Assembly: GCF_022829445.1 (NCBI RefSeq)
Contig: NZ_JAKSXY010000020.1
Span: 1-44,356, forward strand
Direction of reading: 5' to 3'
Origin: Methylobacterium sp. J-068
GTDB lineage: Bacteria; Pseudomonadota; Alphaproteobacteria; Rhizobiales; Beijerinckiaceae
Length of the DNA stretch: 44,356 nucleotides
Shown here: one piece after another, positions 1 through 44,356 of the stretch
How the letters are laid out: each line of letters opens with the position of its first letter
How positions within the stretch are numbered: the first letter of the stretch is position 1
Position numbers and translations under genes: made by a program
Notes under the pieces: model-generated
What the model was told of the DNA's origin: nothing
Databases searched by the model: none
What the model saw: only the letters and a program-made list of their open reading frames with translations

Positions 1-760
1 GCCTCGCGGGCGAACAGCGCTAGCAGGCGCTCGAAGAGCGGCTTGGAGACGCCGTTGCCGACGTACCAATGGCTCTCGCCGGTGGCCGGCGCCACGAAGG
101 CGGTGACGTAGAGCCACTCGTAGCGATGATGGCCGAGCGCGACCGGCCTCTGTCCGCGCGGAGCCCAGACCCGGCGGATGACCGGCTTCAGCCCGATGCG
201 GTGCTCGTCCGTGCAGAAGACCGAGACCGGGCGCCCGGGATGGCGCGCTTCTTCCTCGGCGAGGGTGTCGGCGAGTTTTTTTTGAAGGCGGCTTGTTCTT
301 CGGGGCTGGCTGCGGCCGGGTTCTTGGGACGTGGCGCCTGGATCGACCAGTCGAGCGCCTGCAGCGCGTCCCAGGCGCGTTGCGGGTAGACCGAGGCGAG
401 GCCAAGGTCGGCTGCCATCCAGGTGGCGATCTTGGTCGTGGTCCAAGCCCCGCCATCGGGCGGCGGTGTCTCCAGACGCGTGCGCAAGCGATCCAGAAGC
501 TCGGGGGTCAGAAGGCGGGCGGTTGCGCCGTTGCGGCGGCGGCGGTCGCCCAATGTGTCGGGCCCGAACTGGTTGTAGCGGCGGGCCAGTTGCTCCAGCC
601 AGCGCGATACGAAACCGGTCACGGCGGCGACATCCGGCACCGTCTGTCCCTGGGCCAGAAGCCAAATCGCCTGATAGTGACGCGCCGCGCAGGCGTCTGC
701 GCTCGTGCGAGCCCGCCGGCCCAGCTCCTCGACGCTCAGATGGTCGGCGATGTGTGCCAT
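1..760 (-). CDS. IS630-family transposase in two overlapping frames (A8 frameshift site), partial
   Basis: The first frame starts at ATG 760 and has an N-terminal helix-turn-helix region (about residues 20-130). It stops at 188 with an unrelated Arg/Ser-rich tail. At 276-283 the coding strand has eight consecutive A; slipping by one base (-1) continues into an open frame to the window edge. That frame carries FCTDEHRIGLKP, the first Asp region of the DDE domain, followed by RGQRPVALGHHRYEWLY, typical of IS630. This fits either a programmed -1 frameshift/transcriptional slippage, known in some IS630 members, or a disabling mutation; the A8 run and intact downstream frame favour programmed expression. 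The later catalytic Asp and Glu are outside the window. Confidence 0.8.
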
Positions 761-844
761 GCCTGCCTCCGCAAGACGATGCGGAGGCTAAACCCAATTC
801 CCCTCAACGGGAATCCGTCCCGAATCAATCAGCCGGAAACGGTA
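1..844 (-). mobile_element. IS630-family insertion sequence, left part outside window
   Basis: The transposase reading minus-strand from 760 off the left edge and about 80 bp of terminal sequence form one element. It lies inside the IS3 element: the IS3 OrfB reading frame is lost at about 843-850. A TA dinucleotide at 843-844, the usual IS630 target, marks the likely junction. The exact inverted repeat cannot be verified because the other end is outside the window. Confidence 0.75.
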
Positions 845-1443
845 TCACTCGTGTATTGCGAGCCCTGGTCCGAGTGATGCAGCAAGGCATCCGGCTTTCC
901 TCTGCGCCAGATCGCCATGACGAGCGCATCCGTGACGAGTTGAGCCGTCATGCTGGTTTGCATCGACCAGCCCACGACACGGCGTGAGAACAGATCGATG
1001 ACGGCGGCGACGTAGAGCCAGCCCTCGGCGGTCCAGATATACGTGAAGTCGGCGATCCACTTCCGATTCGGGGCGTCGGCCGCAAACCGCCGATCCAGAA
1101 GATTGGGCGAGGCGGTCGCCCGCTCTCCCTCGTCCTTCGGCAGGCCACGTCGGCGTGGCCGTGCCCGCAGGGCGTTCTCGCGCATGATCCGCTCGATGCG
1201 GTGCAGCCCGCACGAGACGCCCTCAGCCAGCACGTCATGCCAGACGCGCCTTGCGCCGTAGGTGCGGTCGCTGGCCACGAAGCTCGCGCGGGCCTTGACC
1301 AGGATGGCGTCGTCGTCCCGCGCGCGTTGGCTGGGCTGCCGGGTGAACCAAGCGTGGAAGCCGGAGCGCGACACGCCCAGCGCAGCGCACATCCAGGCAA
1401 CCGGCCAGACAGCGCGATGCTTTGCGATGAACGCGAACTTCAT
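829..1443 (-). pseudogene. IS3-family transposase OrfB, truncated
   Basis: This is the catalytic DDE part of an IS3 transposase. The N-terminal HTH_21-like region is at about residues 1-60, and the rve integrase core follows, with the first Asp in RKWIADFTYIWT and the second region in HHSDQGSQYTS. After that motif the frame reads five unrelated residues and stops. About 80-90 residues, including the catalytic Glu, are missing compared with a normal protein of about 280 residues. The break coincides with the IS630 junction, so disruption is by insertion. The start overlaps the OrfA stop (ATGA). Confidence 0.88.
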
Positions 1444-1785
1444 ATCGCGTCCCTCGCAAAGTAGGCGGCGGCTTTTTTTAGGATGTCACGCTCCGCCTTC
1501 AGACGAGCGACCTCCTTGCGCAGCCGGTCGATCTCGATCTGCTCGGGCTTCATCTGCCCCTGACCGGGAAAGGCGTGCTGCGGATCGGCCGCCGCCTGCT
1601 TCATCCACCGGTGCAGCATCGTCTCGTGAACATCGAGATCGCGCGCGGGCTGCGCGACACTGACACCACGTTCCCGAACCAGTCGAACCGCCTCGATCTT
1701 GAACTCACGTCCGAACTTGCGACGCTGCATGGAGCACCTCAGGCTTCACCATCACACCTCAACCGGGTGTCCGTGAAACTGGCAG
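845..1785 (-). mobile_element. IS3-family insertion sequence, 3' end disrupted by IS630
   Basis: OrfA (1440-1730) and the first part of OrfB (to about 845) are present; the C-terminal third of OrfB is missing because IS630 entered there. The upstream end lies about 50 bp before OrfA, around 1775-1790, but I could not match it to a partner inverted repeat, so the boundary is approximate. Confidence 0.7.
1440..1730 (-). CDS. IS3-family transposase OrfA
   Basis: The 96-residue protein is a DNA-binding OrfA: a helix-turn-helix (about residues 5-45, REFKIEAVRLVRERGVSVA) followed by a leucine-zipper-like coiled coil (about 60-90, EIDRLRKEVARLKAERDILKK). Its last codons contain an A7G run at 1471-1478, the classic IS3 -1 frameshift site that would fuse OrfA to OrfB into the active transposase. 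OrfA itself is intact, but no functional OrfAB can be made because OrfB is truncated. Confidence 0.9.
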   Translation of the reverse strand: MQRRKFGREFKIEAVRLVRERGVSVAQPARDLDVHETMLHRWMKQAAADPQHAFPGQGQMKPEQIEIDRLRKEVARLKAERDILKKAAAYFARDAI

Positions 1786-2147
1786 CAGGCCAAAGCGGCA
1801 AGCTTCCGCTCCCACCCTCCAGCGACCTTCGGATCGTCCGCTTCGAGGCTGATGAGGCGGTGACCCACGACCGAGGTGGGTGGGAAGCGGAATGGCCGCT
1901 CTTAGGCAGGCCATGAGACAAAGCTGACATTCTGAGCCAACAAGAGAAGGTCGTCCGTATTGCTTTCCCTGCAGCCACCGTGGCCTGCTCCTGCTGTAGC
2001 CAATTAAATTTGCGACCTAGCCCTTAGGCTGAAAATTCGTTGCGGAAATCCAGTGCAGCATAAATATATTTTATCATATATTATTTGAAAATCAATAAGC
2101 GCCGATTCAAAATCCTATAATAACTTACATACTCGAATTTTTGCAGT
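1786..2147. other. Intergenic region, AT-rich near the transporter end
   Basis: No convincing gene. 1786-2000 is high-GC debris next to the IS3 end. 2005-2145 is markedly AT-rich (runs such as taaatatattttatcatata) and lies downstream of the minus-strand ABC transporter gene. No clear GC stem with a T tract was found there. Confidence 0.5.
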
Positions 2148-4268
2148 CTAAGCTGACGCTTGCGCTGCAAAATGATAAGTAGCGTTGGCGTGCATCACGG
2201 TCGCGGGGCGGTGCGCGACGATCACGCGGGTCATGCGCAGGTCCCGCAGGGCGGTCGCGATGGCGGCCTCCGTGGGCTCGTCGAGGTGGCTCGTCGCCTC
2301 GTCCAGGAACAGGATCTCGGGTCGTCGGTAGAGCGCGCGGGCCAGGATCACGCGCTGCTTCTGCCCCCCCGACAGGGTGGAGCCCATGTCGCCGACCAAA
2401 GTCTCGAACCCCATCGGCGTCCGGCGGATGTCGTCGAGAACCGCGGCACGTGCCGCGCATTCCTCGATCCAGCCCGGATCGGGCCGCTCGTCGAAACAGG
2501 CGATGTTCTCGGCGATCGATCCCGCGAACAGGCCATCGTTCTGCATGACACCGGCGATGCGCCGGCGATAGGCCGCCGAGCCGAGGGTGCGGAGGTCCTG
2601 GCCGTCGATCAGCACGCTGCCCTCGGTGGCCGGCAGCAGACCCATCATCACCTTCATCAGGCTCGACTTGCCGCAGCCCGACGGTCCCGTGATCGCGAAG
2701 CTCGATCCGGCGGCGATATCGAGGGCGAGATCGCGGAAAATCCACGGCTCGTCGCTGCCGTAGCGCAGGGCGAGGCCCCGCACCGCGATGCTGCCGGCGG
2801 CCCCCCCGGCCCCGACGACGGCCGGACTCGGCACCGACGGCGCGAGCGTGAAAGCCTGCTCCTCGGGCTCGCTCATCACGATGTCCGACAGGCGATCGGT
2901 CTGGACGTTGAGCATCCGCAGCTGGAAGCCCGACTGGATGAGGTTGCCGATCCGCTGCGAGAACTGGTCGCGGTAGGCGAGGAAGGCCACCAGCATGCCC
3001 AGAGTCATCGACTGGTCGATCACCGCTCGCGCGCCGAGGACGAGGAGCAGGAGGCGGTCGATCCCGAACAGCAACTCGTTGGCCCGCCCGAAGACGAGGT
3101 CGAGGCGCTGCAGGCGCAGGCGCGCGTTCACCGAGGTGACGAAGTGGTTCATCCAGGTACCGTTGCGGCGCTCGCGCAGGTCGAGGAGCTTCACGCTGGC
3201 CATGCCGCGCACGGTCTCGATGAAATGCGACTGCTGGCGCGCCTCCGCGACGATCGCCTCCTCGGTCCCCTCCCGGTAGGAGCCGTAGGCGAAGATCCGC
3301 AGGATCGCGGTCAGGACTGTCGAGGCGACGACGACGAGCGCGAGCCATCCTCCGTAGACCACCAGCATGGCGAGCATGCCCACCGACATGATCCCGTCGA
3401 GGATCGCCTGCACGAGGTCCGTCGTGATCCCCTTCTGGATCGTGGCGAGCGACCCGAAGCGCGAGATCACGTCGCCGACGTGGCGCTTCTCGAAATAATC
3501 GAGCGGCAGCCGCGAGAGATGTCCGAACAGGCTCCCGGACCATTGCAGGTTCAACTTCGTGCCTGTGAGCATGATCGCCCAGGTTCGAGCCACCGAGAGC
3601 ACCAGCTGGACCACGAGCAGGAGCGCCAGTCCCACCGCCACCACGAGAAGGAGGTCGAGGTCGGCGTTGACGATGACCTCGTCGATGACGATCTGCGAGG
3701 CGATCGGCATCAGGATCGCGACGAGTTCGATCCCGAGGGAGAGGGCGAGGATCTGGGCCAGGGCCGGACGGATGCCGCCGATGGTGCGGAAGAGGTCCCG
3801 CAGGGCGAGCCCGCGCTGGCGCGTCTCGCGGACGAAGCTCGTCGTCGGGCTCGTCTCCAGGGCGACGCCCGTAAACTCCCGCGACGCCTCCGCCAGGGGG
3901 AGCCGGCGCCGGCCGCGTGCCGGGTCGTGGATGGTGATGCCGTTCGCCCGGACGGCCGTCAGCACCACGAAGTGGTTGAGGCCCCAGTGCAGGATGCACG
4001 GCAGCTTCAGGCGCGGCAGGTCCTTGAGCTCGACCCGCAGGGCCCGGGTCGCCAAGCCCATCGTACCGGCGAGGTCGATGAGATTGCGCAGGGTCATGCC
4101 CTTGAGGGACAGGGCGTGCCGCCGCCGCATGGTCCCGAGATCGACGTGGCGACCATGGTAGCCGAGGACCATGCCGAGGCAGGCCATGCCGCATTCCGCC
4201 GCCTCCGCCTGGAGCAGGACGGGCGCACGCCGGCCGAAGCCGAAATGAAGGTTGGTCAGGAGACTCAC
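2148..4268 (-). CDS. Peptidase C39-containing ABC transporter (bacteriocin/microcin exporter)
   Basis: The 706-residue protein is a full peptidase-containing ABC transporter (CvaB/PCAT type). It cuts double-glycine leaders on the cytoplasmic side and exports the core peptide. An N-terminal C39 domain (about 1-140) has the catalytic Cys26 in AAECGMACLG, the His in LNHFVVL (about residue 102) and the Asp in IHDPARG. The membrane domain spans about 165-440. The nucleotide-binding domain has Walker A GPSGCGKSS (Lys534), signature LSGGQ (632-636) and Walker B LFLDEATSHLD (Asp656, Glu657), so protease and ATPase both look intact. Its start is 4 bp after the HlyD-like gene, so they are co-transcribed. 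The two GG-leader peptides upstream are the obvious substrates. Assignment is strong; substrate pairing is inferred from position. Confidence 0.93.
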   Translation of the reverse strand: MSLLTNLHFGFGRRAPVLLQAEAAECGMACLGMVLGYHGRHVDLGTMRRRHALSLKGMTLRNLIDLAGTMGLATRALRVELKDLPRLKLPCILHWGLNHFVVLTAVRANGITIHDPARGRRRLPLAEASREFTGVALETSPTTSFVRETRQRGLALRDLFRTIGGIRPALAQILALSLGIELVAILMPIASQIVIDEVIVNADLDLLLVVAVGLALLLVVQLVLSVARTWAIMLTGTKLNLQWSGSLFGHLSRLPLDYFEKRHVGDVISRFGSLATIQKGITTDLVQAILDGIMSVGMLAMLVVYGGWLALVVVASTVLTAILRIFAYGSYREGTEEAIVAEARQQSHFIETVRGMASVKLLDLRERRNGTWMNHFVTSVNARLRLQRLDLVFGRANELLFGIDRLLLLVLGARAVIDQSMTLGMLVAFLAYRDQFSQRIGNLIQSGFQLRMLNVQTDRLSDIVMSEPEEQAFTLAPSVPSPAVVGAGGAAGSIAVRGLALRYGSDEPWIFRDLALDIAAGSSFAITGPSGCGKSSLMKVMMGLLPATEGSVLIDGQDLRTLGSAAYRRRIAGVMQNDGLFAGSIAENIACFDERPDPGWIEECAARAAVLDDIRRTPMGFETLVGDMGSTLSGGQKQRVILARALYRRPEILFLDEATSHLDEPTEAAIATALRDLRMTRVIVAHRPATVMHANATYHFAAQASA

Positions 4269-4272
4269 GCGT

Positions 4273-5550
4273 TCATTGGCCCCGGGTCACGAGATCGACG
4301 CTGCGCTTGACCCGGTACAGGGGATCCAGGAGCCATCGGTAGAGCGGGCGCTGCTCGAGGGCGATATCGGCCTCCACGCGCATGCCCGCCTCGAGGCGGC
4401 GCTTCTCGCCGTAGGCAAGGACCGCATCCTCGTCCGGGCGGACGATGATGCGGTAGATCCCGTCGCCGCTCTTGGCCTTGCCGCCGGCGGGCTCCGGCGC
4501 ATCCGCGGCCTCCAGGGGGGCGCGGGTCACCTCCGAGACGGTTCCGCGATAGAGGCCGAAGCGCTGGAACGGGAACGCGGCGTAGCGGAGCATCACCGGC
4601 TCCCCGGTGTCGATGAAGCCGATGGCCGAGGATTCGACGAACAGGTTGGCCTGGAGGCGCCCCTCGCTCGGCAGCAGCGTCAGCAGCGTCGCGCCTGCCG
4701 ACACGCTCTGGCCGGCCTGGACGCGGATGGAGGTGAGGATCCCGCTCTCGGGCGCCCGCACCTCGATGCCGCGGCGTGCCTCGCTCTCGGCCCGCTGCTG
4801 TTCGAGCTGGGCGGCGGTGCGGTCCATCTCGGCGAGGTCCCGGGCGAGTTTGTCGTCGAAGGTGGCAAGCGTCGAGCGCAGTTCCCCGACCTTGCCCATG
4901 AGCTGGAGGTTGGAGTTCCGGAACTGGGCGAGCTGCGAGCTGGCCTGCAGGTAGAGGTAGTTCTGGTTCTGCAGGTCGGCGGACCGCGCGAACCCGTCGC
5001 CGACGGCCTTGGCCAGAACGTCGACGCGCTCCTTCAGCGGCGGCACCAGCTTTTCCTGAAGGCTCACCTGCTCCTCGAGCTGGCGCGACTGGGATTGCAA
5101 GTTGTCGATCTGCTCGGCGAGCGAACGCTTTTCAGTCTCGGACATGCTCGCGCGCAACGCCGCCTGAGTCTCGATGCTCGCCTTCTGCCGTGCGAGCTGG
5201 TCGATGATGCGCTGCTGGGTCGGACCGTTGGCGGAGACCGCGTCGAGATCCAGCGTGTAGAGGAGCTGCCCGCGCCGGACCTTGTCGCCCTCTTTGACCG
5301 CCGAACTGCTGACCCGGCCCGCCACGGGACTCGCCACCGTCATCAGGCCGACGTCGGGGGTCAACATCCCGTAAGCGTGCACGCGCCGCGTGTAGGTGCC
5401 GAGCCCGACGAAGAGGAGCGTCGCGATGATCATCAGCGCAGTCAATCCGGTCACCGTGCGGACCGAGACGGGCTGAACGATCTGGGCTTCTCCGAGCCAG
5501 GAATCTTTGCGTGCCTGAGCGACCTCGGCGCGAAACAACGGTGTCGTCAT
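4273..5550 (-). CDS. HlyD-family periplasmic adaptor of peptide exporter
   Basis: This membrane-fusion protein (425 residues) would link the inner-membrane ABC transporter to an outer-membrane TolC channel. It has one membrane anchor (about residues 32-52, TGLTALMIIATLLFVGLG), a biotinyl-lipoyl half-motif (ASPVAGRVSSSAVKEGDKV), a long coiled-coil hairpin (about 110-245) and the return lipoyl/beta-barrel strands (RAPESGILTSIRVQAGQSV). I chose ATG 5550. The frame stays open to 5685, but that extension reads straight through the dispersed hairpin repeat at 5608-5691 and has no family similarity. It precedes the transporter by 4 bp. No TolC gene is in the window, so a general TolC elsewhere is presumed. 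Confidence 0.92.
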   Translation of the reverse strand: MTTPLFRAEVAQARKDSWLGEAQIVQPVSVRTVTGLTALMIIATLLFVGLGTYTRRVHAYGMLTPDVGLMTVASPVAGRVSSSAVKEGDKVRRGQLLYTLDLDAVSANGPTQQRIIDQLARQKASIETQAALRASMSETEKRSLAEQIDNLQSQSRQLEEQVSLQEKLVPPLKERVDVLAKAVGDGFARSADLQNQNYLYLQASSQLAQFRNSNLQLMGKVGELRSTLATFDDKLARDLAEMDRTAAQLEQQRAESEARRGIEVRAPESGILTSIRVQAGQSVSAGATLLTLLPSEGRLQANLFVESSAIGFIDTGEPVMLRYAAFPFQRFGLYRGTVSEVTRAPLEAADAPEPAGGKAKSGDGIYRIIVRPDEDAVLAYGEKRRLEAGMRVEADIALEQRPLYRWLLDPLYRVKRSVDLVTRGQ

Positions 5551-5607
5551 CGACGGTGGCGTTTCTCCGTGCCGCGCCTTGCGATCGATTTTTGGGGGCG
5601 ACGTCTC

Positions 5608-5691
5608 AGTGTCTCTCACAAAACTCCCGCTGCGCCGCTGTGCCCAAAGTGAGGATCGGCGGTGGTCGGGAGTTTTGTGCGGCACTCTAAA
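5608..5691. repeat. 84-bp dispersed hairpin repeat, copy 1
   Basis: The sequence from AGTGTCTCTCACAAAACT to GGCACTCTAAA is nearly the same as 29988-30071, with 6 differences in 84 positions. The ends form a stem: CACAAAACTCCCG pairs perfectly with CGGGAGTTTTGTG. In copy 2 the same stem is kept by a paired change (C-G to T-A). It lies between the peptide genes and the HlyD-like gene, so it will be transcribed in that operon. It looks like a MITE or REP-type element; no encoded protein. Confidence 0.85.
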
Positions 5692-5697
5692 CCGAAG

Positions 5698-5730
5698 TCA
5701 GCGGCAAGCCCACGGGGAGCTTGCCGCTGA
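5698..5730 (-). terminator. Strong hairpin between peptide gene and HlyD gene (attenuator-like)
   Basis: TCAGCGGCAAG (5698-5708) and CTTGCCGCTGA (5720-5730) form a perfect 11-bp stem with an 11-nt loop, 50 bp after the stop of the second peptide gene. The minus-strand sequence after it (TTCGGTTTAG) has only a weak T run, so partial termination or mRNA-end protection is more likely than full termination. This would allow more peptide than transporter message from one promoter. Confidence 0.55.
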
Positions 5731-5779
5731 TGGTTGGATCGAGTCTGCCGCCGGACGTCAACCAGACGGCGACACGCTC

Positions 5780-5989
5780 TTACTTGCCGCCCAGGAGGCC
5801 ACCGACCGCACCGAGCAGGCCGCCGACCAGACCGCTCACGAGACCGCCGACTTGCCCGACCACGCCGGAAACGGCGCCCAGCTCACTGGAGAGGTCGAGA
5901 TCGAGGCCGAGGCCCAGGGACAGGCCGCCGCCCACGGCGTCGAGTTCCGTCGCGTTGAGCTCGCGAATGGTGTCATGGTTCTGAGTCAT
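5780..5989 (-). CDS. Double-glycine-leader bacteriocin-like peptide, copy 1
   Basis: A 69-residue precursor. The leader (residues 1-21) fits the GG-type signal, with IRELNATELDAVGG and cleavage expected after Gly20-Gly21. The core of about 48 residues has no Cys, is very rich in Gly, Leu and Val, and has repeated small-residue spacings (GAVSGVVGQVGGLVSGLVGG) that favour helix packing in membranes, as in class II bacteriocins. It ends in GLLGGK. A good ribosome site (GGAGA, 5996-6000) precedes the ATG. It lies just upstream of the C39 exporter genes. Antimicrobial activity is inferred; a signal or surface peptide is also possible. No immunity gene is recognisable nearby. Confidence 0.85.
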   Translation of the reverse strand: MTQNHDTIRELNATELDAVGGGLSLGLGLDLDLSSELGAVSGVVGQVGGLVSGLVGGLLGAVGGLLGGK

Positions 5990-6093
5990 GGTCGTTCTCC
6001 GATTGGGCCGATCTCAGCCAAGGATTCGGGTGTTCCGTCGCCACGGGGCCACGCGTTGAGAGGGGCCGGACTGCGCGACCCGGGCTAACTGAA

Positions 6094-6126
6094 TGCTGGG
6101 GCTCACTTGATGCTGGGGCTCACTTG
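6094..6126. repeat. 16-bp direct repeat at the end of peptide gene 2
   Basis: TGCTGGGGCTCACTTG occurs at 6094-6109 and again at 6111-6126, separated by one base. The second copy includes the stop codon and last codon of the peptide gene at 6120-6329; the first is a duplicated gene end in the spacer. It looks like a small recent tandem duplication. Confidence 0.8.
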
Positions 6127-6329
6127 CCGCCGAGCAAGCCGCCCACAGCACCGAGCAGGCCGCCGACCAAGCCGCTCACGAGGCCGCCGACTTGGCCGAC
6201 TACGCCAGAGACAGCACCAAGTTCGCTGGAGAGGTCGAGATTGAGGCCAAGTCCCAGGGACAGGCCACCGCCCACAGCGTCGAGTTCCGTCGCGTTAAGT
6301 TCGCGAATGGTGTCGATCTCCTTGGACAT
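6120..6329 (-). CDS. Double-glycine-leader bacteriocin-like peptide, copy 2
   Basis: A paralogue of the peptide at 5780-5989, also 69 residues. It differs only in residues 2-5 (SKEI instead of TQNH) and at residue 30 (Asn instead of Asp). The leader still ends in Gly20-Gly21 and the core is otherwise identical. I counted about 23 synonymous codon differences against one replacement over residues 6-69, so the duplication is not recent and the protein sequence is conserved. It is the first gene of the minus-strand set (peptide 2, peptide 1, HlyD, C39 ABC transporter) and has a ribosome site (GGAGA) at 6334-6338. Its third-codon bases are somewhat richer in A/T than copy 1. Confidence 0.85.
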   Translation of the reverse strand: MSKEIDTIRELNATELDAVGGGLSLGLGLNLDLSSELGAVSGVVGQVGGLVSGLVGGLLGAVGGLLGGK

Positions 6330-6863
6330 GATATCTCCAATTCTTGATGCGGGATGAAATCGTATTCAATTTCTCTTCGTATATGTGAGAGCAGTACCCC
6401 TGTTGCTCCTGATTACGAAGCTAACGGATGAGAAACATACTTCAACCCTGCCGGCGGACGCCGCCTCGATCCACGGTACGTCGGCGCCGAATTTTGATCG
6501 GCCGGAATCGCCTGGGTCTTTGCCGAGGCAAAGGATGCCTAGATCGTTCGTCCGAGACTCATATTTGGCGAAAATTGAGATCGGTATGGCAACATCCTGA
6601 ATTTCAGATTAAACTATTGATTTTTAATGTGAAAATTGAAATTGACTGACAATTTGTCGCAGAGAAAAACGTGCTTCCACTACTGGCTGCTGCGGAAAAT
6701 TCCTCTTCCGGAATCGGTTTCAGGAAATTGCTCTCATCGCGGAGGCACGGTTATACCGATGGAATTATAGAGCTTCCGATCAGCAGCCCGGTGACGGTCC
6801 AGCTTCGCGTTGGATAAGACACGGATGCTGATGGAAATGTCTCCTGTGTGCGGAGGAGGGTTG
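6330..6863. other. Divergent intergenic region between peptide genes and AraC regulator
   Basis: About 530 bp without a convincing gene. It must hold the promoters of the peptide operon (minus) and the AraC-type regulator (plus). Two AT-rich patches (about 6340-6400 and 6590-6670) fit promoter regions. A perfect small palindrome CTTTGCC-GA-GGCAAAG lies at 6518-6533 and is a possible operator. No single promoter can be chosen with confidence. Confidence 0.5.
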
Positions 6864-7736
6864 ATGAAGCTAGAGTTCCGTGACTTCGGCAGCGACATCT
6901 CCTTCGACGGGGATATCAAGGCCGTCCTGTGCGACAGCACGCGGAACGGCTGGCGGGGGATCTACTTCTCCGACGTAATCCTCGGCGCGAACGGCCGCGT
7001 CTCCATCGAGCAGAGGGGCGTCCATTTTGGGCTGTCGTTGCGACCGCGCGACCAGACCTTTCACTATGCCAGCCAGGATCACCACTTCAACGAGGACAAC
7101 ATCTCCGTGCTCCACCCCGGGGCCTCGGTATCCGGGACCTGGACGGGGGAGTTTCGCAACCTGACGCTGAAGATCGCACCGGAAACCATCGAGCGGATGG
7201 CGGACGTCGCACCGCACCGAACCGGTATCCAGACCCAGTTCGTCAGCGCCCGCTCGCAGAGCGCGGTCGAGTATCTCCTGCGCGCCATATCGGTCGACCT
7301 TGAAGGGGGATGCCCGCACGGCGCGCTCCTGGTGGAGAGCGTGGCCTCCACCCTCATCCGGATGTTCTCGACGCCGGAACGCGACCATCGCACGATCCCC
7401 AGGCTGCGGTCGTCCGAGGCGGCCCTCCTGCGGGACCTGATCGCGTCGCGTCTGTCCGAACCCCTCACTCTCTCGCACCTCGCCGAGGCCGCGGGCGTTA
7501 GCATGGGGCACCTCGTGCGCGCGTTTAAGGCCTCCTTCGGGGTGACCCCCTACCAGTACATCCTCCGTGCCCGGGTCCTCTACGCCCGTGAATTGATCGA
7601 GTCCGGCGACGCCAGCCTTACGGACGTTGCAACACGGGCCGGATTCACCGACCTCAGCCAGATGTCCAAGACCTTCCGACGGGTGCTGGATCTGTCGCCG
7701 AGCGCGGTGGCCCGGCAAGCGCGCAAGGGCGGTTAA
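6864..7736 (+). CDS. AraC/XylS-family transcriptional regulator
   Basis: The 290-residue protein has a C-terminal double helix-turn-helix of AraC type: first helix pair around LTLSHLAEAAGVSMGHLVRA, second around LTDVATRAGFTDLSQMSKTF, with the family PxxY-like link GVTPYQYI. The N-terminal 170 residues are a sensor domain of unknown ligand. ATG 6864 is chosen over an in-frame ATG at 6810 because GGAGGAGGG (6852-6860) sits just before it. It is divergent from the peptide-export operon, so regulation of that operon is a reasonable inference, not shown. Confidence 0.88.
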   Translation: MKLEFRDFGSDISFDGDIKAVLCDSTRNGWRGIYFSDVILGANGRVSIEQRGVHFGLSLRPRDQTFHYASQDHHFNEDNISVLHPGASVSGTWTGEFRNLTLKIAPETIERMADVAPHRTGIQTQFVSARSQSAVEYLLRAISVDLEGGCPHGALLVESVASTLIRMFSTPERDHRTIPRLRSSEAALLRDLIASRLSEPLTLSHLAEAAGVSMGHLVRAFKASFGVTPYQYILRARVLYARELIESGDASLTDVATRAGFTDLSQMSKTFRRVLDLSPSAVARQARKGG

Positions 7737-8084
7737 ACGTGGCGGGCGCTCGAGATGCCTGATCCGTCTCGTTGGGCCGAGCCGACAGGCGATGATGTCT
7801 TCTGCCGGACCGAGCGCATACGCCATACTCCGCCATGGACTGACACGACTCCTTTCAAGAACAGTAAGGATCCAACGCTCTGAGGAAGTCGGGCCGCTTC
7901 CGGAATGGTTGCTTGGGGTGGTTTTGCGACGATCCGCTTCCAATTGAGTTGTTGAGAAGCGGATGCTGGATGGCATCGGGCGAACCTTCGGAAGTGTTGA
8001 TCTGTAACCTTGTGGGCACACATCGTCGGAAAGCCTTTGGGCACCATTGACGGCGTACCGTTCGGTCTGGCCTCCTGGCGGTCG
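7737..8084. other. Intergenic leader upstream of riboswitch 1
   Basis: About 350 bp without a recognisable gene. It must contain the promoter for the cobalamin-uptake operon. A TTGACG at 8047-8052 could be a -35 element but has no convincing -10 partner. Nothing else was seen. Confidence 0.4.
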
Positions 8085-8256
8085 ACGGTTCCTCTCTGGA
8101 GGATCAAAAGGGAACGCAGTGAGGGCTTTCGCCCGATGCCGCGGCTGCCCCCGCAACTGTAAGCGGCGAGCCCATCATCAACACGTCACTGGCGGCCTCA
8201 AGCCTCTGGGAAGACGATGAGAGGGCGGTGACCCGCGAGCCAGGAGACCTGCCGTC
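8085..8256 (+). ncRNA. Cobalamin riboswitch 1 (aptamer)
   Basis: Conserved pieces of the AdoCbl-type aptamer occur in order: AAAGGGAACGCAGTG near the 5' end, GCCGCGGCTGCCCCCGCAAC followed by TGTAAGCGG, the TCACTGG segment, GGGAAGACGATGAG, and the B12 box GAGCCAGGAGACCTGCCG at about 8237-8254. It precedes a BtuB-like receptor gene by about 135 nt. High cobalamin should repress the operon. Confidence 0.95.
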
Positions 8257-8344
8257 AGTCGTGGTCACACGCGAAACGCATCGGGCGGGGTGTCCTGGTG
8301 GGTGTCGAGGCGTCCGGCTGTCCTCTTGGCAGACGAGCGCCCAG

Positions 8345-8384
8345 GCCTCGTTCGCGGTGACGTGCCACAGACGTCGCCCGAGGC
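8345..8384 (+). promoter_or_regulatory. Expression-platform hairpin hiding the ribosome site, riboswitch 1
   Basis: GCCTCG (8345-8350) pairs with CGAGGC (8379-8384), and inside it GGTGACG (8356-8362) pairs with CGTCGCC (8372-8378) with one G-U. The 3' strand contains GAGG, the only plausible Shine-Dalgarno before the ATG at 8392. The same hairpin occurs before the second riboswitch-controlled gene. Translational control is therefore likely. Confidence 0.7.
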
Positions 8385-8391
8385 TTGTCCC

Positions 8392-10371
8392 ATGTCCTTT
8401 CCCTCCCGATCCGCGTGCCTGCGCACGCTCGTGCTCGCCTGCGCCTCCCTTCCCGTATCCGCCCTGGCGCAACAGGCCGCCGCCCCCTTCGCCGATGTCC
8501 CGCGCGGGGCCGAGGCGGCCGTCACGCTCTCCGAGCTTTCCGTCTCCGCCACCGGCGTTCCGACCCCGGTCGACCAGGTCGGATCAAGCGTCACCGTGCT
8601 CACCGCCGCCACCCTGGAGGCCCAGCAGCGCCGCACCGTCCCGGATGCCCTCCAGCAGGTGCCGGGCCTCAACGTCGTGCAGACCGGCGGCCCGGGTGGC
8701 CAGACCTCGGTGTTCATCCGTGGCTCGAACTCGAACCATGTGAAAGTGCTCGTCGACGGAATCGACGCGACCGACCCGTCGAACCCGAACGGCTCCTTCG
8801 ACTTCGGGCAGCTCCTGACCGACGACCTCTCGCGTATCGAGGTGCTCAGGGGTCCCCAGAGCGGCCTCTACGGCAGCGACGCCATCGGCGGTGCGATCTC
8901 CTTCACGACAAAGCGTGGCGAGGGACCGGCCAGGGCGAGCGTGCGCATCGAGGGCGGCTCGTTCGGTACTTTCAACCAAAGCGGCAGGATCAGCGGGTCG
9001 GAGGACGGCTTCGACTATTCGGTCTCGATCCAGCACGTCCGTGCGGCCGCGACGCCGGTGACGCCGCCGAACCTCGTCCCGTTCGGCCGGGCGATCCATC
9101 CGAATTTTTACGATAACGAGACCGTCTCGGCGAAGTTCGGCTACCAGTTCACCGACACCTTCCGCATCAACTCGGTGACGCGCTTCATCAACTCGCGCCT
9201 GCTGTTCACCGGCACCGACTACAGCACCTTCCCGGCCTTCCCGGCGGCGTTCCGGAGTGCCGCCGACGTGCAGCAGGTATTCATCCGCAACGAGGCCGAA
9301 TGGACGCCGTTCGCCGGCTTCCACAACCTCTTCGCCGTCAACTACTCGAACCTGTTCAACCGGCAGCAGGGCCCCCTCGATCCGCTTGTGACGCCGGACG
9401 CGACGACGGGCTTGGGCGAGCGCACCCTCTACGAATACCGCGGCGACTATCAGATCTCGCCCGGCAACCTCGTCCTGTTCGGGGCGCAGCGCGATGACGA
9501 GAGCCTGTCGACCACCGACCCGAGCCCGTTCGGGGCCGGCAACCTGCGGGCGAGGAACGGCAATACCGCCGGCTACGCCGAGGCGCAGCTGACGCCGTTC
9601 GACCGGGCCTCGCTCATCGCCAACATCCGCCACGACGAGAACGACGCCTTTGGGCCGGCCACCACCTTCCGCGTCGCGCCGAGCTACATCCTGCCCTTCA
9701 CCGAGACCCGGATCAAAGGCAGCGTCGGCACCGGCTTCAAGGCGCCGACCTTGAGCCAGTTGTTCCAGAACTTCCCGGCGTCCAACTTCTTCGCCAACCC
9801 CAACCTCAAGCCGGAGGAGAGCCTCGGGTACGACGCCGGTATCGAGCAGCCGCTGGGGGATCGTATCCTCGTCGGCGCGACCTACTACGCCAACGACTTC
9901 AAGAATCTCATCACCGCGAACGCGACCTTCACCTCGAACGAGAACGTCGGCCGGGCCGCGTCGTACGGGGCGGAAGCCTTCGTCGCCGTCCGGTTCTCCG
10001 ATACTCTTACGGGCCGGGTCGACTATACCAACACGGTGACCAAGAACGAGATCACCAACCAGGAGCTCCTGCGCCGGCCCCGCCACAAGGGCAGCGCGAC
10101 AGCCTTCTGGACACCCCTCCCGGGCCTGACCGTCAGCGGCACCGTGATCGTGCTCGGCCACTTCGTCGACGGCAACCGAGACTTCTCGGTGGCCCGGCTC
10201 AAGAACCCGGGCTTCACCCTGGTCAATCTCGCGGTGAACTACGACGTCAGCGAGACGGTGAGCGTGTTCGGGCGGGTCGATAACCTGTTTGATCGTCGCT
10301 ACGAGAACCCCACCGGTTTTCTTGGCGCTGGCCTCGCCGTGTACGGCGGCGTCCGCCTGACCACGTTTTGA
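8392..10371 (+). CDS. btuB: TonB-dependent cobalamin receptor, BtuB-like
   Basis: An outer-membrane beta-barrel importer of 659 residues powered by TonB. It has a signal peptide (cleavage after about residue 26, SALA-QQ), a TonB-box-like stretch (TLSELSVSATG), a plug domain (VPDALQQVPGLNVVQTGGPG, then IEVLRGPQSGLYGSDAIGGAI) and a 22-strand-type barrel ending in Phe. The start at 8392 was chosen because the longer in-frame extension to 8290 overlaps the riboswitch leader, while 8392 opens a clean signal peptide just after the SD-hiding hairpin. A cobalamin riboswitch upstream and a BtuFCD-like ABC system directly downstream support cobalamin or another corrinoid as substrate. Confidence 0.9.
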   Translation: MSFPSRSACLRTLVLACASLPVSALAQQAAAPFADVPRGAEAAVTLSELSVSATGVPTPVDQVGSSVTVLTAATLEAQQRRTVPDALQQVPGLNVVQTGGPGGQTSVFIRGSNSNHVKVLVDGIDATDPSNPNGSFDFGQLLTDDLSRIEVLRGPQSGLYGSDAIGGAISFTTKRGEGPARASVRIEGGSFGTFNQSGRISGSEDGFDYSVSIQHVRAAATPVTPPNLVPFGRAIHPNFYDNETVSAKFGYQFTDTFRINSVTRFINSRLLFTGTDYSTFPAFPAAFRSAADVQQVFIRNEAEWTPFAGFHNLFAVNYSNLFNRQQGPLDPLVTPDATTGLGERTLYEYRGDYQISPGNLVLFGAQRDDESLSTTDPSPFGAGNLRARNGNTAGYAEAQLTPFDRASLIANIRHDENDAFGPATTFRVAPSYILPFTETRIKGSVGTGFKAPTLSQLFQNFPASNFFANPNLKPEESLGYDAGIEQPLGDRILVGATYYANDFKNLITANATFTSNENVGRAASYGAEAFVAVRFSDTLTGRVDYTNTVTKNEITNQELLRRPRHKGSATAFWTPLPGLTVSGTVIVLGHFVDGNRDFSVARLKNPGFTLVNLAVNYDVSETVSVFGRVDNLFDRRYENPTGFLGAGLAVYGGVRLTTF

Positions 10372-10379
10372 GACCGCCG

Positions 10380-11240
10380 ATGGCACGACGGTCCGGCTTC
10401 GCGGTCCTAACGGTGATGCTGGCGGTCAGCCAAACCTGGTCGATTGCCGGTGGGATGGCCGCCCCGGCGTCCGGAGGACTCCGGCACGTCGTCTCGATGA
10501 ACCTCTGCGCGGACGAACTTGTGCTCCGGCTTGCCGACCGCGATCAGGTTACCGCCGTGACCTACCTCGCCCACGACCCGCGCGGCTCGACCGTCGCGCG
10601 GGAGGCCGCCGGCATCGCGGTGACGCGCGGCCTGTCGGAGGAGATCGTTGCCCTCCGGCCCGACCTCGTCGTCGCCGGTGCCTTCACGACACGGACCACG
10701 GTGGGCCTGCTCAAGCGCGTCGGCTTCCCCCTCCTCGAACTCGGCGTACCCCACGACTTCGACGGGGTGCGGGCGCAGATTCGGACCGTCGCCGCGGCCC
10801 TCGGGCACCCGGCGCGCGGCGAGGCCATGGTCTCGGCCCTCGACGCGCGCCTGGCCGAGGTGGTGCCGGCGGCCAAGCCGCTCCGGGCCCTCGTCATGCG
10901 TCCGAACGCCTTCACGGTGGCCCCCGGCAGCCTTGGCGACGCGGTGATCCGCGCCGCCGGCCTCGTTAACGTCGCCGCCGAACTCGGCCGCGACCGCTTC
11001 GGGCAGGTCCCGCTGGAGGCCGCGGCCTTCGCCGATGCCGACCTGATCGTCCTCGATGAGGGGGAGCCCGGCAGGCCATCGCTCGCCGACGCCCTGCTGC
11101 ATCACCCCGTCCTCGACGCGCTGCGCCGGCAGGGGCGCACCGTCTCGATTCCGAACCGGCTCTGGACCTGTCCGGGTCCGCAGGTCGCCGAGGTCGTGGC
11201 CTTGCTCGCGGCAGCCGCGCGCGACAGGGCAACGCGATGA
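10380..11240 (+). CDS. btuF: Periplasmic cobalamin-binding protein, BtuF-like
   Basis: The ABC-importer binding protein (286 residues) is of the helical-backbone (TroA/BtuF) class. It has a signal peptide (about residues 1-28), then HVVSMNLCADELVLRLADRD, the usual opening of BtuF-type proteins, and EEIVALRPDLVVAGAF at the first lobe end. The start is ATG 10380; a TTG at 10368 that overlaps the btuB stop is the alternative. It overlaps the permease gene by 4 bp (ATGA), so the operon is tightly coupled. The substrate is inferred from riboswitch and receptor; siderophore binding proteins share the fold. Confidence 0.85.
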   Translation: MARRSGFAVLTVMLAVSQTWSIAGGMAAPASGGLRHVVSMNLCADELVLRLADRDQVTAVTYLAHDPRGSTVAREAAGIAVTRGLSEEIVALRPDLVVAGAFTTRTTVGLLKRVGFPLLELGVPHDFDGVRAQIRTVAAALGHPARGEAMVSALDARLAEVVPAAKPLRALVMRPNAFTVAPGSLGDAVIRAAGLVNVAAELGRDRFGQVPLEAAAFADADLIVLDEGEPGRPSLADALLHHPVLDALRRQGRTVSIPNRLWTCPGPQVAEVVALLAAAARDRATR

Positions 11241-12271
11241 ACGCCCCCATGCGGGCGCCCGTCCGGATCGAAGGCCGCCCCCCTGGACGCCGGACCGTCA
11301 TCGGATGCCTCGCCCTGCTGGTCGTCCTGCTCACGGGCGCGTCCATCGCGGTCGGCTACGCCCCCTTCGACGTTCCCGCAGCGGCCGGCGACCTCCTTGC
11401 CGGACGGGCGACGCTGCCGGCCCTGGTGCTCTGGGAACTGCGCCTGCCGCGCGCCTTGCTCGGGGGTCTCGTCGGCTTCAGTCTCGGGCTGACCGGTGCG
11501 GCGATGCAGGGCTACCTCCGCAACCCCCTCGCCGATCCGGGCATCCTCGGCATCTCCTCGGCGGCGGCCCTCGGGGCCGTGGTGGTGTTCTACGGCGGGT
11601 TCGCGGCTTCGTTTGCCCTCGCCCTTCCTTTGGGCGGGATCGCCGGCGCCGCGCTGGCGGCGCTCGCCCTGAACCTCGTCGCCACCAGGGGCGGCACCAC
11701 GCTGGGATTGATCCTCGCCGGCGTCGCCCTGTCGAGCTTGGCCGGCGCCATGACGGCGCTGGCGCTCAACCTGTCGCCCAACCCCTACGCGGCCCTGGAG
11801 ATCGTGTTCTGGCTGATGGGGTCGCTCGCCGACCGCAGCATGGACCATGTCTGGCTTTGCCTGCCGCTGATGGCGGTGGGCTGGGGCCTGATGCTGTCCA
11901 CGGCTCGCGCGCTCGATGCCCTGACGCTGGGCGAGGACACGGCCGCGAGCCTCGGCTTCCATCTGGTCTCGGTCCGCCTGCGCCTCGTCACGGGCGCGGC
12001 ACTCGCCGTGGGCAGCGGCGTCGCCGTCAGCGGCGCCATCGGATTCGTCGGCCTCGTCGTGCCGCACCTCGTACGACCCCTGGTCGGCGCACGTCCCGGT
12101 GCCAGCCTGTGGCCGAGCGGACTGGCGGGGGCCGCGCTGGTACTCGCGGCGGATCTGGGCGTTCGTCTCTTGGCGACGCGCCCGGAACTCAAGCTCGGTG
12201 TGGTGACGGCGCTCGTTGGGGCACCGTTCCTGATCGTGCTCCTCCTGCGTGGGCGAGGGCGCGACGCATGA
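11237..12271 (+). CDS. btuC: Cobalamin ABC permease, FecCD/BtuC-like
   Basis: An inner-membrane permease of 344 residues with about ten predicted membrane helices. Family motifs include LRLPRALLGGLVGFSLGLTG, QGYLRNPLADPGILGISSAA and GAIGFVGLVVPHLVRPLVG. The ATGA overlap with btuF and another with btuD indicate one transcript. FecCD permeases serve siderophores, haem and cobalamin; the riboswitch points to cobalamin. Confidence 0.9.
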   Translation: MNAPMRAPVRIEGRPPGRRTVIGCLALLVVLLTGASIAVGYAPFDVPAAAGDLLAGRATLPALVLWELRLPRALLGGLVGFSLGLTGAAMQGYLRNPLADPGILGISSAAALGAVVVFYGGFAASFALALPLGGIAGAALAALALNLVATRGGTTLGLILAGVALSSLAGAMTALALNLSPNPYAALEIVFWLMGSLADRSMDHVWLCLPLMAVGWGLMLSTARALDALTLGEDTAASLGFHLVSVRLRLVTGAALAVGSGVAVSGAIGFVGLVVPHLVRPLVGARPGASLWPSGLAGAALVLAADLGVRLLATRPELKLGVVTALVGAPFLIVLLLRGRGRDA

Positions 12272-13086
12272 GCCTCGCGACCGCCGCCCTCGATGTCCGC
12301 CTCGGCGGCCGTGCCATCCTCTCGAATGTCAGCCTGTCCCTGGAACGCAGGGCCCTCGTCGGTCTGGTCGGTCCGAACGGCGCCGGCAAGACCACCCTCC
12401 TGCGTTCCCTCGCGGGCTTGGTCGCCCCGACCAAAGGCCGCGTGGATCTCGACGGTATGCCGCTCAAGGGCATTTCCCGCGACGCGCGCGCCAAGCGCAT
12501 CGCGGTCCTTTTCCAGGGCGCGGGGGCCGGTTGGCCGATGCAGGTGCGTGACCTCGTCGCTCTCGGGCGGCTACCGCATCGACGCGCGTTCGGTGGCCTC
12601 GATGCCGCCGATCACGCCGCCATAAATCGAGCGATGGCACGGACCGATGTCGCGCGCTTCGCCGAGCGGACCGAACCGACCCTATCCACAGGCGAGCGGA
12701 TGCGTGTGCTGCTGGCGCGGGCGCTTGCCGTCGAAGCGGAGTGGTTGTTGGCCGACGAACCGATCACCGCTCTCGACCCGGCCCACCAGCTCGACGCCAT
12801 GACGCTGTTGCGGAGCGTGGCCCTGGCCGGCACCGGCGTCGTCGCCGTCCTGCACGACCTCTCTCTCGCGGCCCGGTTCTGCGACCGGATCGTGGTCCTC
12901 GGCGAGGGACGTGTCGCCGCCGATGGACACCCGGACGTTGCGTTGAACGACCGGCTGCTTTCGGACGTCTTCGGCGTCACGGTGTGCCGTGGGGCCGGAC
13001 CGGACGGAACCGCCTATATCCTGCCCTGGAACCGTTCGGGGCCCCATACGGAGGAGATCGATGCAGCCTTCCCGAAACAGCCCTGA
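12268..13086 (+). CDS. btuD: Cobalamin ABC ATPase, BtuD-like
   Basis: The ATPase of the uptake system (272 residues). Walker A is GPNGAGKTT (residues 35-43), the signature is LSTGERMRVLLARALA and Walker B is WLLADEPITALD, with the switch His in VAVLHDLSLAARFCD. The signature reads LSTGE instead of LSGGQ, a variation seen in some FecE/BtuD-type ATPases. The start at 12268 overlaps the permease stop by 4 bp; the frame is open far upstream, but that part is the shadow of btuC. Its 3' end overlaps the next gene by 26 bp. Confidence 0.9.
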   Translation: MSLATAALDVRLGGRAILSNVSLSLERRALVGLVGPNGAGKTTLLRSLAGLVAPTKGRVDLDGMPLKGISRDARAKRIAVLFQGAGAGWPMQVRDLVALGRLPHRRAFGGLDAADHAAINRAMARTDVARFAERTEPTLSTGERMRVLLARALAVEAEWLLADEPITALDPAHQLDAMTLLRSVALAGTGVVAVLHDLSLAARFCDRIVVLGEGRVAADGHPDVALNDRLLSDVFGVTVCRGAGPDGTAYILPWNRSGPHTEEIDAAFPKQP

Positions 13087-14020
13087 TGCCACCGTCGCCC
13101 TTCTTCGCGGTGCGCTGGCCGATCCGACCACGGCCTGGAGCCTGGGCAGCTTCGGTGCGATCGCCGAGTTCATGCGCGATCCCGACGAACCCGTCGTGGC
13201 GCTGCCGGACGAGCGCCTGGGCCTTGCGACCGCGCGCGGGGCCATCGCCCTGACCCCGAGCTCCGACCTGCGGCCCATCGCCTACGAGACGGCCGTCTCG
13301 TCCGGCTGGAACCACGCGCTCGCGCTTTGCCTGCCGGAGGCGACCTGCGCGATGAACCGCAGGACCGTGGTGACGGAGCTTGGGCCCGACCGGAACGCCG
13401 CCCGGGTCGAGGATCGCGACGACATCCTGTTCGATCTCGGTCTTGGCCTTCTCGCGGTGGATGCCTGCGTGCGGGTACGCGATCCGGAGGCCGTCGAGCG
13501 GCTGCGGGCCGGCGTCGGCATGCCGCTGTTCGACCACGCCAATCCCATCGGGCCGCATCTCGTCGCCATGAGCCCGCACCGGGTGTTCCTGGCGCGGATC
13601 GGGCGCGTCGAGGTCTATGCCCCGATCCCCGGCCCCGGCGGCACCAGCCCGGAGGGGCCGCACACGCACGTGCTGCCGAAGCTCCTGCGCAGCGGTCGGA
13701 CCCATGCCGCCACGACGCCGATCCCGGCGGGCTGGGTCCCCTGCGGCGGCCTGCACCCGGCCCATCCCTACAAGGACATGATGGGCGAACGCATCGCCTT
13801 TGACGCCGGACGCTACGAAGCGTTCCAAGAGATGCTCGACCAGTGGGGTGATCCGGAACTCGTGGCGATCAAGCGCGGCGGGTCCGAGGCGCCCGGCGGC
13901 ACGGTGTCGACCCGCCACGCCCAGGGCGCACGCCGGGTCGCCGAGGCCCAGGCGCGTTACCTGCGCGGCGAGATCATCGAGGCCACGGCCGACGACGAGG
14001 ATGCGGAGGCGACAGCCTGA
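13061..14020 (+). CDS. Conserved protein of unknown function in cobalamin-uptake operon
   Basis: 319 residues, no signal peptide or membrane segment. I do not recognise the family. Visible features: a Cys in CLPEATCAMNRRTVVTELG, a well-ordered His/Gly-rich middle (GGTSPEGPHTHVLPKLL, then GLHPAHPYKDMMGE) that could bind a metal, and an acidic C-terminus (ATADDEDAEATA). The start ATG 13061 follows GGAGGAG (13051-13057) and lies inside the end of btuD, so it is translationally coupled. Its place between the ABC ATPase and a P-loop protein suggests a role in corrinoid or cobalt handling after uptake. That is inference only. Confidence 0.75.
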   Translation: MQPSRNSPDATVALLRGALADPTTAWSLGSFGAIAEFMRDPDEPVVALPDERLGLATARGAIALTPSSDLRPIAYETAVSSGWNHALALCLPEATCAMNRRTVVTELGPDRNAARVEDRDDILFDLGLGLLAVDACVRVRDPEAVERLRAGVGMPLFDHANPIGPHLVAMSPHRVFLARIGRVEVYAPIPGPGGTSPEGPHTHVLPKLLRSGRTHAATTPIPAGWVPCGGLHPAHPYKDMMGERIAFDAGRYEAFQEMLDQWGDPELVAIKRGGSEAPGGTVSTRHAQGARRVAEAQARYLRGEIIEATADDEDAEATA

Positions 14021-14022
14021 TC

Positions 14023-14577
14023 GTGACCCGGACGGCGCCCGGCAGAAATCGTCCGGGGGCGCCCCAAAGGGTGATCGGCCTGATCGGCTGCCCGGGCGCG
14101 GGGAAGACGACCTACGCCCGCCGCTTCGACCCCCTCGACGGTTGGGTCCACCTCACCCTCGACGATTTCCGTCAGGCCCTCTGGCCGCCGGACCGGCAGG
14201 TCTACTGGCAACTCAGGCAAGGCTCGCATGACGATGCGGCCCGGGACGTCCTGCACCGGGTCAAGGAAGCGGCCCTGGAGGCCGCCCTGGCGAGCGGCTT
14301 CAGCGTCGTGATGGCGGACACCCATCTCACCAGACCTGTGTTCGAGCGCGAGCTCGGGATCGTGGCCCGTCACGGGCTCACCGTGGAGTGGAAAGTGTTC
14401 GACGTGTCGTGGGAGGTCCTGAAGGCTCGCAACGCGGAGCGCGGTCGCGTGGACCCGTCGCATCGCCAGCCGGATGAGGTGCTCCGGTTCACCTACGAGG
14501 TATTCCGATCCCCGGACGCGTGGTGGCGTGACTTGCCGCCGGATCAGGTCGAGGTCCTGACCTACCGGACAGGATGA
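14023..14577 (+). CDS. P-loop kinase-like ATP-binding protein (AAA_33/polynucleotide-kinase type)
   Basis: A 184-residue P-loop protein. Walker A is GLIGCPGAGKTTYARRF, followed by LTLDDFRQALW, where the Asp pair matches the substrate-binding region of zeta-toxin/T4 polynucleotide kinase-like folds, and a lid-like segment RNAERGRVDPSHRQPDEVL. It begins with GTG 2 bp after the preceding stop, so it is the last gene of the cobalamin operon. The substrate is unknown; kinases of this type phosphorylate small molecules or nucleic-acid ends. Cobinamide kinase (CobU) is a different family, so I would not call it that. Confidence 0.75.
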   Translation: MTRTAPGRNRPGAPQRVIGLIGCPGAGKTTYARRFDPLDGWVHLTLDDFRQALWPPDRQVYWQLRQGSHDDAARDVLHRVKEAALEAALASGFSVVMADTHLTRPVFERELGIVARHGLTVEWKVFDVSWEVLKARNAERGRVDPSHRQPDEVLRFTYEVFRSPDAWWRDLPPDQVEVLTYRTG

Positions 14578-14589
14578 GCGATCCGTCTC

Positions 14590-14635
14590 ACCAAGTGTTG
14601 CGGGCCGGGCATAACCCTCGTGCATCGCACTTGGT
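14590..14635 (+). terminator. Inverted repeat after cobalamin operon (possible terminator)
   Basis: ACCAAGTG (14590-14597) and CACTTGGT (14628-14635) are perfect 8-bp complements with a 30-nt loop, 12 bp after the last operon stop. There is no T tract, so intrinsic termination is uncertain. Confidence 0.35.
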
Positions 14636-14638
14636 CCG

Positions 14639-14666
14639 TTGACGAGCATGGGCGTCGGCATGTTAC
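14639..14666 (+). promoter_or_regulatory. Candidate promoter for riboswitch 2
   Basis: TTGACG (14639-14644) and TGTTAC (14661-14666) are 16 bp apart and match an alphaproteobacterial housekeeping promoter reasonably. The expected transcription start at about 14672 is immediately before the aptamer. Confidence 0.5.
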
Positions 14667-14676
14667 CTCGGCCGTG

Positions 14677-14845
14677 ACGGTTCCTCCCTGGAGGATCAAA
14701 AGGGAACGCGGTGCGGGGGTAGCCCCAACGCCGCGGCTGCCCCCGCAACTGTAAGCGGCGAGCCCTTCGCCACCGACGTCACTGAGCGGCCTCGCTCGGG
14801 AAGACGGTGAAGGGCGGTGACCCGCGAGCCAGGAGACCTGCCGTC
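14677..14845 (+). ncRNA. Cobalamin riboswitch 2 (aptamer)
   Basis: All conserved segments of riboswitch 1 are repeated: AAAAGGGAACGCGGTG, CCGCGGCTGCCCCCGCAACT, TGTAAGCGG, TCACTGAGCGGCC, GGGAAGACGGTGA and the B12 box GAGCCAGGAGACCTGCCG (14826-14843). Variable arms differ from riboswitch 1, so the two are old duplicates or separate recruits. It precedes a siderophore-type TonB receptor gene. Confidence 0.95.
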
Positions 14846-14923
14846 AGTCGTGGTCACACGCGAGACACGCTGGGCGGGGTGCCCCGGCGGGTGTCGGGGC
14901 GTTCGCGTGTCGCGAACGGTTCG

Positions 14924-14963
14924 GCCTCGTTCGCGGTGACGTGCCACTGCCGTCGCCCGAGGC
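14924..14963 (+). promoter_or_regulatory. Expression-platform hairpin hiding the ribosome site, riboswitch 2
   Basis: GCCTCG...CGAGGC with inner GGTGACG...CGTCGCC, nearly identical to 8345-8384. GAGG in the 3' strand is the likely ribosome site for the GTG start at 14972. Confidence 0.7.
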
Positions 14964-14971
14964 CCATCAAC

Positions 14972-17080
14972 GTGTCCCGTTCACCGTCCATCCCGCTGCT
15001 GCCCGTGCTGGCCCTGTCCTGCGCGATCCCCGCCGCCGTCGCCGCCCAGGGGACGCCCTCCGGTGAGACCGCCGTGGTGCTCGACGCGCTCTCGGTCGAG
15101 GGGACCTTCACCGCCACGCCGACCTACCGGGTGCCGGACCTCTACAGCGGCACCAAGACGGTGACGCCGCGACGGGACGTGCCGCAGCAGGTCGACGTGG
15201 TGCCTCGCGAGGTCCTGGTCGACACCGCCGCGACCCGGGTCGAGCGCGCCCTCGACTACGTGCCCGGTGTCGGCAAGCAGAACGACTTCGGCGCCCAGAA
15301 CCTTGCCCTGTACTCGGTGCGGGGCTTCGCCACGCAGGACATCTTCCAGAACGGGTTCAACATTGCCCGCGGCTACAACGGCGCGCCCGACACCCAGAAT
15401 GTCCAGTCCATCGAGGTGCTGAAGGGCCCGGCCGGTGCCCTCTATGGTCGGAGCGACCCGGGCGGGACGGTCAATATCCTGACGAAGCAGCCCGTGGCCC
15501 GGCCCTTCGTCGAGATGGGCACGCTGTTCGGCAGCTTCGGCACCGCCCGCACCACGGTCGACGCTGGCGGCGCGCTGAGCGAGGACGGCAGCGTCCTCTA
15601 TCGCTTCAACGGCGCGCTCGCCCGCCAGGACAGTTTTCGCGATTTTGTCGACGGCGACCGGGTGCTCGTGGCCCCCGTCGTGAGCTGGCAGGTCACGCCC
15701 GACACCAAGATCACCTTCGAGGCGCAGTACCTGCGTAACCGTCAGACCTTCGACCGCGGCACGGTGGCGGTGAACAATCGTCTCGGTCTCGTCCCGCGCT
15801 CGCGCTTCTTCGGCGAGCCGGGTGACGATTCCGTGTCCGAGAGCGCGCTCCTGCAGGTCCGGCTGGAGCACGCCTTCAACACCGACTGGCAGTTGCGGGT
15901 CGCCACCCATCTCAACACCGGCAGCCTCACCGGCCTCCAGACCGGCGCGACCGGCATCCTGGACGATGGCCGCACGCTCCTGCGCGAGTTCCGCCGGCAC
16001 GACTTCACCTGGGGCGTCGCCATCGGCCAGGCCGAACTCGTCGGCCGCTTCGAGACCGGGCCCTTCGCCCACACCTTGCTGCTCGGCCTGGAGCACGAGC
16101 GCTACAACAGCACCGAGAACCTCCTGCGCTCGACCCCGCGCCTCAACCCCTTCGCCATCGACCTGTTCAACCCCGTCTACGGGCAGGCCAAGCCGCCCTT
16201 CACGCGCCGCTACAGCGCCAGCGAGAACGTCGGCAATACGGCGGTCTACCTCCAGGACCAGATCGCCCTGAGCCCGGAATGGAAGCTGCTGCTGGGCAAC
16301 CGCACCGACTTCTACAACCAGACCTTCCGCGACAAGGTCGCGAACGAACGGACCGAGCAGGATCGCACCGGCTTCTCGCCGCGGGCCGGCCTCGTCTATC
16401 AGCCGCTGTCGTTCCTGGCCCTCTACGGCAACGTCGCCGCCTCGTTCCGCCCCAACACCGGCTTCGACAGCGCGTCGCGGCCCTTCGCGCCCGAGACCGG
16501 GTTCGCCTACGAGGTCGGAGCCAAGCTCGACCTGTTCGACGGCCTCAGCGTGACGGCGGCCGCCTTCCACATCGAGAAGGAGAACGTGCTCACCACCGAC
16601 CCGGCGGACTTCTTCTTCCAGATCGCCGCGGGGGCCGTGCGCAGCCAGGGCTTCGACGTCAGCCTCGTCGGGCAGGTCACGCCCGAGTTCCGGGTGATCG
16701 GCGGCTACGCCTTCATCGACGCGGCGGTCACTCGCGACGAGGTGCTGCGGGTCGGATCGCCGCTCCTCAACATTCCACGCCATAGCGGCTCGCTGCTCGG
16801 CATCTACGAGGTCCAGGCCGGCGAGTGGAAGGGTTTCGGGATCGGCGGTGGGTTCCGGGCGGTCGGTTCGCGCCTCGGCGACAGCGGGGTCGAGAGCTTC
16901 CGGCTGCCCGGCTACGTCCTGACGGACGCGCTGGCCTACTACCGCTACGAGAACCTGCGCTTCGGCCTCAACGTCGACAACATCTTCGATGAGACCTACT
17001 ACGAGCGCTCGTACAATACCTTCTGGGTCGGCGTCGGTGAGCCGCGGCGTGTCACCGTCAGCATGACGGCGCGGTTCTAA
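14972..17080 (+). CDS. TonB-dependent siderophore-type receptor under cobalamin riboswitch control
   Basis: An outer-membrane receptor of 702 residues. The signal peptide is at about 1-27 (PVLALSCAIPAAVAA-QG). The plug has the siderophore-receptor pattern VERALDYVPGVGKQNDFG, LYSVRGFATQDIFQNGF and IEVLKGPAGALYGRSDPGG; the barrel ends in VTVSMTARF with terminal Phe. GTG 14972 is chosen because it starts the signal peptide 8 nt after the SD-hiding hairpin; the extension to 14807 lies within the riboswitch leader. By family it would be called a ferric-siderophore receptor, but its cobalamin riboswitch argues for a corrinoid, cobalt chelate or related ligand. Its stop overlaps the next start (TAATG). 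Confidence 0.9.
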   Translation: MSRSPSIPLLPVLALSCAIPAAVAAQGTPSGETAVVLDALSVEGTFTATPTYRVPDLYSGTKTVTPRRDVPQQVDVVPREVLVDTAATRVERALDYVPGVGKQNDFGAQNLALYSVRGFATQDIFQNGFNIARGYNGAPDTQNVQSIEVLKGPAGALYGRSDPGGTVNILTKQPVARPFVEMGTLFGSFGTARTTVDAGGALSEDGSVLYRFNGALARQDSFRDFVDGDRVLVAPVVSWQVTPDTKITFEAQYLRNRQTFDRGTVAVNNRLGLVPRSRFFGEPGDDSVSESALLQVRLEHAFNTDWQLRVATHLNTGSLTGLQTGATGILDDGRTLLREFRRHDFTWGVAIGQAELVGRFETGPFAHTLLLGLEHERYNSTENLLRSTPRLNPFAIDLFNPVYGQAKPPFTRRYSASENVGNTAVYLQDQIALSPEWKLLLGNRTDFYNQTFRDKVANERTEQDRTGFSPRAGLVYQPLSFLALYGNVAASFRPNTGFDSASRPFAPETGFAYEVGAKLDLFDGLSVTAAAFHIEKENVLTTDPADFFFQIAAGAVRSQGFDVSLVGQVTPEFRVIGGYAFIDAAVTRDEVLRVGSPLLNIPRHSGSLLGIYEVQAGEWKGFGIGGGFRAVGSRLGDSGVESFRLPGYVLTDALAYYRYENLRFGLNVDNIFDETYYERSYNTFWVGVGEPRRVTVSMTARF

Positions 17081-18261
17081 TGGGCGAGCGTCGGGAGCCA
17101 TCCGAGGTGTCAGCCAGTCTATCGACACTGTCCAGCCGCATCGCCTCCATCGATGCCCTGCGCGGACTGGTGATGGTGCTGATGCTCCTCGACCACCTGC
17201 GCGAGACTTGGTTCCTGCACGTGCCCGTGGCCGACCCGGTCGACGCACGGACGACCTTACCGGCCGTGGCACTGGCCCGCCTCGTCGTCAGTTTGTGCGC
17301 GCCGATCTTCGTCGCGCTGACTGGCGTGGCCGCGTTCCTATTCGGCACCCGGCACACGCTGGCGGAGACGCGGGCCTACCTGCTGAAGCGTGGGCTCGTG
17401 CTGATGGCGCTGGAGGTCCTCTACCTGTCGGAACTGTACTGGGGCGTGGCCAGTCCGACGCTCTGGCTGCAGGTGATCTGGTGCATCGGCGTGTGCATGA
17501 TCCTCCTCGCGGCCCTGATCGGCCTGCCGCGCTCGGTTCTGTTTGCGCTCGGACTGCTGATCGCCTGCGGTCACAATCTCCTCGACCCGATCCACCTTCG
17601 GCCCGACCAATCGCTCTTTCCAGTCTGGGCGATGCTGCACCAGCGCGATGTCATCGCGCTCCCCTTCGGACTCATCGCCAAGACGACCTATCCGGTGCTC
17701 CCATGGATCGGCGTGATCGTGCTCGGCTACGCGGTCGGTCCGTGGTTCCTGCCGGGCGTCGCGGTCATCACCCGCGAGCGCCGGCTCCTGGCGCTCGGCT
17801 GCGGGATGCTCGTCGCCTTCATGGTCCTGCGTCTGGCGAACGGCTACGGCGACAAGCCCTGGTTCGTGGTCGAGGGCGATGCACTTGGGACTGTGATGAG
17901 CGTCCTCGCGCTGACGAAGTATCCCCCGTCGTTACTGTTCCTGCTTTTGACGCTAGGAGTCGGGGCGCTGCTCCTCGTTGCGCTCGAGCGGATGCGCGAC
18001 GCTTCGGTCGTCTCGGCCTTGGCGGTATTCGGCGGTGCGCCGATGTTCTTCTACCTGCTCCACCTGACGATCCTGCGGCTCCTGTATCACGGCGCCGCCG
18101 CCGTCTGGGGCCCGACGCAGGGCAGCGTGTTCGGCGTCGCAAATTACGGCTGGGTGCTGGTCTGGTATGTCGGGCTGGTCGTGCCCTTATACTGGCCGAC
18201 GGCTTGGTTCTCGCGCTTCAAGGCGGCGCGCCGGGATATTGCATGGCTCAGGTATCTTTAG
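17080..18261 (+). CDS. DUF1624/HGSNAT-like multi-pass membrane protein
   Basis: 393 residues with about ten membrane helices. The opening SRIASIDALRGLVMVLMLLD, followed by H, is the hallmark of the DUF1624 / heparan-alpha-glucosaminide N-acetyltransferase-like family, where the Asp/Arg and His near helix 1 are conserved. Family members are membrane acyltransferases or of unknown role. The start overlaps the receptor stop (TAATG), so it shares the riboswitch-controlled message. That link to cobalamin status is unusual, and the biochemical role here is unknown. Confidence 0.8.
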   Translation: MGERREPSEVSASLSTLSSRIASIDALRGLVMVLMLLDHLRETWFLHVPVADPVDARTTLPAVALARLVVSLCAPIFVALTGVAAFLFGTRHTLAETRAYLLKRGLVLMALEVLYLSELYWGVASPTLWLQVIWCIGVCMILLAALIGLPRSVLFALGLLIACGHNLLDPIHLRPDQSLFPVWAMLHQRDVIALPFGLIAKTTYPVLPWIGVIVLGYAVGPWFLPGVAVITRERRLLALGCGMLVAFMVLRLANGYGDKPWFVVEGDALGTVMSVLALTKYPPSLLFLLLTLGVGALLLVALERMRDASVVSALAVFGGAPMFFYLLHLTILRLLYHGAAAVWGPTQGSVFGVANYGWVLVWYVGLVVPLYWPTAWFSRFKAARRDIAWLRYL

Positions 18262-18567
18262 TCCCTTGAATGCGACTGGGTCTGGTCCTCTCGCCATCCT
18301 CCGACCCCTCAAGCTACGACAGCAGCAGTCACGCGCTCGATCCCATCGAATGACGCGCTGGCGGCGAACTTCGGCATGGACTGGAACTGGCTCGCCGGCT
18401 TCGCTGGCATGGAATGTTTGCGGGACGCTCCGGGATGAACGCGCCGTCCTTCTCGACGAGACCTTCAAGCGCTGCGATGGTCGACCGGACTACGATCGCA
18501 GCACCGGGGTGCGGCGGGATTGGCTACTGCTCATGCACGCGAGCGCGTCCGAAGTACCGAACGACAG
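18262..18567. other. Intergenic region between convergent genes
   Basis: About 305 bp between the DUF1624-type gene (plus) and the carotenoid oxygenase gene (minus), which converge here. Frames are open on both strands because of high GC, but none resembles a protein I know. No clear terminator was found. Confidence 0.4.
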
Positions 18568-20004
18568 TCAACCGGCCCTTTGCTTTGGAAACCAATTCCC
18601 GTGAAAGCCTGGTGGGATACGGTGCCCTAGGTGGACCGCGGCGACAGGCGCCGCCTCGAAAGCGCGCGCGTCGAGGATCATGAAGTCGGTCGTGTCACTC
18701 ACCGTGTCGACAACGAGCCCGACGAGCCAGCCCTCGTCTTCTTCAGCCTCGGGCCTCGCCGGCACGAATACGAACTCGCCCGGGACGCGGTCGGGGCCGA
18801 ACTCGTGCACGCGCCGCTCCCCTGTCTCCAGATCGTGCTTGTAGAGTTGCGTCGCGCCCACGAGCTGTGTGTTGCCGTCGGCAGGGACCGAGCCCGTGTA
18901 GACGTACCGGTGGAGTTGTCCGAAGCGACGCTCGTCGATCCGGGGGAACTCCTGCGCCGCAGGGTCGATCACCCGCCGGTCGACCCGTCCCGTCGCGGGG
19001 TCTGCGGTCCAGCGCTCCAGGCGACCCGGTGCGTCGAAGCCGCCACTGGCCGAGGCGAACACCGTCTCGTAGGCGATGACATCAAGGAGCACGCGCCCAT
19101 CAGCTTCGTCGTAGGCGTTGGCGACGTGGAAGGCGAAGCACGGCTCGACCGCGCACCACACGATGTCAGCGGCCGTGCCGTGTCTCGGGAGCAGGCCGAC
19201 GCGGGCGCGGTGGGCGGGATTCCAGCGGAACGGGAAGCGGTGACCGGCCAGCACCGCCCGCATTGAGAAGGTGACGGGCAGGTCCAGTACGACGACGAAG
19301 CGCGTCGTGATCGCGCAATCGTGGATGCAAGGGCCGTGCTGGACCGGGATCGCCACGTCACGCACGACGCGGCCCACGGGCGAGATGACGACGTGGCGCA
19401 CGCTGTCCCAGACGCGGCCATCATAGGCGATAGCATGTGTTTCACCGGTCGCCGGATCGCGATGCGGGTGCCCCGTGAAGGAACCGGCGAGGGTGCCGTC
19501 GAACGTATCGTAGCGCTGCGTCTCCAGGTCCTCGGACAACAGGACCGGAAAACTGCCGGCCTCGACCACGGCGAAGGCGCGATCGCCGATCGCGACGACG
19601 TTGGTGTTGACGGTGTCGTCGCCGCGGCGCGGCCCCGGGGCAGCGGGCCGGCCGAGCGCTTTGGAGGCCGCACGCGAGCCGATCCAGCGGTTGCGGTACC
19701 ACAAGGCCTTTCCGTCCTCGATGCGGAGACCGTGCACCATGCCGTCACCAAGGAACCAGTCGTGGCCACGCGTCGTCGGGCGGGCGGGGTTGGCGCCCAT
19801 CTTGAGGTAGCGGCCGTCGAGAGCGGCCGGGATCGCGCCGGTCACGGGCAGATCGCGCAGGGTCAACTCCTCGCGCATCGGCGCGTGGACACCGACCACG
19901 AAGGGGTGCTGCGTCCTCGGAAGGCGCAGTCGATTGCAGGCCGCCACCAGCGCGACAAGGCCCTCGGCGGCGGCACGCAGACTGGACTCCATCAAGTTCG
20001 GCAT
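18568..20004 (-). CDS. Carotenoid cleavage oxygenase family protein
   Basis: A 478-residue non-haem iron dioxygenase (RPE65/lignostilbene dioxygenase family) that cleaves a C=C bond in carotenoids, apocarotenoids or stilbenes. All four iron-binding His regions are present: GHPHRDP, CIHDCAIT, FAFHVANAYDE and PPGFHGNWFP at the C-terminus. FLGDGMVHGLRIEDGKALWY is a typical early strand. The start is uncertain: ATG 20004 (MPNLMESS) is chosen because the upstream open frame to 20133 has no family character. It is not coupled to neighbours; the exact substrate cannot be read from sequence. Confidence 0.88.
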   Translation of the reverse strand: MPNLMESSLRAAAEGLVALVAACNRLRLPRTQHPFVVGVHAPMREELTLRDLPVTGAIPAALDGRYLKMGANPARPTTRGHDWFLGDGMVHGLRIEDGKALWYRNRWIGSRAASKALGRPAAPGPRRGDDTVNTNVVAIGDRAFAVVEAGSFPVLLSEDLETQRYDTFDGTLAGSFTGHPHRDPATGETHAIAYDGRVWDSVRHVVISPVGRVVRDVAIPVQHGPCIHDCAITTRFVVVLDLPVTFSMRAVLAGHRFPFRWNPAHRARVGLLPRHGTAADIVWCAVEPCFAFHVANAYDEADGRVLLDVIAYETVFASASGGFDAPGRLERWTADPATGRVDRRVIDPAAQEFPRIDERRFGQLHRYVYTGSVPADGNTQLVGATQLYKHDLETGERRVHEFGPDRVPGEFVFVPARPEAEEDEGWLVGLVVDTVSDTTDFMILDARAFEAAPVAAVHLGHRIPPGFHGNWFPKQRAG

Positions 20005-20425
20005 CGGGCGCTGGCTCGGGGTGGTCGGAGGAAAAGCGAGGGCCCTCGTGATGGAGGCGTTCCCATTGCCGGGCAAGAATGACAGCTCTGGTCGCCTGGG
20101 AAGACAGGGCGATTTTGTCGATGATGTATCCAACCACGGCTGGCCACGCGACGGGAGTGGATCGCTACGTCGGCGGCTCGGTCAGCCAAGCGCTCGGACG
20201 CCTACAGCTGCCGGATGAATGGATGCTTTTGGGTTTGCCATCGACGAACTTCTAAGACTTTGTTGGGTCGAGGCCGTGCAGGCAGCTATCGGTGCTCCCC
20301 GGAAGCGGTCGCTCATCACCGGTCCGCCAGCTTCGTAAAAGGGCAGTCTGCGACGGTCACTGGCTCATGCTTTTCGGGCGAACCAGAGACGGTTTTAAAG
20401 CCTTTGTCCCCCGGTGCCGTATAGA

Positions 20426-21274
20426 TTACGCGATCCGCAACATGGACTGTACCGCAGCCTCCAACGCCCGTGCGGCCGCGGCTGCTGAGGGAGAATGAGC
20501 ACGGGCAAACATCACGATCTCCGAGGGCGGTAGCACGGGAAGATCATAGCGCGATCCGACGTCGATCATCCGCCCCGAAGCGACCGCACCCATCGGAGCG
20601 ATGCCGAGCCCAGCCCTCACCGCTGCCACCAGCGCGCTGCAGCTGCCCCCAACGAATGCCTCGCGCCACGGCCGGTGGGCGGCGTCAAGGTGGCGTACCG
20701 CCATCGAGCGGACCCCGCAATTCGGCCCGAGCGTCACGAGCGGGATCGGACGGTCCGGCGCGACGACGTCCTCCTCCATCGACCGCCAGCCGATAGGATC
20801 CAGACCCAGCACCTCGCCATCCGCGCCCCCGGCCTCGCGTCGGATGATGACGGCGTCGAGGTCGCCCTCGTCGAACGACGTGCGAACCTGCTGCGACAGC
20901 CCGAGGCGCAACTCGACGACGCTGCGCGTTGGAAGAACGGCACGGACGTGCCGGATCACGTGCTCCAGCCCGGTACCGAGGGCGTGGTCGCTCGCCCCGA
21001 TGACGATGCGTACGGTCGGCGCATCGTCGAAGCGTGTCGCCTCGTCGTGAGCAGCCATCAACGCCCGCGCCTTGGCGAGGAACGCCAGCCCGTCCTCCGT
21101 CGGCCGGACGAACCGGGGCGTGCGCTCCAGGAGTTTGCGCCCCAGGGCCGCCTCCAGTCCCTTGATGCGGGCGCTGACTGCCGGCTGCACAGTGCCGGCC
21201 GCCTCCGCCGCCCGCGTCAGGTTTCCGAACTCAACCGCGAGGATGAACAAGCGCACCGAGACGAGATCGAGCAT
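20426..21274 (-). CDS. LysR-family transcriptional regulator
   Basis: 282 residues with the N-terminal winged helix-turn-helix (residues 1-60; FILAVEFGNLTRAAEAAGTV then QPAVSARIKGLE) and a C-terminal effector-binding domain. It is divergent from the tautomerase/hydrolase genes at 21373-23889 with a 98-bp shared region that holds a T-N11-A palindrome next to its own start. It probably regulates that set and itself. Confidence 0.9.
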   Translation of the reverse strand: MLDLVSVRLFILAVEFGNLTRAAEAAGTVQPAVSARIKGLEAALGRKLLERTPRFVRPTEDGLAFLAKARALMAAHDEATRFDDAPTVRIVIGASDHALGTGLEHVIRHVRAVLPTRSVVELRLGLSQQVRTSFDEGDLDAVIIRREAGGADGEVLGLDPIGWRSMEEDVVAPDRPIPLVTLGPNCGVRSMAVRHLDAAHRPWREAFVGGSCSALVAAVRAGLGIAPMGAVASGRMIDVGSRYDLPVLPPSEIVMFARAHSPSAAAAARALEAAVQSMLRIA

Positions 21275-21275
21275 G

Positions 21276-21290
21276 ATACGGATCCGTTAT
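21276..21290. promoter_or_regulatory. Candidate LysR-box (T-N11-A) in divergent promoter
   Basis: ATACGGATCCGTTAT contains the 10-bp perfect palindrome ACGGATCCGT (21278-21287) inside T-N11-A (T21277, A21289), directly upstream of the LysR gene start. This fits an autoregulatory LysR site. Confidence 0.45.
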
Positions 21291-21372
21291 CGTAACGAGA
21301 GCGGATCATAGCGTTCCGCGTAGAGGCGGCAAAGTCCAGATTGGCGTCACGACCAACGCCGAGGAGGCAACC

Positions 21373-21777
21373 ATGCCGATGATCATCGTCCGCTACGTCA
21401 CGCCGACGTCCCGCCCCGACCTGCGCGCGCACATTGCCGAGCTGGCCGCGCGCCTCGGCGCCGAGAAGCTCGGCAAGATGCCCGCCGTCACCGCCATGCT
21501 CATCGAGGAGGCCGATCCGCAAAGCTGGTTCATCGGGAGCAAGCATCCCACGGACGAGGGACTTTCGGCCTTCTGGATGGACTTCAAGATGACCGTTGGC
21601 ACCAACACCAAGGACGAGACCACCGCATTCGTGAAGGCGGCCTACGAAGGCATGGAGGCCTTGCTCGGACCGCTGCACGAGGAATGCTACGTCCTCGTGC
21701 ATGCCGCTGACGGCGATGCCTACGGCTACGGCGGTCGTACCCAGAACGGCCGCTGGGCCGAGGCCCATCCGGGCTGA
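21373..21777 (+). CDS. Tautomerase-superfamily-like protein
   Basis: A 134-residue protein starting MPMIIVRYVTPTSRPDL, with Pro2 placed to become the N-terminal catalytic base after Met removal, as in 4-oxalocrotonate tautomerase. It is longer than the classic 60-80 residue enzymes, with a second half (TNTKDETTAFVKAAYEGMEALLG) that could be a degenerate second beta-alpha-beta unit. A GAGGAGG ribosome site at 21361-21367 supports the start. It is first in a plus-strand set with two hydrolases and divergent from a LysR regulator. The substrate is unknown. Confidence 0.7.
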   Translation: MPMIIVRYVTPTSRPDLRAHIAELAARLGAEKLGKMPAVTAMLIEEADPQSWFIGSKHPTDEGLSAFWMDFKMTVGTNTKDETTAFVKAAYEGMEALLGPLHEECYVLVHAADGDAYGYGGRTQNGRWAEAHPG

Positions 21778-21790
21778 GGGCTCGAGCGAC

Positions 21791-23077
21791 ATGAACCCGA
21801 TCAGCAGACGAGCCACCGTCGCTGGCGTGGCCGCGCTCGCTCTGAGGGCGGGCGTAACCGGAGCCGCGCAGCCATCCCAACCGCAGCGGGCCGAACGCTC
21901 CGCGAACGGAGGACACGACATGACCTCAGGTTCTCTGGAAGACTACCCGGCGCTCCCCGGCCTCCGGCAGCGTTACCTGCACGACATCGAGGGCCTGAGC
22001 GTGCGGATCCTGGAGGCCGGGTTCGAGACGCCCGGCCGGCCCCTCGTCCTGTTGCTGCACGGCTTCCCCGAACTCGCCTGGAGCTGGCGCAAGGTCATGC
22101 CGATGCTGGCGCAGGCCGGCTACCACGTCGTCGCGCCCGACCAGCGCGGCTACGGCGGCACGACGGGCTGGGATGCCCGGTCCGACGCAGACGTCGCTGG
22201 GTTCCGCACCCATGCCTACGCCCTCGACGCCCTGCGGGTCGTGTTCGCCCTGGGTTACCGTTCCGTTGCGGCCGTGGTCGGACACGATTTCGGCTCGATG
22301 GTCGCCGCCTACGCCACCCTCGTCCGTCCGGACGTGTTCCGATCCCTAATGATGGTGAGCTTCCCATTCGATGGGCCGCCCGCAATCCCGTTTGACGACG
22401 CCGGGAGCGCGTTGACATCGCCCCGCCCCTCCCTCGCGGCGGAGCTCGCTGCGTTGCCTCGCCCACGCAAGGACAGCATGGCGTTCTTCGCCTCGTCCGG
22501 GGCCGAAGCCGACATGCTCCACCCGCCGCAGGGCCTGCACGCCTTCCTGCGGGCCTACTTCCACGTGAAAAGTGCGGACTGGTCGGGCAACCATCCGCAT
22601 CCGTTGGCCAGCGGCTCAGCCGCCGAGCTCGCAACGTTGCCGACCTACTACATCATGGATCGTGCGCTCGGCATGGCCGCCACGGTGGCGCCCGATGCGC
22701 CGAGCCCGGAACAGGCAGCAGCCAACACCTGGCTGCCGGACGCCGATCTCGACATCTACGTGCGGGCGTTCTGGCACACGGGCTTCCAAGGGGCGCTGAA
22801 CTGGTTTCGCTGCCACACGGGTGCAATCGGGCGAGGCGAGATCGCACTCTTTTCCGGCCGGACTATCACGGTGCCGACCCTGTTCGTTTCAGGCGTGGCC
22901 GACTGGGGCAGCTACCGCAAGCCCGGCGCCCTCGCTCGCCTGCGGGAAACCTATCCGGGGCTGATTGGTCCGACCTTCATCGAGGGAGCGGGTCACTGGG
23001 TGCAGCAGGAGCAGCCCGAGCGGTTCGCCGCCCTGCTCATCGACTTCCTTTCGGGCCACGGGGCAGACGGAAAGTAG
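21791..23077 (+). CDS. Alpha/beta hydrolase, epoxide-hydrolase-like, with Tat-like N-terminus
   Basis: 428 residues. Oxyanion motif HGFPE (90-94), nucleophile Asp166 in VVGHDFGSM and catalytic His about 402 in GAGHWVQQEQPE give the Asp-His pair typical of epoxide hydrolases and haloalkane dehalogenases. Starting at 21791 gives a twin-arginine-like signal (SRRATVAGVAALAL). Another start at 21920 (MTSGSLED) has a strong ribosome site (GGAGG, 21908-21912) and would give a cytoplasmic enzyme, so the location is undecided and dual forms are possible. It lies 13 bp after the tautomerase-like gene and 5 bp before a HAD hydrolase gene. Confidence 0.85.
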   Translation: MNPISRRATVAGVAALALRAGVTGAAQPSQPQRAERSANGGHDMTSGSLEDYPALPGLRQRYLHDIEGLSVRILEAGFETPGRPLVLLLHGFPELAWSWRKVMPMLAQAGYHVVAPDQRGYGGTTGWDARSDADVAGFRTHAYALDALRVVFALGYRSVAAVVGHDFGSMVAAYATLVRPDVFRSLMMVSFPFDGPPAIPFDDAGSALTSPRPSLAAELAALPRPRKDSMAFFASSGAEADMLHPPQGLHAFLRAYFHVKSADWSGNHPHPLASGSAAELATLPTYYIMDRALGMAATVAPDAPSPEQAAANTWLPDADLDIYVRAFWHTGFQGALNWFRCHTGAIGRGEIALFSGRTITVPTLFVSGVADWGSYRKPGALARLRETYPGLIGPTFIEGAGHWVQQEQPERFAALLIDFLSGHGADGK

Positions 23078-23082
23078 CCCCG

Positions 23083-23889
23083 ATGTCGGGAGACCCTGAC
23101 CGCGCCAGCCTAAACCGACGCGCGCTCCTCGCAGGTCTGTCCATCTTACCGATCCCTTACGCCCAGGCCGGGACGTCAGCCATGACCGATCAAGCCGCAC
23201 CGTCTGCGACCAGCGCCGATCGTCCCATCGTAGTGTTCGACATCGACGAAACCCTGCTGGATTTCACCGTGCTCTCGCACGTGTTCGGCGCTGCGGACAT
23301 GCTGCGCACCTGGTTCAACCAGGTGATCCTCTACAGCGAGGCACTGACGCTGTCGGGTCTCTACGTCGATTCCGGCACGGTCGGCGTCGCCGTTCTCAAG
23401 ATGTTGGCCGAAAGCAAGGGCCGCCGGGTCGAAAGAGCCGACATTGAGGCATTGAAGCGGTTGTCCGGAGCGATGCCGACCTATGCCGACACGCCGAAGG
23501 CCTTGGCCGATCTGCAGGAAGCTGGGTTCCGTCTCGTCACGTTCAGCAACAATCCCAGCGCCGGTGTTGACGCTCAACTCACGCACGCAGGGATCCGAGG
23601 GTATTTCTCCGAGCTACACAGCATCGACGACCAGGTGCACCGATACAAGCCGGCCAGAGAAAGCTACAACGCGCTCGCGACGACGCTCGGCGTCGCGCCA
23701 TCCGACCTTTGGCTCGTCTCGTGTCACGCCTTCGACACGCTGGGTGCAGCCGCTGCCGGATACCGTACGGCACTCGTGCTGAGGCCGGAGAACGCGCCCG
23801 TTGCTCTCGGTCGCACCCCGGACATCGTTACAGACGACCTGGGCAGCATCACCCGACGCATCGTCCTGGCCAGTGCACGCCGAAACTGA
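23083..23889 (+). CDS. HAD-superfamily hydrolase, haloacid-dehalogenase-like, with Tat-like N-terminus
   Basis: 268 residues. The N-terminus (LNRRALLAGLSILPIPYAQA) looks like a twin-arginine signal; a cytoplasmic start at Met34 is possible. The catalytic core has motif I VFDIDETLLD (nucleophile Asp53, second acid Asp55), motif II TFSNN, the Lys in HRYKPARESY and motif IV HAFDTLGAAAAGY. Overall order resembles L-2-haloacid dehalogenase, but those enzymes have DxYGT in motif I. The DxDxT here is the phosphatase form. I therefore leave dehalogenase versus phosphatase open. It is the third gene of the LysR-linked set. Confidence 0.82.
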   Translation: MSGDPDRASLNRRALLAGLSILPIPYAQAGTSAMTDQAAPSATSADRPIVVFDIDETLLDFTVLSHVFGAADMLRTWFNQVILYSEALTLSGLYVDSGTVGVAVLKMLAESKGRRVERADIEALKRLSGAMPTYADTPKALADLQEAGFRLVTFSNNPSAGVDAQLTHAGIRGYFSELHSIDDQVHRYKPARESYNALATTLGVAPSDLWLVSCHAFDTLGAAAAGYRTALVLRPENAPVALGRTPDIVTDDLGSITRRIVLASARRN

Positions 23890-24101
23890 CCCAGCCGCAA
23901 TATAGCTTCGTGATGTCTTTATGCTTGTCCAACTCTTCATCAAATTTGTTTCTGGTGAGAAGGCTGCATTCGACCCAGCCCGGTTACGCAGATGACCGCC
24001 GTCGTTTCCTGAAAGCAGACATAAGCTCTAACTCTAGTAAATGATGGGCACTGGTTTGCAGTTCTAGCTAAAATCCGAGGTTTGCCCGGCACCAGGCTAC
24101 C

Positions 24102-25010
24102 TTAGTCTTCGGTCGAAACCAACTCCCACATGCGTTCCGCGGTGGGGCTTTGACGAGCGCGCGGGCGGTAAAGCCGGATCTCGACAGAGATATCGTCGTC
24201 GGCTCGGGAAGCCCTGACGAGGCTTCCGCGTTCGAGGTCATCAGAGACGATACTGAGCGGCGCCCATGTCAGGCCGCGACCGTTCCGAGCCATCGCGACG
24301 AGGACGGAGGTCAGATGCGAGGCGAAGACGGGCTTCAGGGAAGCCCCGCTCTCCGCGATCACGTGCGTGCCCTCCAAGATGCGTCCGAGCCCGGAGTCGT
24401 TTGTAAAACTCAGGAGGGGAAGCGGGGCCATCGGACTTCCCGGCAACTCGTATAGCGGTCCTGTTCCTTCCGGGTTCGGTGCGCTCACCGGGAGCAGGGT
24501 GTCGGTCCCGAGACGGACGGACCGGAACTGGTCGGTCATCAGCAGGTGGGAGGTTTGCGGATGATGGTGGCACAGAAGGAACTGCGCCTCGCCCCTCAGC
24601 ATCAGCTGCTCGCAGGCGGCCATGTGGGCGGCGGTCAGATTGACCGTCGCCTGGAACTGCTCCCTCGCTTCCAGGGCCTTGAGCCAGTTCGGGAAGAAGG
24701 TCAGCGAGAGGACCTGAGTGGAGGCGAACCTGAGGGTCGACGCAGCCATCAGACCAGCCTCCCGGGCCGCTTCCCGGCCCTGGAAGAGACGCCGTAGAAT
24801 CTCTTCCGCAACCGGGCGGAACCGTTCCCCGGCCGCGGTGAGCATGACCGGTTGTGCGTCACGAACGAACAGTGGCGTACCGACCCAGTCCTCCAGGGCC
24901 CTGACCCTGCGGCTGAACGCAGGCTGCGTGATGTTGCGCTGCTCGGCGGCTCGGGAAAAATGTCCAAGGTCGACGAGCGCCAGGAAGTCTTCGAGCCAGG
25001 CCGCGTCCAT
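24102..25010 (-). CDS. LysR-family transcriptional regulator, divergent from DctA
   Basis: 302 residues. The N-terminal HTH is LEDFLALVDLGHFSRAAEQR with NITQPAFSRRVRALEDWVG; the effector domain follows. It is divergent from the DctA-LeuCD-hydrolase operon, with 244 bp between them that include a T-N11-A site. It most likely activates that operon in response to its substrate. Confidence 0.9.
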   Translation of the reverse strand: MDAAWLEDFLALVDLGHFSRAAEQRNITQPAFSRRVRALEDWVGTPLFVRDAQPVMLTAAGERFRPVAEEILRRLFQGREAAREAGLMAASTLRFASTQVLSLTFFPNWLKALEAREQFQATVNLTAAHMAACEQLMLRGEAQFLLCHHHPQTSHLLMTDQFRSVRLGTDTLLPVSAPNPEGTGPLYELPGSPMAPLPLLSFTNDSGLGRILEGTHVIAESGASLKPVFASHLTSVLVAMARNGRGLTWAPLSIVSDDLERGSLVRASRADDDISVEIRLYRPRARQSPTAERMWELVSTED

Positions 25011-25144
25011 CCTGCGAGTCCCCGTCCTTCGGGAAAGCCGTCCCCCGCCGAAGCTCGGCGGCCTCGTTCCACGGGAGGATGAGGGCGGCCCAAGCCCCGG
25101 TCAATGTTCCGGGCCGACCGGCGAAACCCTGCCTGTATGAACTG

Positions 25145-25159
25145 ATGCCGGATCGGCAT
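25145..25159. promoter_or_regulatory. Candidate LysR-box between LysR gene and dctA
   Basis: ATGCCGGATCGGCAT has 5-bp inverted arms (ATGCC/GGCAT) and fits T-N11-A exactly (T25146, A25158). It lies 96 bp before the DctA start, a usual place for a LysR activation site. Confidence 0.5.
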
Positions 25160-25254
25160 TGGCACTTTAAACCCGGATCCCGGATCTCTGGACGCAACCA
25201 GTCACGGCCGCCGGATGCGGAACGTGACGACAAGCCCAACCAGGGAGAAACGCC

Positions 25255-26610
25255 ATGCAGATTGCGGCCCAGGCCCAGCGAAAGCCATTCTATACGAGCC
25301 TCTACGTCCAGGTCGTCGTCGGAATCCTCCTCGGTGTCGCGGTCGGCTACCTGGCACCGTCCTTCGGCGTCGATATGAAGCCGTTGGGCGACGTCTTCAT
25401 CAAGATGATCAAGATGGTCATCGGGCTCGTGATCTTCTGCACGGTGGTCGCCGGCATCAGCAGCATGAGCGACATGAAGAAGATGGGCCGCCTCGGCGGC
25501 AAGGCCCTGCTCTATTTCGAGGTGCTCTCGACGCTCGCACTCGTCATCGGGGTCATCGTCGGCAACGTCGTCCGGCCGGGGGCCGGGATGAACGCCGACG
25601 TGACCAAGCTCGATGCCGGCGCCGTCGCCAAGTACGCCGGCCAGGCCAAGGAGCATGGCACCGTCGACTTCCTGATGAACATCGTGCCGCACACGGTGTT
25701 CGATGCCCTGGCCAAGGGCGAGATTCTGCCCGTCGTCTTCATCGCCGTCCTGTTCGGGTACGTGCTCTCGAAGATGGGCGAATCCGGCAAGCCGCTGCGC
25801 GACCTCGTCGATTCGGCCTCCCACTGGATCTTCGGCGTCATCAACGTGCTGATGCGGTTCGCCCCGCTCGGCGCGTTCGGGGCGATGGCCTACACCATCG
25901 GCAAGTTCGGGCTCGGCTCGCTCGGCCAGCTCCTCGGGCTGATCGGCACGTTCTACCTCACGGGCGCGATCTTCGTGTTCGGCGTGCTCGGGCTGGTCTC
26001 GCTGTGGGGCGGCTTCAGCCTGCTCAAGCTGCTCCGCTACCTTAAGGAGGAGTTGCTCATCACCCTCGGCGCCAGCTCGTCGGACGCGGCGCTTCCGTCG
26101 CTGATGGAGAAGCTGGAGCATCTCGGCTGCTCGAAGTCGGTGGTCGGACTGGTGGTCCCGACCGGCTACATCTTCAACGCCGACGGCACCTGCATCTACA
26201 TGACCCTCGCCGCTCTGTTCGTGGCGCAGGCGACCAACATCGACCTCAGCCTGACGCAGCAGATGGCGATCTTCGGCGTGTCGCTGCTGACCTCGAAGGG
26301 CGCCTCCGGGATCACCGGAGCCGGCTTCATCGCCCTGGTCGGGACCCTCTCGGTGGTTCCGGCGATCCCGCTGGCCGGCATGGCCCTCATCCTCGGGATC
26401 GACCGCTTCATGAGCGAGGGCCGGGCCATCGTGAACATCATCGGCAACGCGGTCGCCGCCATCGTGATGGCCAAGCTGGAGGGCGAACTCGATGTCGACC
26501 GCATGCAGGAGGTGCTCTCCGGCAGGCTCGTCGAGGATTACGCGGTCGGTGGCGACGGCTCCGTCCCCCGTCGTTCCTCCATGGCGGCCTCCGCCACCGC
26601 CTCGCTCTGA
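25255..26610 (+). CDS. dctA: DctA-type dicarboxylate:cation symporter
   Basis: 451 residues of the dicarboxylate/amino acid:cation symporter family (glutamate transporter fold). Helices begin at SLYVQVVVGILLGVAVGYLA. The first re-entrant loop has the serine-rich TLGASSSDAALPSL, and NADGTCIYMT is the NxDG substrate/cation site. SKGASGITGAGFIAL is the second re-entrant loop. DctA proteins carry C4-dicarboxylates such as succinate, fumarate and malate. It starts 244 bp from the divergent LysR gene and heads an operon with LeuCD-like subunits and a hydrolase, so its cargo is probably the substrate of those enzymes. The last 25 residues are a Ser/Ala-rich tail. Confidence 0.92.
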   Translation: MQIAAQAQRKPFYTSLYVQVVVGILLGVAVGYLAPSFGVDMKPLGDVFIKMIKMVIGLVIFCTVVAGISSMSDMKKMGRLGGKALLYFEVLSTLALVIGVIVGNVVRPGAGMNADVTKLDAGAVAKYAGQAKEHGTVDFLMNIVPHTVFDALAKGEILPVVFIAVLFGYVLSKMGESGKPLRDLVDSASHWIFGVINVLMRFAPLGAFGAMAYTIGKFGLGSLGQLLGLIGTFYLTGAIFVFGVLGLVSLWGGFSLLKLLRYLKEELLITLGASSSDAALPSLMEKLEHLGCSKSVVGLVVPTGYIFNADGTCIYMTLAALFVAQATNIDLSLTQQMAIFGVSLLTSKGASGITGAGFIALVGTLSVVPAIPLAGMALILGIDRFMSEGRAIVNIIGNAVAAIVMAKLEGELDVDRMQEVLSGRLVEDYAVGGDGSVPRRSSMAASATASL

Positions 26611-26677
26611 GCCCGGCCCACCGCCCAGGCGCGGCGCATACGCCGTGCCCTTTCCCTTCGAGAGAGGCTTAAGCCCC

Positions 26678-28108
26678 ATGCAACCGAAGACCCTCTACGA
26701 CAAGCTCATCGACGCCCACACCGTCCGCCGCCTCGACGACCGCACCGGCGCCGGCTCGGAGATCCTCCTCTACGTCGATCGCACCGTGCTGAACGAGTAC
26801 ACCAGCCCGCAGGCGTTCAGCGGCCTGCGCGAGGCCGGCCGAACGGTCTGGAGCCCGAAGGACTCGCTTGCCGTCGTCGACCACGTCAATCCGACCGCCC
26901 CCTGGCGCGTCGCCGCGATGCCGGATGCGGGCGGGGCGCGTCAGGTGTCCTACTTCGACGAGAATTGCCGCGAGTTCGGCATCGAGCTCCTCGACGTTCT
27001 GCACCCGCTACAGGGCATCGAGCATGTCGTCGCCCCCGAACTCGGCTTCATCCTGCCCGGCATGGTGATCGCCGCCGGCGACAGCCACACCACGACCTAC
27101 GGCGCGTTGGGTGCCCTCGGGTTCGGCATCGGCACCTCCGACATCGAGCACTACCTGGCGACGCAGACGCTGCAATATCGCCGCGTCCGCACCATGCGGG
27201 TGACCGTGCAGGGTCTGCTGCCGGCGGGAGTCACGGCCAAGGATGTGGTGATGGCCGTCATCCGCCAGATCGGGGCGTCCGGCGCGACGGGCTACTCGGT
27301 CGAGTTCGCCGGCGACGGCATCGCGGCCCTGGAGGTCGAAGGCCGGATGACGATCTGCAACATGATTGTGGAGGGGGGCGCCCGTGGGGTCGTCATCGCC
27401 CCCGACGAGAAGGTGTTCGCCTACCTGCGCGACAAGCCCCGCGTGCCCCAGGGCGCGCTCTGGGACGCCGCCGTGGAGCACTGGTCGAGGCTGCGCAGCG
27501 ATCCCGACGCGGTCTTCGACCGGGAGGTCCACCTGGACGCGGCGGAGATCGAGCCGCTGGTGACCTGGGGCACGAGCCCGGACCAGGCCGTGCCGGTCGG
27601 CGGCATGGTCCCTGACCCGACCCGGGAAACGGACGCCGCGCGACGCGGCGACATGAACCGCGCGCTGGCCTACATGGATCTCACACCCGGCATGGCGATG
27701 GAGAGCGTGCCGATCCAGCGGGCCTTCATCGGCTCCTGCACCAACGCCCGCCTGTCGGACCTGCGCGAGGCCGCCGCCATCCTGCGCGGCCGCCGGATCG
27801 CGGAGGGCGTGCGCGGCATGGTCGTGCCAGGCTCGTCCAGCGTGCGGCGCGCCGCCGAGGCCGAGGGCCTCGACCGCGTGTTCACCGAGGCGGGCTTCGA
27901 ATGGCGCCAGTCCGGCTGCTCCCTGTGCCTCGCCATGAACGACGACGTGCTCGCGCCGGGGGAGCGCTGCGCGTCCAGCACCAACCGCAACTTCGAGGGC
28001 CGGCAGGGCGCGGGCGGACGCACCCACCTGATGAGCCCCGCCATGGTCGCCGCCGCCGCGGTCATGGGACACCTCACCGACGTCCGCCGTCTCGCCAAGG
28101 AGGCCTGA
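26678..28108 (+). CDS. LeuC-like hydro-lyase large subunit (aconitase superfamily)
   Basis: 476 residues, usual for 3-isopropylmalate dehydratase large subunits. It is 4Fe-4S-dependent: cluster Cys in FIGSCTNARLSDL and the pair in SGCSLCLAMN. Substrate-binding motifs include AAGDSHTTTYGALGALGFGI. It would dehydrate and rehydrate a hydroxy-dicarboxylate with the LeuD-like subunit 3 bp downstream. The start ATG 26678 begins the conserved TLYDKLIDAHTVRRL; the upstream extension overlaps dctA. Context with DctA and a LysR gene, and no other leucine genes, suggests a catabolic paralogue (maleate, citraconate or alkylmalate type) more than leucine synthesis, but the sequence alone cannot decide. 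Confidence 0.88.
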   Translation: MQPKTLYDKLIDAHTVRRLDDRTGAGSEILLYVDRTVLNEYTSPQAFSGLREAGRTVWSPKDSLAVVDHVNPTAPWRVAAMPDAGGARQVSYFDENCREFGIELLDVLHPLQGIEHVVAPELGFILPGMVIAAGDSHTTTYGALGALGFGIGTSDIEHYLATQTLQYRRVRTMRVTVQGLLPAGVTAKDVVMAVIRQIGASGATGYSVEFAGDGIAALEVEGRMTICNMIVEGGARGVVIAPDEKVFAYLRDKPRVPQGALWDAAVEHWSRLRSDPDAVFDREVHLDAAEIEPLVTWGTSPDQAVPVGGMVPDPTRETDAARRGDMNRALAYMDLTPGMAMESVPIQRAFIGSCTNARLSDLREAAAILRGRRIAEGVRGMVVPGSSSVRRAAEAEGLDRVFTEAGFEWRQSGCSLCLAMNDDVLAPGERCASSTNRNFEGRQGAGGRTHLMSPAMVAAAAVMGHLTDVRRLAKEA

Positions 28109-28111
28109 CCG

Positions 28112-28720
28112 ATGCAGCCGTTCACCACCGTCACCGGACCTGCCGCGGCGCTGCCGGCGGCGAACGTCGACACCGACGTGATCATGCCGAAGCAGTTCCT
28201 GAAGGGCATCGACCGCAACGGGCTTGCCGAGGGCGCGCTTCATGGCCTGCGCTTCGGCGAGGACGGCGCGCCCCGCGCCGACTTCGTCCTGAACCGACCG
28301 GAATGGGCCGGCACCCGTTTCCTCGTCGTCGGCCCGAACTTCGGCTGTGGTTCCTCGCGCGAACACGCCGTGTGGGGCCTCATGCAGCTCGGCATCCGTG
28401 CCCTGATCGGCACCACCTTCGCCGGGATCTTCGGAGACAACGCCGCCAACAACGGCCTCCTGTTGATCAGGCTCGACGCGGCGGACCTCGCCACGTTGAG
28501 CGAACGAGCGCTCGATCCGGCGAACAACAGCCTCACGGTCGACCTGCCGGGGCAGACGGTCTCGACCGGCGACGGACATAAGGTCACGTTCGAGATCGCG
28601 CCCCTGCGGAAGGACGCGATGGTGCGGGGTCTCGACGCGATCGGCAGCACCCTCGACCATGCGGCCGACATTCGCGCCTTCGAGACACGCTACCGTGCCG
28701 AGCATCCCTGGCTGGCTTGA
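28112..28720 (+). CDS. LeuD-like hydro-lyase small subunit
   Basis: 202 residues, the swivelling domain partner of the LeuC-like protein. NVDTDVIMPKQFLKGI and PNFGCGSSREHAVWGL are the family's substrate-contacting motifs; the usual enzyme has PW after HA, here VW. It starts 3 bp after the large-subunit stop and is followed 16 bp later by a hydrolase gene. As with LeuC, a catabolic rather than leucine-biosynthetic role is suggested by context. Confidence 0.88.
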   Translation: MQPFTTVTGPAAALPAANVDTDVIMPKQFLKGIDRNGLAEGALHGLRFGEDGAPRADFVLNRPEWAGTRFLVVGPNFGCGSSREHAVWGLMQLGIRALIGTTFAGIFGDNAANNGLLLIRLDAADLATLSERALDPANNSLTVDLPGQTVSTGDGHKVTFEIAPLRKDAMVRGLDAIGSTLDHAADIRAFETRYRAEHPWLA

Positions 28721-28736
28721 GATCGAGGAGGCCGTC

Positions 28737-29636
28737 ATGCTCGGACCGGACCCGTTCCTTCCAGGTTTCGACCTGCACGACATCAAGGCCGGCGCGATCC
28801 GCATCCGCGCTTCGGTCGGCGGCGCGGGACCGCCGGTGCTGCTGCTGCACGGCCACCCGCAAACGCATGCGACGTGGCAGGCCGTCGCGCCGATCCTGGC
28901 CGAGCGCTTCCGCGTCGTGGCCTTGGACCTGCGCGGCTACGGTGATTCCGACAAGCCCGAAGGCGGCGAGCGCCACGTCAACTACTCCAAGCGCGCCATG
29001 GCGGCGGATGCGGTCGCGGTGATGCGCCACCTCGGCCACGAGGCTTTCGCCCTCATCGGCCACGACCGCGGCGGCCGCGTCGCCCATCGCCTCGCCCTCG
29101 ACCATCCGGAGGCCGTGACCCGGCTTGCGGTGCTCGACATCGCGCCGACCGCCACAATGTACGCGCGCACGGACAAGGACTTCGCCGCTCGCTATTTCTG
29201 GTGGTTCTTCCTGATCCAGCCTGCTCCCTTGCCGGAACGCCTGATCGCCGCCGACCCGGAGTTCTTCCTGCGCACGCATGTGGACGGACAGTCGAAGACG
29301 TCGGGATCGCCCAGCCCCGAACTCTTCGCCGAATATCTGCGCGTCTACCGCGATCCGGCAACGCGCCACGCGATCTGCGAGGATTACCGGGCCGCCGCGA
29401 CCATCGACCTCGAACACGACGCGGCCGATGCCGACGAGCGTATCGAGGTCCCCCTTCTGGCACTCTGGGGCGCCAAGGGCACGGTTGGCCAGACCTACGA
29501 CGTGCTGGCGACATGGCGCGAGAAGGCGCTCGACGTGCAAGGGCATGCGCTCAATTGTGGGCATACCCTGCAGGAGGAGCGCCCGGACCTTGTGCTCGAT
29601 GCTTTAGCGAGCTTTCTCGCCAATGAGGGGCGATAG
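28737..29636 (+). CDS. Fluoroacetate/haloacetate dehalogenase-like alpha/beta hydrolase
   Basis: 299 residues. Nucleophile Asp110 in LIGHDRGGRVAH with carboxylate-binding Arg111 and Arg114, acid Asp134 in VLDIAPT, His276 in NCGHTLQEERPD, and Tyr217 in EDYRAAATID all match the fluoroacetate dehalogenase pattern; HGHPQTHATW is the oxyanion loop. The halide-pocket His-Trp pair of the defluorinating enzyme reads Trp155-Trp156 here (RYFWWFFLIQPAP), so strong C-F activity is less certain. It is the last gene of the DctA-LeuCD operon. Likely it hydrolyses a carbon-halogen or ester bond of an organic acid imported by DctA. The start follows GAGGAGG, 28726-28732. Confidence 0.85.
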   Translation: MLGPDPFLPGFDLHDIKAGAIRIRASVGGAGPPVLLLHGHPQTHATWQAVAPILAERFRVVALDLRGYGDSDKPEGGERHVNYSKRAMAADAVAVMRHLGHEAFALIGHDRGGRVAHRLALDHPEAVTRLAVLDIAPTATMYARTDKDFAARYFWWFFLIQPAPLPERLIAADPEFFLRTHVDGQSKTSGSPSPELFAEYLRVYRDPATRHAICEDYRAAATIDLEHDAADADERIEVPLLALWGAKGTVGQTYDVLATWREKALDVQGHALNCGHTLQEERPDLVLDALASFLANEGR

Positions 29637-30264
29637 GCTTTTGAAGATCTTGCTCGACCACAAAGGTCGCTTTGGAATTGGCGACGGCTGTAATCAGGTG
29701 ACCGGGTGCGGTGGGGAGCCATCTACCATCGCAATCCGAGTGAACGTTCGGTTTCCTGGAATCACTTCCTGTAAGCAGCCAGACTGCCTTACACCCTGAG
29801 CGGCCCTTCAGCTTGTGACCCAACCACGATGTAGAGAGGAATTCGACCGTCGCTTGAAAGCGGACGTTTGCCGCGCAATCCCGCCGGCCTGGGTCGGTCC
29901 CATCGCCGATATTCAGAATCATTCCTTGGCACGTCACGACGGGTTTGCGGCGGGAACGTTGACGGAGACTCCGGAAACGGCGGGCTAAGTGTCTCTCACA
30001 AAACTCTCGCTGCGCCGCCGTGCCCAGAGTGAGGACCGGCGGTGGTCGAGAGTTTTGTGAGGCACTCTAAATCACCCCGTCATAGGCGACCGCCGCCTCC
30101 ACGGTGGATGAACCAATCGCCTGGTTCCGTGGTGGAGCGATCCGGCAGGTGGCGCCCCATCGGTGCGTTGGGCGTGGCATGCGGCCAAGCGCATTGCCTC
30201 GAAACCGATTTGCCCTCAAGCCAAGCACATAGCGGCTCGAGTGCGGATCGGAGCGCATCCTGCA
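29637..30264. other. Intergenic region containing repeat copy 2
   Basis: About 630 bp. The left part (29637-29985) has open frames but none with protein-like character; it may be decayed sequence. The hairpin repeat at 29988-30071 occupies the middle. 30072-30264 must carry the promoter of the oxidase gene; I see no clear element. Confidence 0.5.
29988..30071. repeat. 84-bp dispersed hairpin repeat, copy 2
   Basis: The same element as 5608-5691, in the same orientation, with 6 differences. The inner stem CACAAAACTCTCG/CGAGAGTTTTGTG is perfect; relative to copy 1 one base pair changed on both strands of the stem, so base pairing is maintained. No matching target duplication was identified. 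Confidence 0.85.
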
Positions 30265-31434
30265 ATGGAAGACCGTTTTGACATTGCTGTCGTTGGCCTT
30301 GGCGCCATGGGCAGCGCGGCCCTCTATCAACTGGGGCTGAGAGGCGCGACGGTCGTCGGACTCGATCGCTTCGCCCCGCCGCATACTCTTGGTTCGAGCC
30401 ACGGCGAGAGCCGCATTACCCGGCAAGCCGTCGGTGAGGGCCGCGACTACGTTCCCTTCGTCCTGGCCTCGCACCGGATCTGGCGGACCCTGGAGGCGGA
30501 GACCGGGGAGACACTGCTGACCGCCTGCGGTGTCCTGGTGATGGGGCCGGGCAGCGGCATCTCCTCTCATCACGGCAAGCCGGATTTCGTCGGGCGCTCG
30601 ATCGACGCCGCACGGGCTTTCGCGATCCCGCATGAGGTCCTCGACGGGCGTGAGGTCGCGCGCCGCTTCCCGCAATTCCTGAATCTCAGCGGCGACGAGA
30701 AGGCCTATTACGAACCGGGTGGTGGCTACGTGCGTCCAGAGCGCTGCATCGCCGCGCAGCTGCGCCGGGCCGGCGAACTCGGCGCCACGATCCGCACCGG
30801 GACTACGGTGCTGTCGATTCTCCAGGAGCCGGGCGGCGTCCGCATCGAGACCGATCGTGGCGTCGTCTGGGCCGACCAGGTGGTAGTCTCGGCCGGGGCC
30901 TGGACCGCGCCGCTGCTCGGTGCACCCTTCACGGAGTTGCTGACGGTCAACCGCCAGCTCCTGCACTGGTACGCCCTCGATGACGCCGCGGCCTACCGCG
31001 CCGACGCGCCGGTCTTCATATGGATGCACGGCTCCGGCGACACGGACTACATCTACGGCTTCCCGCCCCTGCCAGGCGAGGCCGAAGTCAAGGTCGCCAC
31101 CGAGCAGTACGAGACCACCACGCGGGCGGAGACCCTCGAGCGCACCGTGAGCCCGGAGGAATCCGCCGCCATGTACCGGTGCCACGTGGCGGACCGGCTC
31201 GCCGGTGCGACGGCGCGGGTGACCCGGGCCGCCGCCTGCCTCTACACCGTGACGCCCGACCGGGGCTTCGTCATCGATCGCCACCCGCGGATGGACCGGG
31301 TCCTGGTCGTTTCCGCCTGCTCCGGGCACGGCTTTAAGCACTCGGCCGGAATCGGTGAGGCGGTGGCGAACGAGATGGTGCAGGCGAGCGGGCGCATCGA
31401 TCTCGCACCGTATTCGCTCGCGCGCTTCGGCTGA
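30265..31434 (+). CDS. solA: Sarcosine oxidase/N-methyl amino acid oxidase-like flavoprotein
   Basis: 389 residues, the size of monomeric sarcosine oxidase. The N-terminal Rossmann fold has VVGLGAMGSAAL. Cys at about 325 in AACLYTVTPDRGFVID matches the Cys that carries covalent FAD, and SACSGHGFKHSAGIGE is the C-terminal flavin-binding strand. Members oxidise the N-methyl group of sarcosine, N-methyltryptophan or related imino acids, giving formaldehyde and peroxide; formaldehyde fits a methylotroph. Start 30265 opens directly on the nucleotide-binding strand. It is followed 131 bp later by a polar amino acid ABC importer, which probably supplies the substrate. Confidence 0.85.
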   Translation: MEDRFDIAVVGLGAMGSAALYQLGLRGATVVGLDRFAPPHTLGSSHGESRITRQAVGEGRDYVPFVLASHRIWRTLEAETGETLLTACGVLVMGPGSGISSHHGKPDFVGRSIDAARAFAIPHEVLDGREVARRFPQFLNLSGDEKAYYEPGGGYVRPERCIAAQLRRAGELGATIRTGTTVLSILQEPGGVRIETDRGVVWADQVVVSAGAWTAPLLGAPFTELLTVNRQLLHWYALDDAAAYRADAPVFIWMHGSGDTDYIYGFPPLPGEAEVKVATEQYETTTRAETLERTVSPEESAAMYRCHVADRLAGATARVTRAAACLYTVTPDRGFVIDRHPRMDRVLVVSACSGHGFKHSAGIGEAVANEMVQASGRIDLAPYSLARFG

Positions 31435-31565
31435 TCCCCACAGCGATGGCCCGGCGATTGCTTGACGCAATCGAACCGGACGAGGCAATCTCCCTGATGA
31501 GGGATCGTCGGACCCCGGTCTTTTCTCCGGTCGCCCCGGATGTGCCATGCAAAAGGTGCCGTGAC

Positions 31566-32396
31566 ATGCGTAAGCCGACCCTGGCGTTCCTCGGCTCCGG
31601 CCTGCTCACGGCGAGCGTGCTGCTCTCCGCTTCCTTGGCGACGGCGGCGGATGGGATCGAGGCGATCAAGCAGCGCGGAACGCTCGTCGTCGGCGTAAAG
31701 GCGGATTACCGGCCCTTCGGCTTCCGCGATCCGAGCGGGGCGATCATCGGCCTGGAGCCGGACCTCGCCGCCGACGTCGCCAAGCGCCTCGGCGTGAAGC
31801 TCGAACTCGTGCCGGTGGTCTCCTCGAACAGAATCGAGTTCCTGCAGCAGGGCAAGGTCGACCTTCTCATCGCCACGCTCTCGGACAAGCCGGAGCGCCG
31901 CCGCGTGGTGCAGGCGATCGACCCGCAATACTATTCCGACTTCGTCAACGTGATGCTGCCGAAGAAGGCCGGCATCACCGACTGGGCGCAGCTGAAGGGC
32001 AAGCCCCTCTGCGCCACCTCGGGCGCTTGGTACAACAAGGACGTGGCCCGCACCTACGGCGCCGAGATCGTCGCCTTCGACGGCTCCGAGAAGCCGCTCT
32101 TCGCGTTGAAGCAGGGGAATTGCCTCGGCTACGTCTACGACCAGAGCATGCTTCAGGGGAAACTTCTCGACGCCGACTGGAAGGCGGACTACGCGCTGCC
32201 GCTGAAGGGCATCCTCGACGCCCCCTGGATGATGGCGGTGGCGCCCGGCAACAGCACGCTGCAGACCCTGCTGGAGACCACCACCAAGGACTGGATGAAG
32301 TCCGGCTTCATCGTCGAGTCTGAGAAGAAGTGGGGCATCGAGCCGACGGAGTACTCGAAGGCGATGCACGAGAAGTACAAGAACGCGACCAACTGA
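31566..32396 (+). CDS. Polar amino acid ABC transporter, substrate-binding protein
   Basis: 276 residues: signal peptide (about 1-28, LGSGLLTASVLLSASLATA) and a type II periplasmic binding fold starting IEAIKQRGTLVVGVKADYRP. RPFGFRDPSGAIIGLEPDLA and EFLQQGKVDLLIATLSDKPE are family-typical. The start ATG 31566 was chosen for the signal peptide; an earlier in-frame ATG (31446) lacks one. It is the first gene of a four-gene importer (31566-34809). The ligand is not readable; sarcosine-like amino acids are suggested by the oxidase upstream. Confidence 0.9.
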   Translation: MRKPTLAFLGSGLLTASVLLSASLATAADGIEAIKQRGTLVVGVKADYRPFGFRDPSGAIIGLEPDLAADVAKRLGVKLELVPVVSSNRIEFLQQGKVDLLIATLSDKPERRRVVQAIDPQYYSDFVNVMLPKKAGITDWAQLKGKPLCATSGAWYNKDVARTYGAEIVAFDGSEKPLFALKQGNCLGYVYDQSMLQGKLLDADWKADYALPLKGILDAPWMMAVAPGNSTLQTLLETTTKDWMKSGFIVESEKKWGIEPTEYSKAMHEKYKNATN

Positions 32397-32436
32397 GACG
32401 CGTCGGGCCGCTTAACCGGCCGTCTTAAGGAGCACG

Positions 32437-33183
32437 ATGGACGCCGTTCCGAACTGGTTCCGGGCTCTCTACGAGTCCACGGGCTTCAACGTCACGATCT
32501 TCTACGATGCCTATGACTGGGCCCGCTACGTCAACGGCCTGAAGACCACGCTGCTGCTCGCAGTCACGACGATTCTCGCGAGCCTCGTCATCGGCGCGGT
32601 AGGAGCGCTCCTGCAGAGCGGTCCGTCGCGGCTCCTGCGCGGCCTCGTCAACGGCTTCGTGGTCGTCTTCCGCAATACGCCGCCGCTGGTGCAGATCTTC
32701 TTCTTCTATTTTGGGCTCGGCACCCTGCTGCCGGCCGCCCAGACCGCCGACGGCCTGCGCGTGCCGATCCTCGACAACGTGCAGTGGGCTATCGTCTCGC
32801 TGTCGCTGTTCGCCGGGGCCTTCAACGTCGAGATCTTCCGCTCCGGCATCGAGGCGGTGCCGCGCACCACCATCGAGGCGGCCGAGTCCCTCGGCTACAC
32901 CCGGATCAAGGCCTACCTCTATGTCGTGCTGCCGCTCGCCCTCCGGGTCTGCCTGCCGGCCCTCAACAACAACCTCATCAACCTCCTGAAGACCACCACC
33001 CTGGCCTATGCCATCGCGGTGCCGGAGACGCTCTACGCGGTGAAGCAGATCTGGTCGGAATCGCAGAACGTGCTTGAGATGATGATCGTCCTGCTGGCCA
33101 CCTACGCCGTCCTCGTCGGCGTCCTCGTCTGGATCATGCATCGCTGGGAGCGCGCCCTGCGCATCCCGGGCTACAGCCGATGA
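32437..33183 (+). CDS. Polar amino acid ABC permease 1
   Basis: 248 residues, HisM/GlnP family. Helices span from TTLLLAVTTILASLVIGAVG onward. The motif EAAESLGYTRIKAYLYVVLP is the EAA loop that docks the ATPase, and FRNTPPLVQIFFFYFGLGTL is the usual third helix. It overlaps the second permease by 4 bp (33180-33183, ATGA). Confidence 0.92.
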   Translation: MDAVPNWFRALYESTGFNVTIFYDAYDWARYVNGLKTTLLLAVTTILASLVIGAVGALLQSGPSRLLRGLVNGFVVVFRNTPPLVQIFFFYFGLGTLLPAAQTADGLRVPILDNVQWAIVSLSLFAGAFNVEIFRSGIEAVPRTTIEAAESLGYTRIKAYLYVVLPLALRVCLPALNNNLINLLKTTTLAYAIAVPETLYAVKQIWSESQNVLEMMIVLLATYAVLVGVLVWIMHRWERALRIPGYSR

Positions 33184-34028
33184 AGGCGCCCCCGCCGCCG
33201 AGCGACCTGCCGGTCCTGCTGCCGTTCCGGGTCTCGCGCACGCGGGCCCGGGTCACCCTCCGCCCGGCCCAGGCCTGGCTCCTCGGGGCGTGGCTCGCCG
33301 GCCTCGTCCTCGTGGTGCCGGCCTTTGCGCAAGGGGCGGAGGCGGTGCTGTCGCCGCTCCAGGTCATCCTGCGCTGGGCGCCGCTCCTGCTGACCGGCTT
33401 TGCCTTCAACGTCGCCATCTCCCTCGTTGCGATGCTCCTCGGCACCGTCGCGGGCCTCGGGTTGGGGCTCGGCTTGGTGAGCGAGGGGCCGATCCTGCGC
33501 CGGGTCGCCTGGGGCGTGACGCAGGTCTTCCGCAACGTGCCCTGGCTGGTGCTGCTGTTCTTCGTGATGTTCTTGGTGCCGTTTCAGGTGACGGTGTTCG
33601 GGCTGCGGGTGCCGCTGCCCGACTGGGTGAAGGCGACGGTGGGGTTCGCGCTACCGGTGATGGCCAACGTCGCCGAGATCGTGCGCGGCGCAGTGCGCTC
33701 GGTGCCGGCCACCCAGTGGGAGGCGGCCGAGTCCCTGGCCTTCACGCGACGCCAGACGCTGTTTCGCATCATCCTCCCCCAGTGCCTCAAGCGGATGCTG
33801 CCGCCGTGGATGAACGTCTACGCCCTGATCGCCATGGCCACCGTGCAGGCATCCATCGTCGGCGTCACCGAGATGCTGACGCTGACGGCACAAGTCCACG
33901 CGGCGGAAGGGGGGCGGCCCGAGCTGTTCGCGCCCCTCTACGGCTTCGCCCTGCTGTGCTTCTTCCTCTACTGCTACCCGATCGACCGTCTGACCGCACG
34001 CCTGGAACGGCGCTTCGAGACGGCCTGA
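33180..34028 (+). CDS. Polar amino acid ABC permease 2
   Basis: 282 residues, HisM/GlnP family. It has a longer N-terminal extension with its own hydrophobic helix (about 35-55, LLGAWLAGLVLVVPAFA) before the core. FRNVPWLVLLFFVMFLVPF and the EAA loop QWEAAESLAFTRRQTLFR identify it. It forms a hetero-dimer with the preceding permease. Confidence 0.92.
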   Translation: MKAPPPPSDLPVLLPFRVSRTRARVTLRPAQAWLLGAWLAGLVLVVPAFAQGAEAVLSPLQVILRWAPLLLTGFAFNVAISLVAMLLGTVAGLGLGLGLVSEGPILRRVAWGVTQVFRNVPWLVLLFFVMFLVPFQVTVFGLRVPLPDWVKATVGFALPVMANVAEIVRGAVRSVPATQWEAAESLAFTRRQTLFRIILPQCLKRMLPPWMNVYALIAMATVQASIVGVTEMLTLTAQVHAAEGGRPELFAPLYGFALLCFFLYCYPIDRLTARLERRFETA

Positions 34029-34056
34029 GGCCAGCGTTCCCAAGGGTGCGTCCCCG

Positions 34057-34809
34057 ATGCTGAAGGTTCCGTCCGGCGATGCGCCGATCGTGCAACTGCT
34101 CGACGTGCACAAGGCCTTCGGCCAGGCCGAGGTCCTCAAGGGCATCAGCTTCGACGTGCGCCGGGGCGAGGTCGTCTGCATCATCGGACCGTCGGGCTCG
34201 GGCAAGTCGACGCTGATCCGCTGCATCAACGCCCTCGTGCCGGTCACCTCCGGCACCATCCGGGTCGACGGGATCGAGGTGGCCGATCCGAAGCTCGACA
34301 AGCTCGCCCTGCGCCGCAAGGTTGGCATGGTGTTCCAGCAGTACAACCTGTTCCCGCACAAGACTGCGCTCCAGAACGTCATGATGGCGCCCGTCCATGT
34401 GCTCGGCCAGGACAAACGGGAGGTCGAGGTTCGGGCGCGCGCGCTCCTCGCCAAGGTCCGGCTCGCCGGCAAGGAGGGGGCTTATCCCGGCGAGATGTCG
34501 GGCGGGCAGCAGCAGCGCGTCGCCATCGCCCGCTCCCTCGCGATGCGGCCGGACGTGATGCTGTTCGACGAGGTGACCGCCGCCCTCGATCCCGAGACGG
34601 TCAAGGAGGTGCTGGTCACCATCCGCGACCTCGCCGAGGAGGGCATGACCTGCCTCCTCGTCACCCACGAGATGAATTTCGCCCGCGAGGTCGCCGACCA
34701 CGTCTACTTCACCGATCGCGGCGTCATCGTCGAGCACGGCCCCCCCGAAACTCTGTTCTCGTCCGCCGTCGATCCGCGCACGCGGCAGTTTCTATCTCAG
34801 GTTCTTTAG
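34057..34809 (+). CDS. Polar amino acid ABC ATPase
   Basis: 250 residues. Walker A is GPSGSGKST (Lys50), Q-loop GMVFQQYNLFPHKT, signature MSGGQQQRVAIARSLA and Walker B VMLFDEVTAALDPE, the wording typical of the PAAT family. It ends the four-gene importer; the stop is 28 bp after the permease 2 gene starts its spacer. It energises uptake by the preceding permeases. Confidence 0.93.
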   Translation: MLKVPSGDAPIVQLLDVHKAFGQAEVLKGISFDVRRGEVVCIIGPSGSGKSTLIRCINALVPVTSGTIRVDGIEVADPKLDKLALRRKVGMVFQQYNLFPHKTALQNVMMAPVHVLGQDKREVEVRARALLAKVRLAGKEGAYPGEMSGGQQQRVAIARSLAMRPDVMLFDEVTAALDPETVKEVLVTIRDLAEEGMTCLLVTHEMNFAREVADHVYFTDRGVIVEHGPPETLFSSAVDPRTRQFLSQVL

Positions 34810-34904
34810 GGGTCGATCGGAGTGTCGTCAGGCATGCTGCGGGCATCGCCCCCTTGCCCGTTAGGAAAATGACCGGCTGCTTACGACCGAGGCTGTGTCA
34901 GAAG

Positions 34905-35240
34905 TCCGGTCTGAGATAGACTTAAGGCCTCATCTGCGGAGGTCGGCATGGGTCGGTTCGTCGAGGGGCAGGACCGTCGGCAATCCTGGTTGCTGCCCAG
35001 TTCGCTGGACGACTATGTCACCGCGGACAATCCGGTTCGAGTGGTCGAGGCCTTCATCGACGACCTCGATCCGGGCACCCCGGGCTTCAACCGCTTCGAG
35101 CCCGCAGCGACGGGGCGGCCCGCGTATGATCCGGCCACGCTCCTGAAGCTCTACCTCTACGGCTATCTCAACCGGGTGCCGTCGAGCCGGCGGCTTGAGC
35201 GTGAGGCGCAGCGCAACATCGAGGTGATGTGGCTGACGTC
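34905..35240 (+). mobile_element. IS1182-family remnant
   Basis: The left end with GTGTCAGAAGTCCGGTCTGA (34893-34912) and the 5' part of the transposase remain. Similarity ends at about 35236, after EVMWL; the rest of the element is deleted. It borders the gal-type cluster on its left. Confidence 0.7.
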
Positions 35241-35298
35241 GTCAACGAGGGCCACGACCGAACCCAGCTCGTTTCGATGGGCAGTACGCCGTTCCTGA
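34948..35298 (+). pseudogene. IS1182-family transposase, 5' fragment
   Basis: 116 residues: FVEGQDRRQSWLLPSSLDDY, then YDPATLLKLYLYGYLNRVPS and LEREAQRNIEVMWL are the normal N-terminus of IS1182 transposases (about 450 residues). From residue 97 the sequence (TSSTRATTEPSSFRW) is unrelated and the frame soon stops. The DDE domain is missing, so it is inactive. Confidence 0.85.
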
Positions 35299-35454
35299 CG
35301 AAGGGCTTGAAAGACGTGAGAACCGAGATGAGCCTCGCGATTACCCGCTGACTGCCGTCCCTAACACAGTCGGGATTGAATTGTCCGAGCGCCCGAGCCA
35401 CCCTCGGCACGGGCGGGCGTTCTCCGGACACTCGGATGGGAGCCAGGCGCGGCC

Positions 35455-36351
35455 GTGGAGCGTATCGACTTTCTGGGGCTCCAGGCGTTCCTGAGCATCG
35501 CCAACTGGGGGAGCTTCAATCGTGCGGCTGCTAGCCTGAACCTGTCGCAGGCGGCGCTGAGCCATCGCCTGAAGAAGCTGGAGGACGAACTCGGGGTCAA
35601 GCTGGTCGCCCGGACGACGCGGCAGGTGACCCTGACGCCCGCCGGCGTGGAACTCTTGCCGAGCGCGCTACGAATCGTGGAGGAACTGTCCCGGCTATTT
35701 GGGACGTTGCGCAAGCAGGGGCGCGAGAACCAGGATGTCGTCCGGTTCGGCTGCCTGCCGACGATCGCCACCTACCACCTGCCGATCATCCTGCGGGGCT
35801 TCGGCACCTCCCACCCGGGCGTCCTGTTCCGTGTCATCGACCACTCGGCCACCGCCATCATCGAACGCGTCAGGGCCGGAGATGCCGAGTTCGGCATCAC
35901 CATCATGTCGGCCCAGCACTACGACCTCGACATCGCACCGATCCATCAGGAATCGTTCGTGCTGGTCTGCCCGGCCGACCACACGCTTGCCTGGGCGAAG
36001 GCGGTGACCTGGTCCGATTTGCAGGACGAGGTGATGATCAAGATCGGGGAGCAGACCGGCAATAACCTGCTCATCGCAGCCGGCCTGGGTGGTCGCTACG
36101 CGGACATGCGCTGGGTCTACGAGGTGCACCGCGTCGCCACGGCCATCGGAATGGTGTCGGGCGGGCTGGGTGTCACCGTCGTGCCGCGCCTTGCATTCCA
36201 GTCGGCGCAGGACGGTGGGATCGTCGCCGTCCCGGTTCGGGGACCGAGCATCTCGCGCACGATCGGGATCGTCACAAGGCGGGGCCACATGCTGTCGCCC
36301 CTCGCCGAGAGCCTGTCGCGGGCGATCCGGGACTATTTTGGCACCCTCTGA
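35455..36351 (+). CDS. galR: LysR-family regulator, GalR-like
   Basis: 298 residues. HTH region DFLGLQAFLSIANWGSFNRA, then LNLSQAALSHRLKKLEDELG; the effector domain includes VRFGCLPTIATYHLPIILRG. The whole sequence closely resembles the Pseudomonas putida gallate regulator GalR as I remember it. It is in the same direction as and just upstream of GalB- and GalC-like genes, with about 200 bp between. GTG 35455 is the start. It likely activates the downstream genes in response to a ring-cleavage or aromatic acid signal. Confidence 0.8.
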   Translation: MERIDFLGLQAFLSIANWGSFNRAAASLNLSQAALSHRLKKLEDELGVKLVARTTRQVTLTPAGVELLPSALRIVEELSRLFGTLRKQGRENQDVVRFGCLPTIATYHLPIILRGFGTSHPGVLFRVIDHSATAIIERVRAGDAEFGITIMSAQHYDLDIAPIHQESFVLVCPADHTLAWAKAVTWSDLQDEVMIKIGEQTGNNLLIAAGLGGRYADMRWVYEVHRVATAIGMVSGGLGVTVVPRLAFQSAQDGGIVAVPVRGPSISRTIGIVTRRGHMLSPLAESLSRAIRDYFGTL

Positions 36352-36558
36352 GCTTCCTCGGCAATCGAAGCATGTGCGGCTCGATGCGGTTCAACAGCCC
36401 TGAAGCCGCATGATCCCGGCCAAGCTCATTGTTCGATAGAATGCATGAAATGTAGTAATCTATTCATTTGTTTCATTTCGAGGATGCCGCTACCGATGAA
36501 TGCACAATAGTGCGTGTGCCCGAGGGCGTCGCCGCAATACTGGGAGGACAAGACGGAC

Positions 36559-37284
36559 ATGACAACGCAAGCGAAAGCTGGCCTCGTCGTGACGGCGCAC
36601 CCGGGCGATTTCGTCTGGCGCGCCGGCGGAGCCATCGCCCTGCATGCCGCCAAGGGCTACCGCATGAAGATCGTCTGCCTCTCCTACGGTGAGCGCGGCG
36701 AGAGCCAGTGGGCCTGGAAGAGGGCCGGCGTGCGCATCGAGGACGTCAAGGCGCAGCGCCGCGCCGAGGCCGAGGAAGCGGCCGGCATCCTCGGCGCCGA
36801 GATCGAGTTCCTCGACGTCGGCGATTATCCCTTGCGCGTCGGCGAGGCGGTTCTCGACCGTCTGGTCGACGTTTACCGCGAGACGAAGCCGTCCTTCGTG
36901 CTGACGCACGCGCTGGAGGATCCCTACAACTTCGACCATCCGGTCGCCGCGCACATCGCGCAGGAGGCCCGGGTGATCGCCCAGGCCGCAGGGCACAAGC
37001 CCGACCCGGACCGCAGCTACAGCGCGCCGCCGGTCTTCCTGTTCGAGCCGCACCAGCCGGAGCAGTGCAACTTCAAGCCCCAGGTCATCCTGAACATCGA
37101 CGCGGTCTGGCAGACCAAGTTCCGCGCCTTCCAGGTGCTCGCCGCCCAGAAGCACCTTTGGGAATACTACGATCGCGTCGCCCTCAACCGCGGCGTCCAG
37201 GGGGCCCGCAACTCCGGGACGGCGATGACCTATGGCGAGGCCTACCAGCGGCTGTTCCCGATGACCGTGGAGGAACTGGCATGA
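36559..37284 (+). CDS. galB: 4-Oxalomesaconate hydratase, GalB/LigJ-like (PIG-L fold)
   Basis: 241 residues, PIG-L-type zinc hydrolase fold. It begins [20 protein letters not shown] (His14 and Asp17, zinc-binding) and continues with [34 protein letters not shown] and [16 protein letters not shown], all strongly GalB-like. GalB adds water to 4-oxalomesaconate to give 4-carboxy-4-hydroxy-2-oxoadipate in the 4,5-cleavage pathway for gallate and protocatechuate. Its stop overlaps the aldolase start (ATGA). The start at 36559 is chosen by family; an in-frame ATG at 36514 is less likely. Confidence 0.85.
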
Positions 37285-37970
37285 GGACCGTCGTCGTCCG
37301 CAACATCCCCAGGATCGCGCCCGAGGTGGCGGCGACCCTCGCCGGGCATGGCGTCTCCACTGTCCACGAGGCGCAAGGGCGCGTCGGCCTGCTCAAGTCC
37401 TACATGCGCCCGATCTGGCCCGGCGCGAGCGTGGCCGGCAGCGCCGTGACCGTCCTGGCGCAGCCGGGCGACAACTGGATGCTCCATGTCGCCATCGAGC
37501 AATGCCGCCCCGGCGACGTGCTGGTGGTGGCCTGCACCACGGACAACACCGACGGCATGTTCGGTGACCTTCTCGCGACATCCCTCAAGGCGCGTGGCGG
37601 CGTCGGCCTCGTCATCGATGCGGGCTGCCGCGATGTCCGCACCCTCAAGGAGATGGGCTTCCCGGTCTGGTCGCGGGCGATCTCGGCCAAGGGCACGGTG
37701 AAGGCGACGCTCGGCAGCGTGAACGTTCCCGTCGTCTGCGCCGGGGCCCTGATCCGACCGGGTGACGCTGTCGTGGCCGACGACGACGGCGTCGTGGCGG
37801 TACCCCACCGCGATGCCGTGGACGTGGCCGCCAAGGCGGATGCCCGCGCCGCCAACGAGATCGCCAAGCGCGACCGCCTGGCGTCCGGCGAGCTCGGGCT
37901 CGACCTCTACCGGATGCGCGAGACCCTGGCCGCAGCCGGGCTCGAATACCTCGACGAATTCCCGGACTGA
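37281..37970 (+). CDS. galC: 4-Carboxy-4-hydroxy-2-oxoadipate aldolase, GalC/LigK-like (RraA fold)
   Basis: 229 residues. [43 protein letters not shown] and [20 protein letters not shown] match class II pyruvate aldolases LigK/GalC, with the catalytic Arg117-Asp118. [20 protein letters not shown] and [12 protein letters not shown] at the end are also typical. It splits 4-carboxy-4-hydroxy-2-oxoadipate into pyruvate and oxaloacetate. It overlaps galB by 4 bp and is followed by a transporter. Confidence 0.88.
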
Positions 37971-38084
37971 CATCGCCCGAGTTCTCGGTCGGCAAGCCAC
38001 CCGGAAAGAGGCGGCTCCGTCCGACACGTCCCGCCCGGCGGCCTCGCGCGGGCATGATCCCGCACGGCTGGAGGAAACGCTCCC

Positions 38085-39389
38085 ATGATGAAGCTCGGCT
38101 GGTACTCGAAACTCGACCAAACGGAACGGAGGACCTACTGGGCCTGCTTTGCCGGCTTCGGTCTCGACGCCATGGACACCACGATCTACGCCCTCGTCAT
38201 CCCGGCGCTGATCGCGACCCTCGGCCTGACCCAGGCCGAGGCCGGATACCTCGCCACCGCCTCCCTTGCCGGCGCCGCGGTCGGCGGATGGGCCGCCGGC
38301 ATCCTGGCGGACCGTCTCGGCCGGGTGCGGATCCTGCAGGTCACCATCCTCATGGTCGCCGGCTTCACCTGCCTGGCCGCGTTCATGAGCGATTTCTGGT
38401 CGCTCGCCGCCGTGCGCTTCCTCCAGGGCCTCGGCTATGGCGGTGAGGCTGCCGTCGGCGGGGTGCTGATCAGCGAGGTCATCCGCCCGGCGCTCCGCGG
38501 CCGGGTCGCGGCCTCGGTCCAGAGCAGTTACGCGGTCGGCTACGCGATCTCGGTGAGCCTCTTGCCCGTCATCGCCGCGTTGTTCTCGGAGGAGATGGGC
38601 TGGCGGGTGTTCTTCGCCATCGGCATCATCCCGGCCGGGCTCGTGTTCTTCATCCGCCGGCTTGTGCCGGAATCGGGCATCTACACCGAAGCTCGGACGG
38701 CGGAGCTCGCCGGCGTCGTCCCCCCACCGTTCTGGACCATCTTCACCGGCCCCTACCTTCGTCGCACGATCGCCGCCGCCATCATGTCGACCGGCATCTT
38801 CGGCGGCGCCTACGTCATGATCACCTGGCTGCCGAGCTACCTGCGGATCTCGCTCGGCCTGTCGATCAAGTCGAGCACGGGCTACCTCGCGATGAACATC
38901 CTGGGATCGCTCGTCGGGCCGTTGCTCTTCGGCTGGCTCTCGGACCGGATCGGCCGTCGCCCGGCCTTCATGACCTTCCTCGTCTTGCAATCGGGCAACG
39001 TCGCGATTCTCCTGCTCGCGCCGGTCGGCCTCGACACGACGATCGTCCTGAGCTTCTTCCTCGGCGCATTCCAGGGAGCCCTCGCCTCGGGCATGCTGCC
39101 GACCTTCGCGGAGTTGTTCCCGACGACGATCCGGGCGAGCGGCCAGGGCTTCTGCCTTGGTGGCGGGCGTGGGTTCGGCTCGGTGGTTCCCGCCACGGTG
39201 GGCATTCTGACAGCGACCGTGCCGCTCGGAACGGCGATGGGCATCTGCGCCCTCTGCGCATATGGCACGGCCTTCTGTGCGGCGCTGTTCCTGCCGGAGA
39301 CGGCAGGAGCCGACCTGCACGGCAAGGGGATCGACCAAGGTACGATGGCGGGCCGGGATGAAGGGGCGACAAGGATCGCCTCGGCGTAA
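38085..39389 (+). CDS. MFS transporter of the gal-like cluster
   Basis: 434 residues, 12 helices, major facilitator family. It begins CFAGFGLDAMDTTIYALVIP and has the loop motif GILADRLGRVRILQV between helices 2 and 3 and the repeat GWLSDRIGRRPAFM in the second half. FLQGLGYGGEAAVGGVLISE is the acid/sialate-type helix 4-5. A strong ribosome site (GGAGGAAA) precedes ATG 38085. Position matches the gallate transporter GalT in other clusters; substrate could be an aromatic or tricarboxylic acid. Confidence 0.88.
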   Translation: MMKLGWYSKLDQTERRTYWACFAGFGLDAMDTTIYALVIPALIATLGLTQAEAGYLATASLAGAAVGGWAAGILADRLGRVRILQVTILMVAGFTCLAAFMSDFWSLAAVRFLQGLGYGGEAAVGGVLISEVIRPALRGRVAASVQSSYAVGYAISVSLLPVIAALFSEEMGWRVFFAIGIIPAGLVFFIRRLVPESGIYTEARTAELAGVVPPPFWTIFTGPYLRRTIAAAIMSTGIFGGAYVMITWLPSYLRISLGLSIKSSTGYLAMNILGSLVGPLLFGWLSDRIGRRPAFMTFLVLQSGNVAILLLAPVGLDTTIVLSFFLGAFQGALASGMLPTFAELFPTTIRASGQGFCLGGGRGFGSVVPATVGILTATVPLGTAMGICALCAYGTAFCAALFLPETAGADLHGKGIDQGTMAGRDEGATRIASA

Positions 39390-39441
39390 GCTCGATCGCG
39401 ATGGATCACCGCTCGATGAGTCGCTCTAGGGGAGTTCGAAA

Positions 39442-40899
39442 ATGATGTGGGACGCATGGGGTGGCACCCCCCATCGCCGCCGGTTTCTGCAGGGGAGCGG
39501 CAGCCTGCTGGCTGCCTCCGCCCTGCCTGCCCACGCCGTTTCCACCGGGAGCGACGTCACCGGACGGCTCGCACGATACATGGTCGAGGCACGCGACAGG
39601 CCCCTGCCGCCCGAGGTCCTGCTGGCCTGCAAGCATCGCATCCTCGACACCTTCGGCGCCATGATCTCCGGCGCCCGGATGCGGCCGGGCGAGATGGCGA
39701 CGTCCTATGTCCGCAGCATCGGGGGCGTCGCCCAAGCCTCTGTCGTCGCGTCGGACCTGCGCACGACCGCGATCGACGCAGCGCTCGCCAACGCGATGTG
39801 TGCCCACGCCGACGAGACGGACGACTTCGAGCCCGTCACCAAGGCGCATCCGGGCTCGGCGACCGTGCCTGCGGCCTTCGCCATGTCCGAGAAGGAAGGC
39901 CGCTCCGGCGCCGAGATGATCCGCGCCGTCGCTCTCGGATACGACCTCTGCTGCCGCCTGCTGCTGGCGCTCGGGCCGGACCTCGTACGCGGCACGCATC
40001 GGAGCGCCGAGGGCACGAGCTCGACGTTCGGAGCGCTCGGTGCCGCCGCCGCGCTCGCGCGCCTCGACGAACGCGGCATGCGCTTCGCGCTGTCCTACGC
40101 CGCGCAGCAGGTCTCCGGCCTCTGGAGTTGGGTGAAGGACGAGGACCATATCGAGAAGGCGTTCGATTTTGCCGGCATGGGCGCGCGCAACGGCGTCACT
40201 GCGGTATCCATGGTCCAAGCCGGCCTGACAGGCGTCTCCGACGTGCTCGACGGCACGCATAACCTCTTCATCGCGCTGTCCACCGATCCGAAACCCGAGG
40301 CGATGCTGGATGGTCTCGGCAGCCGCTTCTTCGTGACGGAGACCGCCATCAAGACGTTCTCGGTGGGCTACCCGATCCAGTCGCCTCTCGACGCCGTGTT
40401 GACCCTACGCGGCCGGCATGACGTGCGCGCCGGGGATGTCCGGCAGGTGGTGGTGCATCTGCCGACCGATGCGGTCGGCATCGTCGGACACAGTGCCATG
40501 CCGGACGTGAACTGCCAGCACCTCGTCGCCCTGGCACTCGTGAGGGGGGCGGTCTCATTCGCCGACAGCCATGATCCGAGCCTGATGCAGGAGCCCACGA
40601 TCCGCGCCCTCCGCGAGAAGGTCGAGGTCGTCGGCGATCCGGCACTGATGACGCGGGATGCCCCGCGCAGCGCGCGGGTCGTGGTGACTCTGGTCGACGG
40701 TCGCAGGCTTGAGCACTTCACGAAGTTTCCCCCGGGAACGAAGGAGAACCCATTGAGCACGGAACGGGTCAACGCGAAGGTGCGCGACTTGGTCGTGCCG
40801 GTGCTCGGGGCGTCGCGGGCGGACGAACTCATCGCCCGCCTCAACGACCTCGAAAGCCTTCCGGATGTCCGTGCGCTACGACCGCTGATCGCGAGCTGA
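39442..40899 (+). CDS. MmgE/PrpD-family protein with Tat-like signal
   Basis: 485 residues. The family core begins at about residue 45 (LPPEVLLACKHRILDTFGAM) and includes NAMCAHADETDDFE and SEGTSSTFGALGAAAA-like stretches. MmgE/PrpD enzymes are cytoplasmic 2-methylcitrate or cis-aconitate-type dehydratases/isomerases. Here an N-terminal PHRRRFLQGSGSLLAASALP, then AHA, looks like a Tat or lipoprotein-like export signal, unusual for the family. It may replace the 4-oxalomesaconate tautomerase (GalD) missing from this cluster, a guess from context only. Confidence 0.8.
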   Translation: MMWDAWGGTPHRRRFLQGSGSLLAASALPAHAVSTGSDVTGRLARYMVEARDRPLPPEVLLACKHRILDTFGAMISGARMRPGEMATSYVRSIGGVAQASVVASDLRTTAIDAALANAMCAHADETDDFEPVTKAHPGSATVPAAFAMSEKEGRSGAEMIRAVALGYDLCCRLLLALGPDLVRGTHRSAEGTSSTFGALGAAAALARLDERGMRFALSYAAQQVSGLWSWVKDEDHIEKAFDFAGMGARNGVTAVSMVQAGLTGVSDVLDGTHNLFIALSTDPKPEAMLDGLGSRFFVTETAIKTFSVGYPIQSPLDAVLTLRGRHDVRAGDVRQVVVHLPTDAVGIVGHSAMPDVNCQHLVALALVRGAVSFADSHDPSLMQEPTIRALREKVEVVGDPALMTRDAPRSARVVVTLVDGRRLEHFTKFPPGTKENPLSTERVNAKVRDLVVPVLGASRADELIARLNDLESLPDVRALRPLIAS

Positions 40900-41009
40900 T
40901 GCACCCATTCGTTGGAAGCCTTACGGTTTGCGCGGCTCGATCTCGGCTGCCATTTGCGTCCTGCCATTGCAGATCATACTCGGACCCCGTGACGCGTCAG
41001 ACTGAGCGC

Positions 41010-41640
41010 AGACTCAGAGCGCCTAACAGAACGGCACGGAGCGAGGCTTTCCGCGTTGGTTTGGCATGGCCAGACCGCTTCTCCCCGATGATCTCTGGGC
41101 TGAGATCGCTCCGCTCTTGCCGCCACCTCGGCCCCGTCCGAAGGGCGGGCGTCGTCCGATCGAGAACCGGGCCGCACGGACGGGCATCCTGTTCGTGCTG
41201 CGCTCGGGCCTGCCGTGGGAGATGCTGCCGGCCGAGACGGGCTGCGGCTCCGGCATGAGTTGCTGGCGTCGGCTGCGGGATTGGCAAGCGGCGGGCGTGA
41301 GGCGCCGCCTGCATCACGTTTTGCTGGAGCGTCTGCACGCGACGGGTGAGATCGATTGGAGCCGGCCTCGCCTATGCCTGCCCGCAGAACCTCCGCCTCG
41401 CCGAGTACCGTCGGACGGGGCGGGAGAAAAATGACGCCCCGCCTTCCGAAGGCGCCCCCGTCACCCAGCCTGCCCGCCGTGCGGCAAGCCATCATCGGCC
41501 GGCTGTTCGCCAGCCTCGTCCCGCCCGTCCTGTGCCCCACGGCCGAAGGCGCTTCAGGCGGCGCTCTGATCCCAAAGGGCCCAGGCCGTGAACCCAGCGT
41601 CACCGCAAAGTGGGGAGGCACTCTGCGCTATCCGTACAGA
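41010..41640 (+). mobile_element. IS5-family remnant
   Basis: An IS5-type 5' end (GAGCGCCTAACAGAACGGCAC about 41016-41037) and N-terminal transposase are present. After about 41365 the frame departs from the family and only decayed sequence follows. It borders the gal-like cluster on its right. Confidence 0.65.
41066..41434 (+). pseudogene. IS5-family transposase, 5' fragment
   Basis: 122 residues: MARPLLPDDLWAEIAPLLPP, then RTGILFVLRSGLPWEMLPAE and CWRRLRDWQAAGV are the N-terminal domain of IS5 transposases (IS427 type). After GEIDWSRP the expected first catalytic Asp region (usually following ...WSRA) is replaced by an unrelated Pro/Arg-rich tail (LCLPAEPPPRRVPSD). No DDE residues remain. 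It is inactive by internal deletion or frameshift near 41365. Confidence 0.8.
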
Positions 41641-41649
41641 CCGGCGTGC

Positions 41650-42039
41650 CGCCTAAAGCACGCAGATTATTAATCAGCCTAAGACTAAGCCTTATTATGA
41701 ACAATCGCATTTTTATTAGGTGGCATGTGCAATGAGCATTAATAGATAATTAACTTTCTTAATATAGAATAAATTTTGAAGTATCATCGGCGCCGCAAGA
41801 AATTCGAGATGAAATACATATGTATTTCTTATTTGGCTAAATTATTGCCAATTCTACTTGACGAGCCGATGCTATAACGTCCAGGCCCTGCCCGAGGTCT
41901 GATCAATGTGCCGTGCCGAACCGCGCGAATAACGGGTAGCTGTATGAACCAAGCGTCCGAGCGTCTCCGGAGCGTGCCGATTCCCCATCGAGCCCTGCAC
42001 CTGACGCATCCCGCCGCCGGACCTTGCGGAGCAAGAACC
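41650..42039. other. AT-rich intergenic region upstream of large secreted protein gene
   Basis: About 390 bp without a gene. 41690-41870 is strongly AT-rich (TTAATAGATAATTAACTTTC and TTAATATAGAATAAATTTTG), in contrast to the GC-rich neighbours. It probably includes the promoter of the next gene; no exact -35/-10 pair was fixed. Confidence 0.55.
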
Positions 42040-44356
42040 ATGTCCGCAATCCGACAAACTGTTTTGCATGCCCCCCTCGGCGTCCTCGTGCTCATAGGCC
42101 TGCTCGATCAGGCGGTGGGACAGACGACGTATACGAACACGCTGACCGGAACGAGCGCCGACACGACCTATCCGGCGACGGTCGGTGCGAACGGCACGCG
42201 GACCTATACGTTCGGCAGCGGCGACTCGGTCAGCACCCAGTCGGCCAACGCACAGGACATGGCCGCCATCGACATTACGGGCGGCTCACCGGTCGTTCTG
42301 CGCGCCGGTGCGGACGGCAAGGGATCGCTCGCGATCTCGACGGTCCGCTCCGATCTCACCGCTTGGGGTTATGCCTTCGGCCTCAACCTGACGGGCGGCG
42401 CCAACCTCGTCGTCAACGGAAACAGCACGATCTCCGCCCGGTCCGATCGTGCGGTCGAGTTCGGTACGGCGTGGAGCGGAAGCGAGTCGCACGCCCTGCA
42501 TGTTTACCAGTCCTCCGCGACGTTCAACGGAGACACCAAGCTCTCGGTCTATTCTCCGGGCTACGGGCGCGCGCTGTGGGTCTACCAGGGCAACGTGGTC
42601 TTCAACGGCCGAACCGATATCACGACCCAGGCGAGGGGCGCGGATACGAACGGCGTCTACAATTCCGGTGGCGGCCGGAGCTTCATCGGGTTCAACGGCG
42701 ACCTGAACGTGGTCTCGTCCGGCATCTGGCCGAACGACAACGTGCACGGCATCTACAACGACGGTCAGAACAGTCGCGTCGCGATCGTCGGCAATCTGTC
42801 CATCGCGGCCACATCCTACGGCTCGACCGTGATGGGCATCCGCAACCAGGGCTACCTCACGGTCACGGGCACGGCCGACGTGACCGCGACGGGCCCCCGC
42901 TCGGCCCGGGGGATCAGCAACACCCATAGGACCGCCCGCGTCGCGATCGACGGCGACGTCAACGTCAACGTCACCAACACCACCGGCTACACGCCGTTCG
43001 GCCTGCCGACCGGACTCTCGAACCTGTACGGGCGCGACGGCACGATGACGTTCGGAAGCGCCGCCTCCGTCGCGGTCCGGGGCGTGACCGACAGCTATGC
43101 CATCGATAACACCGGCCTCGTCACGTTCTCCAACCCGAGCAAGCTCGTCACGCTGCGCACGGCGGTCGACTGCGCGACCTGCGGATCCTACGGAATCAAC
43201 AACAACGACGGCGTCGTCACCGTCGCGGGCGGTCTGGATGTCGCGGTCAGCAACACCGGAACGGGCGCGCGCACCGCGATCTTCAACCTCGCCACGGGCG
43301 TGGGCGCGCAGGTCAGCGCCAACCGGGCCGGCGGGCAATTGGTCCGGATCGACGGCGATGTCCTGACCGGCAGCAACCTGCGGAGCGGAACCCTCTACGA
43401 GGGCGTCACCGACCTCAAGCTCGATACGGCCGCGTCCTACCTCAAGGGCAATGTCCTCGGCTACGTCGATCCGAACACCGCCGACACGGACGTGTTCGGC
43501 GCGGGCCGGACCAACCTGACGCTGGCCAACGGGGCCGTGTGGATGCCCACGGGCGGCACGCGCGTGACGAGCGATTTCGGCACGGGCTCCCTGACGGTCG
43601 GGGCGGGCAGCGGCATCGACATGGCGGGCGCCTGGGGCAGCTTCGCGCCCGGCAGCGTGCCGACCTATCAGTACCGGACGCTCAACATCGGCAGCAGCAC
43701 CACCGGCGGCGCCACCGTCGATCTGCGCGACGGCGCGCGGTTCACGATCCTCAGCAACATCCTGGGGGGGACGGCCGACAAGATCGTCTTCGGATCGGGC
43801 ATCGCCGCGTTCACGGCCGCCGGCACGCAGGGCATTCAGATCGCCTACGATCCGGTCCTGCAGAACGCCGCCTGGGTGAATGCCGGCACGCTGAAGACGG
43901 GCGTGACCGTCGCCGCCTCCGCGCCGATCACGATCGTCGACGCGAGCGCCGCCGCAGGCGGCAGCGCCAGGTTCGCCAGCGTCGCCGGCGTGACCAGCCA
44001 ATGGAGCGGCACCTACGAGAACGCCCTGGTGCGGTTCGGATACACCCCCAACGTCGCCCTGGGCGCCGACGGGAAGACGATCGTGCTGACGGGCATCACC
44101 ATCGGTTCGGGCTCGGGTTCGACTGCCGCCACCGCCGCCGCGGTACAGTCCGTGACCCTGGCCTCAACGGAGAGCGCCACCGCGGCGGCCACGACGTCGG
44201 TGGCTTCGACTGCCACGACCGGGACCGCGGCCTCGGCCACTTCGGCGGCCACGACAGCGACCGCGACCTCGGCCGCTCCGGCTGTCACGACAGGGACCGT
44301 GACCTCGGCGGCTCCGGCGGCCACGACCGCGACCGCGACCTCGGCCGCTCCGGCTG
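42040..44356 (+). CDS. Large secreted protein, autotransporter-passenger-like, partial
   Basis: The frame is open from ATG 42040 to the right edge: 772 residues so far, with no stop. A signal peptide (about 1-28, LGVLVLIGLLDQAVG) is followed by a Thr/Ser/Gly/Asn-rich passenger with repeated short beta-type segments such as VNGNSTISARSDRAVEFG, VYQGNVVFNGRTDITT and IRNQGYLTVTGTADVTA, as in pertactin-like beta-helices. One Cys pair (DCATCGSYG) is present. A 12-residue Ala/Thr/Ser/Pro repeat starts at about residue 725. The beta-barrel expected of an autotransporter would lie beyond the window, so the secretion type is inferred. The gene lies after an AT-rich gap and is not in an operon. Confidence 0.75.
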   Translation, partial: MSAIRQTVLHAPLGVLVLIGLLDQAVGQTTYTNTLTGTSADTTYPATVGANGTRTYTFGSGDSVSTQSANAQDMAAIDITGGSPVVLRAGADGKGSLAISTVRSDLTAWGYAFGLNLTGGANLVVNGNSTISARSDRAVEFGTAWSGSESHALHVYQSSATFNGDTKLSVYSPGYGRALWVYQGNVVFNGRTDITTQARGADTNGVYNSGGGRSFIGFNGDLNVVSSGIWPNDNVHGIYNDGQNSRVAIVGNLSIAATSYGSTVMGIRNQGYLTVTGTADVTATGPRSARGISNTHRTARVAIDGDVNVNVTNTTGYTPFGLPTGLSNLYGRDGTMTFGSAASVAVRGVTDSYAIDNTGLVTFSNPSKLVTLRTAVDCATCGSYGINNNDGVVTVAGGLDVAVSNTGTGARTAIFNLATGVGAQVSANRAGGQLVRIDGDVLTGSNLRSGTLYEGVTDLKLDTAASYLKGNVLGYVDPNTADTDVFGAGRTNLTLANGAVWMPTGGTRVTSDFGTGSLTVGAGSGIDMAGAWGSFAPGSVPTYQYRTLNIGSSTTGGATVDLRDGARFTILSNILGGTADKIVFGSGIAAFTAAGTQGIQIAYDPVLQNAAWVNAGTLKTGVTVAASAPITIVDASAAAGGSARFASVAGVTSQWSGTYENALVRFGYTPNVALGADGKTIVLTGITIGSGSGSTAATAAAVQSVTLASTESATAAATTSVASTATTGTAASATSAATTATATSAAPAVTTGTVTSAAPAATTATATSAAPA
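44212..44355 (+). repeat. Four tandem 36-bp units (12-residue Ala/Thr/Ser/Pro repeat), continuing
   Basis: Units at 44212-44247, 44248-44283, 44284-44319 and 44320-44355 encode ATTGTAASATSA, ATTATATSAAPA, VTTGTVTSAAPA and ATTATATSAAPA. The last three share the AAP ending; the first is diverged. The array may extend past the window. Such Ala/Thr/Pro stretches usually form an extended, possibly glycosylated linker in surface proteins. Confidence 0.85.

What the first reader, a model, noticed from the sequence alone, without database searches (positions are those of the whole stretch)
2148..6329. Candidate undescribed double-glycine peptide (microcin-like) system with dedicated C39 exporter
Seen: two Gly/Leu/Val-rich, Cys-free 69-residue precursors ending their leaders in Gly20-Gly21, followed by an HlyD adaptor and an intact C39-peptidase ABC transporter (Cys26, Walker A and B intact), all on one strand. 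Known: this combination exports class II bacteriocins and microcins. Inference: a Gram-negative membrane-active peptide system in a Methylobacterium-like host. The core, rich in small-residue GxxxG-type spacing and ending in GLLGGK, does not match any microcin I can name. No immunity protein and no TolC are nearby.
Basis: partly seen in the sequence, partly recalled or inferred. Interest (0 to 1): 0.9.

Follow-up and report, generated by a model that had tools for sequence, protein, structure and literature searches.

The report
Exported glycine-zipper surface peptides, no immunity
Two nearly identical small glycine-rich peptides lie beside the only C39 cut-and-export pump found in this Methylobacterium-type genome, and 43 of the 44 related genomes that have the pump's partner protein also have such a peptide; the peptides are likely exported and would act as a self-sticking cell-surface material rather than a poison, because no protective gene was found beside them.

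Summary
In detail: two 69-residue, Cys-free precursors, an HlyD adaptor and an intact C39-peptidase ABC exporter form one minus-strand cassette. One detail is off: leader spacing and relatives ending VAGG or VSGG put the cut after Gly22, not Gly21. The exporter is the only C39 protein found in the genome. Of 111 genus genomes, 43 have adaptor and peptide, one has only a distant (37%) adaptor, 67 have neither. The core is under purifying selection; it starts with an alternating, strand-like stretch and ends in a 32-residue uncharged glycine zipper. A strong hairpin usually ends the peptide unit. No convincing immunity gene recurs in 53 loci. By published sequence criteria the peptides are Cdz-like. 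The missing immunity gene, the conserved core and largely vertical inheritance lean towards an EbfG-like surface or matrix role; that last step is inferred, and contact killing is the main rival. Some relatives are already named 'bacteriocin' by automatic annotation, and a 2014 genome paper mentions a bacteriocin with transporter in M. oryzae. It is a new, unnamed family of a known kind.

The parts
6120..6329 (-). Peptide precursor B, 69 aa. Predicted leader = residues 1-22 (6264-6329), mature core = residues 23-69 (6123-6263), monoisotopic 4228.40 Da if cut after Gly22
   Evidence: family match in 43 of 111 genus genomes
5780..5989 (-). Peptide precursor A, 69 aa, tandem duplicate of B (core differs only by D30N). 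Predicted leader 5924-5989, core 5783-5923, monoisotopic 4229.39 Da if cut after Gly22
5698..5730 (-). Hairpin (14 pairs, loop 5) between peptide A and HlyD: likely terminator/attenuator or processing site separating peptide and exporter expression (inferred)
   Evidence: stem of at least 10 pairs within 110 nt after the stop in 38 of 52 peptide genes, mean 12.3 against 6.6 shuffled. The terminator scan as a whole found fewer sites (2) than its shuffles (mean 3.0)
5608..5688 (-). Second imperfect inverted repeat (22-nt arms, 82%) before HlyD; meaning unknown
4273..5550 (-). HlyD-type periplasmic adaptor (membrane fusion protein); ORF open from GTG 5685 but homology supports ATG 5550
2148..4268 (-). 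C39-peptidase ABC exporter, 706 aa, catalytic and ATPase motifs intact; its start lies just before the HlyD stop codon region (overlap)
   Evidence: only C39 peptidase found in the genome
6810..7736 (+). AraC-family regulator, divergent from the peptides; an AraC-type match lies on this side in 20 of 31 relatives, 13 of these at under 50% identity; likely regulator, inferred from position only

Best explanation
The cassette encodes two near-identical double-glycine precursors and an intact C39 exporter that is predicted to cut them after Gly22 and push the 47-residue cores out, where they would likely stay on the producer's surface and self-assemble as an adhesive or matrix material rather than kill. 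Shown: precursors, exporter, co-occurrence, purifying selection, uncharged glycine zipper, alternating N-terminal stretch, no convincing recurrent linked immunity gene. Predicted from family knowledge: leader recognition, cleavage by Cys26, passage through HlyD and one of the unlinked TolC-type channels. Inferred and untested: surface retention, self-assembly through the alternating stretch and the GxxxG zipper, a role in aggregation or attachment (as for EbfG proteins of Synechococcus), control by the AraC-type protein, and a higher peptide than exporter dose set by the hairpin.
For: Export: only C39 protein found in the genome; 43 of 44 genus genomes with an adaptor at E<=1e-60 have the peptide, 0 of the 67 others do, and in 42 of the 43 peptide and adaptor are on one contig within about 1.5 kb; linked also in 10 of 11 stretches fetched from other genera. 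Leader: L11, E15, L16, V19, G21, G22 invariant in 33 sequences. Non-toxin role: no convincing small membrane protein recurs in 53 loci; core dN/dS 0-0.32 in 19 relative pairs; the core motif AVSGxxxQxGxLV persists where the adaptor is only 34-36% identical; presence needs 14 changes on a recA tree against 31.8 shuffled, 0 of 500 as low; HlyD and recA distances correlate, r=0.78, 0 of 2000 permutations as high. Assembly: residues 37-68 have no charge and no Pro; GxxxG 8 against 4.2 shuffled, p about 0.012; alternation in the first 11 core residues 10.5 of 11 against 6.9 shuffled, mean of 33 related sequences. Precedent: EbfG1-4/PteB double-glycine proteins are needed for biofilm and some form amyloid (PMC4997328, PMC9981879, passages).
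Against: The same features fit Cdz-like killing: by the four criteria of PMC5380434 the window's peptides qualify, and that paper says most Cdz-like systems have a single toxin and that immunity genes were harder to find. An immunity gene may be unlinked. 7 of 33 relatives match the bacteriocin family PF10439 at E<=0.1 (best 1.8e-5) and 4 of 33 an E492-microcin model (best 0.011). The core is not generally more constrained than the leader: core dN is lower in the A-B comparison and in 5 of 19 relative pairs, higher in 13, equal in 1, and its C-terminus varies in length. No biofilm gene was seen linked. The AlphaFold model has helices at 13-21 and 33-68, no strand, at low confidence (mean pLDDT 62.9). 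Presence is patchy in the window's own recA clade (4 of 17), and transposase genes lie on one side of the cassette. GxxxG enrichment is weak in some relatives (p=0.115 in L017).
Confidence: 0.45

Rival explanations
1. A Cdz-like weapon: the glycine-zipper peptides are displayed on the producer and kill neighbours on contact by inserting into their membrane; immunity is unlinked or intrinsic.
For: Meets the length, leader, uninterrupted zipper, polar C-terminus and nearby type I exporter criteria of PMC5380434. That paper found most candidates with one toxin, immunity hard to identify, and frequent flanking transposases. Weak PF10439 and E492 hits in relatives. Transposase genes on one side of this cassette.
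Against: No CdzI-like membrane protein in the window and no convincing one recurrent in 53 loci. Core strongly conserved between species, which would leave related producers facing nearly their own peptide. Largely vertical pattern. The two copies share 46 of 47 core residues, so they are not a complementary pair; 31 of 43 genomes show one peptide hit.
Confidence: 0.33
2. A diffusible class II microcin-type bacteriocin.
For: Double-glycine leader, C39 exporter, HlyD; UniRef names such as 'Bacteriocin' for relatives; a 2014 genome paper calls such genes in M. oryzae a bacteriocin with transport system (PMC4161386, passage).
Against: No immunity gene found; the window's peptides reach no Pfam or NCBIfam cut-off; the 32-residue uncharged C-terminal stretch suggests poor solubility (inference).
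Confidence: 0.1
3. A secreted peptide signal read by the neighbouring AraC-type regulator or another receptor.
For: AraC-type match beside the peptides in 20 of 31 loci; some double-glycine peptides of Gram-positive bacteria are pheromones (recalled); weak BlpC-model hits in 8 of 33 (best 0.057).
Against: No AraC-type match found in 11 of 31 loci (some are cut by contig ends) and 13 of the 20 are under 50% identical; a hydrophobic 47-residue core is unlike known pheromones (recalled).
Confidence: 0.07

Closest known systems
Cdz system of Caulobacter (CdzABCDI; PMC5380434: abstract, passages and section 13 seen)
   Same: Small glycine-zipper peptides with leader ending in GG, type I ABC exporter plus adaptor, no linked TolC; meets the paper's four sequence criteria for Cdz-like proteins
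   Different: No CdzI-type immunity gene found; a duplicated single peptide type instead of two different required proteins; core conserved over genera; sequence similarity to CdzC/D not tested here
EbfG1-4 / PteB biofilm proteins of Synechococcus elongatus (PMC4997328 and PMC9981879, passages seen)
   Same: Several small GG-leader proteins exported by a C39 peptidase exporter; the word immunity does not occur in the 2016 paper's main text; self-assembling
   Different: Cyanobacterium; mature sequences compared in no call; biofilm role unproven here; no glycine zipper mentioned in the passages seen
Class II microcins / PF10439 double-glycine bacteriocins
   Same: Leader type and C39 exporter
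   Different: No immunity gene found; window peptides do not match PF10439; E492 microcin model only weak, 4 of 33 relatives
'Bacteriocin and accompanying transport system' of Methylobacterium oryzae (PMC4161386, passage seen)
   Same: Same genus, bacteriocin-named gene plus transport genes; M. fujisawaense (L035) carries the present cassette
   Different: Only named in one sentence in the passage seen; identity with this locus not checked

Membership tests
C39-exported double-glycine peptide systems | Leader with canonical L(-12) E(-8) L(-7) V(-4) G(-2) G(-1) | tested here: met
   L11, E15, L16, V19, G21, G22 invariant in 33 sequences; the signature itself is recalled
C39-exported double-glycine peptide systems | Linked exporter with intact C39 peptidase and ATPase | tested here: met
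C39-exported double-glycine peptide systems | Peptide actually cleaved and secreted | not testable with these tools
   needs mass spectrometry
Cdz-like systems (criteria of PMC5380434) | 60-151 residues, leader ending G[G/A/S] | tested here: met
   69 aa, GG
Cdz-like systems (criteria of PMC5380434) | Glycine zipper flanked, not interrupted, by Pro or charge; short polar C-terminus | tested here: met
   residues 37-68 without charge or Pro between E36 and K69, four overlapping GxxxGxxxG; some relatives lack the charged end, e.g. L025, L034
Cdz-like systems (criteria of PMC5380434) | Type I exporter within 10 kb | tested here: met
Cdz system proper | Small transmembrane immunity protein (CdzI) in the cluster | tested here: not met
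   no such ORF in the window's gaps, none convincing recurrent in 53 loci
Cdz system proper | Two different peptides in the cluster | tested here: not met
   two copies with 46 of 47 core residues identical; 31 of 43 genomes show one hit; whether both copies are needed is untestable here
Cdz system proper | Sequence relation to CdzC/CdzD | not tested
   their letters were not fetched
Cdz system proper | Contact-dependent killing | not testable with these tools
   needs co-culture
Class II microcin / PF10439 bacteriocin | Match to PF10439 | tested here: not met
   no hit for the window's two peptides at E<=1; 7 of 33 members of A1 at E<=0.1, best 1.8e-5
Class II microcin / PF10439 bacteriocin | Adjacent immunity gene | tested here: not met
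NHLP bacteriocin export | TIGR03796 exporter over cut-off | tested here: not met
   466.9 bits against 853.3
EbfG/PteB-type matrix proteins | Several small GG proteins linked to a C39 exporter | tested here: met
EbfG/PteB-type matrix proteins | Required for biofilm, amyloid or surface assembly | not testable with these tools
   only sequence proxies: alternation and zipper
EbfG/PteB-type matrix proteins | Sequence relation of the mature parts | not tested
   EbfG letters not fetched

The most novel reading that the evidence does not exclude
A family found across a genus and annotated, where at all, as 'bacteriocin' is not a weapon: it is an immunity-free, largely vertically inherited, C39-exported glycine-zipper peptide that coats methylotroph cells and builds their matrix, the alphaproteobacterial counterpart of the cyanobacterial EbfG proteins.
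Probability: 0.4. Interest if true: 0.7.

Novelty: new member of a known kind. Interest (0 to 1): 0.45.

Why it matters
Double-glycine peptides next to C39 exporters are routinely called bacteriocins. Here a family with a tight exporter link, a conserved core and no linked immunity gene found gives a clean genetic system in harmless leaf bacteria to ask whether such cassettes can be structural. If it kills instead, it would be a self-tolerant weapon without a linked immunity gene, which is also of interest.

Tried and rejected
Chance ORFs: rejected by synonymous-biased divergence and homologues. NHLP export: exporter far below cut-off. RiPP relation: 18 of 33 relatives hit the TigB model (best 9e-4), the window's two at 0.029 and 0.023 against a 70-bit cut-off; taken as Gly/Val composition. 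Structure: AlphaFold gave low-confidence helices, so no fold search was run. Linked immunity: ORFs of 24 aa or more in the gaps of the window and 22 of the 31 relatives, and all ORFs of 30 aa or more in 53 loci. The most widespread free ORF family occurred in 14 of 53 loci; it and the next ones look like flanking genes or their shadow frames. A 36-43-aa frame in 12 of 53 loci (best hydropathy 1.66) runs antisense to the peptide leader. A 64-aa frame just upstream of the peptide in 9 of 53 loci was tested in one pair of equal length: 8 nonsynonymous against 1 synonymous change, so not a protein. Twelve strongly hydrophobic ORFs lie at 9 loci; two of them (L124, L125) look alike but are about 4 kb from the peptide. 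Related exporters at 45-56% identity (L037-L040, L042): the leader scan found other GG peptides at L037 and L039; candidates at L040 and L042 were seen by eye; none at L038. Peptide without exporter: L128 (G212), a weak relative (E=4e-5), shows no exporter match in its 11-kb contig; L096 (G178) shows no adaptor in its 3-kb stretch. G379 has a 37% adaptor without a family peptide. The promoter scan gave nothing near the peptides. Papers: 'Methylobacterium' with 'double-glycine' and 'bacteriocin', with 'glycine zipper', and with 'peptidase C39' gave 0 papers. The papers cited came; PMC10790750 was opened and only cites a bacteriocin paper in its references.
Full report
Observation. Precursor B (6120-6329) and precursor A (5780-5989) are 69 aa each and Cys-free; they share 176 of 210 nt, differ at residues 2-5 and in one core residue, D30N. 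HlyD follows (4273 to 5550 or 5685), then the C39-ABC exporter (2148-4268), directly adjoining. Catalytic Gln20 and Cys26, the His and Asp motifs, both Walker motifs and the ABC signature are intact.

Cleavage site. The leader is ..TIRELNATELDAVGGG|LSLG... The canonical pattern of double-glycine leaders (recalled) has hydrophobic residues at -12, -7 and -4 and Glu at -8. It fits only if the last glycine is Gly22 (L11, E15, L16, V19). In the 33-sequence alignment these columns and G21 and G22 are invariant, while position 20 is G, A or S (VAGG in P0036, VSGG in P0052). The predicted cores are therefore 47 residues, not 48.

Link to the exporter. The genome shows one C39 peptidase and three OEP/TolC-type proteins on other contigs. 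Of 111 genomes of the genus, 44 have an adaptor at E<=1e-60 and 43 have the peptide at E<=1e-5. The 43 are among the 44; the extra one, G379, has a 37%-identical adaptor. None of the other 67 has a peptide match. By the coordinates, peptide and adaptor are on one contig within about 1.5 kb in 42 of 43; in G130 they are on two contigs. Of the 43, 31 show one peptide hit, 8 show two of the same type and 4 show a second, different type (types). Among 31 relatives with public names the type-1 peptide lies beside the exporter in 30; the other (L019) is cut by its contig end, and G130, whose contig has the same length, carries it on another contig. Wider: 30 of 298 family genomes match at E<=0.01, 24 of them at E<=1e-5; 12 of 397 order genomes match at E<=1e-4, 6 of them in another family. 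I fetched 11 longer stretches from other genera: in 10 (L117-L126) the peptide is again beside the exporter; in the 11th (L128, a weak relative) no exporter was found. In four of the ten the adaptor is only 34-36% and the exporter 52-53% identical, but the core is still recognisable.

Selection and inheritance. Between copies A and B the core has 19 synonymous and 2 nonsynonymous changes by Nei-Gojobori counting (dN 0.02, dS 0.65) and the leader has dN 0.13. Over 19 relative pairs the core dN/dS runs from 0 to 0.32. But the core is not generally more constrained than the leader: its dN is lower in 5 of the 19 pairs, higher in 13 and equal in 1. On a recA tree of 97 genomes (42 with, 55 without) presence needs 14 changes against a shuffled mean of 31.8, 0 of 500 as low; at least 8 changes are forced by well-supported branches. 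HlyD and recA distances correlate (r=0.78, n=42, 0 of 2000 permutations). So inheritance looks mostly vertical with repeated loss or transfer; in the window's own recA clade of 17, 4 have it.

Anatomy of the core. In the window residues 23-33 alternate strictly between hydrophobic and small or polar residues; over 33 sequences the first 11 core residues score 10.5 of 11 (range 9-11) against 6.9 when shuffled (the sequences are related, so p-values do not multiply). Residues 37-68 hold no charge and no proline. GxxxG pairs are 8 against 4.2 shuffled (p about 0.012) in both copies, but not significant in L017 (p=0.115) (seven sequences tested). AlphaFold with 33 sequences gives helices at 13-21 and 33-68 with mean pLDDT 62.9, too weak for a fold search and without a strand.

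Expression layout. GGAG precedes both peptide starts. After peptide A there is a 14-pair hairpin. In 52 peptide genes of the genus loci, 38 have a stem of 10 or more within 110 nt (mean 12.3 against 6.6 in mononucleotide shuffles); in the eight tandem pairs of the window's type the first gene has a stem of 5-8 and the second one of 12-15. This looks like a terminator or attenuator ending the peptide unit, inferred. An AraC-type regulator is divergent in the window; a match lies on the same side in 20 of 31 relatives, 13 of these at under 50% identity.

No immunity gene found. In the window no gap ORF of 24 aa or more has a convincing membrane segment. Over 43 genus loci and ten loci from other genera, 2094 ORFs of 30 aa or more outside the known genes were clustered. 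The commonest families (up to 14 of 53 loci) look like flanking genes and shadow frames; a 36-43-aa frame antisense to the leader (12 loci) and a 64-aa frame upstream of the peptide (9 loci) also recur, and the latter changes like non-coding DNA in the one pair tested. Twelve strongly hydrophobic ORFs lie at 9 loci without a common family. An unlinked immunity gene is not excluded.

Interpretation. Export and cleavage are well supported as a prediction. For function, three precedents exist. Class II microcins carry an immunity gene (recalled). Cdz kills on contact and has CdzI, but its authors report that most Cdz-like clusters have one toxin and that immunity was harder to find (PMC5380434, section 13). 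EbfG proteins are needed for biofilm and some form amyloid (PMC4997328, PMC9981879, passages). The absence of a found immunity gene, the core conserved over genera, the sticky architecture and the mostly vertical inheritance weigh towards the EbfG-like role; the Cdz criteria, weak bacteriocin-model hits and patchy presence in some clades weigh towards a weapon. I commit to the surface-material reading at 0.45, with the Cdz-like weapon at 0.33.

Novelty. The window's peptides reach no Pfam or NCBIfam cut-off. Some relatives are called 'Bacteriocin', 'Type A2 lantipeptide' or 'Pe-pgrs family protein' by sources. One passage of the M. oryzae genome paper mentions a bacteriocin with transport genes. 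Searches of the held library for Methylobacterium with double-glycine and bacteriocin, glycine zipper, or peptidase C39 found no paper. It is a new family of a known kind.

Noticed in passing
window 829-1730 (-) and 188-760 (-): Transposase genes (rve integrase core with HTH_21, HTH_Tnp_1) and a winged-helix ORF lie downstream of the exporter, the nearest about 400 bp away; similarity to L007 stops at window position 2000.
   Followed up: partly
window 8290-17080 (+): Two TonB-dependent receptors (8290-10371 and 14807-17080) with a periplasmic binding protein and a FecCD permease between them; looks like a metal-complex or vitamin uptake cluster.
   Followed up: no
L013 7150-7380, L016 7146-7364, L017 7224-7442, L019 40-270 (all -): A second, distinct and very conserved GG peptide type (QSELSVSVGGLNELIDTVHSIPAG...), between the type-1 peptide and the exporter in a few species; function unknown.
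   Followed up: partly
L163 2004-2198 (-) and relatives: A conserved stretch just upstream of the peptide in some Methylorubrum-type loci, readable as a 64-aa frame but changing like non-coding DNA in the one pair tested; perhaps a conserved promoter or 5' untranslated region.
   Followed up: partly
L037 7515-7865, L039 7507-7854, L040 11404-11844, L042 593-859: Exporters at 45-56% identity in Commensalibacter, Nitratireductor and a gammaproteobacterial MAG lie beside other GG-leader glycine-rich peptides of different sequence.
   Followed up: partly
L127 (G379), 7867-11258: A genus member has a divergent adaptor-exporter pair (37% and 49%) without a peptide of this family in the fetched 16 kb; its cargo is unknown.
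   Followed up: no
window 18568-20133 (-): RPE65-type (carotenoid oxygenase family) gene, Pfam 6.8e-107.
   Followed up: no
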